In this document: piece by piece, positions 1 to 64,000 of the stretch
How the letters are laid out: every line of letters begins with the position of its first letter
How positions within the stretch are numbered: the stretch's first letter is position 1
Translations under genes and position numbers: made by a program
The notes under the pieces: generated by a model
Seen by the model: the letters and a program-made list of their open reading frames with translations, nothing else
What the model was told of the DNA's origin: nothing
Databases searched by the model: none
Assembly (NCBI GenBank): GCA_007026445.1
Contig: VDMD01000004.1
Location: 930,001-994,000, forward strand
DNA length: 64,000 nt
Direction of reading: 5' to 3'
Origin: Schizophyllum amplum
Lineage: Eukaryota; Basidiomycota; Agaricomycetes; Agaricales; Schizophyllaceae

Positions 1-1383
1 CAGGAAACCGGGGAGAGATCCTCTGTGAGTCTTCTATCGATCTCGCCGGTATTCCGAACTAATTACGAAGGCTAGTACGATTGTCATTGACGCAGGAAAG
101 ACGTTCCAAGCAGCAGCGATAGAATGGTTTCCCAAGTATGGCCTGAGGAGGATAGATGCACTGCTTATAACGCATGCGCACGCAGACGGTGTGTATTATG
201 CGTTGATCTATGCGTCAGAGACCTCATAGCTCTGCAGCGATGAATGGACTGGATGATCTGCGAGGTAAGCGATCTGCACCTGGTGGCGCGCGAGCTGACT
301 TTCTGCGCCAGCTTGGACGTTGAGGGGTCGCATACAGCCCCACATCGACGTATACTGCAATCAGGACACCTTTCGTGAAGTAGAGCGATCCTTCCCGTAT
401 CTGGTGTCCAAGGCGTTTGCTTCGGGCGGTGGAGATGTATGTGCGACACTCGTCAATGTCATCAAGTACATGGCTCACCTTCGCAGGTTCCAGAATTTGT
501 CTGGCATATCATCGAAGATAATGTACCCTTTGAGATTACTGACTCAGGCGTGTGGGTCACTCCATTTTTTGGTGCGTTCACTTCTCTTTACCTGGTAGCA
601 TGTTGCTCATCTCACGCAGTGCACCACGGACGCGTCTTCTCCAAACCGCCGGATCCCATGCCCACGCCGGGACCCACGCACCCTTCCACCCCAATCAACC
701 TCAGCAAGTCTCCGGAGCACGCCCAAAGCGACTCCAACGCAGAGGCTACCGTCCTCTCCCACACACTCGACTTTGCCACTGCCGCACACTCTAGCGGCGA
801 GCGCACTATCATCCAACCCCAGCCGTTGAAACTCGCAAATGCTTCCTCCTCCGAACGCACCGTATTGCCTCTCCCCTCTACCGAACCCAACATCACACCC
901 TACCTGTGCTTCGGCTTCCTCGTCCACGGCGCGCTCGCCTACATCTCCGACACTAACTTCATCCCGCCATCTGCATGGGCTGTGCTGGACAAACATCCAG
1001 GCCTCCCGCTTGCCGTCCTCGACACGCTCTATCTCCAGGAATTCACGTCGCACTTTGGCATCAAGAGCGCGATGGATGCGGCTACGCGGCTCGGTCCGCG
1101 GCGTACATATCTAACGGGCATGGGTCACGAAGTATCACACGAGGAGTATGAGACGCTATGTGAGGTCGCGAGCGGGCAACGTGGGGCGAATGGCGAGGTG
1201 CGCGACGAGAAAGCGGGCTTGCGATCGAAGGCAAGGGAGGAGTTGACGGAGAAGGAGCTAGAGGGGATTGATCTAGCGCTGGGTGCGCTGAATGGCGCAA
1301 CACCATGGGTGCGCCCAGGGCACGATGGGTTGCGCGTCGTCATAGACGCCAACGGCGATGTACGCGATGGGACGTGCCCTTGA
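1..1383 (+). CDS. Metallo-beta-lactamase-fold hydrolase (S. pombe C777.06c-like), 5' partial
   Basis: The 3' part of a multi-exon gene whose start lies before the window. An exon from about 84 encodes the metal-binding signature THAHAD, and splicing over a short intron (182-239) continues it as AMNGLDDLR, the HxHxDAxxGLDDLR pattern of the PhnP-like branch of the metallo-beta-lactamase fold. Later exons carry further expected ligands: VHHGR near 620, SDTN near 950 and GMGHEVSHEEY near 1120. The protein ends ANGDVRDGTCP. Family members are predicted di-metal phosphodiesterases or hydrolases; the substrate in fungi is not established. A Ser/Thr/Pro-rich insertion separates VHHGR from the following core strand. 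It converges on CSN6 with a 229-bp gap. Family assignment is firm; the exact function is not. Confidence 0.85.
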
Positions 1384-1612
1384 GAGAATGCGGATGCTCA
1401 TGAGAGATGCATCTTTGTCTAACGGCTGCAACAGTCTAATAAAGGAGGTGCAATGCATCTCTTTCTGCAGAAAGCCCGCTTATTGCTCAATGAAACCAAG
1501 AGCGTGATATGAAGAGCCTTCGAGCTTCAAAGATGTTACAGTGATATGTGATTACAACATGAGGGCAATACGATGAGGAGATGTGCAAGATGGCGCAGCA
1601 GGTCGAAGATAT

Positions 1613-3016
1613 TCAGTGCATTCGATCCCATTCGGACATCATGCCACCCTGCCTTCCAAGCCTGCGCCGACCAGCTGGTGGGCCGCGCTCCTCGCGATTG
1701 CTGGCAGTGAGCAAGACGTGCTTGTCGACGAGCTGAAAATGTGATCAGATGTGTGGAAAATAGAAAGGGACATCAAAAGCGTTCACTCACATCGTTGAGG
1801 ATGTTGGTCGACTTCGTCAAGGACGATAAGTATGCTGTTAGCTGCACGTCTTCATATTCCTGTGGTACACAACACGTTAGCGTCGTTCGATGAAGCAGGC
1901 AGCTTTCGTACCGTGTCGAACTCTTCGCGGAAGTCAGGATTCTCTGTGGCTGGTAATGAGGACACTAGGGCGGCTAGCGCTCGCAATACTGCTGGATCCT
2001 TCTTCGCCGAGCCTATGGACAGTTGTGATGGAACCGGTGTACTTGTGAAAAGCCGTTGCAGAGCGCACCTGAGATTACATCCGCCACGTACTTGACGAGC
2101 AGCATGATGCGGTCGTGCAGCATCTTGACCGCCGCGCGCTGCGTCTGCAAATGCGACTCCACTACATGCTCGTTAGTTGTGTGTACCATTCAACGAGACA
2201 GCAGCAACGCACGACTCGTCCCACTACCACCGCCGCGTGCTGTCCAGTCGACCGCGATGCGCTCTGCCTCGCCCGTCTCGACATTGTATGGCACCTCGAT
2301 GTACACTGCCCGCGCCTTCCCGCCGTGGAAGTCCATAGTCGGCTCGTACACCTTGATCGGCAACGTCTGCGCGTTCACGTCCGTGGTCACCACGACCGTA
2401 CCGGCCGGTTGCAGTATAAGCAGTAGTGGCGTCGAGCAGTACGCGGTGAACTACGTGCTGCAGTGTCAAGCAAGGGGAAATGGAGACGAGTGTGGTCAAC
2501 ACACCTGCTCATGCAGCGCTATATGGCGGGTAGTGGGGATAGTGGCGACGGTGTACCAGCCGATGAACTCGAGGGAGGGAAATACCTGCTTGTCTGCACA
2601 CGGATGGTCAGCGCACAATATTCCACTCAGTGCACGCCCACGCACATTGCTCTCTTCTGGATACGAGGAAGCCGTGATCGACGCCATCGCCTTCAAGCGC
2701 GAGCTCAAAGGTGTTCACGATCTCGACTTCGCGGCCATTCTGCGTGCCCAGAAGCGCGCCGAGCACTGCAGCCATATCATTGTCAGCGTCGTCACTGCAC
2801 ATAGAAGGAGGACGCACCGAAGGGGCTGTTCGTCATGGTCTGTAATTTGAGGCGCGTGAGGTGCTCGGAGACATTGAGGATGGGGAGCGGGTGTCTGCGC
2901 GATCTCAGTCGGGCGTTGGTCGCGGCGTCGTCGAGGGCTCACAGTGATAGCGTCAGGCCAGAGACGGTCGACGACGGCAGGACGACCGACTGCTCATCCG
3001 TGTCCATGGCGTTCAT
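1613..3016 (-). CDS. CSN6: COP9 signalosome subunit 6 (MPN domain)
   Basis: Begins MNAMDTDEQSVVLPSSTVSG, followed by short introns. The exon near 2890-2835 reads HPLPILNVSEHLTRLK and the exon near 2770-2640 reads VLGALLGTQNGREVEIVNTF, both hallmark stretches of the MPN domain of CSN6. Later exons give FPSLEFIGWYTVA and IKVYEPTMDF. No JAMM metal motif (ExnHxHx10D) is seen, as expected for CSN6, which is a structural partner of the catalytic CSN5. The helical C-terminus near 2100-1800 (LLVKYVADVISG) fits the region that bundles with other subunits. The complex removes NEDD8 from cullins and acts in nucleus and cytosol. The stop was chosen after a final exon reading LVDKHVLLTASNREERGPP. Intron edges are inferred. 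Confidence 0.9.
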
Positions 3017-3469
3017 TGTTCTCTGTCAAGACGCGCGGCTTCAGTGAGAATAGCAAAGAGGCGCCGCATCACGTGGCATCATTTAAGCGCCCATTGTGCT
3101 CCTTCCAAGTTGAAGTTTGACTTTTAGCAAACGTATACATATCCAGCATTCTGTATTGAAATGGCGCGGCCCAAACGCGTTGCATTATATAGATAGGCTG
3201 GAGGCGAACAGCTAAACGTGCAATAGAAACGAGCGACAAGAACGAGACAGACTCCGTAGAACAGTAGCGATACAAAGACTTGAGCGATGTCATCAAAGGA
3301 GCAGTAGTACTAGCGGATAAGGTATAGAGTCTATGTCGATGCATGCAGGTCGATGCATGCAGGTAGTCTGGAGGGTCTTCATCCTGAGGTTAGTCCGTCG
3401 TACTTGAGCTAGATACTGAAAAGTAGATGCATCTAGAGGTTCATGGGTTGTCACGAGGATAGGTACATT
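3017..3469. other. Intergenic: CSN6 promoter side and chitin deacetylase 3' flank
   Basis: No credible coding signal. A short tandem duplication of tcgatgcatgcagg lies at about 3334-3363. The interval holds the CSN6 upstream region and the 3' untranslated region of the chitin deacetylase gene. Confidence 0.6.
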
Positions 3470-5091
3470 TACAGGCCTAGCATAGACAGCCCAGTGACAA
3501 AGCCGCCAGCGATGGCGAGCACCGCGGTCAAGGCCACGCTTGTGCGCAGGCCGGCAGCGCCGTTGTCGTCACCGTCGGATTCAGAGCCGCCGGTAGCTTG
3601 GGCGGATCCAGGCGCGCCAGAAGATAATGTTACAGCGGCAGACTCTGTAATTCTTTGTCAGCGTAACTTCAAGCATGTACGTAACATTATACGCACCGGA
3701 GACAACAGGCGGGTTGCTGCTGTTGTCGTTCGTCTCGATGTAGGCGTCCGACAGCGGCTTGTTCAAGCACGAGATGACCGGCTCGATCGTGAAATCGGGG
3801 TTCTTGTGCGCGAGGGCGTCAGGGAGAATGTACCCTGTAGCCACATCGACGGTCTGCTGGAACAAGTCGTGCTCCAGCACGATGAAACCGGTGTCAATTT
3901 CGGATGCGTTCCCAAGGATATTCTGCCAGTTTTGAAGGACGTCCTGTACCGTGCTGGTACCGGCATGGATATCAAAGTCTACGTGGGTCTGTGAGCCATG
4001 GAGCATATCAAGCTTAGGAGCGTAAACGCACCGCCCGTGTCGAAGGTTGCATACTCGCTGATACGAGTCCACATGACAGGTGTCATGCCCATCGCGATTG
4101 AGATCGCACGTACACGGTCGCTACGCCAAAGCATGAGACGTGATAACGCACGCCGAACATTCCCACTCACTCAATGTCACCGTAAGGCGGGCGCATCATA
4201 TTGGGGGTGACACCAATCACATCCTTGATGGCCTTGCGCGTCCAGCCGAGCTCAGCGATGATCTCCTCGTTCGTGAGAGTGGTGAGGTACGGGTGACTCC
4301 AGGTGTGCACCGCAACCTGATGACCGGACATGTACTCCTCCTGCAGGGTAGCAGGGAAGGAGATGACACGGGAGCCGACAACGAAGAAGGTTGACTTGAT
4401 CTGCTGCTCATCGAGGTACTTGAGGAGGTTCGGCGTATAGTAGGATGGACCGTCATCGTAGGTCAGACCCCAGGTGTACTTGTCTGGGCACGAGACTACA
4501 TCAGTCTGCAGGAGGATCAGCGATATTACAAGGGCGAGAAGCATTCAACGCACGTCGCGCGTGCAGCCACCGCATGTCCACCAGCAGTTCGACTCGTTCT
4601 TGGCCGCATCCAGGTTCGACGGGCAGCCACCCTCCATGTTGGCGTTGATGAAGGGGATCTCGATGCCAGTGTCGGCGACCTCCTGGATCCATGCCTTCAC
4701 CTCATCGGAATCGGTCGGGGGACCTTGTCCATGGTGGGTAGTCGCCGGACGAGATCGTGGAGCTAGGAAGAACGGGCGAGTCACTCAAGAACGTCGCGGT
4801 GGCGCCGGGGGTGGCTGTCGATGGGAGAGGAATAGTGGACTCCGTAGCCGCCGCGGCATTGATGGATGACAAGGGAATGGCGGTCGGGTTAGATGATAAC
4901 AGGGAGAATGTGTAGGTTGTCGCAAGAGTGGCTGCCCCGGAGGTGATACCGCTGGCTGCGGCAGATCCACTGGCAGAGGCAGGCGCAGATGCTGCCGCCG
5001 AAGAGGTCTCCTGGCGGGCGTCGTGAGCGGCGACTAGCGCTGGGCCAGCGGCGATAAGAGGCAAGAATGCGAGAGCACGGCGGAAGAACAT
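3470..5091 (-). CDS. Chitin deacetylase, GPI-anchored (carbohydrate esterase family 4)
   Basis: Removes N-acetyl groups from cell-wall chitin to give chitosan. The start gives a signal peptide (MFFRRALAFLPLIAAGPALVAA), then a Ser/Ala/Thr-rich linker to about residue 115. A Cys-rich stretch follows (GGCPSN, NCWWTCGGCTRD). The NodB domain shows TYDDGPS (catalytic base and metal Asp), HTWSHP (metal His pair) and RPPYGD, all intact. The C-terminal exon encodes a Ser/Gly-rich stretch ending in a hydrophobic tail (VALTAVLAIAGGFVTGLSML), typical of a GPI signal, so the enzyme should act at the plasma membrane and wall. Length and order match fungal CDA proteins. Several introns interrupt it; their edges are inferred. 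Confidence 0.93.
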
Positions 5092-5532
5092 GTTCGTCGT
5101 CGTCGTCGGCAGCGGCGGGCTCGCTGGATAAAGGAAGGACAGTGAGTCTGAACGGCGTCGACGATGGCGGTAAGAAGAAAGAAACCGTTGGCAGCGGGCG
5201 AACAGTTTGACTTTGGATATAATATTTCGTCAGCTCCACCCGACGCCACATCAGATCGGACCGCAGCGTTATAATAAGCGCGCGAAGGCCGGCATCATGC
5301 ATGAAACGACAGTCGGCACCCCGTTTATTCACGCGCAGCCACCCAGAGCCGCTCTGAGCCGCTGCGCTCACAACCATCGTGCCGTGGGGACAACATCGTT
5401 ACACCCAATTTACACCCGGATATCTATATAAAAATTCACACATAGATATAGCACAACATCGCACATGGTATGGGTACGCGCCTAGGCTCAATGGCCGACA
5501 AGGCCAGCGTGTGGTCTAAGGGAGAGGCAGCC
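5092..5532. other. Intergenic: chitin deacetylase promoter side
   Basis: No coding signal supported. It contains the upstream region of the chitin deacetylase and the 3' flank of the NAP-family gene. An AT-rich patch (tatctatataaaaattc) lies near 5420-5437. Confidence 0.5.
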
Positions 5533-6559
5533 TTAGACCTTTTGCTTCTTCGTGCGCGGCTTCTCCAGGTCAATCTCCTCCGCGTCGTCGTCATCGTCGT
5601 CCTCGTCCTCCGAGTCAATCTCATCCGAGTCGCCGAAGAACGCAGGGATCGGCTCCATGAACAACTCCAGGCAAGCGAGGCCAAGCTACGCGAGCAACCA
5701 TCAGCACACATGCTCGTCACTCCAAAGCCAAGGGATCTCTTACATCCATCGGGTCCGCCTCCACCTCAAAGAAGTTGAAGAAGCTGCCCGGGTCGCCGGA
5801 GAGCTCGTCATCATCGACCTCCTCCGATACTTGACGCGGATACTTCTTGGTGAACGCGTTCTCCGGATCCTTCCAGTCGATCTTCATAGCCTAGATGGTG
5901 GGGGACGTGCTCAGCGCGTTGTTCAAGTACACGGAGTCACGGGAACGCGCACCTGCGGCTTGACGTCGCGCCCCCACTGGAAGTCTGCCTGTGCGTCGGA
6001 GATGCCATCCTCGTCCACCTTGGAGTTGCCGGCCTCGGCAACAGGCGCGTACTTGTACTCCTTCGTAAGCACCGCGTTGGTGAAGTAGGGGTTCTCCTTG
6101 AAATGCTGCCTCGGGCGTCAGCACGCATACCGCTGCTCTATTCGAATGCACTCACGAATTCCAGCGTAAAGGCGCGCGGCTCCTCCTTGTTGCGGATAAC
6201 CCAAAGGTCTTCGAGGTAGCTCAGAGCCTGCTGGTCGACATTATGGCCGAGGTAAAGACCAATCTGGGGCACGTTCATGAGGGCGATCGGCCAGAACTTG
6301 GGGATGGTCTTCAGCGTCGGGCGGCGCTTCTCAAAGTACGGCTGCATCAACTTGATGTTGAAGAACTCTGCGAGTGAGGGGGGATGCTTCAATGAAGCTA
6401 TCGCGGGTAGCAGGACGCGTCTGACGTACCGACAGCAAGTTGCTTCCGGTCATCCTGCTCCTGGAGGTCCTTGAGCTTCGCGATATCCTCATCACGAGTC
6501 TCGTAATCCGCGAAAGGACTCTTCTCAGTGTCGGCACCAGGGGACGCGCGCTTCGTCAT
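5533..6559 (-). CDS. NAP1/SET-family histone chaperone
   Basis: Begins MTKRASPGADTEKSPFADYE. A helical segment follows (DEDIAKLKDLQEQDDRKQ), then the NAP core: KRRPTLKTIPKFWPIALMN, YLEDLWVIRNKEEPRAF, ENPYFTNAVLTKEYKY. The last exons read DWKDPENAFTKKYP and PGSFFNFFEVEADP, a SET/Vps75-type ending. The protein closes with a long acidic tract (near 5650-5590) and a basic tail, PRTKKQKV. Such proteins bind histones and shield them during chromatin assembly; the acidic tail and basic nuclear-localisation-like end fit a nuclear chaperone. The short N-terminus and the FFNFF motif place it closer to SET/TAF-I than to classical NAP1. Four or five short introns are inferred. Confidence 0.9.
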
Positions 6560-7796
6560 TTTAGGAGGTAAAAGGGAGGGGGGAGGGGGGACTTGGTGGA
6601 GAATGAGCGGACTGGACGTAGAGACGTGACCAAAAATTTGGCGCTGCCGGGGATCCCGCCTCGGCGGCATTTGCCGGGACACAGTTTATCAGGTCATGTG
6701 ACAGTCAGGGGTGAGGTTGGCTGAACTTCTCGTCTTCGCGTTCGAACCATGGCAAGCATCCTTCCAGAAGCCATAGTCCCAAGTGAATAAATCTAGCTGC
6801 CGGGAGATCTGATTGTTTCCTGATGAAGTCATGGGCATATATAAGATCTCGAGAGGTATAAATACGCAGAATGCAAGAAATAGATGCGAAGCCCAGTCCC
6901 CTCAGGGCCCGGCATCCATATAAAATCAGTGCAAGTAGAGTGTATTTGCACTGAGATATACTGACTTTCTCATCTGAATTTTGCCTCTTGTACTAATATA
7001 CGCTATATGCAATATAGACGAGCTCCGACGGTCGCTCAGTATAAACAATGACCTCCAGATGTTTTTTCGAGGCCTGCTTGTATATATTGAACTCATCGCA
7101 TCGACACCGACAGCTCCGACAACGAGGCTGAAGAGGGCTGAAGGCACACTGAAGGGCCCGTCGTCAGGCAGCAGCTCCGGCAGCACCGTCAATGACACTG
7201 CATCTGAGGGGAAGCACGTCAGAGTACTGAAGTTCAGGTTCCGCGGCTGCCTCAAGCGGGCCCTCTAGTGCCAGCACGGTGCGTTATCCTCGGGTAGGTT
7301 CGACGCAGCAGGGTACAGTTGAAAAGGGAGAAAATATTCCGCCTCGGATGTATTTACTAGCCCCTTGTTGTATTGCATTTGGTCCTCGTTGTGGAACACC
7401 GAAATGTATTCAACGACTCGAATCTCGGTACATATCGCGAGCTTCTGTGTGCAATACAAACCCGGTATATACCGGTGCAAATACACTCTAGTAGCATGAT
7501 TACTGTAGGAAGCGGCAATATATAAGTTACATGCAGCCTCGCCTTAGCCGTGTGAAGTAGCAGCCTTTACTAGGCGATCGTGACGACTCGCAGTGAACAT
7601 CACTCCTTCGCGATGAGCTCTCGACTACATGACAAGTCCTCGTCTTGTTCGATAGAATAGACAGATATGTACTTACTTAGGACTTGCTTGTTCCGATGCT
7701 GCGCCTCGTAGTCGGCATGCTCGCAGACTGCTGAGTCTGCTTTCACAGTACATATTGATACAACATAGCTGCCCGATGCCAGAACGCGCCTGATAG
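6560..7796. other. Intergenic, 1.2 kb, no supported gene
   Basis: Only short ORFs on both strands, without recognisable domains or consistent splice structure. The region near 7100-7260 is Ser/Thr/Pro-coding in several frames and could be a decayed or very small gene (a possible 95-codon + frame ends at 7268). It also carries the promoter of the NAP-family gene and the 3' flank of the BTB gene. Confidence 0.5.
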
Positions 7797-8799
7797 CTAC
7801 CCTCCCAGGTCCGCTGCCTTCATCCTCTGCAATTCTGGCCAAGGAGGCAGCGCGAAGGCAGCAGGAAGATTTTCCCAGAACCCCACTTCCCAGGAGCGCA
7901 TACTCTCCGAGCACTTCTCAAAGCATTCGGGACACGTGAAGGTGCCCATGTATTCCATCCAGACCTCCCGCGCCTCCAAAGGATCCACCATCCAGTCTTC
8001 CGCCGCATCCATCGCGAGCCGTACCCGGCTCCCCAGGCAGCCGGGATCGCCGCATATGTCACTATGCTCCAACAAGCGCATCGCCGGGCTCGACCTGCGA
8101 GTCGCGCGGAAGCCATTGGAGATGGCAATGATGTCCGCCTCGGATAGCTGTCGTGTTGTGCCATTGAGAACGTGGCAGCCTTGTCTCAGTACTTCGTCGA
8201 TGGACGTGGTCGTAAGGTCGTAGTAGCATTGTGGCAAGGCCCAGGCGGCATGGACTTGGGTTGCGAGAGAGGCGACAGCGACGTAGCCTTTCAGGCCGGG
8301 AAGCTTGAAGGTAGCGGTCTCGTTGTCTGCAAAGTATTGTTCGACGGTCGTGCCAAACCATGTAGAGAGATGGTGCATAGCGCGCTGGCGAAGGTGCGCG
8401 ACGTCGTATTTGTCGCTGAGGCGAAGCACCCCATCAAGTACTTCGAAGGTGGTCTTCGTCGGGGGAGGTAGAAAGTATCTGGTGTGTGATATAAGCAAGA
8501 AGCATGATATGAGGAACAGGGACGCACGTAGGCATGAAGATCGCCTTGAGGAAGTGCACAAATTCCCCTGGCGGGTCATGGAATACGATAAGAGGCTTCC
8601 CATCGTAGCACTCAACGTCAGAAGGTTGGGGGAAAGAGAACATGTCGCTCAGAACGCTGGATAATGAGGCCAGGAAGCCTCTGTAGACGCAAAAGAGGCG
8701 ATCACCAGCCTGGAGGACAACATTGCCATCGGTGAACCATAATTCCTCGAAGTGAACGAGGCGGGTCGTCGATGCTTGTGGCGACGGCGCGGAACTCAT
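7797..8799 (-). CDS. BTB/POZ domain protein
   Basis: Starts MSSAPSPQASTTRLVHFEEL and runs into WFTDGNVVLQAGDRLFCVYR, then LASLSSVLSDMFSFPQP and PLIVFHDPPGEFVHFLKAIF, the usual opening of the large agaricomycete BTB family (ligand-like sheet, then the long interface helices). One intron near 8540-8470 leads to TTFEVLDGVLRLSDKYDV and a helical C-terminal half ending PPWPELQRMKAADLGG. The C-terminal half carries Cys pairs (CGDPGC, CPECFEKC) that could bind metal. These proteins are presumed to dimerise and may act as substrate adaptors for cullin-3 ligases; no partner can be named. Confident in family, not in role. Confidence 0.85.
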
Positions 8800-9101
8800 G
8801 GCAAGAGCTCAAGATGAGGAATGGCCAGTGGCGCCAGCATAAAAGATGGAGGAGACAAAGGAAGCATTTGGTGCCGCTGATGCCATTGTGTGAAGGACGG
8901 AAGCAGGCCGCATCCCGTGATCCGTGCCCCGGTTCATAAAAGTCTGGTCAACCGTCAATCACTGCGATGCTGGCCAGCAGCCTTCACTGAACATGCTGAG
9001 AGTGAAAGAGTGTTATAAGGTGTCTAATATATACTGTACTACCAAGAAGTTGTAGAGTTCCGTGTGTGCACAATGACAGGACCAAATCCGCATTCAGCGA
9101 C
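8800..9101. other. Intergenic: BTB promoter side and SAC1 3' flank
   Basis: 302 bp with no coding signal. AT-rich toward 9010-9050 (ctaatatatactgtac). Confidence 0.5.
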
Positions 9102-11886
9102 TCAGTCCACCCGCTTTGCCCCATCGCTGGTCCCGCTCGTCCACTTCTCCATCATGAGCATCGGCTTGGACTTCAAGACCGCCGTCTTCTCTAGCCCCGC
9201 CTCCACGCCGCTCTTGACCTTTTTCGTGTCCATCCCCATGCCGTGCCAGTACTTCCGGAAACCGGGGCCGTCGTAGAAGACGACGTCCTTGACGGAGACC
9301 AATCTCGGCCACGAGACATAGCAGATGCCGTGGATGAAGATGAAGGTCATGGAGACGAGGAAGATGGTGAACCAAAGGATGAAGTAGTACAGCAAGGAAT
9401 AATCTGGAACTGTAAGCTTTCATGGAGCATGTGGGAGGAGGAAGCATACCTGATGTCCGAGGCAGTGTCATGCCTGCGCAGACCATGAAGAAGGAAAACC
9501 CTGCAACGGCGGGCATCTGCATTTATCAGTAAGTAGGAGTCGGAAGACAGAGCATAACAGGACAGACCGAGCGCGTAACAACATCTCGCTTGTCGGATAC
9601 GAGGAACATCGCGCTGGAAGGATTCTGGCGTGGTATATACGCGCCAGTCATCAGATCGAAGGCGTCCTGCACAAGAGGAAATCAGTCTCCAGTCCATTGC
9701 ATGAGCGTAATATAACTCACCTGACGAGGTCCGTCCAAGAAGTTGTTCTTCAGGTAGCGCAGCACACTCTTCACGCCGTCCTCAAGAGCACCTTTCCGTG
9801 TCCGCTTGTTTGTACGCGTAAAGTCGCTCTTCAGCGCACCACTACCGCCGTATGCTCTCGCAATCTGGTCACCGTGATCCGCCCACATCTCGCGGAAAGT
9901 CGCTGACAGCATCTCATGGTCGTCGACACCTACCATGTGATAAGTACAAAATATAGCTGGAGACGTACGAACATTACCTTCACCCTTGATGAGGCCAGCA
10001 ATATCGTACAACTGCTTCTGCAGCGCGTACTTCGCCAGCGCAGCCTGCACAACGTTTGTTCTGTCCAAGTTGTCCATGCAGTTCGTGCGTAGTACACCAT
10101 TCTGCAACTTCTCGGGGCTGCCTGCCTTTGATGGCGGGATGTGGAGGTACCTATACCAAAAGTTTAGCCGGCATATAGATATTATGTCGAACAACTTGCC
10201 CGACACTCTCAATATCTCCCTTGATGCTGTCGATCAGCACGCTTATGCGATCCCAGCGCATATGCTTGCACTCGTTATGGAAGTCGAAATACTCGTAGCG
10301 AATGTTGGGATTGGCGGCGGAGGCCTATGAATGTGATCAGCATCTCGCAGCTGTAGTTGTGTGTCGACAAACCTGCGCCATAGCCTTCTCGTACGCCTCC
10401 TTGATCGGCCCCTCGTGTCCCTTGTGGTTCACGAGGTTAATGAGGTCGAGCTTTCCTGTTGGTGAGCCGTCCGTGTGTGGCGAGTAGAGCTGGAGCTGCT
10501 CGTCAAGGTGCGTTTTCAAGACGCCCATCTATAAACTTTTATAGGCATACGTTGGGAAAGCGTTGATTATGTGCTCACCGTCTCTTCAAGTTGCATGACA
10601 ACCAGGTCGGGTTTGTATCTTAGCGTATTGATTTCTGCCCAGAATAGAGGATAGATCCTCGTATCTGTACGAAGGAGAGCTTCGCGTACGTCGGATCGCT
10701 GAAGGGGTCTTCGTAGCGTCAGCGCTACCGCATTGTCACTTGTTGCAAGGAGACGAACTGACCACGCCAGCCGTCATCGAAGTCATGCACGCCGACAAAT
10801 GGCGAGCCGGGGATGCCACTCTCCTGGTCGTTCTTCGCCAGCAAGATCTGCTCAGACTCGACAAAGTTGGCGACATGCCCCTCGGTATCGATACCGCGGC
10901 GGAAGTAGCGTGTTCCTGCGCGGTAACGAGATCTCCGGGATATCAAACCAATGTATGATTTGCGCGGGAGAGTAGAGAGAGGAATTTCGTGGATAGAGAC
11001 CGCTGCGAGAGGTGAGGCAGAGACTAGAATTGGCGCGTATGCACTTACTGCCATAGAGAATTGGGAGGATGTACGAGCCCAGCTACAACGGGTCAGAGCA
11101 TGACACCGCAGCACTTGATACACTTACATCGGCGCCGCTCTCTATGAGCCTCGAAGCAGGGTACTTGTTCCAGAAGAACCGGTCATCGGCCTGTGCATTC
11201 AGTGAGACGAGTCGAAGCGCGGAAGTGGACGAGGTTACGTACGACTTCATACAAAGCGCTGCGTGCACGCTGTTCGCGCGTCTCCCATTGCGCCTGCAGG
11301 CGGGTGGTGATATCCCACGTGTAACTGGCCCAGAACACGCCGTTCGAGAGGTGCGACTTGACGAGGGCCTGCAGGTGGGCCTCTACGGGGTGCACCTGGT
11401 TGTTGTTGGTGAGGTCGGGGGACAGGAGGGGGTTGATGGGAATGAGCTCGAAGTCGTGGAGGCGATAGACCTTGTGGCCGAGAAGAGGGACGGGGTACAG
11501 GGTGCGGCCGGTGGCAATGATCAGGTATTCTGCTGCAGAACAGGCGTCGGTCAGAGTATACGGGCAAGCGGCGGGGGTGACGCGTACACTGGGAGAGAGA
11601 AATAAGGCCGTAGATTGCATGCACGGTCTTTGGATGTCTGCGCGCCGTGCGGGGTATCTGGGCGCCCGGCTCTGCGCGTTCGTGAGCAGTAGTAGGCGCA
11701 AAGACACATTCCACCTACGGTCAAAGGCGACCTGGCCCGTGGCGCGGGTGATGGTGAGCGAGTCGCGCCCATGGTCGGGGATAAAGATGAACGCTTCGTT
11801 GGTGATGTAACTGCGTTTGTGTGAGTTCAGTCCTGCTACCGTCTACTGGGCACGCACAGCGTCAGCTTGTCGTAGACGGCCTTCAT
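9102..11886 (-). CDS. SAC1: SAC1-type phosphoinositide phosphatase
   Basis: Integral ER/Golgi phosphatase acting mainly on phosphatidylinositol 4-phosphate. Exon 1 ([10 protein letters not shown]) splices over a short intron to [20 protein letters not shown], the usual SAC N-terminus. Following exons give [20 protein letters not shown] and [14 protein letters not shown], then the catalytic P-loop [14 protein letters not shown] near 10085-10050 (CX5R), which is intact. After [14 protein letters not shown] the C-terminus has two hydrophobic segments ([14 protein letters not shown] and [20 protein letters not shown]), as in yeast Sac1. It ends [12 protein letters not shown]. At least nine short introns are present. 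It is divergent to the U2A' gene across only 110 bp, so the promoter is probably shared. Confidence 0.93.
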
Positions 11887-11996
11887 GGCGGCGGCGGCGG
11901 GGCGAGTACTAGTAGGGCGCGCGGCGGACAAATACAAGATCAAGCCGGTCTGAGTTTGGCGATCGCGGCAGCCCCGCTTCTTGCACGCGTCCAGCC
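11887..11996. promoter_or_regulatory. Short divergent promoter SAC1 / U2A'
   Basis: Only 110 bp lie between the two opposing start codons, so both promoters must overlap here or extend into the 5' ends of the genes. No TATA box is obvious. Confidence 0.5.
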
Positions 11997-12846
11997 ATGA
12001 AGCTGACGCCCGAACTCCTCGCCCAGGCCTCGTCCCACCTAAACCCATGCAAAGAGCGCCAGCTCGACCTCCGAGGTGCGTGCCCACAGCCGCCTCTGCC
12101 GCGCCCCCCGCCTGACACCGCCCAGGGCTCAAAATCCCCGCCATCGAAAACCTCGGTGTCACCAAAGACCAGCATGACGCGATAGACTTCACAGATAACC
12201 AGATCCTCTCGCTCTCCAACTTCCCCCTCCTCAAGCGCCTCTGCTCGCTGTACCTCGCGAACAATGTCATCGCGGGCGTATCCCCCTCCCTCCATCTCTC
12301 CACACCAAATCTCACGACCCTCGTCCTCACAAACAACGCGATCCAGAACCTGGGCGATCTAGAGCCGCTCGCACAGTGCACAAAACTTGTCTTCCTCTCT
12401 TTGATGGGCAATCCTGTCGCAGACAAGAAGCACTACCGCGAGTGGCTGATCTGGAGGAACAAAAACCTGCGCGTACTTGATTACCAGCGCGTCCGTGACA
12501 AGGTCCGTTCGACGTTCTGCAGGTGATCCTTGGCACTGACAGTAGCGCATCAGGAGCGCGAAGCGGCCAAGAAGCTCTTCCTCACGCCGCAAGGAACACC
12601 GACAAGCCTCGCCGAGTCGCTGCAGGCGTCCGTGTCCACCTTAGGGAAGGCCATCCCCACATCAGAGGAACCCCGGCTGCATCAGCCCAGGCTTCCAACT
12701 TCAAAGCGGGTCGCTTGATGAGCAAAGAGGAGCAGGAGCGTGTGAAGAAGGCAATCGCGCAGGCGAAGAGCGTTGAGGAGATCAGGCGGTTAGAGAGAAG
12801 TCTCCGTGAGGGGTATCTACCAGAGATGGAGAGTGTTGGCGCATGA
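11997..12846 (+). CDS. LEA1: U2 small nuclear ribonucleoprotein A' (leucine-rich repeat)
   Basis: Spliceosome component that holds U2B'' on U2 snRNA. The start MKLTPELLAQASSHLNPCKE and the next exon LKIPAIENLGVTKDQHDAID match U2A' closely. Leucine-rich repeats follow (FPLLKRLCSLYLANNVI, TPNLTTLVLTNNAIQNLGDL, CTKLVFLSLMGNPVADKKHY), capped by LRVLDYQRVRDK. After an intron the helix EREAAKKLF continues; the conserved end MSKEEQERVKKAIAQA and LERSLREGYLPE lies in another frame. The switch is repaired by one extra C in the run at 12671-12674, so it looks like a sequencing or assembly indel rather than an intron. The symbol follows the yeast orthologue. Confidence 0.92.
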
Positions 12847-13430
12847 TATCCCCGCATCTTGTACGCCCCTCGCACTGTCCTCGGGACTGGACGCTGAAGA
12901 CATCGATGTCGCGTGAAGAACGCACACTGCTTCGTACATGTATCTCGCATTTTCATGTTGTTTGTATCATTTACCGAAACCAGAGCTCATGGCTTACGAA
13001 AGATTGATGTGCCAAGGGTTCATCGTTCATCGTTCCCCACTGTCTGAGTCTGTCTCCCTCCGTTGAGACTTGGGCATCCCTCGTTCTTTCGTCGGGAACG
13101 GCCAAGGCAAAAAAGTTGAGATCCTCCTTCTGTCAACACGAACCATTGTTTCTTGTCCTTGAAGCTGTGATGCTCCCTTCGTACTCTTCACTCTGGAAAC
13201 TTCGCCCAGACTCACCAAGTCCAAACCAAGTCCGATTTCCATCACGTACTGACAAAACCTTCTAAATGGGGATGCTTCGAACTCGGACCGCTGCAACGGC
13301 TGACCCGACGGTTCACATGACCGTTTCTCACTATTCTCCGTCAGCCCCGCACCTGTTCCCCATTCAATACCCCAATCCTGGCTTCTTCCACGGCATAGCA
13401 CCTGTCGCTTCAGGCTGTCGTCGCGTCGCC
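12847..13430. other. Intergenic, 584 bp
   Basis: Nothing supported. A + strand frame open from 13266 joins the next gene in frame, so that gene could start upstream at 13266; no domain helps decide. Confidence 0.45.
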
Positions 13431-14160
13431 ATGTCCTCTGCTACCCTCACCGGTGTTGCGCTGCTCCAGAACGCGCGCAAGGCGGACTGCTCTAGCACGA
13501 TCGTGGACGCGCGCTTCCGTCTGTCCCTGTTCCCCACAGCGTTAGGCGGGCCCAGAGAGCTCATTGCGGCACTTTCTCTGGCGCATGCGGACGACAAATC
13601 TCCCGAGCTGGAAGGAGTTTATGTGGTGCGCGCGGAGGTGCGTGCTACGGTGTGGTAACTTCAATGAGACTCACGCGCCACATTCTGCGTAGGTTAGGAC
13701 GGCGAACATCCCCACAGACCTGTCGTTTCTGCCAACACCAGACGTGAACTATCATTTGGTGGGGGAGCTCACGCAGGTGAGGTCGATCGTCGCTGTTGCG
13801 CGCCTACGCTAAAGGCGTACACAGGTCATGCCCTTCCACCGCTGCGGATTCATGACCCATGACGACGCACGGCTGCGGCTGTTTACCAGAGGCGCCCCGT
13901 CGAACGTGGATACGGATGACCTGGCATTTTCCCTCCTGCCGTATCACCACTCCGCTGTCCCACTGCCGCCTATCCATGCATTCACGCCACGAAGCGGCCG
14001 CCCGCGGCAGGCGGCGAGTCTGCGTCCCTTGTTGAAGGATGCATGCTTCGTGGACGTCGAGGGCTTTATAGCCGCTATCTACGAGGATGAGAACTTTGGC
14101 AACTTGACGCGGATCGACCTCGAGCTCGTTCGTACGACGAGGAGCTCCGGGCTCCCGTAG
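13431..14160 (+). CDS. Hypothetical protein, three exons, unrecognised
   Basis: The start MSSATLTGVALLQNARKADC was chosen because it leads the conserved-looking block; an in-frame ATG at 13266 is an alternative. Exon 1 ends ...YVVRAE before a 55-nt GTGCGT...GTAG intron. Exon 2 reads VRTANIPTDLSFLPTPDVNY up to GELTQ, then a 48-nt intron, then VMPFHRCGFMTHDDARLRLF to a stop at 14160. Both introns keep the frame, which argues for a real gene of about 230 residues. No signal peptide, membrane segment or known motif is visible. Function unknown. Confidence 0.6.
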
Positions 14161-14848
14161 TTGCACTTCGTGCCACGCGTGAGTCTCGATTTACTGATGC
14201 TTGGCTTCGCTAATAGTGTCTTCTTCAGATACAAACTATGCGACTAGCTACTCCCCGCAGCTGCACGGAAGGGCGTGCATGTTGCACTCCCCTGCGACCA
14301 GCGGAGTCTGTCATGGCAGGCAGGAAGCGCAAGCTTGCTTGACTGCCGTGTCTCGCCCACAATAACACCGACTGCCGATCATTTTTATTGGACGCTCGCT
14401 TGCCATCTCATTGCACCTACTGACCACTAACTCGAGGAACTGCATATCTCTTCCCATTTTGTACATTATCACTATTTCTTGCGTGTTATTCATCGGGTGT
14501 TTTTGTTGTCGAATCGGAAGCGCAAGTTGAAGTTGAACCGAGTCTGGATGACAGCACGTGATTTTAGCGCCCACTGTCCGCCACCGGTCGGCTGGTCCGC
14601 GCCGTCCGCCTTCTGTCACCGGCGGTTAGTTGTTTGTTTGTCATGCATGACATCGCCGCTCGCGCGTCTTTTCCGACAACGTCCGCGCCGGAATCTGCGA
14701 TGGCCTCCGATTTGTGGTCGCAGCCTGCACAAGGCACAGTCAGCGTCTTGCCTCTCGCTATTCACTAGCCGACATACAAAAGTCGGGCGCCACCTGGCTT
14801 TGTAACTTGCACACTCTGCATCTGTGGCACTCTTCCTATATACAAATT
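14161..14848. other. Intergenic, ceramidase upstream region
   Basis: No coding signal. Presumed promoter of the ceramidase gene; a TATA-like cctatatacaa lies at about 14836-14846, only a few bases before the ATG, so it may instead belong to the transcribed leader. Confidence 0.45.
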
Positions 14849-16043
14849 ATGCTCTCGCACTATGGCGCCGTCGATCTCAGGAAGCTGGGCGCATGGGGTC
14901 CGGTCACTGCAACGCTTGACTGGTGTGAGGTGCGTCCTGCGTGTTTTTCGGTCCATTCAGATCGCTCATGGCACGCCCCTACCTCCCTCCAGCCAAACCA
15001 CATGTTCTCCTACTACATCGCCGAGGTCGCCAACTCCTTTTCCAACTTGTACACCATCTGTATCGCATGCTACGGTGCGACGATCGCAGTGCGCGAACGA
15101 TTACCGCAGCGATTCCTCCTTGGATACTTGGTGCGTGCATACTACAGCATACATGGGGCACGGGCGCTTATTCTGCCCCACAGGGTGTAGCACTAGTGGG
15201 CATCGGCAGCTTCATCTTCCATGCTACGCTCCTGTGGGAAGCTCAGCTCGCGGACGAACTCCCGATGGTCTACGTCGCATCCTTCAGCGTCTGGTCTCTC
15301 GGCGACGATCAGCCCGGCTTCAACGCCTTCTCGCGCCGTGCGAAGATTCGCTCAGTGTTCTTCATTTTGTTCGACATCCTCTTCACTTGGAGCTAGTACG
15401 CTTACTTCTCTCATCCTTCTCCCCGTCGAGTCTCACATTTTCACCCTGCAGCTATCTTTACCGGAATCCGGTCTATCACCAATTGGTCTTTGCGTCGCTG
15501 ATGCTCACTGTCGGATATCGCACAGCGCATTTGCTCTTGTGGTCTGAACGCTCGGTGAAGATACCGGACGAGAAGAAGAAGCTCATTGGCAAGACTTTCT
15601 TAATCGGAGTCGTGTTGTTCGTCTTTGGGTTCTTTGTTTGGAACCTGGACAATATCTTTTGTGGTACCTTGACGCATTGGAAGTTTAACATCGGATGGCC
15701 AGTCGCATTCCTGCTAGAAGGTGAGGGCGCATGTTCACTCTTCACCGCGGCCTTGGCTGATAGACGATATCCAGGCCATTCGTGGTGGCACATCTTTACT
15801 GTGAGTGCGGGAGGTTGAGAGCCAGGGATTCTGCTGACAGGACGACTAGGCTGCTGGCACGTACTACATGTTCGTTGGCGTTATGTGTAAGTACTTGGAC
15901 CAGGGATCAGGCGAACGCGCAAGTCGCTGACTTGTTATCTTCCAGTGACTTCGCTCGGCATCAAGGACGACCACCAGAATTACGAGATCGTTCGCAGAAT
16001 GGGCATGCCGATGGTCGTACGCTCACAAGGCCGGAAAGAGTAG
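14849..16043 (+). CDS. YPC1: Alkaline (phyto)ceramidase
   Basis: Multi-pass ER membrane enzyme that cleaves ceramide to a sphingoid base and fatty acid. Exon 1 reads MLSHYGAVDLRKLGAWGPVT up to LDWCE, the invariant N-terminal WGPVT...DWCE motif, then splices to PNHMFSYYIAEVANSFSNLY. Catalytic and zinc motifs follow: GIGSFIFHATLLWEAQLADE with the His and DELPMVY, and near the C-terminus the double-His motif GHSWWHIFT. Hydrophobic helices lie between (LLGYL, VFFILFDILFTW, FLIGVVLFVFGFFVWNLD). The last exons are TAAGTYYMFVGV and a short cytosolic tail ending RSQGRKE. Length and exon pattern fit the fungal YPC1/YDC1 family. It converges on EF-Ts with little space between stops. Confidence 0.93.
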
Positions 16044-16161
16044 GAGAGGTGATGTTGGGATCACAGATGGCGCAACACCGGATGGCAAGCGCGCCGTAAT
16101 GTACAGTAGTAATAGGTCAATACCCATTGTGCATTGACTGTAGATTGATTCCAGAAATGCG

Positions 16162-17162
16162 CTATAGCGGCTCGCCAACCGCCCATTTCTTGTACTCGAG
16201 TACTGCCGCGCCTCCATGCCCTCTGACAATCCCCTCTGCTCTGCCCACTGCTGCAATGCCTCACCGATGGGCAGTCCCGAGAGTTCACCGCCAATCATGA
16301 ACGGCTGGTTGTACAGAACAGTCTCTAGACCGGCGTCACCCTGTATGGCTGTTGTCTCGAAGCCGACGATCTGTCGGGCAATGGCCAGTTCGAGCGTCTC
16401 TGTATGGCGCATGAATGACTCGTCCGCGACGAGCTGAGCCAGTTTCGGGGACTTGAGTGCGAGGAGGGCCAATGAACCGATGCGCCCCTGCGTCTTGTCC
16501 ATCACGGAGCCGTGGAGGAAGGTAGCAAGGCGAAGGCCGAGGCTGGCGTCTTTCGGCGCGGGATTGTGTACTGCTGCAGCGACGCGACGCAATGTGATGT
16601 TCTCTCCCGTCTTCGTGATCAGTTCACGGATGGCCTGTGCGATTGACTGCGTGGACTGCGTGTGCGGGTCGGACGGGGAAATGATCGGGGCTTCGTGGAG
16701 AATGTCGAGCGAGCACTGGCGAATGAGGCTGCTGCCCTCCTCCCCGTTGGGCTCCGTGATGAACGCGGCCGTATGCGCGATATCCGCGGCAAGCTTCCCG
16801 AAGAGGGGGTTGCGTCCGACAAAGTCGGTCTCGCAGTTGAGCTCGACCATCGCACCGCGGACGCCGCCGACGCCTGCGCCTGCTCCGCGGGAGAGAAGGG
16901 CCACGGAGATCAGGCCGTTCGATGCCTCGCGGTCAGCAACCTTGGCAGCTTTCTTCGCGCCCGAGACTTCGAGGTCCTTCTCGAGCCAGCCGAGCGCGGC
17001 GTCAAGGTCGTTGCCGGACGCGGAGAGCGCTTCGCGAGCTTTAGAGATCGAGACCTCGGTGCGCTTGCGGAGCTCTGCAACAAGCTGCAGAGACGGCTTC
17101 GCCGGCGCAGTCGAGTAGCGCCGGAGGGCAGCGGGTGGTTGCGCGCGTAATGTCCTGAGCAT
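16162..17162 (-). CDS. TSFM: Mitochondrial elongation factor Ts, with apparent C-terminal frame break
   Basis: Guanine nucleotide exchange factor for mitochondrial EF-Tu. MLRTLRAQPPAALRRYSTAP is an Arg-rich, acid-free leader typical of mitochondrial import. The UBA-like start LVAELRKRTEVSISKAREAL and the core MVELNCETDFVGRNPLFGKL are diagnostic. The reading frame is continuous through QQWAEQRGLSEG, but the expected ending VLEYKKWAVGEPL lies in another frame. One extra base in the CCC run at 16219-16221 (GGG on the coding strand) joins them; without it the protein would gain an unrelated tail and run into the 3' end of the ceramidase gene. The end given is the stop after WAVGEPL. An intron does not explain the shift: candidate GT-AG pairs there either keep the frame or remove conserved residues. 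Confidence 0.88.
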
Positions 17163-17332
17163 CGTTCTCGTCGTCGTCGGCGTCGGCGGTGTGGGGGTCC
17201 GGGGAGACAAAACTGCGCGGCCCGAACTCCGTTCTGTACCGACCTGTACCGACGCGACGCGCTCTGTCACGCGTGACGATCGAAGCTATACTTCCAGAAC
17301 AGGGAGCCCATTGTTTTTCGTTCCGCGCCACC
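17163..17332. promoter_or_regulatory. Divergent promoter EF-Ts / NAF1
   Basis: 170 bp between opposing start codons. GC-rich, no TATA box seen, a layout common for housekeeping gene pairs in fungi. The NAF1 ATG lies in a strong start context (gccaccATGg). Confidence 0.5.
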
Positions 17333-19264
17333 ATGGAGTTCGCCGTGCCTTCGACGGTCCCCCAGGACCTGCAGCTCATCCAGGACATTGTTGGCATTGT
17401 TCAGAGGCGCCTGAAGCAGAGTCGACTGTTACAGTCAAGGCAGAAGAGAACGAAGACTCGGTGCAAAGCTCGGGGGACGAAGACGAGGTCAAGAAGCCGG
17501 TCGTAGCAGAAGTAAAGCCAGATGCGTATGTCCGTCCCTATTCATGCATGCTCAAAACATGACCGGACATCTTTCAGTCCCGACGACTCGACGTCTGACT
17601 CCGATTCCGACTCGGACTCGGATGCATCTTCTGATGACGAGCCCCCAACCCGGACAACCGTCAAGGTCGAGGCCAACGACGATGATGACTTCGACGAGGA
17701 CGGCGGCATCGTTTCTGGCGCGGGGACATACTTGACCACCAAAAATGAGGTCGCTGAAACCAAAATCCTCATACCTAGTATCTCCGCGGTTGAGCCCGAC
17801 GAGCAGCTGGAGAAGATCGGTCAGATTATGACCGTGCTCGAGAACGTTGCGATCGTGAGGGGGATCCCCGGCGGACCCTTCTCAGGGGTGGACCGTGCCT
17901 TGGACGCCGATACGCTTCTCGTCTTCGAGGACCGGACGGTCTTTGGACATGTGCGTAAATTATGTCGTCTTCTGTCATGTCGTTAACTCTGGCCAGGTAT
18001 ATGACACCTTTGGACCGACCGCACTACCGATGTATCAAGTCAAGTTCAACAGTCAGTACCCCCTGGATCCTGAACGCGTTCGCCTCGATCGCGAAGTTTA
18101 CCATGTACCACAACGAAGTCGATTCGTCTTCATCAGCCAAATAAAAGCGTTCAAGGGGAGTGATGCTAGCAACATGCACGACGAGGAGCCGGGCGAAGAT
18201 GAGATGGAATTCTCTGACGATGAGGCCGAAGCTGCGTTCAAAGCTGCCAAGAAGAAGAAGCGGTAAGTTGCTCTTATGCTAGCATGTGTATAAACATTGA
18301 CACAATCCTCCTCCGCAGGCGCGGTTCTTCGAGAGACCCTTCCGCAGGTCCTTCACGTCATGGAACACCGTCTTCTCGCATGGGGACGCCATCGCCCTCG
18401 ATGATGCGTGACCAGGACCTCAGTGCTGACGTGACATGGGGTGAAGCACTTTACACCGACCCATACGACGACTCCTACGCCTCCGCCTCCCACGCACCAT
18501 CGCTTTCTTACGACGATCCTTACGCCGACTATATTCCTCCCGCAACAGAGGCAACAGAGACAGTACGAGCACCATCTGCAAGCCCCGCGCCGTCATCATC
18601 TGGTCGCAGTGAAGCCGAAGCGCTAAGACCTGCGTATCAGCCACGACGCGGTCGCGGTCGCGGGCGGGGTGGAGGCGGTCCTTCTCCTTCCGGCCACAGC
18701 GGGAGCGGTCCTCCATCGTCTGGGCACAGCGGATGGTCGGGGCCTTCGCAGGCCGCGTACAACCCTCAGGACTCACTTCAACGCGGCTACGACAATTCCG
18801 GCGCATATCCGCAAAGCGCGCAACTCGGCGCATACGGCAACGGCTGGAACCAGACAGTCCCTCCCATGCAACAACCGCTCATGCACGCTCAGCCTATGCA
18901 CGCTCAACCTATGCACGCCCAACCCATGCACGCCCGACCCATGCACTCTCAGCCTATGCAGAGCCAGCCAATGTTTCAAACGCCGTTCGCCCAGCCTCAC
19001 GTCAATCCGATGTTCTTCGCCGGCATGGGCGCGGGTATGCCACCTCAGTCATTTACTCAGCAGAATAACGGCTATGGCTACAATGCGCCCGGTGGTGGGT
19101 ATAATGGCGGATTCAACCAAGGCCAGCAATACGGAGGATACGGGCAGTCACAACCGCAGCAGCCACACCAATACCAACAGCAGCACCCACAGCAAAATTG
19201 GTCAGACCAGTGGACGGTGCCGATGAATGGTGCTCCGCAAGATGGAGAACCAGGTGGGTCTTAG
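17333..19264 (+). CDS. NAF1: H/ACA snoRNP assembly factor NAF1
   Basis: Nuclear factor that loads onto H/ACA RNPs before GAR1 replaces it. The start MEFAVPSTVPQDLQLIQDIV is followed by a frame break (see findings), an acidic Ser/Asp tract (DSDSDSDSDASSDDEP) and the GAR1-like barrel: EQLEKIGQIMTVLENVAIVR, DADTLLVFEDRTVFGHV, then after an intron YDTFGPTALPMYQVKFN and VFISQIKAFKGSDASNMHDE. The C-terminal exon is low-complexity: basic, RGRGRGRGG-like, then Gln/Gly/Tyr-rich with a run of short MHAQP-type repeats near 18880-18970. The frame break near 17402 is repaired by one extra T in the TT before CAG. The domain assignment is firm. Confidence 0.9.
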
Positions 19265-20235
19265 AGCAACTCGCTAGCGATATGGCATATCGGTTCGCTC
19301 TGTCCCCGCCTCTCGCTGTGCTCTCCTTGCGGCCAGCGGACCACTTCGCTATCCTGATTACGCACCTCAATAAACCTTCTTTGCGCGCACACCGCGTGAT
19401 TCGCGTCTCTGATCGACCACGGACCATGGACATGTGTGACCGTGTCGTTTGTGGCGCATCGACGATGCGCATTACTCCCAGGAAGACTGCTGGTGCTTGC
19501 CCCGCCAGAGCCCGCCTTTCTGCCTTCGACGTAACAACACGCTTGAATCGGAACGCGTCATGCTGCGCGGCAAGTCGCGCTTGTCTCACCAGGTCTCACC
19601 CCGTCGGGGATACAATTCAGTACGTATTCCTTCAACTCCCGCCAACTCCGTACCCATCATAAAGCGCCGAACCTGACTCCAATGCACTGGCTCACCACAT
19701 TTCCATGCGCAAGATTCCATGCGACACGTTACGGCCATGTCCTGCACGGCAACGCCAAGAAAGCGGTCAGCAGGAGTATTGAGTGCGAGGATTGCAATTG
19801 TGCAGATCTGTGATCCTGGGAACGTCCTCAGGGAAGCGACTCCAGGGCTGCAAACCGAGGGCTGCGTGGGTGAAGTGCACACGGCGCGCGTGCAGAAGGT
19901 GCTCTGCGAAGTTTGCATCTCTATTGATCTCGTGAGTCTTTTTCTCTCATGACGATCACCCTTGATCTTCCATTGTCCAATCAACCTGGAAGCACGCAGA
20001 TTCTCTATTGGCGGAACAGACCTGATGGGCGAGTTTCCAACATGTCTCCAAAGAAGTTGAATTCAGAAGTCCCCGCCGAGCCTGTGGATGACAACGCGGG
20101 ATCTCGCCGTATAAAGAGCGGTCGCTCTGTTCGCGGGCTGGTTTCCGCCCTTCCTTGCCCGCCTATCCCCTCATAACAGCCCCGTGCCTTCGACTGTCGA
20201 GCGACTTGTAAACCCGGAGTCTCCAGTCCTTCGAC
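19265..20235. other. Intergenic, 971 bp, no supported gene
   Basis: Several short overlapping frames on both strands without domain or splice support. The stretch just before 20236 is the promoter side of the DUF6534 gene. Confidence 0.45.
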
Positions 20236-22117
20236 ATGTCAACACTTAATCCAGCTGAGGTCGCGTGAGTCCACGCCTTTCATTCACTCACTGCAAAGCG
20301 CTATCCTCATCGTCCAGTCATGGACCTATGCTCTTGGGCACGTTCTTCAATATCCTACTATACGGCATCTCCATCACGCAGACGTGCGCAACGACGTTTC
20401 TCCCCCTCCAACCTGCTTCTAAACGCCCTCTAGTTATATATACTGGAACACCTACAGACTGAAGTGCGTGTAGCTGCGTCGCTTCTTTGATGTCGCATTA
20501 AGCTCTCCTCTGCAGGGATCGTATGCTCATCAGGTGTTTCGTGCGTCCATGTCAGCTTGCGATACGGGGCCACAGGTCTGATCTCTATCTGTCGAGCAGG
20601 TCCTCTTCCTCTTCCTTGGCGACACTCTGCACACGATCTTCACGATGGCGTATATGTATATAAGTCTGATCAAGCATTTTGGTGTGTATGTTTTCGTCAA
20701 GGCGTGATTACACACTAAGATGCTCTCGCAGGTGATAACGAATACCTTGCCACGGCGACTTGGATATTTTCGACCGGTGAGGTCGTCTTATACAACTCAA
20801 GGAATCATTCTGATGTTGTGCAGATCCTGCGCTCGCGGGCATTATTGGCGGCTCTGTTCAGATGTTCTTTGCGTGCGTGGCTTTACTTCACGACTCTTCA
20901 CAGTCACTGATCGGTTTCTTCGTAGTTGGCGTGTCAAGCTTGTGCGTCACGACGGCCACCGTGTAAGCGGACTACTGACACCCCCTTGATAGCTCACGGG
21001 CAATATTTGGCTGGCGTTGATCATCGCAACGTTCTCTGTCGCGACCGTTCGTACGTGATCCCTTGTCTGCAACCCCGCCTACGCTGATGCGAACCTCCGT
21101 AGTGTGCGGCATTGCCACGGCTATCGGCTGCGGAATCGTCATGTACTTCGTCGACTTCCAGAAGTTCTCTGTTGTTGTCATAATCTGTGCGGACTTCCCG
21201 GCCGTACGGTTTCGAGGATACATCCGGGCTGACATGATCACAGGGCTTGCCGGGTCTGCGTTGTCCGACATTTTGATCACCGGAAGCCTTGTATACCACC
21301 TTGTACGTGTTGCAAACCCTTTCGTTTGTTATGCCGAAGTTGATTGTCCGCTGCAGCGCCACCATAAGACGGGCTTCAAGTCTACAGACTCACGCGTAGA
21401 CAAAATCATCCGCCGTGCGTCTAGCCAGCCCATTTCATGAACCTTAACTTATGGCTACTGCAGTGACTGTCCAGACCGGTATGTGCGCCCAATGACGTTC
21501 GCTGAACGCTGCTGACCATAAAAAGGTTTGATCACCTGTGTGTGGGCGTAAGTCGCTGCCCTTTCTGTCCTGCGCCTCTGCTTATTGACAACGTGCCATA
21601 AGACTTGCCGACCTCCTCGTTTATCTGCTGGATGCTGTACCCTGGTAAGTCGCGTCGTTGATGCCCAGGAAGAGCTCAACTGACCCTCCATGCAGGCATC
21701 TCATGCTCAATTTTCCGCTGTCGAAGCTGTATACCAACTCACTCATGTCAAGCTTGAATAGTCGGAAGGGCTGGAACTACAGCGACAGCAATCAGGACAC
21801 ATCGCAGCATGTATCCACAGGCGAACGCGTCACGCGCAGGGTACGAGTTTGCGTCTACGAGCGGTCTGCCACTTGCTCACTGAGCGTTGCAGGATGTCGT
21901 CAATCTCAGCGCAACAAGGCCCGAGGTAGTCATTAAATCCCTTTGTTCTTCAGTAAGAATTGAACTAAACCAGCAGCAGGTATTCGTCCAAGTCGAGTCA
22001 CACGAGATGGTCGACCAGACGGACACCAAACGCGCCTTCAGCGACACGTACGCCGTCGATGACACGAGGGGTGGTTGGCAAGATTCGGTGCAAAAGAAGA
22101 GCATGGGTGCTGCATAG
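20236..22117 (+). CDS. DUF6534-type seven-helix membrane protein
   Basis: A member of the large agaricomycete membrane family of unknown function. Starts MSTLNPAEVA, splices to SHGPMLLGTFFNILLYGISI, then a series of short exons each encoding one hydrophobic helix: VLFLFLGDTLHTIFTMAYMY, WIFSTDPALAGIIGGSVQMF, NIWLALIIATFSVATV, LCGIATAIGCGIVMYFVDF. The diagnostic end block is present: SDILITGSLVYHLHRHKTGF, STDSRVDKIIRLTVQTGLIT, then HLMLNFPLSKLYTNSLMSSL followed by NSRKGW. The hydrophilic cytosolic tail ends KKSMGAA. About ten introns of 50-60 nt. The family is sometimes likened to receptors, but no ligand or partner is known. Confidence 0.88.
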
Positions 22118-22566
22118 AAAACTGACTCGCTTATGCGACTTTTGCGTCCGCCAGTACCCCATTTCCATCCCCTTTACTGTCTTTTCTCTTTCTACTGTAC
22201 ACATACCAATGTTATCTTTGTCATTTACAAGCTATATAATACATACAATGCGGAAGCTTGGGCTACGTTGGACTGCTCTCAACATGTTCAAGCTGACGCG
22301 GACCTGGTGCTTCGTCTTCGACCACCCAAAGTTCTCGATTGAAGTCACAACCTTCTTCGTGTAGTACCACGCAATGCATCGTCCCGCAAGCTGCACGGCG
22401 CTCGCTCGACATGGAGGTTCGTTCTCAATGGTGGATCCAGAGCAAGCAGATGATGGGTATGCCCGTAGGCTAGCGTGTTGATAATTTACGAATGCGTACA
22501 GTACAAGATGATGGTACAGATGCGAGAAGCAACAACAGCTCAAAGAAATCTGGAATGGGGGGGTCT
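22118..22566. other. Intergenic between convergent DUF6534 and H2A genes
   Basis: No coding signal supported. Holds the 3' untranslated regions of both neighbours. Confidence 0.45.
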
Positions 22567-23162
<596 letters not shown>

Positions 23163-23471
23163 TGTGATGATTTGAGAGTGGGGTGGTGGTGTTGGTGGAA
23201 GCGGTGTTTGAGGGCGCGACGGGGCGAGATGGACGTTGAGGAAAAGGGACGATCGCCGTGGACCTCGTATATTTATACGCGCTGAACGGTCACGTGCGCG
23301 ACTTTTCGACTTTTGTTGATGCGCATCAACAAAAAGACGCGTCGGTGCACAAACGAGGACAAACGCGCCGCGTCCGTATTTATATCGGGTGTCCACCGCT
23401 TTGATCTTTTCATCTCTTGTCCCCGACGCCCACTCCCCACCCCCCATTCGAATTTCCACATCCCATCCGCT
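23163..23471. promoter_or_regulatory. Bidirectional H2A/H2B promoter
   Basis: 309 bp between the two start codons. A TATAAAT box for H2A lies on the - strand at 23271-23277 and a TATTTATAT element for H2B on the + strand at 23378-23386, each roughly 90-110 bp before its ATG. Between them lie gatgcgcatcaac/gttgatgcgcatcaac-like sequences (near 23313-23331) that form a short inverted repeat and could be a shared regulatory site. Confidence 0.75.
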
Positions 23472-24078
23472 ATGGCCCCCAAGCCCGCATCCACCGCCGG
23501 TAAGGCGCCCGCGTCGACAGCATCCAAGGCGCCCGCCAAGGCCGAGAAGGCAGCGAAGAAGACGGCGTCCAAGTCAGCGCCTGCAGCTGGCGGAGAGGGC
23601 GGTGACAAGAAGAAGCGCAAAAAGACGCGCAAGGAGACGTACAGCTCGTACATCTACAAGGGTGAGTGGTGTCGCGTCCTTGGCGTCGAGGGGGACGGCG
23701 TTGACTGACGGGCCATCCAGTCCTCAAGCAGGTCCACCCGGACACGGGTATCTCGAACAAGGCGATGGCCATCCTGAACTCGTTCGTCAACGACATCTTT
23801 GAGCGGATCGCCACCGAGGCCTCCAGTGCGTGTCGACCCCCCTTTGCCCCAATCCGCAGCCACTGACGGTGTCTGCAGAGCTCGCGGCATACTCGAAGAA
23901 GTCGACGATCTCATCACGCGAGATCCAGACGTCTGTGCGGCTCATTCTTCCTGGCGAGCTCGCCAAGCACGCCATCTCTGAGGGCACCAAGTCGGTGACC
24001 AAGGTCCGTCTCTTGTCCAGTCTCCACCGTCCCCTTGCTCACTCGTCCCTTCAGTTCTCGTCGCAAGGTGCCAAGTAA
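23472..24078 (+). CDS. HTB1: Histone H2B
   Basis: Starts [20 protein letters not shown] with the Lys/Ala-rich tail, then [17 protein letters not shown] before an intron, [20 protein letters not shown] and [15 protein letters not shown], intron, [20 protein letters not shown] and [20 protein letters not shown], intron, and the short last exon FSSQGAK. Three introns. The Lys within the [11 protein letters not shown] block is the position of regulatory ubiquitylation in other H2Bs. Paired with H2A as above; converges on the SAS4-type gene. Confidence 0.97.
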
Positions 24079-24505
24079 TGGCATATCTTTCGGATCTATG
24101 TATCGCGCTTCTCTGTACATTAGTTGTATTGTACTCGCTAGCTTATTACCTGGCACTGCTATTCTATGAACTGCGCCTGCGTCTATCATCGCACACCTGT
24201 CGCTCAGCTATGAGGTGTCTTTGAGTGGCGAGCGCCTGACTCGCGGGAAATTCGTCTTTCAACGTTCAGTGTTGTCATTGCGTCTGCAAACATACAGTAG
24301 GTAGTCTACGATTTGGATTTGCAATAACGACGCTGAAGGATTACCGTCCCGCAATACACTGGCAGTGGGAGTGGATGTCACTGGACTGGACGGCCAGCGA
24401 GCGCAAGCACTGATGAGACATGCATCAGCTCCAAGATTGGACGTATAGACACAGAGAATAAAGTTGGGATAAAGTACAGCGCGCGGCCGACAAGACAGGT
24501 ATCGA
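24079..24505. other. Intergenic, 3' flanks of H2B and the SAS4-type gene
   Basis: No coding signal supported. Contains the 3' ends of two convergent transcripts. Confidence 0.45.
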
Positions 24506-27267
24506 TCAAGCGACATCGTTAGTAGTGCCCTCTTCCTCGGACTCCAGCTCATCCACCTGCTCCTGCTCCGACCGTGTGCCAGACACGAGCAACCTAAGGC
24601 GCTTCTGCAGGGGCTTCTTACCCTTGACCTTCTTCCCTGGCGTCTTTGCAGTCTTGGCAGATGTGGACGTGTTCCTCGCCTTTGTCGACGTCGGTCCGTT
24701 CTTTGGCGGTCTCCCAGGACGTCGCTTGATGGACTTCGCCTGCACGACCACCGTGCCACCGTCCTGATCCTCGTCCATCTCATCCACCTCGTCCTCCCCA
24801 TCGTCCTCCGGATTGAGCTCCCACTTCGGCACAGACGGTTGGCGTTGCTTCACCGTTTGAACCTCCGTATCCTCTTCGAGGTGCGATAGCTTGGCATCGT
24901 CCTCCTCCTCCGTTCCATCACTCGCCACGGGCTCCTCCGCCTCTTGCTCCAGCTCCAGCGCCTCCCTCTCCCTCTCCTTCTCCCTTTCCTTTTCCTCCCT
25001 CTCCATCTCCTCGAACCATTCCCTCAGCGGGTCGTGCCCTTCCATCACGCGCGAGTCCACCTCATCCTTACTCGGCCATAGCCATGCTGGGAGGTCGAAG
25101 TCGAAGTCCGCCTCCACCGTGCTTCCGACCTTGCTCCCGAATGCCGTCACCTGCCGTGCGCTACGCGATCGCCGACCCGCCGCCTGCGCGATCTTGCTCG
25201 TCGCTGGCGGACGGTAGGGACCAGGGGGCACAGAGGCGGACGCTGACGTGCCATCGACAGCGGAGGCCACCTGGCGCCCCTTGCCCTTGCCCATGCCACC
25301 TCGCCCTCTGCCTCTTCCTCGCCCTCTGCCACGTCCAGAAGGCGCAGCAGAGACGGACTCGACTGGGAAGGCGGCAGATGCAGAGTCGAAAGGCGAATCG
25401 TCATCTGCAGGCCTGTCGTCCGCTAGCGACGACGGCCCTGGGAGGATGTCAACAGGCGAGGGGGTAGCAGGGCGGGAGACAGATGGAAGATTGGGGACAG
25501 GGACCTGCTCATCGAGCTCATCGGGGGCTTCGGGTCTGGACATAGGCGCCGGCGATGGCGATGGATCAATCTCCATCGCCAGAATAGCTGATTCCCTCGA
25601 CGGCGATGGCGGTGCGAGCTCTGGTGCGGGTCGAATCATGCGCAGTTGTGAAGCCCCTGGCATCTTCCTGGCGCGCTCCGGCGAAGTAGACATGGATTCG
25701 ATGGGCGGGTAGCTGTCCGCCCTCTGCGATACAGGCTTGAGCCCATTAGCCGTTGTGCGCTGTTTCTTTGCTGGAGGTTCCCCATTGTGCGACATGGAGT
25801 CGCCGGAAGGACTCGCGGGGGATGTAGGCGTTGGTTGTGGTATTGATACTGACCCGGCGGTCGTGTTTACAGCGACGGGCTCGGTTGGTGTAGATGTAGG
25901 AGGTGTGGGAGCAGTTGGAGGGGTCGATGCATTCGTGGCCAAGATTATTGGTGAAGCGGACGACGATGCGGGCGCAGGAGAGGCTTTCCGGGCAGAAGCA
26001 GACGATGCGGCCGCATTTTCATTGTGTGATTCTGTGAGGGGTAGAGCAGCGGGTGACGAAGGCGGCACGGTCGTACTTTCCGAGGGCGCCACCTTCCGTC
26101 GCTTCCGCGCAGGCCCTTCGGTGGCGTCAGCCACCTCAGCGGCGGTGGTGACATGCCGGACTCGGGCGCTGGGCGTTGCAATCTTCAAATGATTGCTCGG
26201 TGTCGGGATTGGCGTTTTCGGCACATCCGTGTCCGTTCGTGCGATAGATGGGCGGGCTGAGAGGGTCTCCGGCGTGTCCTTAGGGCCGTAGTGCTTCTTC
26301 TTTTCGGGCGCAAGGAGGGCGCGATAGCGCTCCGCAAGCTCCTCCGCAGCCGTGACAACCTCCGCACGACGGCGCTGACCCTCGTGCAGCATCACGCCAC
26401 TGACGGGAACGCCGGGCACGCTAGAGTAGATCGCAAGCTCCTCGTCTTCCAGGCCAATCTCGTGTTCCGTGGCGTGAAGTGTGCTCTCTGCGGTGGCAGG
26501 CGAGAATGCAGACGCCGGGAGACCGAGGAAGGCCTGCGGGTCCATGCCGCGAATCTGCTCGAGGCGCTCCTTCAGCTTGTACTGCTCGTGCTTGAGTTTC
26601 TCCTTTTCGCGCATGCGGATCCGCTTCTCAAAGTTCTCGTACTTGCGATGGCGCTTCTCGTATGCAGCGTCAGAGTCGAAGTCGCGGACATCCTTGGGAT
26701 TGACATGATGAGTATGGCCTAAAAGCAGGGGAAACAGTAAGCACACCTGGTCAGCGCGGGGTCGAAATCGACTGCCAGCTTCGAGCAGCTCGTCTATGCG
26801 GACGAACTCCGGGGTCTGGATGGTTTGCTGCTCGCGGTAGGCCTTGATGACCTCGGGCCGCTCGAAATAGCGCTCGTTGGCGAGCAAGTTGACGTGCGAG
26901 CCCTTTGTAGGGGCAGCATTGTCAGGGGGGACGACAGAGGAGTCTGTGGTAAGAAGGAAGAGGGTGTCAAGGGGTACGTGCGGCTCGCTATCCCCTGGAC
27001 TGGCTGTCAGCGATACGCGATGGTGTAAGTGGCGGGGGGCGCACCTCGACGCTCCATGTTGTCGAGTATCTGTTGGTCTATCTCGTTGTTCCCGAAGCCA
27101 ACGACGCCGCGGCGCGTGCGGGTGGGCTGTATGCGCGTCGGGCGCGTTTGGTGGCTACCGCGGCTCGAGCTCGAGGAAGCCGCGTCCATCATGTCACTGA
27201 TCGCGTTCGCGTCCGCTACGGCGTTCAAGCTGATTGTCAACGTCGACGACGACGAGGGGGAGGTCAA
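24506..27267 (-). CDS. SAS4/PEHE-type chromatin protein
   Basis: Exon 1 starts MTSPSSSSTLTISLNAVADA, ends GNNEIDQQILDNMERR and splices to GDSEPHVPLDTLFL. The conserved block is ERYFERPEVIKAYREQQTIQ, then FDSDAAYEKRHRKYENFEKR and IRMREKEKLKHEQYKLKERL, a strongly basic helical region. The EKRHRKYE core matches the PEHE/SAS4 domain found in MSL1, KANSL1 and yeast Sas4, proteins that scaffold MYST histone acetyltransferases. The remaining ~600 residues are Ser/Pro/Thr-rich and probably disordered, with a GRGRGRGRGRGG patch near 25300, Glu-rich stretches and an acidic C-terminus. A frame-preserving segment near 26730 (VCLLFPLLLGHTHH) is probably an unspliced intron. Function by homology only. Confidence 0.75.
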
Positions 27268-27618
27268 TGCTCGCGACGTCGACGGCTACAGTGGTCGACG
27301 AGTGCGCAACGAAGCTCGACGTTGGCGCCGAGCCGGCCGGCCGTTGCCGCCCCACCCTGTTCGGTATTTTCACACCGCCGCCCCCCGCCCAGCCCCCCCC
27401 GCCCCCTCGATACTGACACTGAGATCTTAATTTACACCGACTAGCCACTCCGAACTGCCAACCATCGACCCTAGGTATCGCCTATGCCAATCCGGTGAAG
27501 GTACATAGATACTACACTGGACTGACTGCATTAAGCTGCTCTTTACAACACCCGGACTTGATGGCACATCTTTACCTCCTGGAAACCTGGCCAACCATCC
27601 GACCTTCCAATGCTATCT
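27268..27618. other. Intergenic, promoter side of the SAS4-type gene
   Basis: No coding signal. A C-rich tract (cgccgccccccgcccagccccccccgccccc) occupies about 27376-27406, the likely 5' leader or promoter of the SAS4-type gene. Confidence 0.5.
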
Positions 27619-28131
27619 TCAGCCATGGCTCAATGCTGTCTCAGCCTGCTCAATCTTCGCAGCGGGAATGAGGACCCAGTCCGTGTTCCTGCAAGTCGGT
27701 GAGCAAGCAGATCCGCGCGCAAATGCGCATCACACGTACCAGGTGGAGACAACGTAGACTCCAATCTTCGCCGTCCTTAGGGCCTCTGTGAAGCTGCAAA
27801 TCACGCCGACCAGATCTGCACGCCAAGTCGGATCGTCCGTCCTGCGACTCGGGCAACGCAAACAACGCGACGCACCGAATTCCATCGGCCCTGCGATCTT
27901 GATCACACGCCACTCCTCCGCCTTACTGTTTTTTGGGGCGCCGTCAAAGTCCTCGAATGCGACGGAGATCTCTTCGAATGTTGTCGTGACGGAAAAGAAC
28001 TTGTCGCTCTTCTGGCACAACCGCTCGCTGACCCATGCGGGCATCCCATCTGCGGGGTCGTACTTGACAGTATAAAACGGAACGTTGAAGGTTTGAAGAT
28101 GCAGGCAGGTGTGGTCCGAGGGGGGAGACAT
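27619..28131 (-). CDS. ACT-domain protein (CASTOR-like amino-acid sensor fold)
   Basis: Starts MSPPSDHTCLHLQTFNVPFY and continues FFSVTTTFEEISVAFEDFDG, EEWRVIKIAGPMEF and VGVICSFTEALRTAKIGVYV, then after a short intron NTDWVLIPAAKIEQAETALS, ending HG. The last two blocks are the ACT core (helix, then strand with V-V-S-T then TDWVLI) of the group that includes CASTOR arginine sensors and related small fungal proteins. About 150 residues, so one tandem ACT pair at most. Such domains bind amino acids and control partner proteins; ligand and partner here are unknown. One intron near 27740-27690. Confidence 0.82.
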
Positions 28132-29075
28132 AATAACTGACGCCTCGAAGATGGTGGAAGAACGCAACTTTCCTCAACATGGCGACTGACTATCACATCC
28201 GTTACAGTTCGAGGCAGCGAAAGCGCAGATAATAAGAACATGCTACACAGTCATGATGTTTGAGCAGCGCGGAGTTGCGGACTCAATGTCGCGAAGTACT
28301 ATAGTGTCCCGGCCGTCTCCCGGTACTTACAGGCCAAGAGTTGCGCTCCAACGGACTTCAGAATCACGGCAGGAAGAGTCCACCGAGATGATTGTGCAGG
28401 CTTGTTGATTCATGGGAAGCGAGGTGAGCATGTTGATGGCGCAGTGCGGCCCCCTGTGCATCTGGACGTACGCCATGGAGCATCGATGATGTGAAGGCCG
28501 AACATACTTACTTATGTACCCTGGCGGTGGGAGGACGACAGGCTGAGAGTCAAGACTCAGGAGCTGTCGAATCTCGAAAGTTCAACAGTGGGCACGTGCG
28601 TTGCACACCGGGGGGCGCCACCAGCGGAACCCCATGGGGCATCCTGGATCCTGCCAACTTGACAAGTTGAACCTGAACCCTCATCTCGGTTGTCGCATGT
28701 TCGTCCTCTCTTCCATCTCTTGAAATCAGAATTCGAGTCCTCATTTCCTAGCGACCATTGGTGTCGCTAAGTAGCCACCGTCAGGGCACTGAGCCTTCAT
28801 CTGTCAAGAAAAAACCCGGATCGAAGCCCGTCCTCTCGTCGCCTTGCGTGATGCCTCCTGATGCCTCCCCTCAGAGTCATCATCGGAGACCCGCAGGCCC
28901 AACTTTCCCGTTAGGCTTCGACGCGTGTCCAAAAGATGGCGCGGAACCCGAAGCACAGGACCCTGCTTCTCCCATCGCGAGGCGATCACAGGGAGTTCCC
29001 ATAATCAGTCTCCCCGTCGCGACTATATAACGGGTGCATTGAGCATTTGGGCACTCTATCGCCCCTTCTATCACC
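28132..29075. promoter_or_regulatory. Intergenic with GMC oxidoreductase promoter
   Basis: 944 bp without a supported gene. A good TATA box (TATATAA, 29024-29030) lies 46 bp before the GMC start codon, suggesting a regulated, highly expressed gene. Confidence 0.6.
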
Positions 29076-31891
29076 ATGCCCATCGTTCAGCTCGACCAGG
29101 TTGCCGACAAGTCCTTTGACTATGTCATCATCGGTGCGTGGGGGACGTTCTCCGCGCGTACGACCATAATGACTCCTTCTTTCAGGTGGCGGGGTAAGGT
29201 GATCGAGCGCGTATGCGGGACGTTGAACTTATGCGAGCACGTTAGACCGCCGGCCTCACCCTCGCAGCACGTTTGACTGAGGACGCAGACAAGTCCGTCA
29301 TCGTTCTCGAAGCAGGCCAGGACCATGTCGAGGACCCGAACGTTATGCAGACGGCGTTGTACGCCTCGCATTTTGGTCAGGACAAGTACGACTGGGGCTT
29401 CAAAACGGTATGCGTTGCTTATCTCCCAACGTAACAACACTTCGCTTCCGCTACCATGATGCTAGTCCCATGCCTTTCTCATGTCTACCTCGTTCCCCGA
29501 TCCTCTTACTGACCTAACGCGCAGACTCCTCAACTCTGGGGAGGCAACAATGTTACCGCGTGGAACCGGTACGCGACTTTCCCTGCTTCATCACGTCCCG
29601 CAACCTCATTTGTTTGGGTCTACAGTGGCAAAGGTCTTGGCGGCAGCTCCGCGATTAACTTCTCCTGCTGGACGAAGCCGCCTAAAGAGGATATCGACGA
29701 TTGGGAAGCCCTGGGCAACCCTGGCTGGAACTGGGCGGAACTCGAGAAATACTTTGAGAAGTCCTCGACCTTCGTGCCTTCCAAGCTCTCCGAAGTGGAA
29801 TTGGGCAAGCGCGGCGCGGAATACAAGAAGAACTGGGCGGCAGGCTTCGGCAAGGGTGCGTCTGTCATTGGTTTGTTTAACAATTCTTCCGCTCATCCGT
29901 CCCGCAGGCCCTATCAAGGTCAGCTTTCCCAACACGTTGCCGGACATCGATGTAAAAGTAGGCGAGGTGAGTAGAAGGCTCTTGAGTCGCGCGTACGTAT
30001 CTCATTTGCACTTTAAAGACGTATCGCAAGCTCGGCATCGAATGGTCGAAGAACCCCGTGAGTACCGTCGCACTCTTGGCATCAATTCGAACGCTGACCG
30101 GTTCATCCCTCAGAGCAACGGTGAGACCTCGGGCAAGTATTTGGCCCCGAATGCGTTGAACCCCGAAACCAACCACCGTTCGTACGCTGCAAACGAGTAC
30201 CTCTACCCCAACTTGGACCGCCCGAACCTATGCGTCCTCACCACGGCCTACGCGACCAAGATCATAACCACCGATCCGAAGGATGGTAAGGTCACCGCGA
30301 CCGCCGTCGAGTTTGCACATGGGCCGGACGAACACTTCCACAGGAAGTACCTTGTGAGGGCCAAGAAGGAGGTCGTTCTGGCCGCCGGGTGAGTGGTTCA
30401 CGTACTCGCGTGGAGATCCATGCTGATCCTCCCTCAGCGCACTGAAGTCTCCACAAATCCGTACGTGCATAATGTTTGAAAGCGAAGGCGCCGTCTTGAT
30501 ATGTTTTGCAGTCGAGCTTTCTGGTATTGGGCGCCGCGAGGTGTTGCGAAAGATCGGGATCCCGCTAAAGGTGGCTCTTGACGGTGTCGGGGAGAACGTT
30601 CAAGAGCATCTCTACTCGGGCATCACCTTCGGTATGCGCACCATCTTCTCATCTGCGTCGAAGGTTCTGATGAACGAGCAGAGTTGGATGAGAACGAGCC
30701 CGATGAAACCTTTGACTTGCTACGGGATGAAATTCAAGCCGTCCGACACAAGGAGCTCTTGTACGCACGCATCACCACGTTCATCTCAGCTTTACTTTGT
30801 TAACGTCCTACTTATGCAGCGCCCAAGGCAAGGGTGTGCTCAGCATGGGCTTCACCACGTTCGCCTTCCAGCCTCTCGACGCCATCTCCGACCGCGCACC
30901 CGAGATCTTCGACAAGGAGCGCGCGCTCCTAAAGAAGCTCAAGGAGGAGGGCAAGACGAATCCGTGCCTTGACGACCAGTGGGACCGCCACCTCGATCGA
31001 GTTCAGCGGAAGGGCCCCGCGTGCGAATTCATCGTGTTCCCTGGGTTCCTGAGTTTCCCGAGTGAGTGGCCGAGGACCTCTTCGGTAAAGCGGTCAGACT
31101 GACGCTTGGATAGACCCACCTGCGCCCAACAAACGATATGTCTCATTCGTCATGGCGACGAACCATCTGTTTTCGCGCGGGACGATTGTGAGCAGTCTAT
31201 GTACCATGTAGACTGCCGAGGGCTAATCGGCGAGACAGCACTCTATCACGAGCGACCCGAAGGTCCACCCCGAATTCGACCCGCACTATTATGAGCACGA
31301 CATCGACCTGAAGACCTTCATCGACATGGTACGCTTCGTGCGCAAGGTCGTGAACACGGATCCCATCAATAGCAAGCTAGGTGCGTTGACAGTCCACTCG
31401 ACGCATGGGGAGGAGGACGCTGACGTCTAATCAGCCAAGAAGGACGGAAAGGTGATTGAGGTGAACCCTGGGGCAGATAAGCAGACGGATGAGGAGATCG
31501 GCGGTGCGAATCCACATCTTGGGTACGGCTTCGGAAGGCTGACAATGCACGCAGATTGGCTCAAGAAGTACGCGGCGACGACGTACCACACGTCTAGCTG
31601 CTTGTCGATGTTGCCCAGGGAGAGGGGCGGCTGTGTAGATACGTCGCTCAAGGTGCGTCTGGCGGGACGGACACGCTACAGGGACCTGGCTGATCATGGC
31701 TCTCGCAGGTCTACGGCACGTCGAACATCCGCTGCGTCGACCTCTCCATCTTCCCCATCAACTTCGCAGCACACCCTGTAGCGACAATATATGCTGTGGC
31801 TGAAAAGGGTATGTTCGCGTTTCTTGTCTGTCGCTCCCATGCTCATCGTTATCCTACAGCGGCCGACATCATGAAGGCAGAGGCGAAGTGA
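29076..31891 (+). CDS. GMC oxidoreductase (aryl-alcohol-oxidase-like), probably intracellular
   Basis: FAD enzyme oxidising alcohols or aldehydes, often yielding H2O2 in wood decay. Starts MPIVQLDQVADKSFDYVIIG with no signal peptide. The ADP-binding fold GGG...TAGLTLAARLTEDADKS with VIVLEAGQ is split by an intron. GMC signature 1 reads GKGLGGSSAINFSCWTKPPK near 29630-29690. Downstream come KYLAPNALNPETNHRSYAAN, EVVLAAGALKSPQ, LELSGIGRREVLRKIGIPLK and LDGVGENVQEHL (GMC signature 2). The last exons read YHTSSCLSMLPRERGGCVDT (active-site region) and IFPINFAAHPVATIYAVAEK, ending MKAEAK. The active-site motif HTSSC and AAHPVAT carry the expected His residues. About a dozen introns. The substrate cannot be deduced. 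Confidence 0.9.
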
Positions 31892-32697
31892 GAGGCCTTT
31901 GGGCTCACTCGATCTCAGAGCGATTTCATACTGTACAATACGATACCCGGCCTGATGCACATACTGTTGGACGCGTGGAAGAGGATGCTACTATAGACTG
32001 CAATGCATAGACTACTTAGACTGTCCTCCGGGTGGCGAAATGAACTGTCAGCTTCAATGTCTCTCACGCGTCGAGGTTTCCGTTTCCAGTTGGATTTCAG
32101 CCTGACACTTACCCTAAAAGTCTGTGGTCAGTCACTCGTATTCATCTCATGCTACAATATGTACTTGCTTTTGATCATGAGAAAAGTCGCCTTTCGTATA
32201 ACGCTACACATGCAGGCTGAGATACAAGAAAGACAAGATGTACATCAACCGAGCATGGATGTGATTCGATGAACGAGACCAAGGGTAACAATATTCAGAA
32301 GGCAGTATTAGTAGCAAAGGAACACCGTAGACCGACGATGAAAGAGAGGACCACATACATAATAAGTATCAAGTCGAGACGCGTCATAGATCTTGAGGGA
32401 GTAGAAAGACAGGTAAAAGGAAGACTTAAAGGATGGCGAAGGCAGGATCACAGCATGACGAATCGAGGTGGGAATGCGAGGGAGCAACAGCTCGCGACGG
32501 CGGTCACACGATCGTGCACCACCGACGTCAAGATACAAGCCCGGACGTGCAGATATGAACCGGTCGTCCGTCGCGGTGACTCGTCGTCTGTGCCCTATAC
32601 CGTACCCAAATCGTCATCCCAATTCGTCTTCCACTGACTCCTCCGCATCTGTACCCTCGTCGATCGATATCTCATAGCGTCCGTCCGCCGGAGTCGC
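31892..32697. other. Intergenic between convergent GMC and MYND genes
   Basis: 806 bp; no supported coding region. Short open frames near 32269-32640 lack domains. Confidence 0.45.
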
Positions 32698-34803
32698 TTA
32701 CGCAGAGGCGGCCGGCATAGTGATGAAAGTATGCCAGAACTCGCCCTGCGCTGCCTCCAAGGAGGTACGAACAGACTTCGGTGCCGCAGTGGGCATCGCG
32801 GAAATGCGTGCTGCAGCTGACCCACGGCGCTCGCGTGAGCCCGATTCCAAGCTTGCCTTAGTCGCGTCAGTCCTAAGTACATACATCTGATCAGTTCTGC
32901 GAGAGTCCACGAAAAACTGAACACGCACCATTCCACGGTAGAAACTGGTTCCGGAGGCTGCTCGTCCTGCTGCGATAGCGATGCATATATATCACCTCCC
33001 AAGAGCTTTTCCATGTCAGAGAATGTAGTACGTCCAACTATATCGGTGGTTGCATCGCAGCCTCGAGGCAGGACAGTCAACAAATGATACGCTGCCCCCA
33101 AATTGCCGTCTACATCTTTGTCACCTCGCAGTACACTGACACCGGGCTGAGACGGTTCTTCTGTGTCCCACACACGGAAGTCATTGAGTTGGGTGAAATC
33201 CACGACGACATGAACAGCATGCGCGACAGCGTCGAAATCGGGTGCTCCGCACACGGCTGCAACGCCCCGAAGAATATTATCGCGGCGTCGATTGACGTGT
33301 TTCCTAGAAATTGCAAGCATGTACCGCTCGTCCGACGGGGAAAATTGCGCAGAGGTTACTAGGATAGAATCAATTACAAATATCACCGAGACTCGCGAAG
33401 ATATGTACTAACCAGATCGGCTAACGTGGCATTCTAGGCGATGGCCTGCATTCCAATGCTGTCGTTGGCAAGCTACAGAACAATAATACGCCGTCTGACA
33501 TGCGCACTTTTTGAGCGGTGGGCTGAATAAGTCATCGGCAACAGCCGGACACTGATTTTGTCAGCTACAGGGTCTCAAAGAGAGAAAGGAGCTTACCTGG
33601 TTGTTATCGCATCCTATGCTACGTGACCATGCTTCGACACTCTCCAACTCCTCAACATTTTCTTGGTACTCGGTCATGAACGCGCGTATATGTGCCCCAT
33701 CGCCGCACTGCAGGAGGCGCCAGCGTATCGACGAAGAGATCGGATGAAATCGCGATGAATCATCTGGGCACGCATAAACTGCAGGATGAGGGGTGTCATA
33801 AGTTTCTGCGTGTCGTCGTTGAGTCGCACAAGATGGAGTAGGGGAACAATCAAGCCAGCGTAAATCGCCCGTTTCAAGAGCTTGGAGTCCGTCGCCCGTC
33901 GCGCGTGAAATTGAGTTATCCAAGTGCAGAAGACCGCCGGAACCGGAAGTTTTCGGTAAGGGTGCTACTGACGTTCCACGATTCGATGAGAGTATAAACG
34001 ACGTCGCGCGGCGGGCCAGGGAGAATGGAGATGAATTCATGAGTGTCAGCGAGACATCTGCCGAACGCGTCCATCGGGAACGGTTTTTGCAACGTGAAGT
34101 GGATGAATCGTTCCGAAAGAGCCTTCCGATACAGTTTGCGGACATTACCGCCAGCTGCGAGGAGGGCGTTGTCGACCAGGAAGATGACGCGTGGATGACC
34201 TGGATTATTTTCCTTCTCTGGAATATCCCGCACGAAGTTACAGATCGTACGTGCGAGAGAATGATCGAGTTCCTGCAGTTGCTCCGGAGACGCCGATGCC
34301 GAGATCTTTGGAATGTAGTCGAAGAGATTAAGCCAGAGGTCCAACAGCAGATGGCACGCGTCCTGCGTTTCTAGCACAAGTTGGCGACCTTCCACATGTG
34401 CACATGCCGCGATGACGACGTTTACTCCTGGCAACAGGCTGGCGAGATCGCTATGGGTGACATTCTTGAATTTAGGATGGAAGAATGCAGCCCAACGCCA
34501 AGCATCTGGCCACACAGCGAGAGTGGCAGCATACAAGTCCGGATAATCGTCTGCAAAGAGGAGAAGTATTCTCAGGGCGGATAGCGCATGATGCGCAGCA
34601 TGGAAGGCGCTCGTAGGACGTAGATCGATAGGCAGGCGGATATTGTGGTTCACCAGAAGCAACTGGGGGTCGAGGGAGAGGTCGATGAAAGGCTGTTGAG
34701 TACGCATGACTCTTAGAAGCCGACGACACGTCTCTTCTCGGCTTGAGGTATGGTTGAGCATGACCCGCAGTTCATCATCCATTATACGCAGTCCGCGCGA
34801 CAT
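32698..34803 (-). CDS. MYND zinc-finger protein, agaricomycete type
   Basis: Starts MSRGLRIMDDELRVMLNHTS, followed by a long all-helical repeat region (ALSALRILLLFADDYPDLYA, LLLDLWLNLFDYIPKISASA, LKRAIYAGLIVPLLHLVRLN). Across an intron near 33590 the MYND finger appears: KKCACQTAYYCSVACQRQHW followed by NAGHRLEC (about 33510-33430), giving the C-C...C-C...H-C ligands of the fold. The C-terminal half reads SAQFSPSDERYMLAISRKHV, HVVVDFTQLNDFRVWDTEEP and ends FWHTFITMPAASA. This layout of a helical half, a central MYND finger and a mixed C-terminal domain is common in expanded families of polypores; no biochemical role is known. MYND fingers bind proline-rich peptides. Confidence 0.85.
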
Positions 34804-35363
34804 TGAGTGGGGGGACGCTAAGTGATGTGAGTGTCACAAAATTCAAGGGCGCGTGAGCGCCTCCGCAATCGTCGGGTATATGTCACTCACCTGTCTATCC
34901 AGAGGATTTATATGTTGGAAATCGGGGGAAGAAGGGGAGGCTGGTTGTGGCTTCAAGCGGCGCGCATGAAAGTCAAGAGCAAGAGTAATCACATCACGTG
35001 AAGTTCACGATCAAGTTGTTGATTCGTTCGACGATCCTTGAAGTTGGATCCATCGCCCAGGTCTCTCTTCGTACAGTATGTGGATTTGCTTCTATGTGAT
35101 TTTGCTTCTATGTGGCTTCATCTGACAGTGCCTTGATTCTAGGCCATAATCTAGGGTTGTTTCTCAGCGTCTATCCTCCATCTCCCGCCTATCGTGGGGC
35201 TCCAGGCGCTTGTTGCTAGTGATTGAATAGACGCGTCGCGATTTGAACGGCCTGACCCTCCATATATAACATCCTGCAATACCCTCACTAGGCTTCAACA
35301 ACTCCCAATCTCACTGCCCTATCGTCAACGGTCCTTTGTGTCTCGCCACGAAGTCCCTCAAAC
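34804..35363. promoter_or_regulatory. Divergent intergenic region, MYND / dsRBD genes
   Basis: 560 bp. A TATATAA element at 35263-35269 lies about 95 bp before the + strand ATG at 35364. A local duplication (gatttgcttctatgtg / gattttgcttctatgtg) lies near 35083-35115. No gene seen. Confidence 0.55.
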
Positions 35364-36424
35364 ATGGCAGGCCTCCCGCCCCTTCCCAAGATCGAGGGCG
35401 ACCTCGACTGCCTCCTCGACGTGTTTACGCACGATTCGCTCCGGGATGAGGGGGAGATGGGGCAGATGAACAACGATTACGGCAACACGGCGCGCCTGCG
35501 CGAAGTCGGCGAGCGCGTGCTCGAGCTCGCCGTCACCTTCCATTACTACAACGACAGCCAGGATGGCATGCTCACGGCTGAGGAGATCGTGGTGCGTCTG
35601 GTGCTGTATGCGCACTAATGGTGCACCGATCTCACTGCACTTGCAGATGCGCAGGCAAGAGGCGCTCTCGAATGACAAGATCAACCACTGGATGGACGCG
35701 TACGAGCTCAAGGCCAAGATCAAGGCCGCGCCTTCCGAGAGAGCCGCTGCGCGATCGAGTCCCGTATGGCCCTTACTTAACCTCATCCTGGCTACTGACG
35801 CCGGTGTCCCTAGGAGCTGAACAACTTCTTCAAGAAATACGTCGGCGCGATCTATGTTCGCCAGGGCATGGACGTCGTGCAGACTTGGATCTCCCGCCTG
35901 CTCAACCCGGACATAGAGCCAATCCTCGCACCAGGACGCCACACAAGCCCGCCGCAACAGCAACATCAACATTACCAGCAGCAGCAAGACGTGACCATGG
36001 CGCCGCCACCTCCCCCTCCCACCACCGCTCCGCCCCCAATGCCGGCGGGCGCACCGCCCGGCACACCCGCACCAATGATACCCGGCGGGAATGGTGTCAC
36101 GCTGTCCTTGATGAACCAGACTGCCATGCAGAAGGGATTCGCGGTCAACTATGATGCGTCACAGACCGGTCCGCCACACGCACCGACATGGTCTGTTCGG
36201 TGCATTCGTGAGTGTCGTCCTGCATTGATCCTCGCGCACCTCTCGTGACCCTATCTACTTTCACAGTGAACGGGAACGAGTATGGCACTGGTACAGGGAC
36301 GTCCCAGAAGAAGGCCAAGGAGCTCGCAGCCAAGGAGGCCTTCGAGCGTTTGGGCTGGGCTCGTAAGCACTTCTAAGTTCGGGGTCTGTACGTAGCACGC
36401 CTAACGCGCATTGCAGGCGGCTGA
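35364..36424 (+). CDS. RNase III-like (probably inactive) plus double-stranded RNA-binding protein
   Basis: Starts MAGLPPLPKIEGDLDCLLDV, then FTHDSLRDEG and TARLREVGERVLELAVTFHY. The last segment aligns with the RNase III signature (N-E-R-L-E-F-L-G-D-A-V-L), but the first catalytic acid is replaced (RLRE instead of RLEF) and the Asp is Glu, so cleavage is unlikely. Exons 2-3 give the rest of the helical fold, including FFKKYVGAIYVRQGMDVVQT. A Gln/Pro-rich linker near 35940-36070 precedes a dsRNA-binding domain: TWSVRCI, intron, VNGNEYGTGTGTSQKKAKEL and AAKEAFERLGWA. The KKAKELAAKEA helix is the RNA-contacting motif. The last exon adds only RG before the stop. RNA binding is likely; the role is unknown. 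Confidence 0.82.
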
Positions 36425-36619
36425 GCTTGTCTACCGTTCGTGTTCATGATCTGATTTCTTGTTTACAGGTTTCCGCCACATCTCACGTCTTGCAAATGTG
36501 CTTCTACCCCATGTACTGGTATCTCTTGATTCACAATCGATTATGTTGTACGAATAAATAGCAGAGCGAATAGGATATCCACGACGAGGCACCTGAAGGG
36601 AGATACAAGGTGAAGGCGG

Positions 36620-37305
36620 TCACGACAAGTACCAGAACAGACCGTAGGCGAGCACAAGGCCAAGGAATACCTTAGCTGGGGGCTCATAGCGTCTGTAGGT
36701 CCAGACGGCGCAGATCCGCCGCCGAGCGTGTGTCCCTGCCCTGAGAAGGCGCCGCCTTTTGCACCGTCCGCGGACGAGTATCGGCGAATACCAGCCTCCA
36801 ATGCACTGTGCAGTCGCAGTCAGATTCGGTAATTGGGAGATGGAGCGTACACGCACGCTTTGTTTGCGCCGCGGACCTGGTGCACTTTCGTATTGCCCCT
36901 CAGGAAGATGAATGTCGGCCTAGCAAGGATCGCTTATTATAAAATCATACACAAAGTTCAGGGAGACGCACATCGCAGAGACACCATAGTGCGAAGAGAC
37001 CTCCCGCGCGGCATCGACGTCGCACTTCATGAAGTTCACATCTTTGTGCTGCTTCGCCAGCGATTCGTATACTGGCGCAATCATATGACATGGTCCACAC
37101 CTGGAACGGTGTCAGCCAAGGGGGAGAAAGTTCTGTGAAGAGGTGCGTGCCAGCTTGCGTGGAAGTCAATGACCTGTAGATCGGGATGGCGGGGTAAGCG
37201 CTAGCGCGGGGAAACACACGGGGAGAGCGCGAACCGATAGCTTGTCCTTCGACTTTCCAGGATTCCATTTAGCTGGGAGAGGCTCGTTATGTGTGTGATG
37301 GACAT
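36620..37305 (-). CDS. Thioredoxin with C-terminal membrane tail; two apparent frame breaks
   Basis: Starts MSITHITSLSQLNGIL, then (other frame) KSKDKLS, intron, VIDFHASW, and after a second intron CGPCHMIAPVYESLAKQ: the WCGPC redox site is split by the intron. KHKDVNFMKCDVDAAREVSS, PTFIFLRGNTKVHQVRGANK and LEAGIRRYSSADG complete the fold. A Gly/Ser-rich linker leads to VFLGLVLAYGLFWYLS at the very end, a single hydrophobic segment that would act as a tail anchor. Frame breaks occur before KSKDKLS and before PPAKVFLG; each is repaired by one extra base in a homopolymer (CC at 37257-37258; GGGGG at 36678-36682). The intron splitting the active site appears to be GC-AG (donor GCACGC). Family assignment is firm. 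Confidence 0.88.
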
Positions 37306-37808
37306 GGTGGTGGATGGAGGCGAGAACAAGTGACCGCGTCTTCACCGGCAAAGCAGATAAATGACCCCGGTCCACGTGGCCTCAACCGCCCACCTCCGAG
37401 TCCGTGGCGCCGCCCACCGCGGGGCTACCATGTACTTAGCTCTCCCTTGAGACCATCAGCCACTGGTTAGTCTACCAAAACTTGTCGTACGCGCAATCTT
37501 AATCAACGCCGGACAATTGATGCCTCATTCGCACCGTCCCGTGGATATATATGGTTGCCTGCTCTGCGCTCAAATCTCAGACGTTACATTCAGCCCATGA
37601 CCACCATTGTACATGCAGCCTCGCCATTCGCACGACACTGTCACCCTTACAAACAACAGAGAAGCATAGTCATCTGTTCAACCCGACGAGGTCATTCTCA
37701 CGCGCACATCCTTTATGTAAGGCTTATAACTTAGGTTGCATGAGTGATAGGCGATAGTACAAGACGATTCAGGACATAAAGGAACACGAGGACACGGGCT
37801 TTATGCAC
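37306..37808. other. Intergenic between thioredoxin and H4
   Basis: No coding signal. Holds the thioredoxin promoter side and the H4 3' flank. Confidence 0.45.
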
Positions 37809-38334
<526 letters not shown>

Positions 38335-38708
38335 AGCGAGTTTCAGAAGTCTGAGAGGTTGAGCCTACGCGGGGAATGCAAAGTGGCGCCGACGATTGGA
38401 GTCGAGCCGAGTGGTCGTCGGAGACAAGATACAGTTCCTGGCGTGACATCGCGTTGCCGTCACATATATAGGCGCGTTATGATCACGTGTTTGACGCGGT
38501 TCACGCGACGCGCGCGTCAACGCGTGACAGTTCAGACACCAGGCATTCAGCTCAGTCCTTTTGTCTTGACGGGAGAAGCCAATCCCCATAGCATTGGTCC
38601 TTATTGGCAAGATGGTAGTGTAGAAAGTAGCTGTTATAGTAGAAAGGATAACCGAGTTGTCCTTGTAAGACAGTGCGAGAATCCGTCCAGTGACAAGCGG
38701 TAAACTCA
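38335..38708. promoter_or_regulatory. H4 promoter region
   Basis: A TATATA element on the - strand at 38465-38470 lies about 130 bp before the H4 ATG. GC-rich palindromic motifs (cgcgacgcgcgcgtcaacgcgtgac) near 38504-38528 flank it on the distal side and could be binding sites. No gene. Confidence 0.55.
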
Positions 38709-40785
38709 TCAACCACCCCCTACTCTGCGACGTGGCTTGTGACTCAGTGGCTGCACAACTACGGAGTCAGGTTGACTCTTCTCGACGCATGCACCCACCG
38801 AGTCACGACGGTTCATGATCTCCGCGAGTTGCGCCCGAGGAATTATGTGCCGTGAGATCTTGGGCGACGTCTGTGTCCCTTTCACGGGCGTCATCCCAGA
38901 AACTGGGCTGGCGCGCTGCTTGGGCATAGATGCGCTACGTCGGTGACCTCGCGTAGGCGACGAAGCACTGTCCCCGTTCTCCTTGCCGACCTGCGGCGAA
39001 CTGGGCTCGTCCCCTCGTCTGCCCTTCTTCGTCCCCTGCGATAGCGCGCGCTTGTGGAATTTCCATCCCGCCTTGATAAAGTTGGTGGGCCCGGAAGGTG
39101 TACTCTTGTGCCCGGGCGTGTGTGGCACCGCAACCGGAGCGGTCCCTATCAACATGGCTGGTGGTTCCATCTTCTCCGCGACCAGCTTCGTCGCGACCGA
39201 CTTCTTCATGACCTGCATCAAGCCCACTTTCTTCCCTTGCAGCGGGTGCACGAGCATGGGCGAGCAGGAAAACGTGAGCGGCGTTAAGGTCTTCTCTCCT
39301 TGCATGATCCTGCCCGACACCTCGTGCCGGCGATCGTCAACCATGTAGTCGAAGCGCCACTTCAGCTTGAGCTGGTCCCCAGAGGTTGCGCTTTGCTGAA
39401 ATACCGCAGTTTCACACCCGTGGACTGTGTACACGCCATTCGACTTGAGACTGATGCTGGCGTGCCGCGAGATGAAGTCGCGCGACTCGTCCTTATTGAC
39501 CATGACACGCCGCATCATCGGGAGGCCGTCTAGAGGGGCGTAGTGGAAGTGATACATCTCGCGGCGAGCCGGCATAAATTGGACAGCGCCCCCGCCAGAA
39601 GTGGGATCTTCAGGATCGAGCGAACGAGCATGAATCGAGTAGCCTGCGAGTCTGAAGGAGGGATCGGCCAAGCGAAACCCTTCCTGGTCGATCAGGATTT
39701 GCAGGGAGGCATCCTCGAGCCACATCAGAGATTTCGGCAAGAACGGGTGCTGGACGGAGGACTGCGGAAACGCGTTCGACAGAGAGTGAGCAGGCACGGT
39801 TTTCTCTGACGCAAAGGATGGCGTATACTGGTGACGTGCAGTCTTGCGCAAATCTTGTACTTCGCTAGATGGGCGTTCGGATGGTCGCATATTGTACTGT
39901 GCAGCAGATCGGGATAAAGTTCCTCGAGCCGTCGGAGGAGTCGGTTCGGACGTAATGGTTACAGATGGTGAAGGCGATGAAGGCGCAGAAGGCTGGCCGC
40001 CTATCCTGAAGGTAGTCCAGGAACTGATACGGCGAAGGGTCCCGGTGAGGCTGTCGCTGCTCCGGTCGGTCGGTAGGTATTCCCCGCTGCAGGCAGGAGA
40101 CAGATGGCGAGGCGTCAGGGAGTCATTGCTAGGAGCACGGTGCAGGGAGGCAATGATCGACAACTTGCTGGGCGTCCGGGACAGGCGTCGAGGTGAGTCG
40201 AGCGTTGCATCGGATCCCGAAGGCGGAACGTTGAACTCGCGAGATAGTAGATTGCCCAAGAAGGAGGTCTTGGAGGGAGATCTGTGACAGTGTCAATTTT
40301 AGAAAGGCGGTGAAAATATACATAACGCACGGAGAGGGAGATGGACTCGGATTCGTCTGGTCTGACGAAACCGAAGTGTCGCCAAAGGACTGATCGGGGT
40401 CTCCTTCAAGTCCAAGAAGCGAGCATATCTGGCTATAGCGGGCAGCATACGAGGAACTGCGGTGCTCGAAGACGGGTCCTTCATTCCGATGGCGGTGAGG
40501 ACCAAAGGTGCTAACGGACTCGACCGTCTGGGCGCTAGCGCTGGGCTGAAGCGTAGTGGCAGTATTGAGACGATGTGCAGACTGGCAGAGAGAGGCGATA
40601 GAGTCTTCACTGGACAGATGGAACATGATAGGAATGTCGCCGGACGTGCAGGAAGGAGAGATCTGCGAGTCTGGCGAGAACGAAATACTGGTAAACGTCG
40701 GCGACGGCGAAACACCCAGCGCTTCTAGGTCAGATGACGAAGGCGGGAGCCTATGTCGCTCGTCGTTGGGCATAGATTGGATCAT
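38709..40785 (-). CDS. Ser/Pro-rich orphan protein, two exons
   Basis: Starts MIQSMPNDERHRLPPSSSDL; exon 1 ends ...NPSPSP and a ~50-nt GTGCGT...CACAG intron joins it to SPSKTSFLGNLLSREFNVPP. The first third is Ser/Pro/Thr-rich and probably disordered. A central folded-looking region reads HPFLPKSLMWLEDASLQILI, DQEGFRLADPSFRLAGYSIH, MYHFHYAPLDGLPMMRRVMV and QLKLKWRFDYMVDDRRHEVS, a beta-rich block. The C-terminal third is basic and Ser-rich with many SP/TP sites, ending KPRRRVGGG. About 660 residues; no domain recognised. The transposon target site lies only 58-68 bp upstream of the start codon, so the native promoter has been displaced. Confidence 0.75.
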
Positions 40786-40842
40786 GGCGAGAGCTAGCGC
40801 GAGATTGCAGACGAGGTTGTGGCTGGAGACAAGGATAGATGG

Positions 40843-40852
40843 CGCTCACGGC
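40843..40852. repeat. Left 10-bp target-site duplication of the MULE
   Basis: CGCTCACGGC, repeated exactly at 61571-61580 on the other side of the element. Length fits the 8-11 bp duplications made by Mutator-like transposases. Confidence 0.75.
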
Positions 40853-40878
40853 GGGCCTATGAAATTACCGCGCCGTTG
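40853..40878 (+). repeat. Left terminal inverted repeat of the MULE
   Basis: Contains GAAATTACCGCGCCG; the right end has GAAATTACCGCTCCG in reverse orientation. About 14 of 15 core positions match. Confidence 0.65.
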
Positions 40879-40990
40879 CCGCGCCGTACCGCGCCGTTGC
40901 CGCATCGTACCGCGCCACCTGCCGCTCCGTACCGTGCCCCTTCCGCTGCCTTCTGCTTCGCTCATGCGTAAATCTTCCGCGTCGGCCGTC
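40861..40990 (+). repeat. Subterminal CCGC-rich tandem motif cluster
   Basis: Repeated units of the form (G/A)CCGCGCCGT(T/A)(G/C)CG, for example ccgcgccgttg / ccgcgccgta / ccgcgccgttg, degrading inward. Possible transposase-binding array at the left end of the MULE. Confidence 0.6.
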
Positions 40991-41718
40991 GCGCCTCAGC
41001 TGCGCCCTCTTCGCATCGATCCATCCGTTGCCACCACGGTCTAAAGTACATGACCATCTCCGCCAGCACGCGCAAAATGGCTGCCGGGTCCGCGTTTGTC
41101 TGTACGCGTACACGCTGAGCACCTGCGTGCTGCCGCCTGCGACATCAAGCGCGATGCCGGATAAGGGAGGGGGAGCACATCGGAGGCGCAGCGAACGAGT
41201 CTGCGCATTGTCAATGTGCTGTGCGTGGCGTCACGGCCGATGACCACACTACCGCAGACTACCGCTCCTAGCCTCTCCACTACTGCTCCCAGCCGCCCCC
41301 TCCCCACCGGCCTCGCACCTTCACGGCGCTTGTCCTTCAGGATCTTGAAGCGTTAGCCACCAACTTTCTGCGGCCCACGTTGCCCCGTGCTTCCGCGCAC
41401 CTATTGCCTTGACCGATCATCAGACTCTCGTCTCTCATACAGCACGCTGTCTCCCCTCCACGCTATCTAAGCGCAAGACGAGTCGCTCTTCCTCCACCTC
41501 TGCAAGGGGGACTGTGAAGGCAAAGGAGAACAAACCATCCAGGACTCTCGAGTAGGGGTTACATTTTAAACTAAACAGTCAATGTAATGATTTTTCGAGT
41601 GCGAGTTCCCCTCAGCCACATTGGTCTGCCTGTCTTAAGCAAGTTGTAGAGACCTTTTAACTTGTGGCCTAACAGCACATCTGAGGAGGAATGTGGGCTC
41701 TCCTAAGGGAGGGCGGCA

Positions 41719-41983
41719 GTGCAAAAAGTTTCCCGGTGTTGACCTTCTCGGACGTCCAAATATGGAAGGCCTTGTCTTTCGGCGTTTGCCGCCTCGAGAG
41801 TCGAAGACATCGTAGAGGCTGTCACTGTTGAGGGAAGCATCTGTAAGTTTTTACCTGGGTGCCTATACCATAGATATCTTGATATATAAAGGTCTTTTTG
41901 AGCTGAAGCTGGTGAAAAAAGTTTCCCAGCGTTGACCTCCCCGGGGCTCCTTCCTGATATGGAAGTCATTGTCTCGCAAGCGC
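41719..41983 (+). repeat. Pair of ~65-bp direct repeats
   Basis: Copy A (about 41719-41786) and copy B (about 41912-41980) share aaaaagtttccc, gttgacct, atatggaag and ttgtct in the same order, with substitutions and small indels. They lie inside the MULE 3' of its gene. The rest of 40990-42124 shows no supported coding region. Confidence 0.65.
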
Positions 41984-42124
41984 ATAGCAAGCGCCAGCGC
42001 ACACATTCCCCCTATGTCTTGCACATTATCGGGTACAGATACTCAGCCATACATTAAATAAGGTCAAATAACCGTGAGTCAATGTACTCAAGGGCTCTAT
42101 ATATGGCCACTTTGCATGCTGAGT

Positions 42125-45100
42125 CTACGCTATGCCATCCGCAGGCTGGGCCGTCTTTGCGCTTCGCAAGACCCTGTGCATCCGTTGCGGCTGTGGCTTA
42201 GGGCGTGGCTTGGGGCGTGTTCCTGTCCGTTTCGGCATGGGTGTGCAGATCTTGTCGGCTGACGATAATGACTGCCAGTTGTCTCCGAGCTGTTCGCATA
42301 AATCAGCAATCAATCTCAGAAAAACAAGTGACTCCGTGACTAGACGTACTTGACGCTCCTCTTGTTCGCTGACGGTGTCCAGGCCCTCACGCGGCGTGCC
42401 CAATAGGTTTGGGTAGGTCGTATCTGGGTTCCATCCATGCTGGTTCTCGCCGGCGTCAAGACCCCACTGCCAATTTCCTGCCGCACCTGACTCTTTCGAC
42501 CTCTCGAGTATCTTCCTCTCGAAGAGGCGCAAACATTCAGCGTCGACATCCACCCCGCGTCCGCCTGCAGGCCCACTCCATTTCTCCTGGACCTTTGCCT
42601 TCCATCCTTCCTCCATCGAAATGTTACGTCGTGCAGCGATGATGGCGACCTCTGCATGGGCCATTGTCACCTTATTGAACCATTCGAGGGACAAATATGC
42701 GTCCTGGGCGCCGGGAACCTTTAGCCATATCCAGTTGGCAATGCGGGCACGGTCTTCGGGGGAGAGGGGACCTTCGAAGGGCACAGAGCCTGGCGCTATT
42801 GTCAAATTCATGTTCTGTTGGTGTAGGTGTGAGTCAGCTGCGCGCTAGGATTTTCATGCGCAACTCACATCAATGGGTGCTAGCAAGTATGCAATGCATG
42901 GTGATGCCTGTACAAGAGGATCTATGCTGTCAGTGCCGTCAAGGAGGATGCCGGTCAAGGTCTTCAACTGCGCCTGCAGAGTCACACTGATCTCGTCGGT
43001 ATATGGATATTCTTTGAAGCTTGCAACAGTATCTTCAGACCCATGCATCTCCCATGTAGGTGTCCATTTTCCGAACTGCCAGATGCTTCATGTGAGTATA
43101 TCACCCACATAGAACAATCCATGAAGACTCAACACGTATAGCGCGGCGCTCTAAGCGGCGCATCCACAACTCATCCACAATATTGGGCAGCTTGACTTGG
43201 CGAATGAGCTGGAGGTTGGTGTCGCTCAGGCATACATGACGCCCTCGCCACAGCTTGACGGTCCACGTAGTATGCTGATCATCGTGGTCAATGATGCGAC
43301 CAGGATACCAGAACTCGCTGCGAGGGGTTTCTCGTATCAGGCATCCCTGCCCAATGCTGAAAGGAAACACGTAAGTCGTCTGAAATATGTTGATCTTGAA
43401 CTCGATCCTCACATTAAGCGCTGCTGAATAGGGTTCTGGGATTTTTTTGCCAGACTGCGATAGATAGAAAGCCGAGTCACTGGAGTAGAACGGTCAAGAG
43501 CGTCATGAAGCTGAACAAAGAAGAGCGCCAGAGCAAGCAAACAGTACGTACTCATTTGGTGTCATCCTCAACTCAGATAGCGAGCAGTTTGAGCACATAA
43601 ACGGCTCTGATCGCTTGAGCCGGCTTGCCCATCCGTCGCGCTGGCATGCAAGATGGGACCATGACTTGCACATGTGGCACTGCACGACCGGCCCATACTG
43701 TTCGCTATCCTCTCGCAGAAGAAGTGCGTCAACATTCCCCACCATGCCACACCGGCATGCAAGCTTGACCTCATCTTGGGAGTCCTCTTCATCAGAGACA
43801 TCGTGGAGCTGCGAATCGAACACTTGCGGATGTCGGTGAGAAGCCGTGCTGTCCTCCAGGAACTTCAAGACTGCAGAACCTGGTGATGGCGGGGAAGACT
43901 GCCCCCGCACAATGAATTCCGGTGCAGCGGGACTGGAGCTCTGGCCTGGCACCTTCGCAAGTCCATGATTAGTTGCGAGGCGCACTTTGGACTTCTTCTT
44001 CTTGGGTGGTTTGGCTGAGGCCATTGAGAGAGCGGCTTCTTCTGCTGGTGCGGCTGCCGCTATCTCGTTGCTCTTCTGGCTGACGCTGCGCTTGCGTTTG
44101 GTGGGGGAGACTCGCCGTCTCGCTGAGCTGGTGGCTGCAACACTTTTTCTTTTCGGAGTTGTTGCCTTGCTATCCGCTTCGACTGTAATCTCGGCCTTAC
44201 GACCGCGCTTGACTGGTTTGTGGGCCGAGGAATGACCTTCATAAGCGTAAGTAAGTATGCACCTGAACTCCCGTAAAACAGGCGAATAAACCACGCACCA
44301 TCTTTCAGGCCGGCAGTAGCTGGATCACGCTTCGTCGGAGACATCGGAGTCGGTGGACGAGTGGCTACAGAAGCTAGTCAGTATGTAGTGAAAAAGGACG
44401 TAGACAAGACAGTTGCAGCGCACCGTTTTGAGACTCGAAAGTTGCCACATATTCCTGGTACAAGGGGTTGTCTACTTCTTCCACTTCATTGTCCCTGCCG
44501 GTGCGTGGTGCTGATGTAATCCATGATCGTTCGTCCATCGGAAGGAGGCGAAAGTTGGGCTCCTTCATGACTGCATGCGGAAATCGTGGAGGGGGAGCTG
44601 CTGCCATGTCTGCGTCTGCGTTGGCTGCCCAAGCAGGAGAGGGTCCACTGGCGTCTGACAGCTCTATGTCACTGAGTTTGTTGCCGATGTCCTGGACGCG
44701 CCGTGTATAGAAAGCTTGCTGAGCAGATGCACCACCACGCAGGTGGTACACGAAATGCTGCGGCCAAATTGTGTCGCGCCCGTGGACTGTCTCGACATCG
44801 CCTGCAATGCTGGTGCTGACCTCCATGTCTGGCCGCAGTCGCGCCTCTCCACCGTACTGCATTCCATCATGCTGGTAGACGTTCTTCCCATCTGGAGTGA
44901 AGAGCGTCCAGTAGTGTGAGGTTTGCCTGTTGTACACAGACCGGCCTACAATGTCGTACACCAGGCCTCGGTCCTTGTGCGCGTTATGCTCCTTCTTGCT
45001 AAGCGGGTAGAGCCGGGGAGGGACAGTCCACTTGACGTCGCCAAGATCAAGCCCTTCGACGCATAGAACAAGCACCACGGGGATTGAGAGCACAATGTCA

Positions 45101-48100
45101 TCCTCACCCGAAGATGCGCCACCGTCACATACAAGCTCGCCGTCCTTCTGCCGCCAGCACGGTGTGGGTGCGTAAGAGGCAGATGGCAATTTCATGAGGT
45201 GCCGGAAATATTTTGAGGCATCATGGTCGTGAGCGCGAGCTTCGTTGGATGGCAAAGAAACTTGGTAGACAAGCCGAGGTGTCGGTGCAAGCTGGTAATG
45301 GGACTGCCGTCGGGTGCCGCGGGCCATAATAGGTCCAGTGCACATCCTGTACTTGAGCTTTGCGAGCGCGAAATAACTCTCCTGCAGCGTCAAGTTTCGC
45401 TGCGGTGACTGCGCGCTCTTCTGTTGCAAAATTGACGATAGCCAGTACTGATGAAGTCTGTTCAGTACAATGACACCAGTGGCAAGCACGCGATGATTTG
45501 GCACTTACAAAGGGTGAGGACTGTTCGCTGAAGTAACTAATAACTTTGGCCTGCTGCAGGAGTGTACGGAGTTCGTCGCGTCGCTCGGTGAAGGATGTTA
45601 TACGGCCCCGCATGTTCTCCTGAAAGAGGGTGTGACTTTGCGCAGTGGATCCGACATCATCTGAATGCTCGCTATGATAACGGTCGACAATAGCCGCAAA
45701 GAAGACAAAGATGGGTGATGATGGGTCAGCATGCAGGGAATTTTGGTCGGCACGCGGGTAGAAGCTGAGGTTGAAGTCGCCGTCGCGAGAGATTGCGTAG
45801 AACATAAGCTCAAGCCCACAGTCCAGCCAGCATGAGTTGTCGTTCCAGCGCAAACCGGCGCGGCCAGCAGGAGCCGTGGTTGCTTTACGGCTCTTGCGGG
45901 TGGGCTGCGCAGCGGCGGCGACCTCGGCATCTGCGGAGGCCAGGACATCTTCTTTGCTACTGCTGGGCCCCACCAACTGTCTGGCAGTGTCTTTGGGCCT
46001 ACCGTCGTTGCTTCGGTGTGGGTTGGAGGGTTGGGGAATCGGCACCTGGACAGCATTGCGTACTTTCTCAGCTCTTCGGTTTGCCGCCCGTGTCCTCTTG
46101 CTCAGGTCCTCGGCCGCTTCCTCCGCACTAAGCTTCCAAGGCTCGCCGTTCTTGCCGTAGAAGTTCTTCCCTCCCACTACAGCATATATTGTTCAGTTCA
46201 AGAGGGAAATGTCTGGAAAGAGAGATCACGTACGCTTTACATGGTCGTGAGTGTTTTCAAAATATTTGGCCAGCCAGTATAGCGCTTCGAGACCATCAAG
46301 AAGTTGGTATCTCCGTTTGTCGAGCGCGATGTACATTTTCTGGTGCATGGACTCCTGCGGGTTTGTTGTATCAGGTATGCTGTCCCACAATGTCGGTTCC
46401 ATGGCTCGGTCACATTTGAAGAGCATCTGTGCATGAGCTGGGCGCTCCCACCAGTCGAACCAGGGCTTGATGAGCGGAAAGTCCCTGAGAAGAGCGCACG
46501 CAATCTCTTCAAATGCGTTGTATGACTCCACCTTTAGGAGCGACCGTGCCCGCTTCTTGAATTCTTTACACTGAGTAGGAGGAACAACGGCGCTGATCTT
46601 TGAGACGCGCGTCACTTGAGCTCGAAAGTGCTGCTGACAACCCTTGAGTAGACCTTCAGCCTTCAGCGTCATCTCAGCAACGAGGAAGGGGTCTTTGAGG
46701 TGTTTGTCATCAGCGAGGCGGCAAGCAATATATGCGTTGATAAAGCCCTGTCGCTGGGCTTCACTGAAGTCCACCACCTGAAGTGTCGAGATGAGTGAAG
46801 CTTCTGGCGCAGGGTAAGGTGACTTACGTTTGCCAGCATCTCATCGGTGAGTTGTCTCCTCTGCATGTCGCATTCAACCTGCATTGTGTGAAACAGTGTC
46901 GAGAAATGGGAGGCGTAGTGTGTAGCTGTTTGCCCGTTGGAGTACGTCATGAGAACAGGGACCCAACGATGCAGCAGATGGCTGTAGACGACGCTGGTGA
47001 TCAAGACACAGTTCGGTTCATGGAAAAACTTGTGCGCTGCATCGGTAACAATTCCATAGACGGCGTCGCCAATGACATGCATGCGGACTAGCTGGCTGCG
47101 CATAAAGGATGTTTGCATGGAGATGACGGTGACTTTGCCGAAGCAATGAGCTACGAGGAAGTCGGGGCGCTCAGTCTCGAACTTGGCGAAGGAGGTCGCA
47201 AAAGAGCTGGTGGTTTCGGCTTTGTACTTCCGGTGGTAGGCGCGAAGACAGTCCAGATTGTTCAGTATAGGGTTTATCTCCCCCACCGGTGCTCGGTTGC
47301 GATGACCAACAACAAGCGGTAGGCTACCCTTCTCGGGGTACTTGTCGAAGAGCTCGTATAGCTCACCGAGCTCGTCGCTGGTCAGACGATTTGGCATGGG
47401 CCGACTGTGCTGTTTTGTATGCGAGCCGGTGTGAAGGACACGTGCACCATCTCGAAACTCCCAAATTTTGAGCTCGACATTGCACTTGACGTGAACAAGA
47501 GGCGAGTTACAAGTCTGATCTGCGCAAGGCTCCTGCAGTCGCTGCTCTGTTATGTGGTTTTTGGTGCCAGGTCGAATGACGCGCGAGCAGTTCTCGTTGG
47601 TGCATTGAATTGCTCCGAGGCACTTTCTTCGCCGACAACGACCATCCTTCCACGTGAGACCCGAGGGATTGCCACAATGACCGTTCCGTGGAGTGCCACA
47701 GTACTCCATCGCCCAATGAAGGGGGAAGTTCCCACAGGCGACGCGCTGCTCGTGAGAGAGTATTATATCAAGATACTCGTCAATGTAAGGGTTCCACTCA
47801 AACACTTTAGTCGGCAGTGGCGCGGGGGCGGGAAGTGGCACGGGAGGTGCCGCAACGCCAGCGGGGACTTGTAGAGATGCTTCATGGGCCGGCGCGGCAA
47901 TGGGTGGTAGCAGCGGGGCAGCAGGATGTTGCAGCGCGGGAGGCGGCGCTGCATCAGCGGGGGCTGAATAAGACGCTCCGTGGGGCAGCACTACAGCCGG
48001 CGGTGGCGGCGGCGCGGCAGCAGGTGGCGGCGCAGCCGCAGGAAATGGCGTGGGAGGCGTCGTGATCCCATTAGAAACTGGGAGAGAAGCCTGGTTGGGT

Positions 48101-49052
48101 GGGGGACCAGGCGGCGTGGCAGCGGAAGGTGGTGCGGGAGGCGCCGCTACACCAGCGGGGGTTTGTAGAGATGCTCTGTAGGGCAGCACAGGCGGCGGCG
48201 GCGCAGCAGTAGAAAATGGCGCGGGAGGTGCCGCGACGCTAGCGGACGCCGGTTGCGAAACTACCAGATGGGGCGGTACGGCAGCAGGGAGCGGTGCGGG
48301 AGGCATCATGGCTGTTGAAGTGGGGGGACCTAGTGCACGAGGAGCGCTCGGGTTCAACGGATGTAGGGGTGAGCCATCGAATGGAGTTAGTGACCCATCT
48401 GACCATTTGAGGTAGAACTGCAAGGCGGCGAGGGGAGTGGCAGACCATGGCGGGGCCAGTGACCCAGTAAACGGTACGAGTGATCCATCAGGCAAACCGA
48501 CGTAGAGATTCGAGGCTCCCGGCGCCGTGTCCGAGCCCAGACCTATTTGTTGGCCGATGGGAGGTGGTGGATATTGCGGCGTGGAATCTACTTGCGACGA
48601 CACCGTGGGGATAGTCGTGGTGGTAGGATGAGCAGCTGCCATTGATGGACTTACGGACTGTGCGGCCATGGCGGGCGTGACTTGTGGGGTGATAATGTAC
48701 CGGACGATGCGGCCTATCCGGCAAGGTGTGAGTGAGACTGTAGATACTACCCATGCGGATCGTACCATTTGAGTAGCATGGTATGACTGGAAGATAATCA
48801 GTACAACGCAGAAGATAGTTATAATGAGCAAATCAACATACGTTCATCATCGGGAGGGCTCTGTGTTGCAGTTTCATGCACGAGGGGTGGCGGTCCAGAA
48901 ACTGAGCGCAAGCTGTTCCACACACTTTGAAAGATATTCTGCGGAATATTGTCAGTGGAAATGAAGGATTGATTACTTATACGTACAGGCATCAGGGCAG
49001 GGTGGTTATTGAGCAAGAATTCGAGGAGGCAGGCAAGGAAAGCGAGGGACAT
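42125..49052 (-). CDS. Giant MULE transposase fusion: WRKY/GCM1 zinc finger, RNase H transposase, USPL1-like peptidase, PHD, Tudor-like
   Basis: Read from exons joined by ~50-60 nt introns, about 2,000-2,150 residues. Exon 1 begins MSLAFLACLLEFLLNNHPAL; its ATG overlaps the LTR target duplication. A Pro-rich region (48650-47820) follows. The zinc finger (about 47710-47390) has CRRRKCLGAIQCTNENC and VLHTGSHTKQHS. MULE transposase motifs: D1 in YGIVTDAAHKFF (~47050), D2 in VVDFSEAQRQGF (~46770), CQQH (~46640), E in TTNPQESMHQ (~46350). An in-frame intron (46240-46180) without a new ATG joins KNFYGKNGEPWKLSAEE to the peptidase: Cys box NDNSCWLDCGLELMF (~45830), His/Asp box TSHYWTLF...VYQHDGM (~44910). 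A PHD finger (43740-43590; VVQCHMCKSWSHLAC) and a Tudor/BAH-like block (WYPGRIIDHDDQHTTWTVKL, ~43300) follow. The C-terminus is helical then basic. Confidence 0.72.
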
Positions 49053-49055
49053 AAA
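49051..49055. repeat. 5-bp target duplication, left (ATAAA)
   Basis: Matches 59914-59918 exactly; length is typical of LTR retrotransposon integrase. Confidence 0.9.
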
Positions 49056-49617
49056 TGTGAGGGGATACGTATAGGACAGTCATTCGATAGCGTAGTTATA
49101 TTGTATACAAGAGCCAGGAGCTCAGCGGACACGTGATCGCGCCCGGTAACGCCACCGGGACGCGTGGGAATATTCATCTTTGTTCTTTGCCTCTCACTGC
49201 GTGACGCTCGCCTCGTACGGCGCCCTGCCCGGGATACGGCCGCTCGCTTCGACATAGCGCCCTGCCCGGGAGACCGCCGTTCGCTACGACATAGCGCCCC
49301 GCTAGGGTCACCGCCGTTCGCTACGACATAGCGCCCTCGCTAGGGATACAGCCGTCCGCTACGACATAGCGCCCCGCTCGGGTCACGGCCGCTCGCCTCG
49401 TACGGCGCCCTTGTCAGGGATACGTGTACCGGTCGTACCGTCACCACGCCGTACTCGGGGACTCGAGTCGTTCGCTACGTACAGCGCCCTCGGCCGGGCA
49501 CAGCCGTCCAGGTGCGCTGCACCGATCACTCACACTCACGCGTCCTACAGGTACCGACGGTCTCTCGTTCTGAGACTGATCTCCGGCGAGACCTTTACAT
49601 TCACGAACGCGCTCACA
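49056..49617 (+). repeat. 5' LTR
   Basis: TGTGAG...CTCACA, 562 bp. Contains a tandem array of 36-38 bp units (49206-49424) built on gctacgacatagcgccc. Position-by-position reading against the 3' LTR found no difference. Confidence 0.95.
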
Positions 49618-49618
49618 A

Positions 49619-49630
49619 TGGTGGCATGAC
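49619..49630 (+). promoter_or_regulatory. Candidate primer-binding site
   Basis: tggtggcatgac begins two bases after the LTR. TGGT is complementary to the ACCA end of a tRNA; which tRNA cannot be told without a tRNA set. Confidence 0.5.
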
Positions 49631-49793
49631 CGCGGAGGTCATCAAGCCGGAAGATAACGCGCGCGCGCTTAGGCGCTACACATGTGCGCACCGCGCGCTA
49701 TCGATGGATAGCCGAACGACACGCCGCCGCGCGTCTGCCTGCTGGCTATTCCTTCTTTCCTCCCTCCTCCACGTAACCACATCCTCTCTCCCC

Positions 49794-52700
49794 ATGTCCT
49801 ACCCGCCAAAGCGTCCTACGGCCAAGAGCGATGCTCCTCGTACGCCGACCCGCAACGAAGGAAGCGGACGCTCCACGTCCTTGGGATTAGGAAGAGCGGG
49901 GGGCGCAGCCGCCGACCCGACACGGAAGCCCTCGCGCGCCCCGATCGACGCGACACCAGCCTTGACGCGTAGCCGCCTCAAGAACGACGGCAGCGCGACT
50001 CTGTACCCAGAACGTAGCGATCCCGACCGCGATGCCGGAAGCTCGAGAGGTCGAGATTCGAGTCGGGATCAGACGCGGAAGAGCTCGTTAGCCTCGGACG
50101 CTCGGGAACCAACCGCTGGGTCTCGCGTTATTTGGCAGACGGCAACTCCGTTTCCACCCAGCAGTTCACCGACCCCTTCGCTGTCCGCAGCTATACCGAA
50201 GTTCGGGACGCTAGATGCTTTACCGATCCTGCCGCCCACGGCTACTCCCGCGGCGGGAACGAAGGGGCCAGCCAAGGCGTTGGGGACGCTGGGGGGCAAG
50301 GCCCGTGCGGAGAGGACAGAGGATCCAGGCGCCGTAGACCTTACGGACCCTCTGGACTACCCTCCCCGAAGAGAGTTTAGTGACGACGCCATGCCGTCCA
50401 TTACGGCTGCCCTCGACAAGCTACATGCTGTCCGCGGAAAGCGTCGGGAGGCCGAACGGGAGAAGTCTCCGCGCCACATCGCCCTGCCCGCATCGCATCC
50501 TGGGAGCTCGGTCGTCTCAAGGGAGGCCTCGGTGTCTCGCCGATCCAGCAGGAGTCGGCGCGACCGCTCGCGCGAAGCGAGCAGCGGCCTGACCAGTCTC
50601 TCTACCTCGAGGACGACCTCCGTCGCGGGACGAGATAGTGCGTCTCGTGATAAGGGCAAGCGACGAGAGTCTTCCGTTCAATCAAGGGACGGTACGGAAG
50701 CCCCCGAGTACCCTTACGTCTTGGATGCCGAATGGCTACGATGGGCGAATGTCCGAGACGAACCCCTCGAGCATTCGGTGAAGTTCCGACACCCTGCGCC
50801 CAAGGAGGACCCGGTCGACCGTCTGTTCGGGGGAAAGGGCGGTACGATGGCTGGATTTAGCGCCGCCAATACGAACCTGCTCCGAAATGCCCTTATTCGG
50901 TGGCTATCCGGCACGATCAACTTCGATTGGGGCGTCAGCCTTGACGACGAATGCCTAACCCTCAGCGTGTTCGATATTAGCCGCGAAAGAGAGGTAATAC
51001 GGTTATCTGGAACGGAGCTGCGAAGAGCGAATGAAGTCAGCTACAAGCTCCAAGATATGCTACTTCTACGCATCGGGCGTTCGGCCGTGGCCGTACAACA
51101 GGTCCTCGACGCGCTCCTTCGCTTCGGTGGCCGTCCCCCTCAGGAAGGATTCAGCTTCGACCGAGGCCACGTACTGCTGCGATCATTGCAGCGAAGTGCC
51201 TCGCGTTCCGAGGTCGCCACGGTAGCCGCTACCTTATGCTATCGCTTTGGACAAGCCCGGACTCACATCCGCGATATGTTCGGACAGCTACAGTATGCCC
51301 GCCTGGGCTATGTTACTAAGGAATTCGACGTCACGGGGGAAGTCGAATCCACCGCGGCCACATTACGAGAACAGTACGGAGAAGGAACCGTACGACAGGT
51401 CCTCGCTCGTTACGCGGCGAGGGACGACTACAACAAGATGTATCGAGAGATCAGCCCGGTGCACGCGCGGCACCTCGAGGAGGAGGTGACGACGGGTAGG
51501 GTTCAAGTGCCGACGGTCGCGGCTAGGTTACATCCGCCGGCGTCTCGCACTCCACAATTGCAGCAGCGTCTGATGAAGGTGGTACGCGAGAGCTCGCCGC
51601 CCAGCGGCGCCAGTTACCGTGCCGTCCTCGAGGAGGCGACAATACTCGAGCGCCGCACCGCGCCGCCGCGACTGACCGCTCCACCGTCACGACCTAGGAC
51701 TCGCTCCCCGTCTCGCGATGTTTCCGTACCGCGCCGGGAAAGGAGCTCCGTTCCCTCGCGAGACGCTTCCCGGCTACCTACGGAGCGTGCGAGGGAAGAA
51801 CCGCGCCCAAGAACCCGCTCCGCGCGTCCCTACGCGGCGGAAGCTGAAATCATCAGCGCGATGGGATACCGCGAGGGGGATGCGAACCCCGTCATGCCAG
51901 GGATGGCTATACCTTCAAGACCGGAAGGACGAGCTCGACGCAGCGCCACTCCGCAGTCCAGGACGGACTCCGCTTCCTCTCGTCGTTCGAGCCTTCGACC
52001 GGACGATAGCATCAGTGCCGCAGGCTACCCGAGTGGGGGGCCATTGTTCCCGCGAGAACGAAGCGCGAATCGCGCCGCGACGCACTCGCGCTCCGCCCGC
52101 CCGGACGAAGGACGATCAAGCCAACGTCGCGAGGAGCGGACAGAGGAGACCAACTTGAACGACGTGCTAACGAGCGTAGCTATGGGGCGAGGTCTGGTCC
52201 AATCGGGAGCGCGCAGACAAGAGGAGAAACGCGACCCACCTCCTCACCTGCGGCATGAGCGAGACTCTGAGCAGCGAGGACAAGGCCGGGCACGTTCGCG
52301 CAGTCGCGGACGGCGTCGCGAGCGTCGAGGGAGATCACGCGAGGAAGAGGCCGACGGCGCTACGCGTCCAAGTCGCCGCGCACCGCGACGAAATGAGCCG
52401 CCGCCCTCCGAACCGAGCAGAGCGGGAAGCGAAGCGCGGCCCGGCCGAGACGATAAGTCTCCTCCATCGCCGCCCTCAGGAGGTGACGAACGCTCCAAGG
52501 CGAGCTCTAGGAAGGAGAAGAAGAAGAGGCGTAAGGCGAGCAGTGATGAGGAGATAGAGTTCAAGGTCAAGACTACCCTGAACATCTCCGAACTGCCGCA
52601 GTGGGACGGGAAGAACCTCATGGAGTACATCGCTGAGATCAGCGTCAAGACCTTGCTCGGTCGAGCTATGCGCGCCGCCCTGCCCAAGGCGCTACCTCAG

Positions 52701-55217
52701 AGGTGGACCGGCGACGCCCTCGAATGGTTCATGACCATGAGAGTGGAGGATCAGCTCGAGCTCACCCAGAGTCTGAATGCTCTCATCATGGGCATCAAGG
52801 ACCACTATATGACGGTCGAGTGGGTCAACGACCGTACGTACGAGTTTGAGATGATGCGTTTCCGGCAGCGCGGCCGCGAGCGCGAGACGCCGGAACAGTT
52901 CTTGCGGCGACGATTCCGCTACATAATGTTCCTCTACCCCTCCGATCTTGCCGGCGCGACGGCTGTAGGGCGCATCCTGAAGAACGCCCCGTATCCATGG
53001 CTGAGGCACCTGTCGGGGCACGCCTCCGGTGTCGAGAACGTCAAGCAGATGCTCGATCGCGCTTATGCCGATCGACCGATACTCATGGCCGCCTGGCGGG
53101 AGGCCCTTAATGAGCCGTCCTTCCGAGAGCATCATCATGTTGCCGAGCCGGGACATACCTTTCGACGGAAGTTCCGCAAGGAAGGCATGACTGGTGAAGT
53201 CGAGAGCAACGAGGAGCTGCGTGCGATAGAGGAAGTGAGCGGGGAGTTTGACGGAGCGGAGCAGGAGGACGAAGCGCTAGAGCTCGAGGCGCACGCCGCG
53301 ACGAGCAGGAAGCCGGAAGCGCCGAGGAAGAAGACCGACTCGCCCTTCAGGGCTAACGCCGTGCCCGCGACCAGCTGGCCGAAGGGCCGCACTGAGAAGG
53401 GCTACTCGTTCGCGAGGGACGATACTATCCGCAGCAAGCGCCCCCCTAGGGACGGCTGCTACATCTGCACGAGCCCCTTGCATTTTGCGAAGGACTGTTC
53501 TCACTACGAGAAGTGGAAATTCTTATATCATATCAATCTCGTCGAGAGTGTCGTCGTACTATCTGTCATGCAGCAGCAGGATGAGGACTACCAGTTGCTC
53601 CTGCAGGAGCTAGTCGATAATGACAATGAGGTTTCCGCTTATGTCGCGCTCGCTGAGCAAGTTGATGCCGTTGAGACGGCTACGCCTGTGCATTCTGAGA
53701 GCAACTCTTCCATGCGCACGAAGGACCCCTCCTTCAACGCGAAGAAACGGCGTAACCGTCCGACGTCGGCCTCCAAAGGGAAACAGCGCGCGACGCCAGA
53801 CAAGACGACCATACCCAGATCGGAAAGACGACGATCACCTCGGCGACTCTCTGACAGCGTCTTCACTGCTGAAAACAAGCGTCAACTGCCTGAAGGCTAC
53901 AGCTCATTGGGTTCGAGGGCTCTACGCATACCGGTGTGCTTCCAAACCCTGAACTCGGCCCCTAAGGACGCGCGGCTAGACTCAGGCGCGGACATCACGT
54001 TGCTATCGGAGGAGGAGCTCCTCTCGTGGGCGGAGCCGCCCGTGCTTAAGACTGGCATGCGCATGAAGCTCTTCCATCTTACAGGCGATGCCAAGGTGCT
54101 AGGATATGTACGCTTCACGATGTTCGCGCGCACCACCGCGAACGACGCAGTAAAGTTCGCGGTGGAAGCGTACGTCGTGAGAGGCATGAAGGTGCCACTG
54201 CTCTTGGGAGAGGACTTCCAGTCCGCCTACGAGCTAGGCGTCACTCGCCGTGCAACTGGACGGAGTCTCGTCACCATCGGTGACTCAGGCCGTCAGATCC
54301 ATGCATCATCTGCACGAGACGTCAAGGTCGGATTCAACGTGCATTATGCGTTCACGGGCCAGGCGCGCCAACGCGGCGCTCAGCGACGCAAGGCTCAACT
54401 GCGCGCGAGGCGCTACCCGACGGAACACGAAGAAGTCTTTGCGGCCGTCGATACGGTCTTACAACCGGGCGCTGTCCATAACGTCGCTATACGGGGGCCC
54501 TTCGAAGGTCGAAGTGACTGGCTAGTCGAGAAGATAGCCATAGGAGGCATGGACGCTTCGCTAATGTCCGCGCCGACCACTTGGATCGACTCGGCGGACG
54601 CCAAGATTCCAATCGCCAACCCGTCGACTCGACCTCAGTATTTACGAGCGGGCGACGTCGTCGGGTACCTGCTTGACCCGTCGCGCGACCTGGACAGAGC
54701 GAAGACGGACGCGGAGAAGGCACGGCTAGTCCAGTCTGTGGAAGCCATAGAGCGCTATATCGATGGGACACTGCACGACAAGGACATGGAGTCTGCCCAC
54801 CAGAGCTCGCAGGACGAACAGGAACCCATTGGTCACGCCCCACCGCCTGCGGACGAGCCGCTATGGGGCCCCAAGACCTCCGAATTGCCTCCAGAGATTG
54901 AAGCGCTTCGTGACATCGACATCAGTCCTGATGTCCCGGCCGACAGACGCCCTCAGATAGAGGATCTCCTGCAACGACACGCTCGCGCGTTCGGCATCGA
55001 CGGACGCTTGGGTGACGTACCCGCTGAAGTGCCTATCAAGACGGTACCCGAGGCGATTCCGGTCAGCCTGCCAACTTACGGCGCGTCGCCTGCGAAACGG
55101 GCTATCATAGAGAACCAAGTCAATGAGTGGCTAGGAAAGGAAGTAATCGAACCGTCCTGCAGTCCGTGCAGCTTGTGCTGTACCACGGATTGTAAACCGT
55201 CCCGACAATTTACATAA
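49794..55217 (+). CDS. Retrotransposon Gag-protease polyprotein, truncated at the start of reverse transcriptase
   Basis: Starts MSYPPKRPTAKSDAPRTPTR; the frame is open from within the LTR, but earlier ATGs lie in the LTR or primer site. Residues 1-900 are Ser/Arg/Pro-rich and probably disordered. A capsid-like helical region follows (LPQWDGKNLMEYIAEISVKT near residue 930 to PSFREHHHVAEPGH near 1120). The zinc knuckle CYICTSPLHFAKDC (CX2CX4HX4C) is at about 1222-1235, and the protease active site ARLDSGADITLLSEEE around Asp1396. Near 1768 the RT entry motif KRAIIENQVNEWLGKEVIEP appears. Codons after about 55167 (SLCCTTDCKPSRQFT) come from the nested element, so the natural polyprotein is cut there. 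The N-terminal region is long for a Gypsy Gag. Confidence 0.85.
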   Translation: MSYPPKRPTAKSDAPRTPTRNEGSGRSTSLGLGRAGGAAADPTRKPSRAPIDATPALTRSRLKNDGSATLYPERSDPDRDAGSSRGRDSSRDQTRKSSLASDAREPTAGSRVIWQTATPFPPSSSPTPSLSAAIPKFGTLDALPILPPTATPAAGTKGPAKALGTLGGKARAERTEDPGAVDLTDPLDYPPRREFSDDAMPSITAALDKLHAVRGKRREAEREKSPRHIALPASHPGSSVVSREASVSRRSSRSRRDRSREASSGLTSLSTSRTTSVAGRDSASRDKGKRRESSVQSRDGTEAPEYPYVLDAEWLRWANVRDEPLEHSVKFRHPAPKEDPVDRLFGGKGGTMAGFSAANTNLLRNALIRWLSGTINFDWGVSLDDECLTLSVFDISREREVIRLSGTELRRANEVSYKLQDMLLLRIGRSAVAVQQVLDALLRFGGRPPQEGFSFDRGHVLLRSLQRSASRSEVATVAATLCYRFGQARTHIRDMFGQLQYARLGYVTKEFDVTGEVESTAATLREQYGEGTVRQVLARYAARDDYNKMYREISPVHARHLEEEVTTGRVQVPTVAARLHPPASRTPQLQQRLMKVVRESSPPSGASYRAVLEEATILERRTAPPRLTAPPSRPRTRSPSRDVSVPRRERSSVPSRDASRLPTERAREEPRPRTRSARPYAAEAEIISAMGYREGDANPVMPGMAIPSRPEGRARRSATPQSRTDSASSRRSSLRPDDSISAAGYPSGGPLFPRERSANRAATHSRSARPDEGRSSQRREERTEETNLNDVLTSVAMGRGLVQSGARRQEEKRDPPPHLRHERDSEQRGQGRARSRSRGRRRERRGRSREEEADGATRPSRRAPRRNEPPPSEPSRAGSEARPGRDDKSPPSPPSGGDERSKASSRKEKKKRRKASSDEEIEFKVKTTLNISELPQWDGKNLMEYIAEISVKTLLGRAMRAALPKALPQRWTGDALEWFMTMRVEDQLELTQSLNALIMGIKDHYMTVEWVNDRTYEFEMMRFRQRGRERETPEQFLRRRFRYIMFLYPSDLAGATAVGRILKNAPYPWLRHLSGHASGVENVKQMLDRAYADRPILMAAWREALNEPSFREHHHVAEPGHTFRRKFRKEGMTGEVESNEELRAIEEVSGEFDGAEQEDEALELEAHAATSRKPEAPRKKTDSPFRANAVPATSWPKGRTEKGYSFARDDTIRSKRPPRDGCYICTSPLHFAKDCSHYEKWKFLYHINLVESVVVLSVMQQQDEDYQLLLQELVDNDNEVSAYVALAEQVDAVETATPVHSESNSSMRTKDPSFNAKKRRNRPTSASKGKQRATPDKTTIPRSERRRSPRRLSDSVFTAENKRQLPEGYSSLGSRALRIPVCFQTLNSAPKDARLDSGADITLLSEEELLSWAEPPVLKTGMRMKLFHLTGDAKVLGYVRFTMFARTTANDAVKFAVEAYVVRGMKVPLLLGEDFQSAYELGVTRRATGRSLVTIGDSGRQIHASSARDVKVGFNVHYAFTGQARQRGAQRRKAQLRARRYPTEHEEVFAAVDTVLQPGAVHNVAIRGPFEGRSDWLVEKIAIGGMDASLMSAPTTWIDSADAKIPIANPSTRPQYLRAGDVVGYLLDPSRDLDRAKTDAEKARLVQSVEAIERYIDGTLHDKDMESAHQSSQDEQEPIGHAPPPADEPLWGPKTSELPPEIEALRDIDISPDVPADRRPQIEDLLQRHARAFGIDGRLGDVPAEVPIKTVPEAIPVSLPTYGASPAKRAIIENQVNEWLGKEVIEPSCSPCSLCCTTDCKPSRQFT

Positions 55218-58200
55218 CCCATCTTGCAATCTGTACGTGAACTTCACGGGGCCGGCAGATGCCGATCCGCGAGCCCGCCGTTGTCCCCCGGGGTGCCGGG
55301 TGATGCCCAAAACGGGCACCGACGGCTGATAAAGCCAGATAATCGCGGTGCGTGGCCTTCCCGACGCGTCGGGAGGCTCACGCGCCGCACTGATGCGCTG
55401 TCGGGTGACGTCACACCGACGCTCTGGCGCGTGCGCGGCGCGTCGCGCCTGCCGCCGCCGCCGCCACGCGTCGTTGGGCACGCGTAAAATCGAGAAAATG
55501 TACATTATAGTATATATAGGTGGTTTAGTATTGTATAAGTAAAGGGGAGGGGCGAGGGACAGTGAAACGGAGAGAAAAGGGCAGGCGAAAATTTTCGCCC
55601 GCCCTCGCGGCACTCGCATTGGTCTGGTGGAGGGACGGGGGTGTGTATAAGGGTGGTAGATAATGACGAGGAGTCCTCTGCGCTGGATAATCCCATCGCC
55701 GCGCCCGTGAACAGACGCGGGCTGGATGGGCAGCGCGATCGAGGGGGACGGCGTATACGCATCGCTCGGATGAGCCAGCGAGCGCGCGAAGCGCGACGAG
55801 CACCTGTGCAGTGCTCCCAAGGCATAAGCCCCCGCTCGCCGCGCGCTGCGCGCCTCTGTGCATGCGTGCGCGCCGCCCGTGACTGTGCACAGCGCGATCA
55901 GCCCCCGCAGTGTAGCCTGCGAGCGCGACGGCTGGCACCTCAGACCACGCATGCCCATGCGTCTAGCGCCGTGAGAGGGACGCATAGACGGTGGGGGGAG
56001 CGCGGTTGCGCAAGGGTACGACGCGCGCCTGACGCCGCGCTGTGGGCCGTACCGACCGACGTGTGTAGACGCATCGACGACGGGCAGAGCAGCGGCAGGG
56101 CAGGGGATGGTGAGGAGGGGTGGGTGGGTGGTGTGGTAGGCGAGGCGCAAGCCTCTGCTGTTGCGTACTGCAAACGCTGTTGCGCGGGAGGTTGCGAACG
56201 CCGCCTCCAATGGAGGCGGCGTTCGATCACTTCGTTAGCACTGGTTGTGAAGATATAGTTTGTTAACACGCACCTAGGGGGCTCAGCAGAGCCCCATTCC
56301 CTCTAAGTACAGCCTCCTGCGCGGCTTGGTTGAAGATCCGACGACGTTGACGGACGTCGGGGTGGACGCGCGAGAAGAGGCGGCAACGGCGAGAGTGACA
56401 TCACGCGCGATGCGCGACACAGTCACCTGGGCGATATGCACGGGCTCAAAAGAGCAGAGGTAAGGGGCAGGGCAGCTGTGCGGGGCGCGATGGCACGTTG
56501 GTGGTGGCGATAGGTATGTGGTGTTCTTCGGGACCGCAGAAGGCGTTCTTTGGGACCGCACGGATGCCGGTCCGGGCGTCGGACCGACATCCGAGAGCGG
56601 TCCTCGTCGCCTTCGACGGTCTCGGGAACACCCCGCAATGTGCCTAATGCTGTTCTGAGGCCTGTATCGTGTCTAGAGTAGGTTAAACACTCACTTTGGA
56701 AAATTTGAAGGGAATCGAACGGTGGGAAGGGGGTGAAGTAGTGAGTGAGTGAGATGAGGGAGTGATTCTAGCTCTTTTGCACGTTGTGCGTCTCCAGCGA
56801 GAAGCCATTCTCAGTCATTCTCTGCAGGTATTTCCCTTCCAAAATTTACAGAATCGTAGCCAACTGATGTGTTCACATACTGTATATACTACTTCTATAC
56901 TACGGGACTTAGATGTGTAAGATAAAGGATGTTAGGTGGGGGACTGCTCCGAATCTGCTCTATGTAATCATCCCACGTCTGTATACTTCATTCGAAGATT
57001 ATCCATGGCTATTAAGTAGCTATTTATTTATGTCTAGACTACCTGAGGATAATATTTCAGTGAGTACGGAAGTCGATGGGCCACATCGCTCGCGCGCGCC
57101 GCCGAACGCGCTCATTCGGACGCGTTCGTGACGTGACGGTCACGCATCCTCCTCCTTCTCGACCTCCATCCCGCCGCCGCCGGGTCGCCGCAAAACGCGC
57201 CGAGCGCCTAGAATACGAAGGGAATCGGGCATAGGTGCCCCATAGGTGCGTTGACTAGCTATATGACGCGTTAATTATGCTGATACTTTGTTTTTTTCGG
57301 TGTGCAGACCTGAGGCGGCCGGGCACGCGTTCGCGCCGCCTCAGAGAGCCCCTCCACTGCGGCCTCTACCACCTTCGCCCACAGTGAGGTAGGGGACAAT
57401 GCAGAGGGGCCCTCTGAGGCGATGTGAACGCGCGCGCAGCCACCTGTAGGCTGCGCAGCGCAGACAGGTGTCAAGGCCGCTAGGCGCCAGCCTCCCTCCT
57501 CCTCATCAATCCGTCAACAGGAGCTCGGATAGTGCTCTTCACCATATCCCCCTCACACTGCACACCGTTCACCGCCGCGTGCGCGCTCACCATCGTCACC
57601 AACCCGCATACACGCGCGACGAGGGTAGCAACGCAGTCCTGCGCATCCGGCCCCCCTCACGCGTTTTTGCGACCCCTCGGGTCGCATAGCGTATGTCTTG
57701 GTACTGGCCAGTGTGCGAGAGGCTACGTTGGCAGCTACGAGCGAAGGCAGTAGCGCAAGCTGTGCACAGCCGCACAGCGCGCGCGCCACCTTCGCGCTTC
57801 GGCGTGAAGTCTGGCGCGGCGCTCGCCATGCTTGCGTGATGTGTCGCTACGCACGACGCTCGCTACGTGTGTAGCCGCGCGCTGCGCGCCGCCCAACGCG
57901 CCCAACGTCACGCCCCCGCCCCCGCCCCGATCACGCCGCCCGTTCGTAGCGCGCGCGTCTTGCGGCACAACGTAGGGAATCTCTAGCGCAGACGGTCCTA
58001 CTCACCTACCTTCCTCACCTCCGCCATATCCCGCCCCCTCCCCCGAGCAACGCGAGCGTGTCGAAGGCGAGCGAAAATTTTTGCTCGCCTTTTTTACGTG
58101 TCGTAGAGCTCTCCGCCCCTCCATTCACCCATATACAACACTGTGTACTTCTTACATAGAATATATACATTGATTTTGATTTTACACGCCCCCGACGACG

Positions 58201-58501
58201 CGCGGCGGCGGCGGCGGCAGGCGCGACGCGCCGCGCACGCGTCGGGGCGTCGGTGTGACGTCAGCCATCAGCGCATCAGCGCGGCACGCGAGCTTCCCGA
58301 CGCGTTGGGCGGCTCGCGTGCCGCGTTTATCTACCTTTATCAGCCGACGGTGCCCGTTATGGGCATCGCCCGGCACCCCGGAGGGCAGCGGCGAGCTCAC
58401 GGAACGGCACTTGCCGGCCCCGTGAAGTTCACGTACAGATTGCAAGATGAGTTATGTATATTGTCGGGTCGGTTTACAATCCAGGGTACAGCAAAAGGTG
58501 C
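55168..58501. mobile_element. Nested 3.3-kb element with ~430-bp inverted repeats, no coding capacity seen
   Basis: The left arm (about 55168-55600) and right arm (about 58070-58501) are inverted copies at roughly 75-85% by eye: gctgtacc, ggattgtaaacc, cccgacaat, cttgcaatctgtacgtgaac, cacggggccggca and later gcgaaaattttcgc are shared in order. The centre is very GC-rich with CpG-rich low-complexity tracts and no ORF with a recognisable domain. No target duplication is evident at its edges, and the flanking retrotransposon has lost its RT-integrase part at the same point, so it may mark an insertion plus deletion or a rearranged family-specific structure. Confidence 0.65.
56195..56225. repeat. 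Perfect hairpin, 14-bp arms, 3-nt loop
   Basis: The left arm CGAACGCCGCCTCC and its exact reverse complement flank AAT. It sits in the central part of the nested TIR element. Confidence 0.85.
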
Positions 58502-58504
58502 GTT

Positions 58505-59269
58505 ATGTACGACGTGTACCTCTCGTTCGATACGGCCGATGGCGCGGAGGCCGCGCGGACCATCATGGGTCGCCCCTGGCCTATCCCCGCGCGCGGTACG
58601 CTCAGTCGTCGCCCGGAGGAGCGCGTCTTCCGCGCGTCCCGCATCGATCGTATCGACGACATCGACTTGGGCATTGTCGAGCAGCATTCCCTGGCGGAGA
58701 GGATGCCATGGCAGGCGTTGTTCGACGCCTCTATGGCTGTACGCGACGGCCGTGCGCCCCCGCCCGGCCCCAGCGCGTCGACCAGCTCATCATCCTTGCG
58801 AGGTCGGCAGTCGCCGCCACCATCGGCCGTACGGCGCGGCGGCAGCTCTTGGCGGGCAGCCGACTATAGTCCACGTCGCCGTGATGCCTCCTCCCCTGCG
58901 CGGGCCTCGCCGCCTCGCGATAGGCAGGCTCCTGCTTCGTCGTCGACGGCATCCGCAGGCCCACCCTTGCCCAGTCGTTTCGGCGACTACGCTCGCATCA
59001 TCGAGCGTGACGGTCAGGTGTACATCAACCTCGAGGACGTCCTGGGCGGCCGCGCGGCAGTCTCGCGCGACGACAGTCCGCCGCGCGCGCCCCGACGCTC
59101 TCTCGCGGATCGACTCTCCGACCCGGACGAGTCGCGCAACGGGAAGGGCAAGCAGCGGCAGCGGCGTCGTCGAGCGTACGAGCCGTATGACCCCACACCT
59201 GGGCCTTCGCGTCGCCGCGGGCCGTCTCCCCCGCCGCCGCCGTCCGCGGGACTCTCCGCTCGCGCGTGA
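58505..59269 (+). CDS. 3' ORF of the LTR element, unrecognised, basic and Ser/Pro-rich
   Basis: Starts MYDVYLSFDTADGAEAARTI; 254 codons. An N-terminal part with mixed composition (RIDRIDDIDLGIVEQHSLAE) leads to a Ser/Pro/Arg-rich tail ending PPPPPSAGLSARA. No integrase, RNase H, chromodomain or envelope motif is visible. The Ser/Arg-rich composition resembles the N-terminal part of this element's Gag, so it could be a structural accessory protein. The start lies immediately after the nested element, so its natural 5' end may be missing. Confidence 0.5.
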   Translation: MYDVYLSFDTADGAEAARTIMGRPWPIPARGTLSRRPEERVFRASRIDRIDDIDLGIVEQHSLAERMPWQALFDASMAVRDGRAPPPGPSASTSSSSLRGRQSPPPSAVRRGGSSWRAADYSPRRRDASSPARASPPRDRQAPASSSTASAGPPLPSRFGDYARIIERDGQVYINLEDVLGGRAAVSRDDSPPRAPRRSLADRLSDPDESRNGKGKQRQRRRRAYEPYDPTPGPSRRRGPSPPPPPSAGLSARA

Positions 59270-59351
59270 GCTTGCCCTCGGGCTACTTCAAGGTGCTTCG
59301 CGCCTTTTTCTTGCCACGGCTACCGCACGCTCCAGTCTCTTGGGGGGGCGT

Positions 59352-59913
59352 TGTGAGGGGATACGTATAGGACAGTCATTCGATAGCGTAGTTATATTGT
59401 ATACAAGAGCCAGGAGCTCAGCGGACACGTGATCGCGCCCGGTAACGCCACCGGGACGCGTGGGAATATTCATCTTTGTTCTTTGCCTCTCACTGCGTGA
59501 CGCTCGCCTCGTACGGCGCCCTGCCCGGGATACGGCCGCTCGCTTCGACATAGCGCCCTGCCCGGGAGACCGCCGTTCGCTACGACATAGCGCCCCGCTA
59601 GGGTCACCGCCGTTCGCTACGACATAGCGCCCTCGCTAGGGATACAGCCGTCCGCTACGACATAGCGCCCCGCTCGGGTCACGGCCGCTCGCCTCGTACG
59701 GCGCCCTTGTCAGGGATACGTGTACCGGTCGTACCGTCACCACGCCGTACTCGGGGACTCGAGTCGTTCGCTACGTACAGCGCCCTCGGCCGGGCACAGC
59801 CGTCCAGGTGCGCTGCACCGATCACTCACACTCACGCGTCCTACAGGTACCGACGGTCTCTCGTTCTGAGACTGATCTCCGGCGAGACCTTTACATTCAC
59901 GAACGCGCTCACA
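59352..59913 (+). repeat. 3' LTR
   Basis: 562 bp, same start, end and internal tandem array (59502-59720) as the 5' LTR; no difference seen by eye. Confidence 0.95.
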
Positions 59914-59918
59914 ATAAA
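59914..59918. repeat. 5-bp target duplication, right (ATAAA)
   Basis: Matches 49051-49055 exactly. Confidence 0.9.
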
Positions 59919-60134
59919 GACGCCACAAAAACCATCGCTCTGACTCGCGATCGTGAAGGAAAGGGGCTTGATCGTGGAATGGATAGCGGAAGCAAAGACT
60001 GCAGGTAATGCGCGTACCTATGAATTGTGATCGGCTGCCTGCGCCTACTATGTGGCCCTGAGGTGTAAGTTGCCGGCCCAGCGAAGCGCATAGTATCTGC
60101 ATGCCCGTTAGTGCCGAAAACGAAGAACCACACT

Positions 60135-60310
60135 CCTACCGCTCCCTCCCGTTTTGCTGCCGCTCCGTACATTTCGTTGCCGCTCCCCACCGCTTCGCTG
60201 CCGCTCCCACCGCTTCGCTGCCGCTCCCCCCCGCACCACTACCGCTCCGCTGCCGCGCCACTACTGCATCACTTCCGCACCACTACTGCATCACGCCTGC
60301 GCCTCTGCCG
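60135..60310 (+). repeat. Degenerate CCGCTCC tandem repeat
   Basis: Units such as ccgcttcgctgccgctcc and gcaccactactgcatca recur several times in tandem with small variations. It lies in the right arm of the MULE and shares the CCGCTCC word with the left subterminal cluster, in the same orientation. Confidence 0.7.
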
Positions 60311-61160
60311 CTTCACTGCAGTACCTTACCGTACCACAACGCACATCCTATGCGTCGCTCTGGCGTGGTTTTCTCGCATGTTTTGAGGACCTTGTCCGAG
60401 CCCTCAGACACGCCATGCACATCCTGCCTTTGCAAACAGTGTGATAATCATTGCTCAGGCTATGTGCTCTGTTGGATGATATTCAAAATAAGAAAGCAGC
60501 GAAAACAAAGATAACCGATGAATAGTAGAGGACGTACAACTTGTCAAAAGATGGTGCATGACCAACGTGAAAGATGAATGTAAGCAACCAGCCAAAGAGT
60601 GGGCTGACAGCCCGACCGCAATGCGACGCAAGCTAAGAGGCTTGAAGTAGGTGATGGTTGAACATCGGTCGGAGAGTCTGTCAGTGTCACACACTTCCAC
60701 GGCCTTTGGGCGCGTAGGTCTTCCGTCTTCTCTAGCAGTCCTTGGATCGCTTGGATCACTATTGCTCAGGCCTCGGTAGCCCATGCGTGAGGTCGCATTT
60801 GCCCGCGCGAGAGTCTCAAGCACAAGTCCTTCGACGGAACTTGCCGATAACTGCATCCATCAGCTTAATAATCGAACAGAGTTTTCGGGGATCTCAGGCC
60901 ACAGTCCCGAAACAGTCCGGACGCACGACTTCTTAGGTCACGGGGAACTCACAAAGCCTCCCAATAAGTATGTGTAAGGGCAACCCTAAGAGGTGACACT
61001 CCCGGAGGCCACGCGCTGCAGAGAGGAGAACCAAAGATAAATAATCTATAGAATACGATGTGGAAGGAAGCGCACCAGAATCAAAGAAAACAAGTGTAAA
61101 GTTCTCCTTCTGCAGATGGCGCTGTGTGACGTCACCTGTAACAGTATGACTCAGAACCAC

Positions 61161-61217
61161 CATCTGAGCAGGATTAAGGACGGCGGCGAGCTCACCGTCC
61201 TAAACTCTGCTCAGATG
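61161..61217. repeat. 57-bp imperfect hairpin
   Basis: The outer arms CATCTGAGCAG and CTGCTCAGATG are exact reverse complements; the inner arms AGGACGG and CCGTCCT pair as well. It lies 350 bp inside the right end of the MULE. Confidence 0.8.
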
Positions 61218-61545
61218 TTGCATATGACATCATCGCGGAGAAAGTCCAGACAGTCCCCTTGAAGCTTGAAGACTCGAGCTGCCTTTGGGAGACAATTGGG
61301 AGACCATGTCTGCCTCCGCAAACTGTACCCTGCCGGCGCCGCAGCGTTCGCGCGCTTAGTGATGTTCGAACTTCATGTCTTCGTGGAGCTTCTGGAGCCG
61401 ATATCGATGAGTAGGAAAGGTGGGTGGCGTTCGTATAGGTTAATATGATATGTAGTGAAAGCAGTTAAGTAGGAAGAAGTGAAGCGGTAGACTGGCGCGG
61501 GAACGGCGCGGCCGTGACGCGGTTGTGACGCGACACGGGGCGTGA

Positions 61546-61570
61546 GCGGAGCGGTAATTTCTCGCGCCCC
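61546..61570 (-). repeat. Right terminal inverted repeat of the MULE
   Basis: Reverse strand reads GGGGCGCGAGAAATTACCGC followed by TCCG; it pairs with the left end. Confidence 0.65.
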
Positions 61571-61580
61571 CGCTCACGGC
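61571..61580. repeat. Right 10-bp target-site duplication of the MULE
   Basis: CGCTCACGGC, identical to 40843-40852. Confidence 0.75.
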
Positions 61581-61773
61581 CCGCGGCTCCGATAGAGTGG
61601 CCGCCCTGCTTCAGCTTGGCTTCGAGCCTGAGAGTTCACAAAATGTCCAGCTCTCCGTGGCATCATTCGCCGGCACTCAGAAAACACCTAATATACATGG
61701 TACAGGACTACAGTGTTCGGACGAACTATGCGTGCAGATCGAGCAACGTCGCAAGCGCGTATGCTAACGCCCT

Positions 61774-63343
61774 TCATACAAGGTAGTCGCCGAAATCCCA
61801 GCTGAAGCACTCCTGCAATGACATGAGCCTCAAATTTCTGAATATCGGTAAGCACGCACGCCTTCGCAGTCATCCTCCGATGCCGCCTCCGGAACTTCCC
61901 TTCCGATCTCCTCACTAGGCAGCCATGGTTCGGCGAGCAGCTTCTCGACAACATTAACGATACCATGTGTCCGTATATCAACAGCCCATGAAAGGTTGCT
62001 GACCGTATCGTACACAATTGACTTGCCTAGATGGCAGCTAACGGATATGTCAGTGTCCCGCTCACCACAAAAGAAGGGTCACATACCGCGTTTCCATCGC
62101 ATAACCGCCCAGAGCGCAAGAGGATAGGACACCGTTACATGTTCCCATTGCTATGGGGTCGGCCGTATGATAGACATGGGTGATATGATGGGTCGAAGGC
62201 TGAAAAGCTATTCGGTAAACGACTAGGATCTGTGAGGCAGGACTCACAGGTGCAGGAAGATGCAGTCTTCTCGAGGCCAACTTCTCTCCTGGCGCTTCAA
62301 AAGCGACGACAGGAACACCGAAGGTAGCCCCAATTAAGCTGGCCAATGATCCTGTCGACTACGTCAGTCACTTTCGAAGCCAACACTTAAAGCTCGCGCC
62401 ACCTCCGAGCGAATGCCCCGTAATCCATATATTAGATTCGGGGTACATATATGTCAGATTGTTGTATAAATTCTGCAGACGTTCATTAGCAAAGTCTACG
62501 CCTCAAGCACGCGATCACGCACCATTCCTACTGGGTAGAACAAGCTGTCCTCCACCAGCGCTTCCTGCACACAATTCGCATCGCACTTGCCAGCGCCGCG
62601 ATAGCATCCGCATACGGTCGTCCACGTCCAGTCAACGCGCGCGCAGCAGCAGCTGAAGAGCAAGTTATCGTTGAGCTTGTCCTTCTTGGACGTCGGGCCC
62701 CCGCCACCGATGAACGCGGCGGAGGTGCCCTTGATAGAGAGGACAACAGTCTTATTGTCTGGGGTTGCGAAGACGTGGCCGCGGAAGCCGTCGTCGTCGG
62801 GCTCCCAGCCAAAGGGATAGCTCTGCGGACAACGATTGTCAGGATCCCGCAAATGCACAATACAATGAGACGCACCACGTTGAACTCTCCCCCCAGGTCG
62901 TACCACTGGGGATCATCCGGGGGCACGTAGGCATTGTTCGTTATCTTGGCCAGCTGAAGGAGGGTCTCCCTGCTTTCCACATCTGGCCCCTCCACTTCGT
63001 CCTCGTCCCATGGTATATCGAGCGTCTGCGCATATCGTGCAGAGATGAAGCGGGCCTGCGAGAAAGCTGCTTGCGATGCCGGTCTGGTTCTTCGTGTGCG
63101 TCGCGTCTGTACGGTGTAGGAGTTGTTCGAGTCGAGGGTCGAGATCGGTGTCCGAACGTCGGCGAAGAGGACCTGCGCGGACGATGACACAGCGTGCAGA
63201 TGCCGCAGCTCGAGCTGTACGACATTATCGGCGGAGTCCTCGGGCTCTGAGACGAGCAGGGATGTGAAGGGGACAAAGAATGGGCGAGCGTGAGCGGGAG
63301 CATGCCAGTGAGATGATATGACTCTGAGGTAGGAAGGAACCAC
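61774..63343 (-). CDS. ATG15: Autophagic phospholipase ATG15
   Basis: Vacuolar lipase that breaks down autophagic bodies. Conserved blocks in order: VVQLELRHLHAVSSSAQVLF, RYAQTLDIPWDED, LLQLAKITNNAYVPPDDPQW, YPFGWEPDDDGFRGHVFATP, VVLSIKGTSAAFIGGGGPTS, KLNDNLLFSCCCARVDWTWT, LYNNLTYMYPESNIWITGHS with the nucleophile Ser in GHSLGG split by an intron, LASLIGATFGVPVVAFEAPG, HHITHVYHTADPIAMGTCNG (acid and His region) and GGYAMETRCHLGK. It ends CFSWDFGDYLV. The N-terminus should hold a signal anchor; the start given (MVPSYLRVISSHWH) is uncertain and an upstream exon is possible. The final intron joins DDCEG to ECFSW. Confidence 0.92.
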
Positions 63344-63664
63344 GAAGACAGACTCTAGCGTCTGAGAGCCGTAACGACAGATGTATTACGCTCTCGAGGC
63401 TTCCCTCGAAGAGCGCTCGAGATGCAGCGCAGCGAAGTGGTATGTAGGAGGCGGAAGGCAAGGGACAACTGTTTATGGATGCATGCCGGCTCCGAGCGGC
63501 CCGCTTAGCCGCGGCGCCCAACGATAGCATGTCCTCATCGTCGCCTCATTGTCCTCGTCGTCCACCCCGGCTCTCTGGCTAACCATCCAGTACAAATGAA
63601 GCTTGTCGATGCACATTATTGTAACACTATTATGCTAGACCCGATAAAGTACTTTGGAAGTCAG
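63344..63664. other. ATG15 upstream region
   Basis: A - strand frame is open from 63530 (MLSLGAAAKRAARSRHASIN) and could be an ATG15 5' exon or leader; the sequence does not decide. Confidence 0.4.
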
Positions 63665-64000
63665 TCACTGCTGCAGGCTTTTGATGTTCTCTATCTTTTC
63701 GTTGACCTTCTCCCCGTGCCTCAAGAGGCAGTACTCCCCATACTCGTTCGCCCTCTGCCACGTCTCTCCGGGCATCCATAACGCCCTCGTCGCCAGCGCT
63801 GAGTAGCGGGCATCCAAGAACGGCAGACACGCCACGCGCTCCCACTCGTCCATCGTGGCGTATCTCGGCTCGAGGGGCGATGAGGAAGGATGCAGCGGGA
63901 AGTCCAGGTCCACCATGTAGTCGCACTGCTCGATGGGTGCGTAGTGGCTGGGCTCTGCGCTATTTAGATCGTTCTGTTGTGCCGGGACGAGCCGTGTGAC
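63665..64000 (-). CDS. C-terminal exon of an unrecognised protein, partial
   Basis: An uninterrupted frame enters from beyond 64000 and ends at 63665. It reads VTRLVPAQQNDLNSAEPSHY, APIEQCDYMVDLDFPLHPSS, RYATMDEWERVACLPFLDAR, LWMPGETWQRANEYGEYCLL and ends KIENIKSLQQ. The composition (Trp, Cys, Tyr, acidic residues) looks like the end of a folded enzyme; a glycosyltransferase is one possibility, but I cannot support a family. The native start lies outside the window. It is in tandem with ATG15 on the same strand. Confidence 0.6.
   Translation of the reverse strand, partial: VTRLVPAQQNDLNSAEPSHYAPIEQCDYMVDLDFPLHPSSSPLEPRYATMDEWERVACLPFLDARYSALATRALWMPGETWQRANEYGEYCLLRHGEKVNEKIENIKSLQQ

Follow-up and report, generated by a model that had tools for sequence, protein, structure and literature searches.

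We found that a minus-strand gene at 48992-42125 lies inside a transposon, which is bounded by a 10-bp target-site duplication and short terminal inverted repeats. It was located in a 64,000-nt stretch of the Schizophyllum amplum genome (GCA_007026445.1, contig VDMD01000004.1, positions 930,001-994,000, forward strand), which we call the window. An earlier note had proposed a transposon here, and recognition of the element ends now places the gene within one. As a whole, the locus is likely to represent a low-copy Mutator-type cut-and-paste DNA transposon that encodes a single transposase-peptidase-PHD protein of ~2,060 residues. The analysis of the gene is based on two independent sequences, the window copy and a relative that lies on a different contig (C112) of this genome and is 35% identical (436 identical positions in 1229 alignment columns, with 133 gap columns). 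This alignment runs from a proline-rich N-terminus through the transposase, the junction and the peptidase; the PHD, Tudor-like and C-terminal parts come next in both members. The features are collected in Table 1.

Table 1. Positions of the element, its nested insertion and the domains of its gene in the window.
Feature	Position	Strand	Basis or remark
Left target-site duplication, CGCTCACGGC	40843..40852	.	10-mer found twice in window, on one strand only
Left terminal inverted repeat, GGGCCTATGAAATTACCG...	40853..40882	+	C112 element end matched within 3 edits here and nowhere else in window
Subterminal tandem repeat, 21-bp unit	40866..40938	.	Tandem Repeats Finder
Transposase-peptidase-PHD gene, 11 introns; ATG 48992 (alternative ATG 49052), stop 42125	42125..48992	-	Splice phases and C112 relative
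Conserved C-terminal domain, FERKILE...AGNWQWGLDAG	42125..43075	-	44-57% identity with relative
Tudor-like candidate module, GQGCLIR..WYPGRI..WTVKLW	43197..43358	-	51% identity with relative
PHD finger, C4HC3	43584..43757	-	PF00628, both members under the 24-bit cut-off
USPL1/USP-like peptidase domain	44692..45865	-	Cys, His and Asp invariant in both members
Junction intron, 57 bp, phase 1	46177..46233	-	Equal place and phase in relative
Transposase region, intron included	46234..47805	-	40% identity to relative
GCM-type (WRKY-GCM1) zinc finger	47398..47658	-	PF03615, under the 25-bit cut-off
Nested LTR retrotransposon, TSD ATAAA	49056..59913	.	Limits and TSD judged by eye
Subterminal minisatellites, 20-22-bp units	60139..60337	.	
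Right terminal inverted repeat with GAAATTACCGC	61541..61570	-	11-mer once per strand in window
Right target-site duplication, CGCTCACGGC	61571..61580	.	

Ends and class of the element

The element spans 40853-61570 and is 20.7 kb long today, compared with ~9.9 kb prior to the entry of an LTR retrotransposon. This retrotransposon is young and interrupts the element directly upstream of the gene; its two ends match at 100% across 564 bp. At the outer borders, CGCTCACGGC occurs in the window at 40843 and 61571 only, with no occurrence on the other strand, and its copies are adjoined by GAAATTACCGC in inverted orientation. Within the first 30 bp of the terminal inverted repeats (counted from 40852), 21 positions agree, while across 100 bp only 54 do. 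The sister element in C112 has a flanking 9-bp duplication of its own, GCTTGTTCT, and its repeats agree at 24 of the first 30 positions and at only 51 across 100 bp. When we searched 49.65 Mb for GGGCNNNNGAAATTACCGCNCCG, zero mismatches were found only at the two ends of the window element, and one more place had two mismatches.

We read the ends of the window element off the sequence after the C112 ends had been delimited, and BLAST inverted-repeat comparisons of the flanks, including both sides of the LTR element, did not single out the ends. Repeats and duplication could be coincidental: scanning blindly for 11-bp inverted matches combined with a 9-bp direct repeat gave one match in 2 of 30 simulated windows, and the same scan on 84 kb of real sequence also returned two places within a 1.5-kb inverted repeat. 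However, the pair that we describe is the only scan match in the window, it brackets the gene, its duplication has 10 bp where the scan asked for 9, and the left end agrees with the independently delimited C112 element. We regard coincidence as extremely improbable. The right end shows no agreement with the C112 end within 5 edits.

The duplications of 10 bp (window) and 9 bp (C112) both fall within the 8-11 bp range of Mutator-like (MULE) transposons. A similar end and a separate 9-bp duplication in the C112 relative lead us to class both elements as Mutator-type insertions. The proposal that the element is a MULE thus holds with respect to its duplication, its ends and a CX2H motif in the transposase, but not with respect to the Pfam MULE profile: in protein scans, PF10551 matched neither the window transposase nor that of the relative. 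Elsewhere in the genome PF10551 has 7 places, 6 of them above cut-off and none at the window gene or C112. For want of this match we use the label Mutator-type and assign no named MULE group.

The family comprises, as lower bounds for this genome, at least one window element, at least one C112 composite and at least one lone end, and from this tiny copy number the family may be old or dying. Two C112 copies were found that differ at four positions, with frame breaks, in the PHD region, in one copy only. No relatives turned up in viral contigs, searched with the transposase and peptidase alignments, or in contigs from prokaryote genomes, searched with the transposase alignment.

Low copy number also raises the question of whether the gene is a domesticated host gene of transposon origin. 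The window gene occurs once, and its transposase and peptidase frames are open. For both parts dN (0.60 and 0.63) lies below dS (3.17 or saturated), a dS that is close to or at saturation. Two transposon families conserved relative to each other would give the same picture, however, and both elements have recognisable ends and duplications; the sister element, with a 9-bp duplication of its own on either side, has moved. We therefore consider domestication very unlikely and continue with the mobile element.

Gene model and transposase

All motifs named in the earlier note were located on the minus strand, in the order GCM finger, DDE/CX2H transposase, Cys-box peptidase-like domain, PHD finger, Tudor-like candidate and C-terminal domain. 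The introns had been described as splice-competent, and ten of them do have GT..AG ends and phases that agree. An eleventh intron near the gene start is proposed, modelled on the C112 relative, and translation probably starts at ATG 48992 with a 6-base first exon rather than at 49052, which is only 3 bp from an LTR (residue numbers below refer to the model beginning at 49052). Within the peptidase, the relative shows a single intron at 45508-45448 with the exon restarting at 45447; a model with two introns, 45508-45458 and 45352-45292, was ruled out by the same comparison. Near 43400, the phase of an exon disagrees with the relative's intron phase, as judged by eye.

The junction between transposase and peptidase had been read as in frame and without a new ATG, and we found the same: the two halves are separated by the phase-1 intron alone, and the window gene has no in-frame methionine from there to the peptidase Cys box. 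The relative has a 53-bp intron at an equal place and phase. Unlike the window gene, it has methionines soon past the junction, as would be expected if a transposase gene and a downstream chromatin/peptidase gene had been misread as one. Against such a misreading, the sole gap in both members is this 53-57 bp intron with matching phases, and the motif NDGRP(K/M)DTA(R/A)QLVG is kept in both linkers. We rejected two neighbouring genes on intron phase and conservation, and hold them to be highly improbable. With domain order and junction phase retained in so diverged a relative, the predicted product from transposase to C-terminal domain is very probably a single polypeptide. The extent of identity to the relative, and the dN values below dS noted above, also speak against a chance reading frame.

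In the transposase, the catalytic-type residues are D636 (47043), D710 (46771), C754-x2-H757 and E849 (46354), and D, D, C, H and E are invariant in the window and C112 sequences. A C/DX2H motif is a mark of Mutator, hAT and P transposases. The PF03615 GCM profile matches the window finger at E=0.024 (15 bits; E=0.16 and 12.4 bits for a longer stretch) and the relative's at E=2.2e-4 (21.6 bits), all under the 25-bit cut-off; a whole-genome search with this profile returned the two C112 copies only, at 20.3 bits. Pfam scans of the transposase found no KDZ or CxC domains, and its profile gave only a chance-level match to solved structures. We consider a catalytic transposase fold highly probable.

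Peptidase-like domain and chromatin modules

The domain that follows the junction carries the CWLDC Cys1004 at 45832, the SHY His1289 at 44916 and the HD Asp1305 at 44868. The window pentamer CWLDC is also the box in USPL1 of PDB 7zju and 7p99, and the relative has CWLDT. His and Asp are 16 residues apart in both members, and two distinct USP segments that we compared show the same spacing from His to an Asp or Asn. Ulp1 peptidases have their Cys last. In contrast to the Ulp1-encoding Mutator elements, the window protein has its Cys box first (Cys-His-Asp), in the USPL1-like manner.

To gauge these boxes we compared BLOSUM scores with shuffled sequences. In a test made after CWLDC had been spotted, the window Cys box was equalled in 2 of 5000 shuffles (a second figure was 8 of 5000), but the His/Asp box did not rise above shuffles (1827 of 5000 as high for the window, 4828 of 5000 for the relative). 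The only Pfam match to the relative's domain is PF15499 (peptidase C98, USPL1), at E=0.062 and 13.4 bits with a cut-off of 27; it aligns from profile position 7 and covers the Cys box. The window copy has no Pfam match, and solved structures searched with the domain gave no match or chance-level matches only. When the genome was scanned with PF15499 for a USPL1-like gene of the host, one weak match appeared (E=0.185), away from both loci. The earlier description of this domain as a USPL1-like peptidase is thus partly supported, its statistical support being limited to the Cys box, and we call it USPL1-like rather than C98.

We then weighed whether the domain belongs to the same transposon but lacks peptidase activity, lost or never had, and instead binds SUMO/ubiquitin or plays a structural role. 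This would fit the unremarkable His box, the lack of a Pfam match for the window copy and of a convincing PDB match. It would not explain why Cys, His and Asp are invariant when the members are only 40% identical, why so few shuffles equal the Cys box, or why the PF15499 alignment takes in that box. We judge an inactive domain to be rather unlikely. The domain probably adopts a USP-type peptidase fold, and the chance that it is active on SUMO or ubiquitin appears evenly balanced.

For the downstream modules, the PHD finger has a complete C4HC3 pattern in the window and matches PF00628 at E=9.5e-4 (19.6 bits), and at E=7.6e-5 (23.1 bits) in the relative. The assignment of GCM finger, DDE/CX2H core and PHD finger made in the earlier note is therefore backed by a diverged relative, and for GCM and PHD also by Pfam below cut-off. 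The Tudor-like module fared less well: the block is conserved in the relative, but its only Pfam match is DUF4537 (E=0.091) in the window, with nothing in the relative, and the putative Tudor identity is weak. The relative's copy of the C-terminal domain has no Pfam match at E up to 10.

Possible function and known systems

In the mechanism that we propose, the GCM finger would bind the element ends and the RNase H-type core would cut and join DNA. The middle domain, as a USPL1/USP-type cysteine isopeptidase, would deconjugate SUMO or ubiquitin, its substrates being the transposase itself or else proteins of silencing and repair at the element. Docking of the complex on histones would fall to the PHD finger, perhaps together with the Tudor-like module, and would in this way bias which chromatin is opened or entered. 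Shielding of the transposase and choice of chromatin had been put forward in the earlier note as possible roles. That peptidase activity serves transposition or escape from silencing has, in our view, a little under an even chance. More tentatively still, a USPL1-type SUMO isopeptidase (with the order Cys-His-Asp) may have been acquired by a separate Mutator-type lineage, independently of Ulp1 and OTU captures, and joined in frame to a GCM-finger transposase on one side and PHD/Tudor readers on the other. One protein would then recognise the element ends, cleave DNA, remove SUMO from factors involved in silencing or repair, and read histone marks.

The combination of a transposase, a ubiquitin/SUMO-type peptidase and a PHD finger has precedent. 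In the parts of PMC2836005 available to us, the Ginger1 transposase carries at its C-terminus a cysteine peptidase of ubiquitin/SUMO type, joined in Ginger1-9_HM by a PHD finger; in contrast to the window protein, the transposase is of Gypsy-integrase type, the peptidase is Ulp1 or OTU, and no GCM finger is noted there. The same source describes Ulp1 in some Mutator elements. As far as the accessible text goes, Ulp1 Mutator elements (KI-MULE, melon, rice, hydra) and the OTU element MuDR-6_HM resemble ours as Mutator-type elements with a ubiquitin-like peptidase (PMC2836005, PMC2528002, PMC6446971). Elements of the Jittery family are reported to have a WRKY-GCM1 motif, and the Ulp domain of KI-MULE, in contrast to the peptidase here, is in reverse orientation and unfused (PMC2528002, in part). 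By its description in the portions seen of PMC6446971, Rehavkus shares a 9-bp TSD, one ORF, a PHD finger and a minisatellite near an end, but is recorded for Arthropoda and Annelida and is an outgroup to MULEs; the words peptidase and Ulp1 are absent from that main text.

Cellular USPL1, a SUMO isopeptidase (PF15499, PDB 7zju/7p99), shares the CWLDC box but is not part of a transposon, and the PF15499 score is far under cut-off. The Trichomonas vaginalis protein XP_001314237.1 (Transposase_11 + Peptidase C19) joins a USP-class peptidase to a transposase, by description, but one of another family (PMC2836005, in part). Fungal TET/JBP transposons are also DNA transposons with a captured chromatin-related enzyme, for which silencing escape is proposed, but the enzyme is a DNA dioxygenase and the carriers are Kyakuja, Zisupton, Plavaka, hAT and other lineages (PMC12730594, in part); the words protease, ubiquitin, PHD and GCM are absent from its main text. 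The suggestion that the architecture was undescribed therefore needs narrowing: its kind is known from Ginger1, while a USPL1-like peptidase with a GCM-finger transposase was not found among the literature matches listed, a coverage with few subscription papers.

Ulp1 and OTU peptidases accompanying unrelated transposases have been taken as a hint that such tags matter in transposition (PMC2836005, in part). Fusion of a Mutator-type transposase to a USPL1-like peptidase would, if true, mean that this activity was captured once more, probably independently, through another class of enzyme. The hint would become testable, since a single protein holds all the parts and each can be disrupted in turn. 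Taken together, this rare DNA transposon suggests that certain mobile elements carry their own means of handling host protein tags and chromatin.

Gene model and a relative in the same genome

We found that the minus-strand gene encodes a predicted protein of ~2,060 residues that begins with a proline-rich N-terminus, followed by a GCM-type zinc finger, a transposase core (D636, D710, C754-x2-H757 and E849, numbered from a model starting at 49052) and a linker. After the linker comes a peptidase-like domain that starts with NSCWLDC; a basic linker separates it from a C4HC3 PHD finger, and behind this finger lie a possible Tudor-like module and a C-terminal domain with no assigned family. The earlier note had placed a MULE transposase, a USPL1-like peptidase, a PHD finger and a Tudor-like module in one polypeptide, and this domain list was right; in its gene model, however, one splice within the peptidase and the probable start had to be changed. 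GT..AG ends and phase were checked by script for 10 of the 11 introns. At one place where the relative described below has an intron, the window exon continues through, and the phase mismatch that we saw there by eye may reflect a true frame break, an error in the sequence or a splice placed elsewhere.

Coordinates of the gene, the elements and neighbouring repeats
Feature	Location	Details
Window gene	48992 to 42125, minus strand	eleven introns, 48 to 104 bp each
First intron	48986-48939	placed by comparison with the C112 relative
Revised peptidase intron	45508-45448	
Phase mismatch	~43430-43345	intron of the relative absent
Window element	40853-61570	
LTR retrotransposon	49056-59913	
Sister element	C112:1257817-1281079	23.3-kb composite
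Frame breaks, left C112 copy	L012 (a stretch of C112) ~8680 and ~9286	one in the PHD finger
Lone C112-family end	~C244:927788 (L019:7788)	42 bp, 97.6%; 2.2 kb left of the window
Inverted repeat	L019:3684-5209 and window 22571-24099	1.5 kb, 98.3% identical, ~27 kb apart
C244 is the contig of the window, C112 another contig of the same genome, and L019 a stretch of C244 reaching left of the window.

When we searched the genome (49.65 Mb, 309 contigs), we found at least one other related gene (such counts are lower bounds), present on C112 as a pair of almost identical copies in inverted orientation. The window gene and this relative align over 1229 columns, from the proline-rich N-terminus to a point just beyond the peptidase; 436 of these columns are identical and 133 are gaps. 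In both genes the PHD, Tudor-like and C-terminal parts come next, in unchanged order. Three introns are common to the two genes: a phase-0 intron at NVVDFSEA, a phase-1 intron at the transposase/peptidase junction and a phase-0 intron before YWLSS/TWLMT. Read by eye, a fourth, before FGKW/LGKW and again in phase 0, is also common to both. Nucleotide changes between the two genes are filtered (dN 0.60 and dS 3.17 in the transposase; dN 0.63 and saturated dS in the peptidase), and the peptidase is thus conserved about as well as the transposase. Judged from sequence, the relative supports the architecture predicted for the window gene. The two C112 copies differ at 4 positions. Two of these are single-base indels, and they break the left copy's frame, through either recent decay or a sequencing error; in the other copy the frame stays open through the PHD finger.

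The peptidase-like middle domain

The CWLDC box of the window protein is the box of USPL1 in PDB 7zju and 7p99. In a shuffle test set up after CWLDC had been noticed, the score of the Cys-box segment was reached by 2 of 5000 shuffles for the window domain and by 8 of 5000 for the relative's. The Cys, His and Asp are invariant in both, and the His-to-Asp distance is 16 residues, the same as separates His from Asp or Asn in two distinct USP segments of known structure. The sole Pfam match of the relative's domain is PF15499 (USPL1, C98; E=0.062, aligned from position 7 of the profile); Pfam gave no match for the peptidase domain of the window copy, and solved structures gave no or chance-level matches. 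The His-box segment is the best site in both domains, yet it is matched by 1827 of 5000 (window) and 4828 of 5000 (relative) shuffles. For the USPL1-like peptidase proposed earlier, statistical support covers the Cys box only. We consider a USP-type fold likely for this domain.

Element ends and transposase class

The window gene belongs to a transposon with recognisable ends. GGGCC..AAATCGCCGTATGG ends and the 9-bp duplication GCTTGTTCT mark the limits of the C112 composite. Allowing at most 2 mismatches, this end pattern matches the genome six times, four times on C112, once at C244:~927789 and once on C26 (2 mismatches), and its reversed control has 0 matches genome-wide. Within the window, at up to 3 edits, it occurs only at 40853, and even 5 edits do not bring the window element's right end into agreement with the C112 end. 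Directly outside 40853 lies CGCTCACGGC, whose sole other occurrence in the window, at 61571, is directly outside an inverted GAAATTACCGC. The window end pattern at 0 mismatches is found in the genome at these two ends only, plus one 2-mismatch match, and its reversed control matches twice genome-wide. A blind scan for pairs of inverted ends with direct repeats returned this pair alone in the window and one chance match in 2 of 30 simulated windows, which taken alone is modest evidence; the case for the ends is strong because the left end matches the C112 end.

Without the retrotransposon nested in it, the window element would measure ~9.9 kb. The two LTR retrotransposon ends are identical over 564 bp (100%) and flanked by ATAAA (TSD). 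Because these ends show no difference and the insertion sits 63 bp ahead of the ATG predicted for the gene, the window copy was separated from its upstream region recently. In the retrotransposon's 1957-residue ORF a gag-type zinc knuckle can be seen by eye, as can a protease-like motif; at E 0.01 Pfam gave no match to this ORF, and no reverse-transcriptase frame was seen after it. The sister element on C112 is built of an 11.4-kb unit and the inverted copy of that unit, each preceded by a repeat of a 253-bp end piece. One pair of 9-bp duplications encloses the whole, which is either a real macro-transposon or an assembly effect. For the lone end left of the window, neither a partner end (at most 2 mismatches allowed) nor another copy of the 9-mer beside it was found.

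By duplication length, inverted ends and CX2H site, the window element is classed from its sequence as Mutator-type, and the GCM finger appears to support this further (PF03615 gives E=2.2e-4 for the relative and, depending on the stretch, 0.024 or 0.16 for the window, all below cut-off). The earlier label "MULE" holds for these hallmarks but not for a Pfam match: the Pfam MULE model, PF10551, does not match at the window transposase and matches 7 other places in the same genome, 6 of them above cut-off. For this reason we assign no named MULE group. Those six places are on C157, C101, C301, C293 and C245; PF02902 (Ulp1) has 8 matches above cut-off, on C68, C223, C101, C102 and C288, and on C101 the MULE and Ulp1 matches are ~118 kb apart.

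Known systems and proposed mechanism

The combination of a transposase with a ubiquitin/SUMO-type peptidase is already known in kind. Ulp1 and OTU domains occur on Ginger1 transposases, Ginger1-9_HM has both Ulp1 and PHD, some Mutator elements carry Ulp1 and a Trichomonas transposase bears a C19 peptidase (PMC2836005); MuDR-6_HM carries OTU, and Rehavkus combines PHD with a minisatellite (PMC6446971). A USPL1-like peptidase joined to a GCM-finger Mutator-type transposase appears to be a new variant, and we did not find the same architecture in the open-access papers searched. It has been proposed that peptidases of this sort may target repair factors in transposition (PMC2836005) and that fungal transposons with TET/JBP escape silencing (PMC12730594). 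By analogy, the GCM finger would read the element ends and the transposase core would cut and join DNA, the peptidase would strip the complex, or silencing or repair factors near it, of SUMO or ubiquitin, and the PHD module would hold the complex on chosen chromatin.
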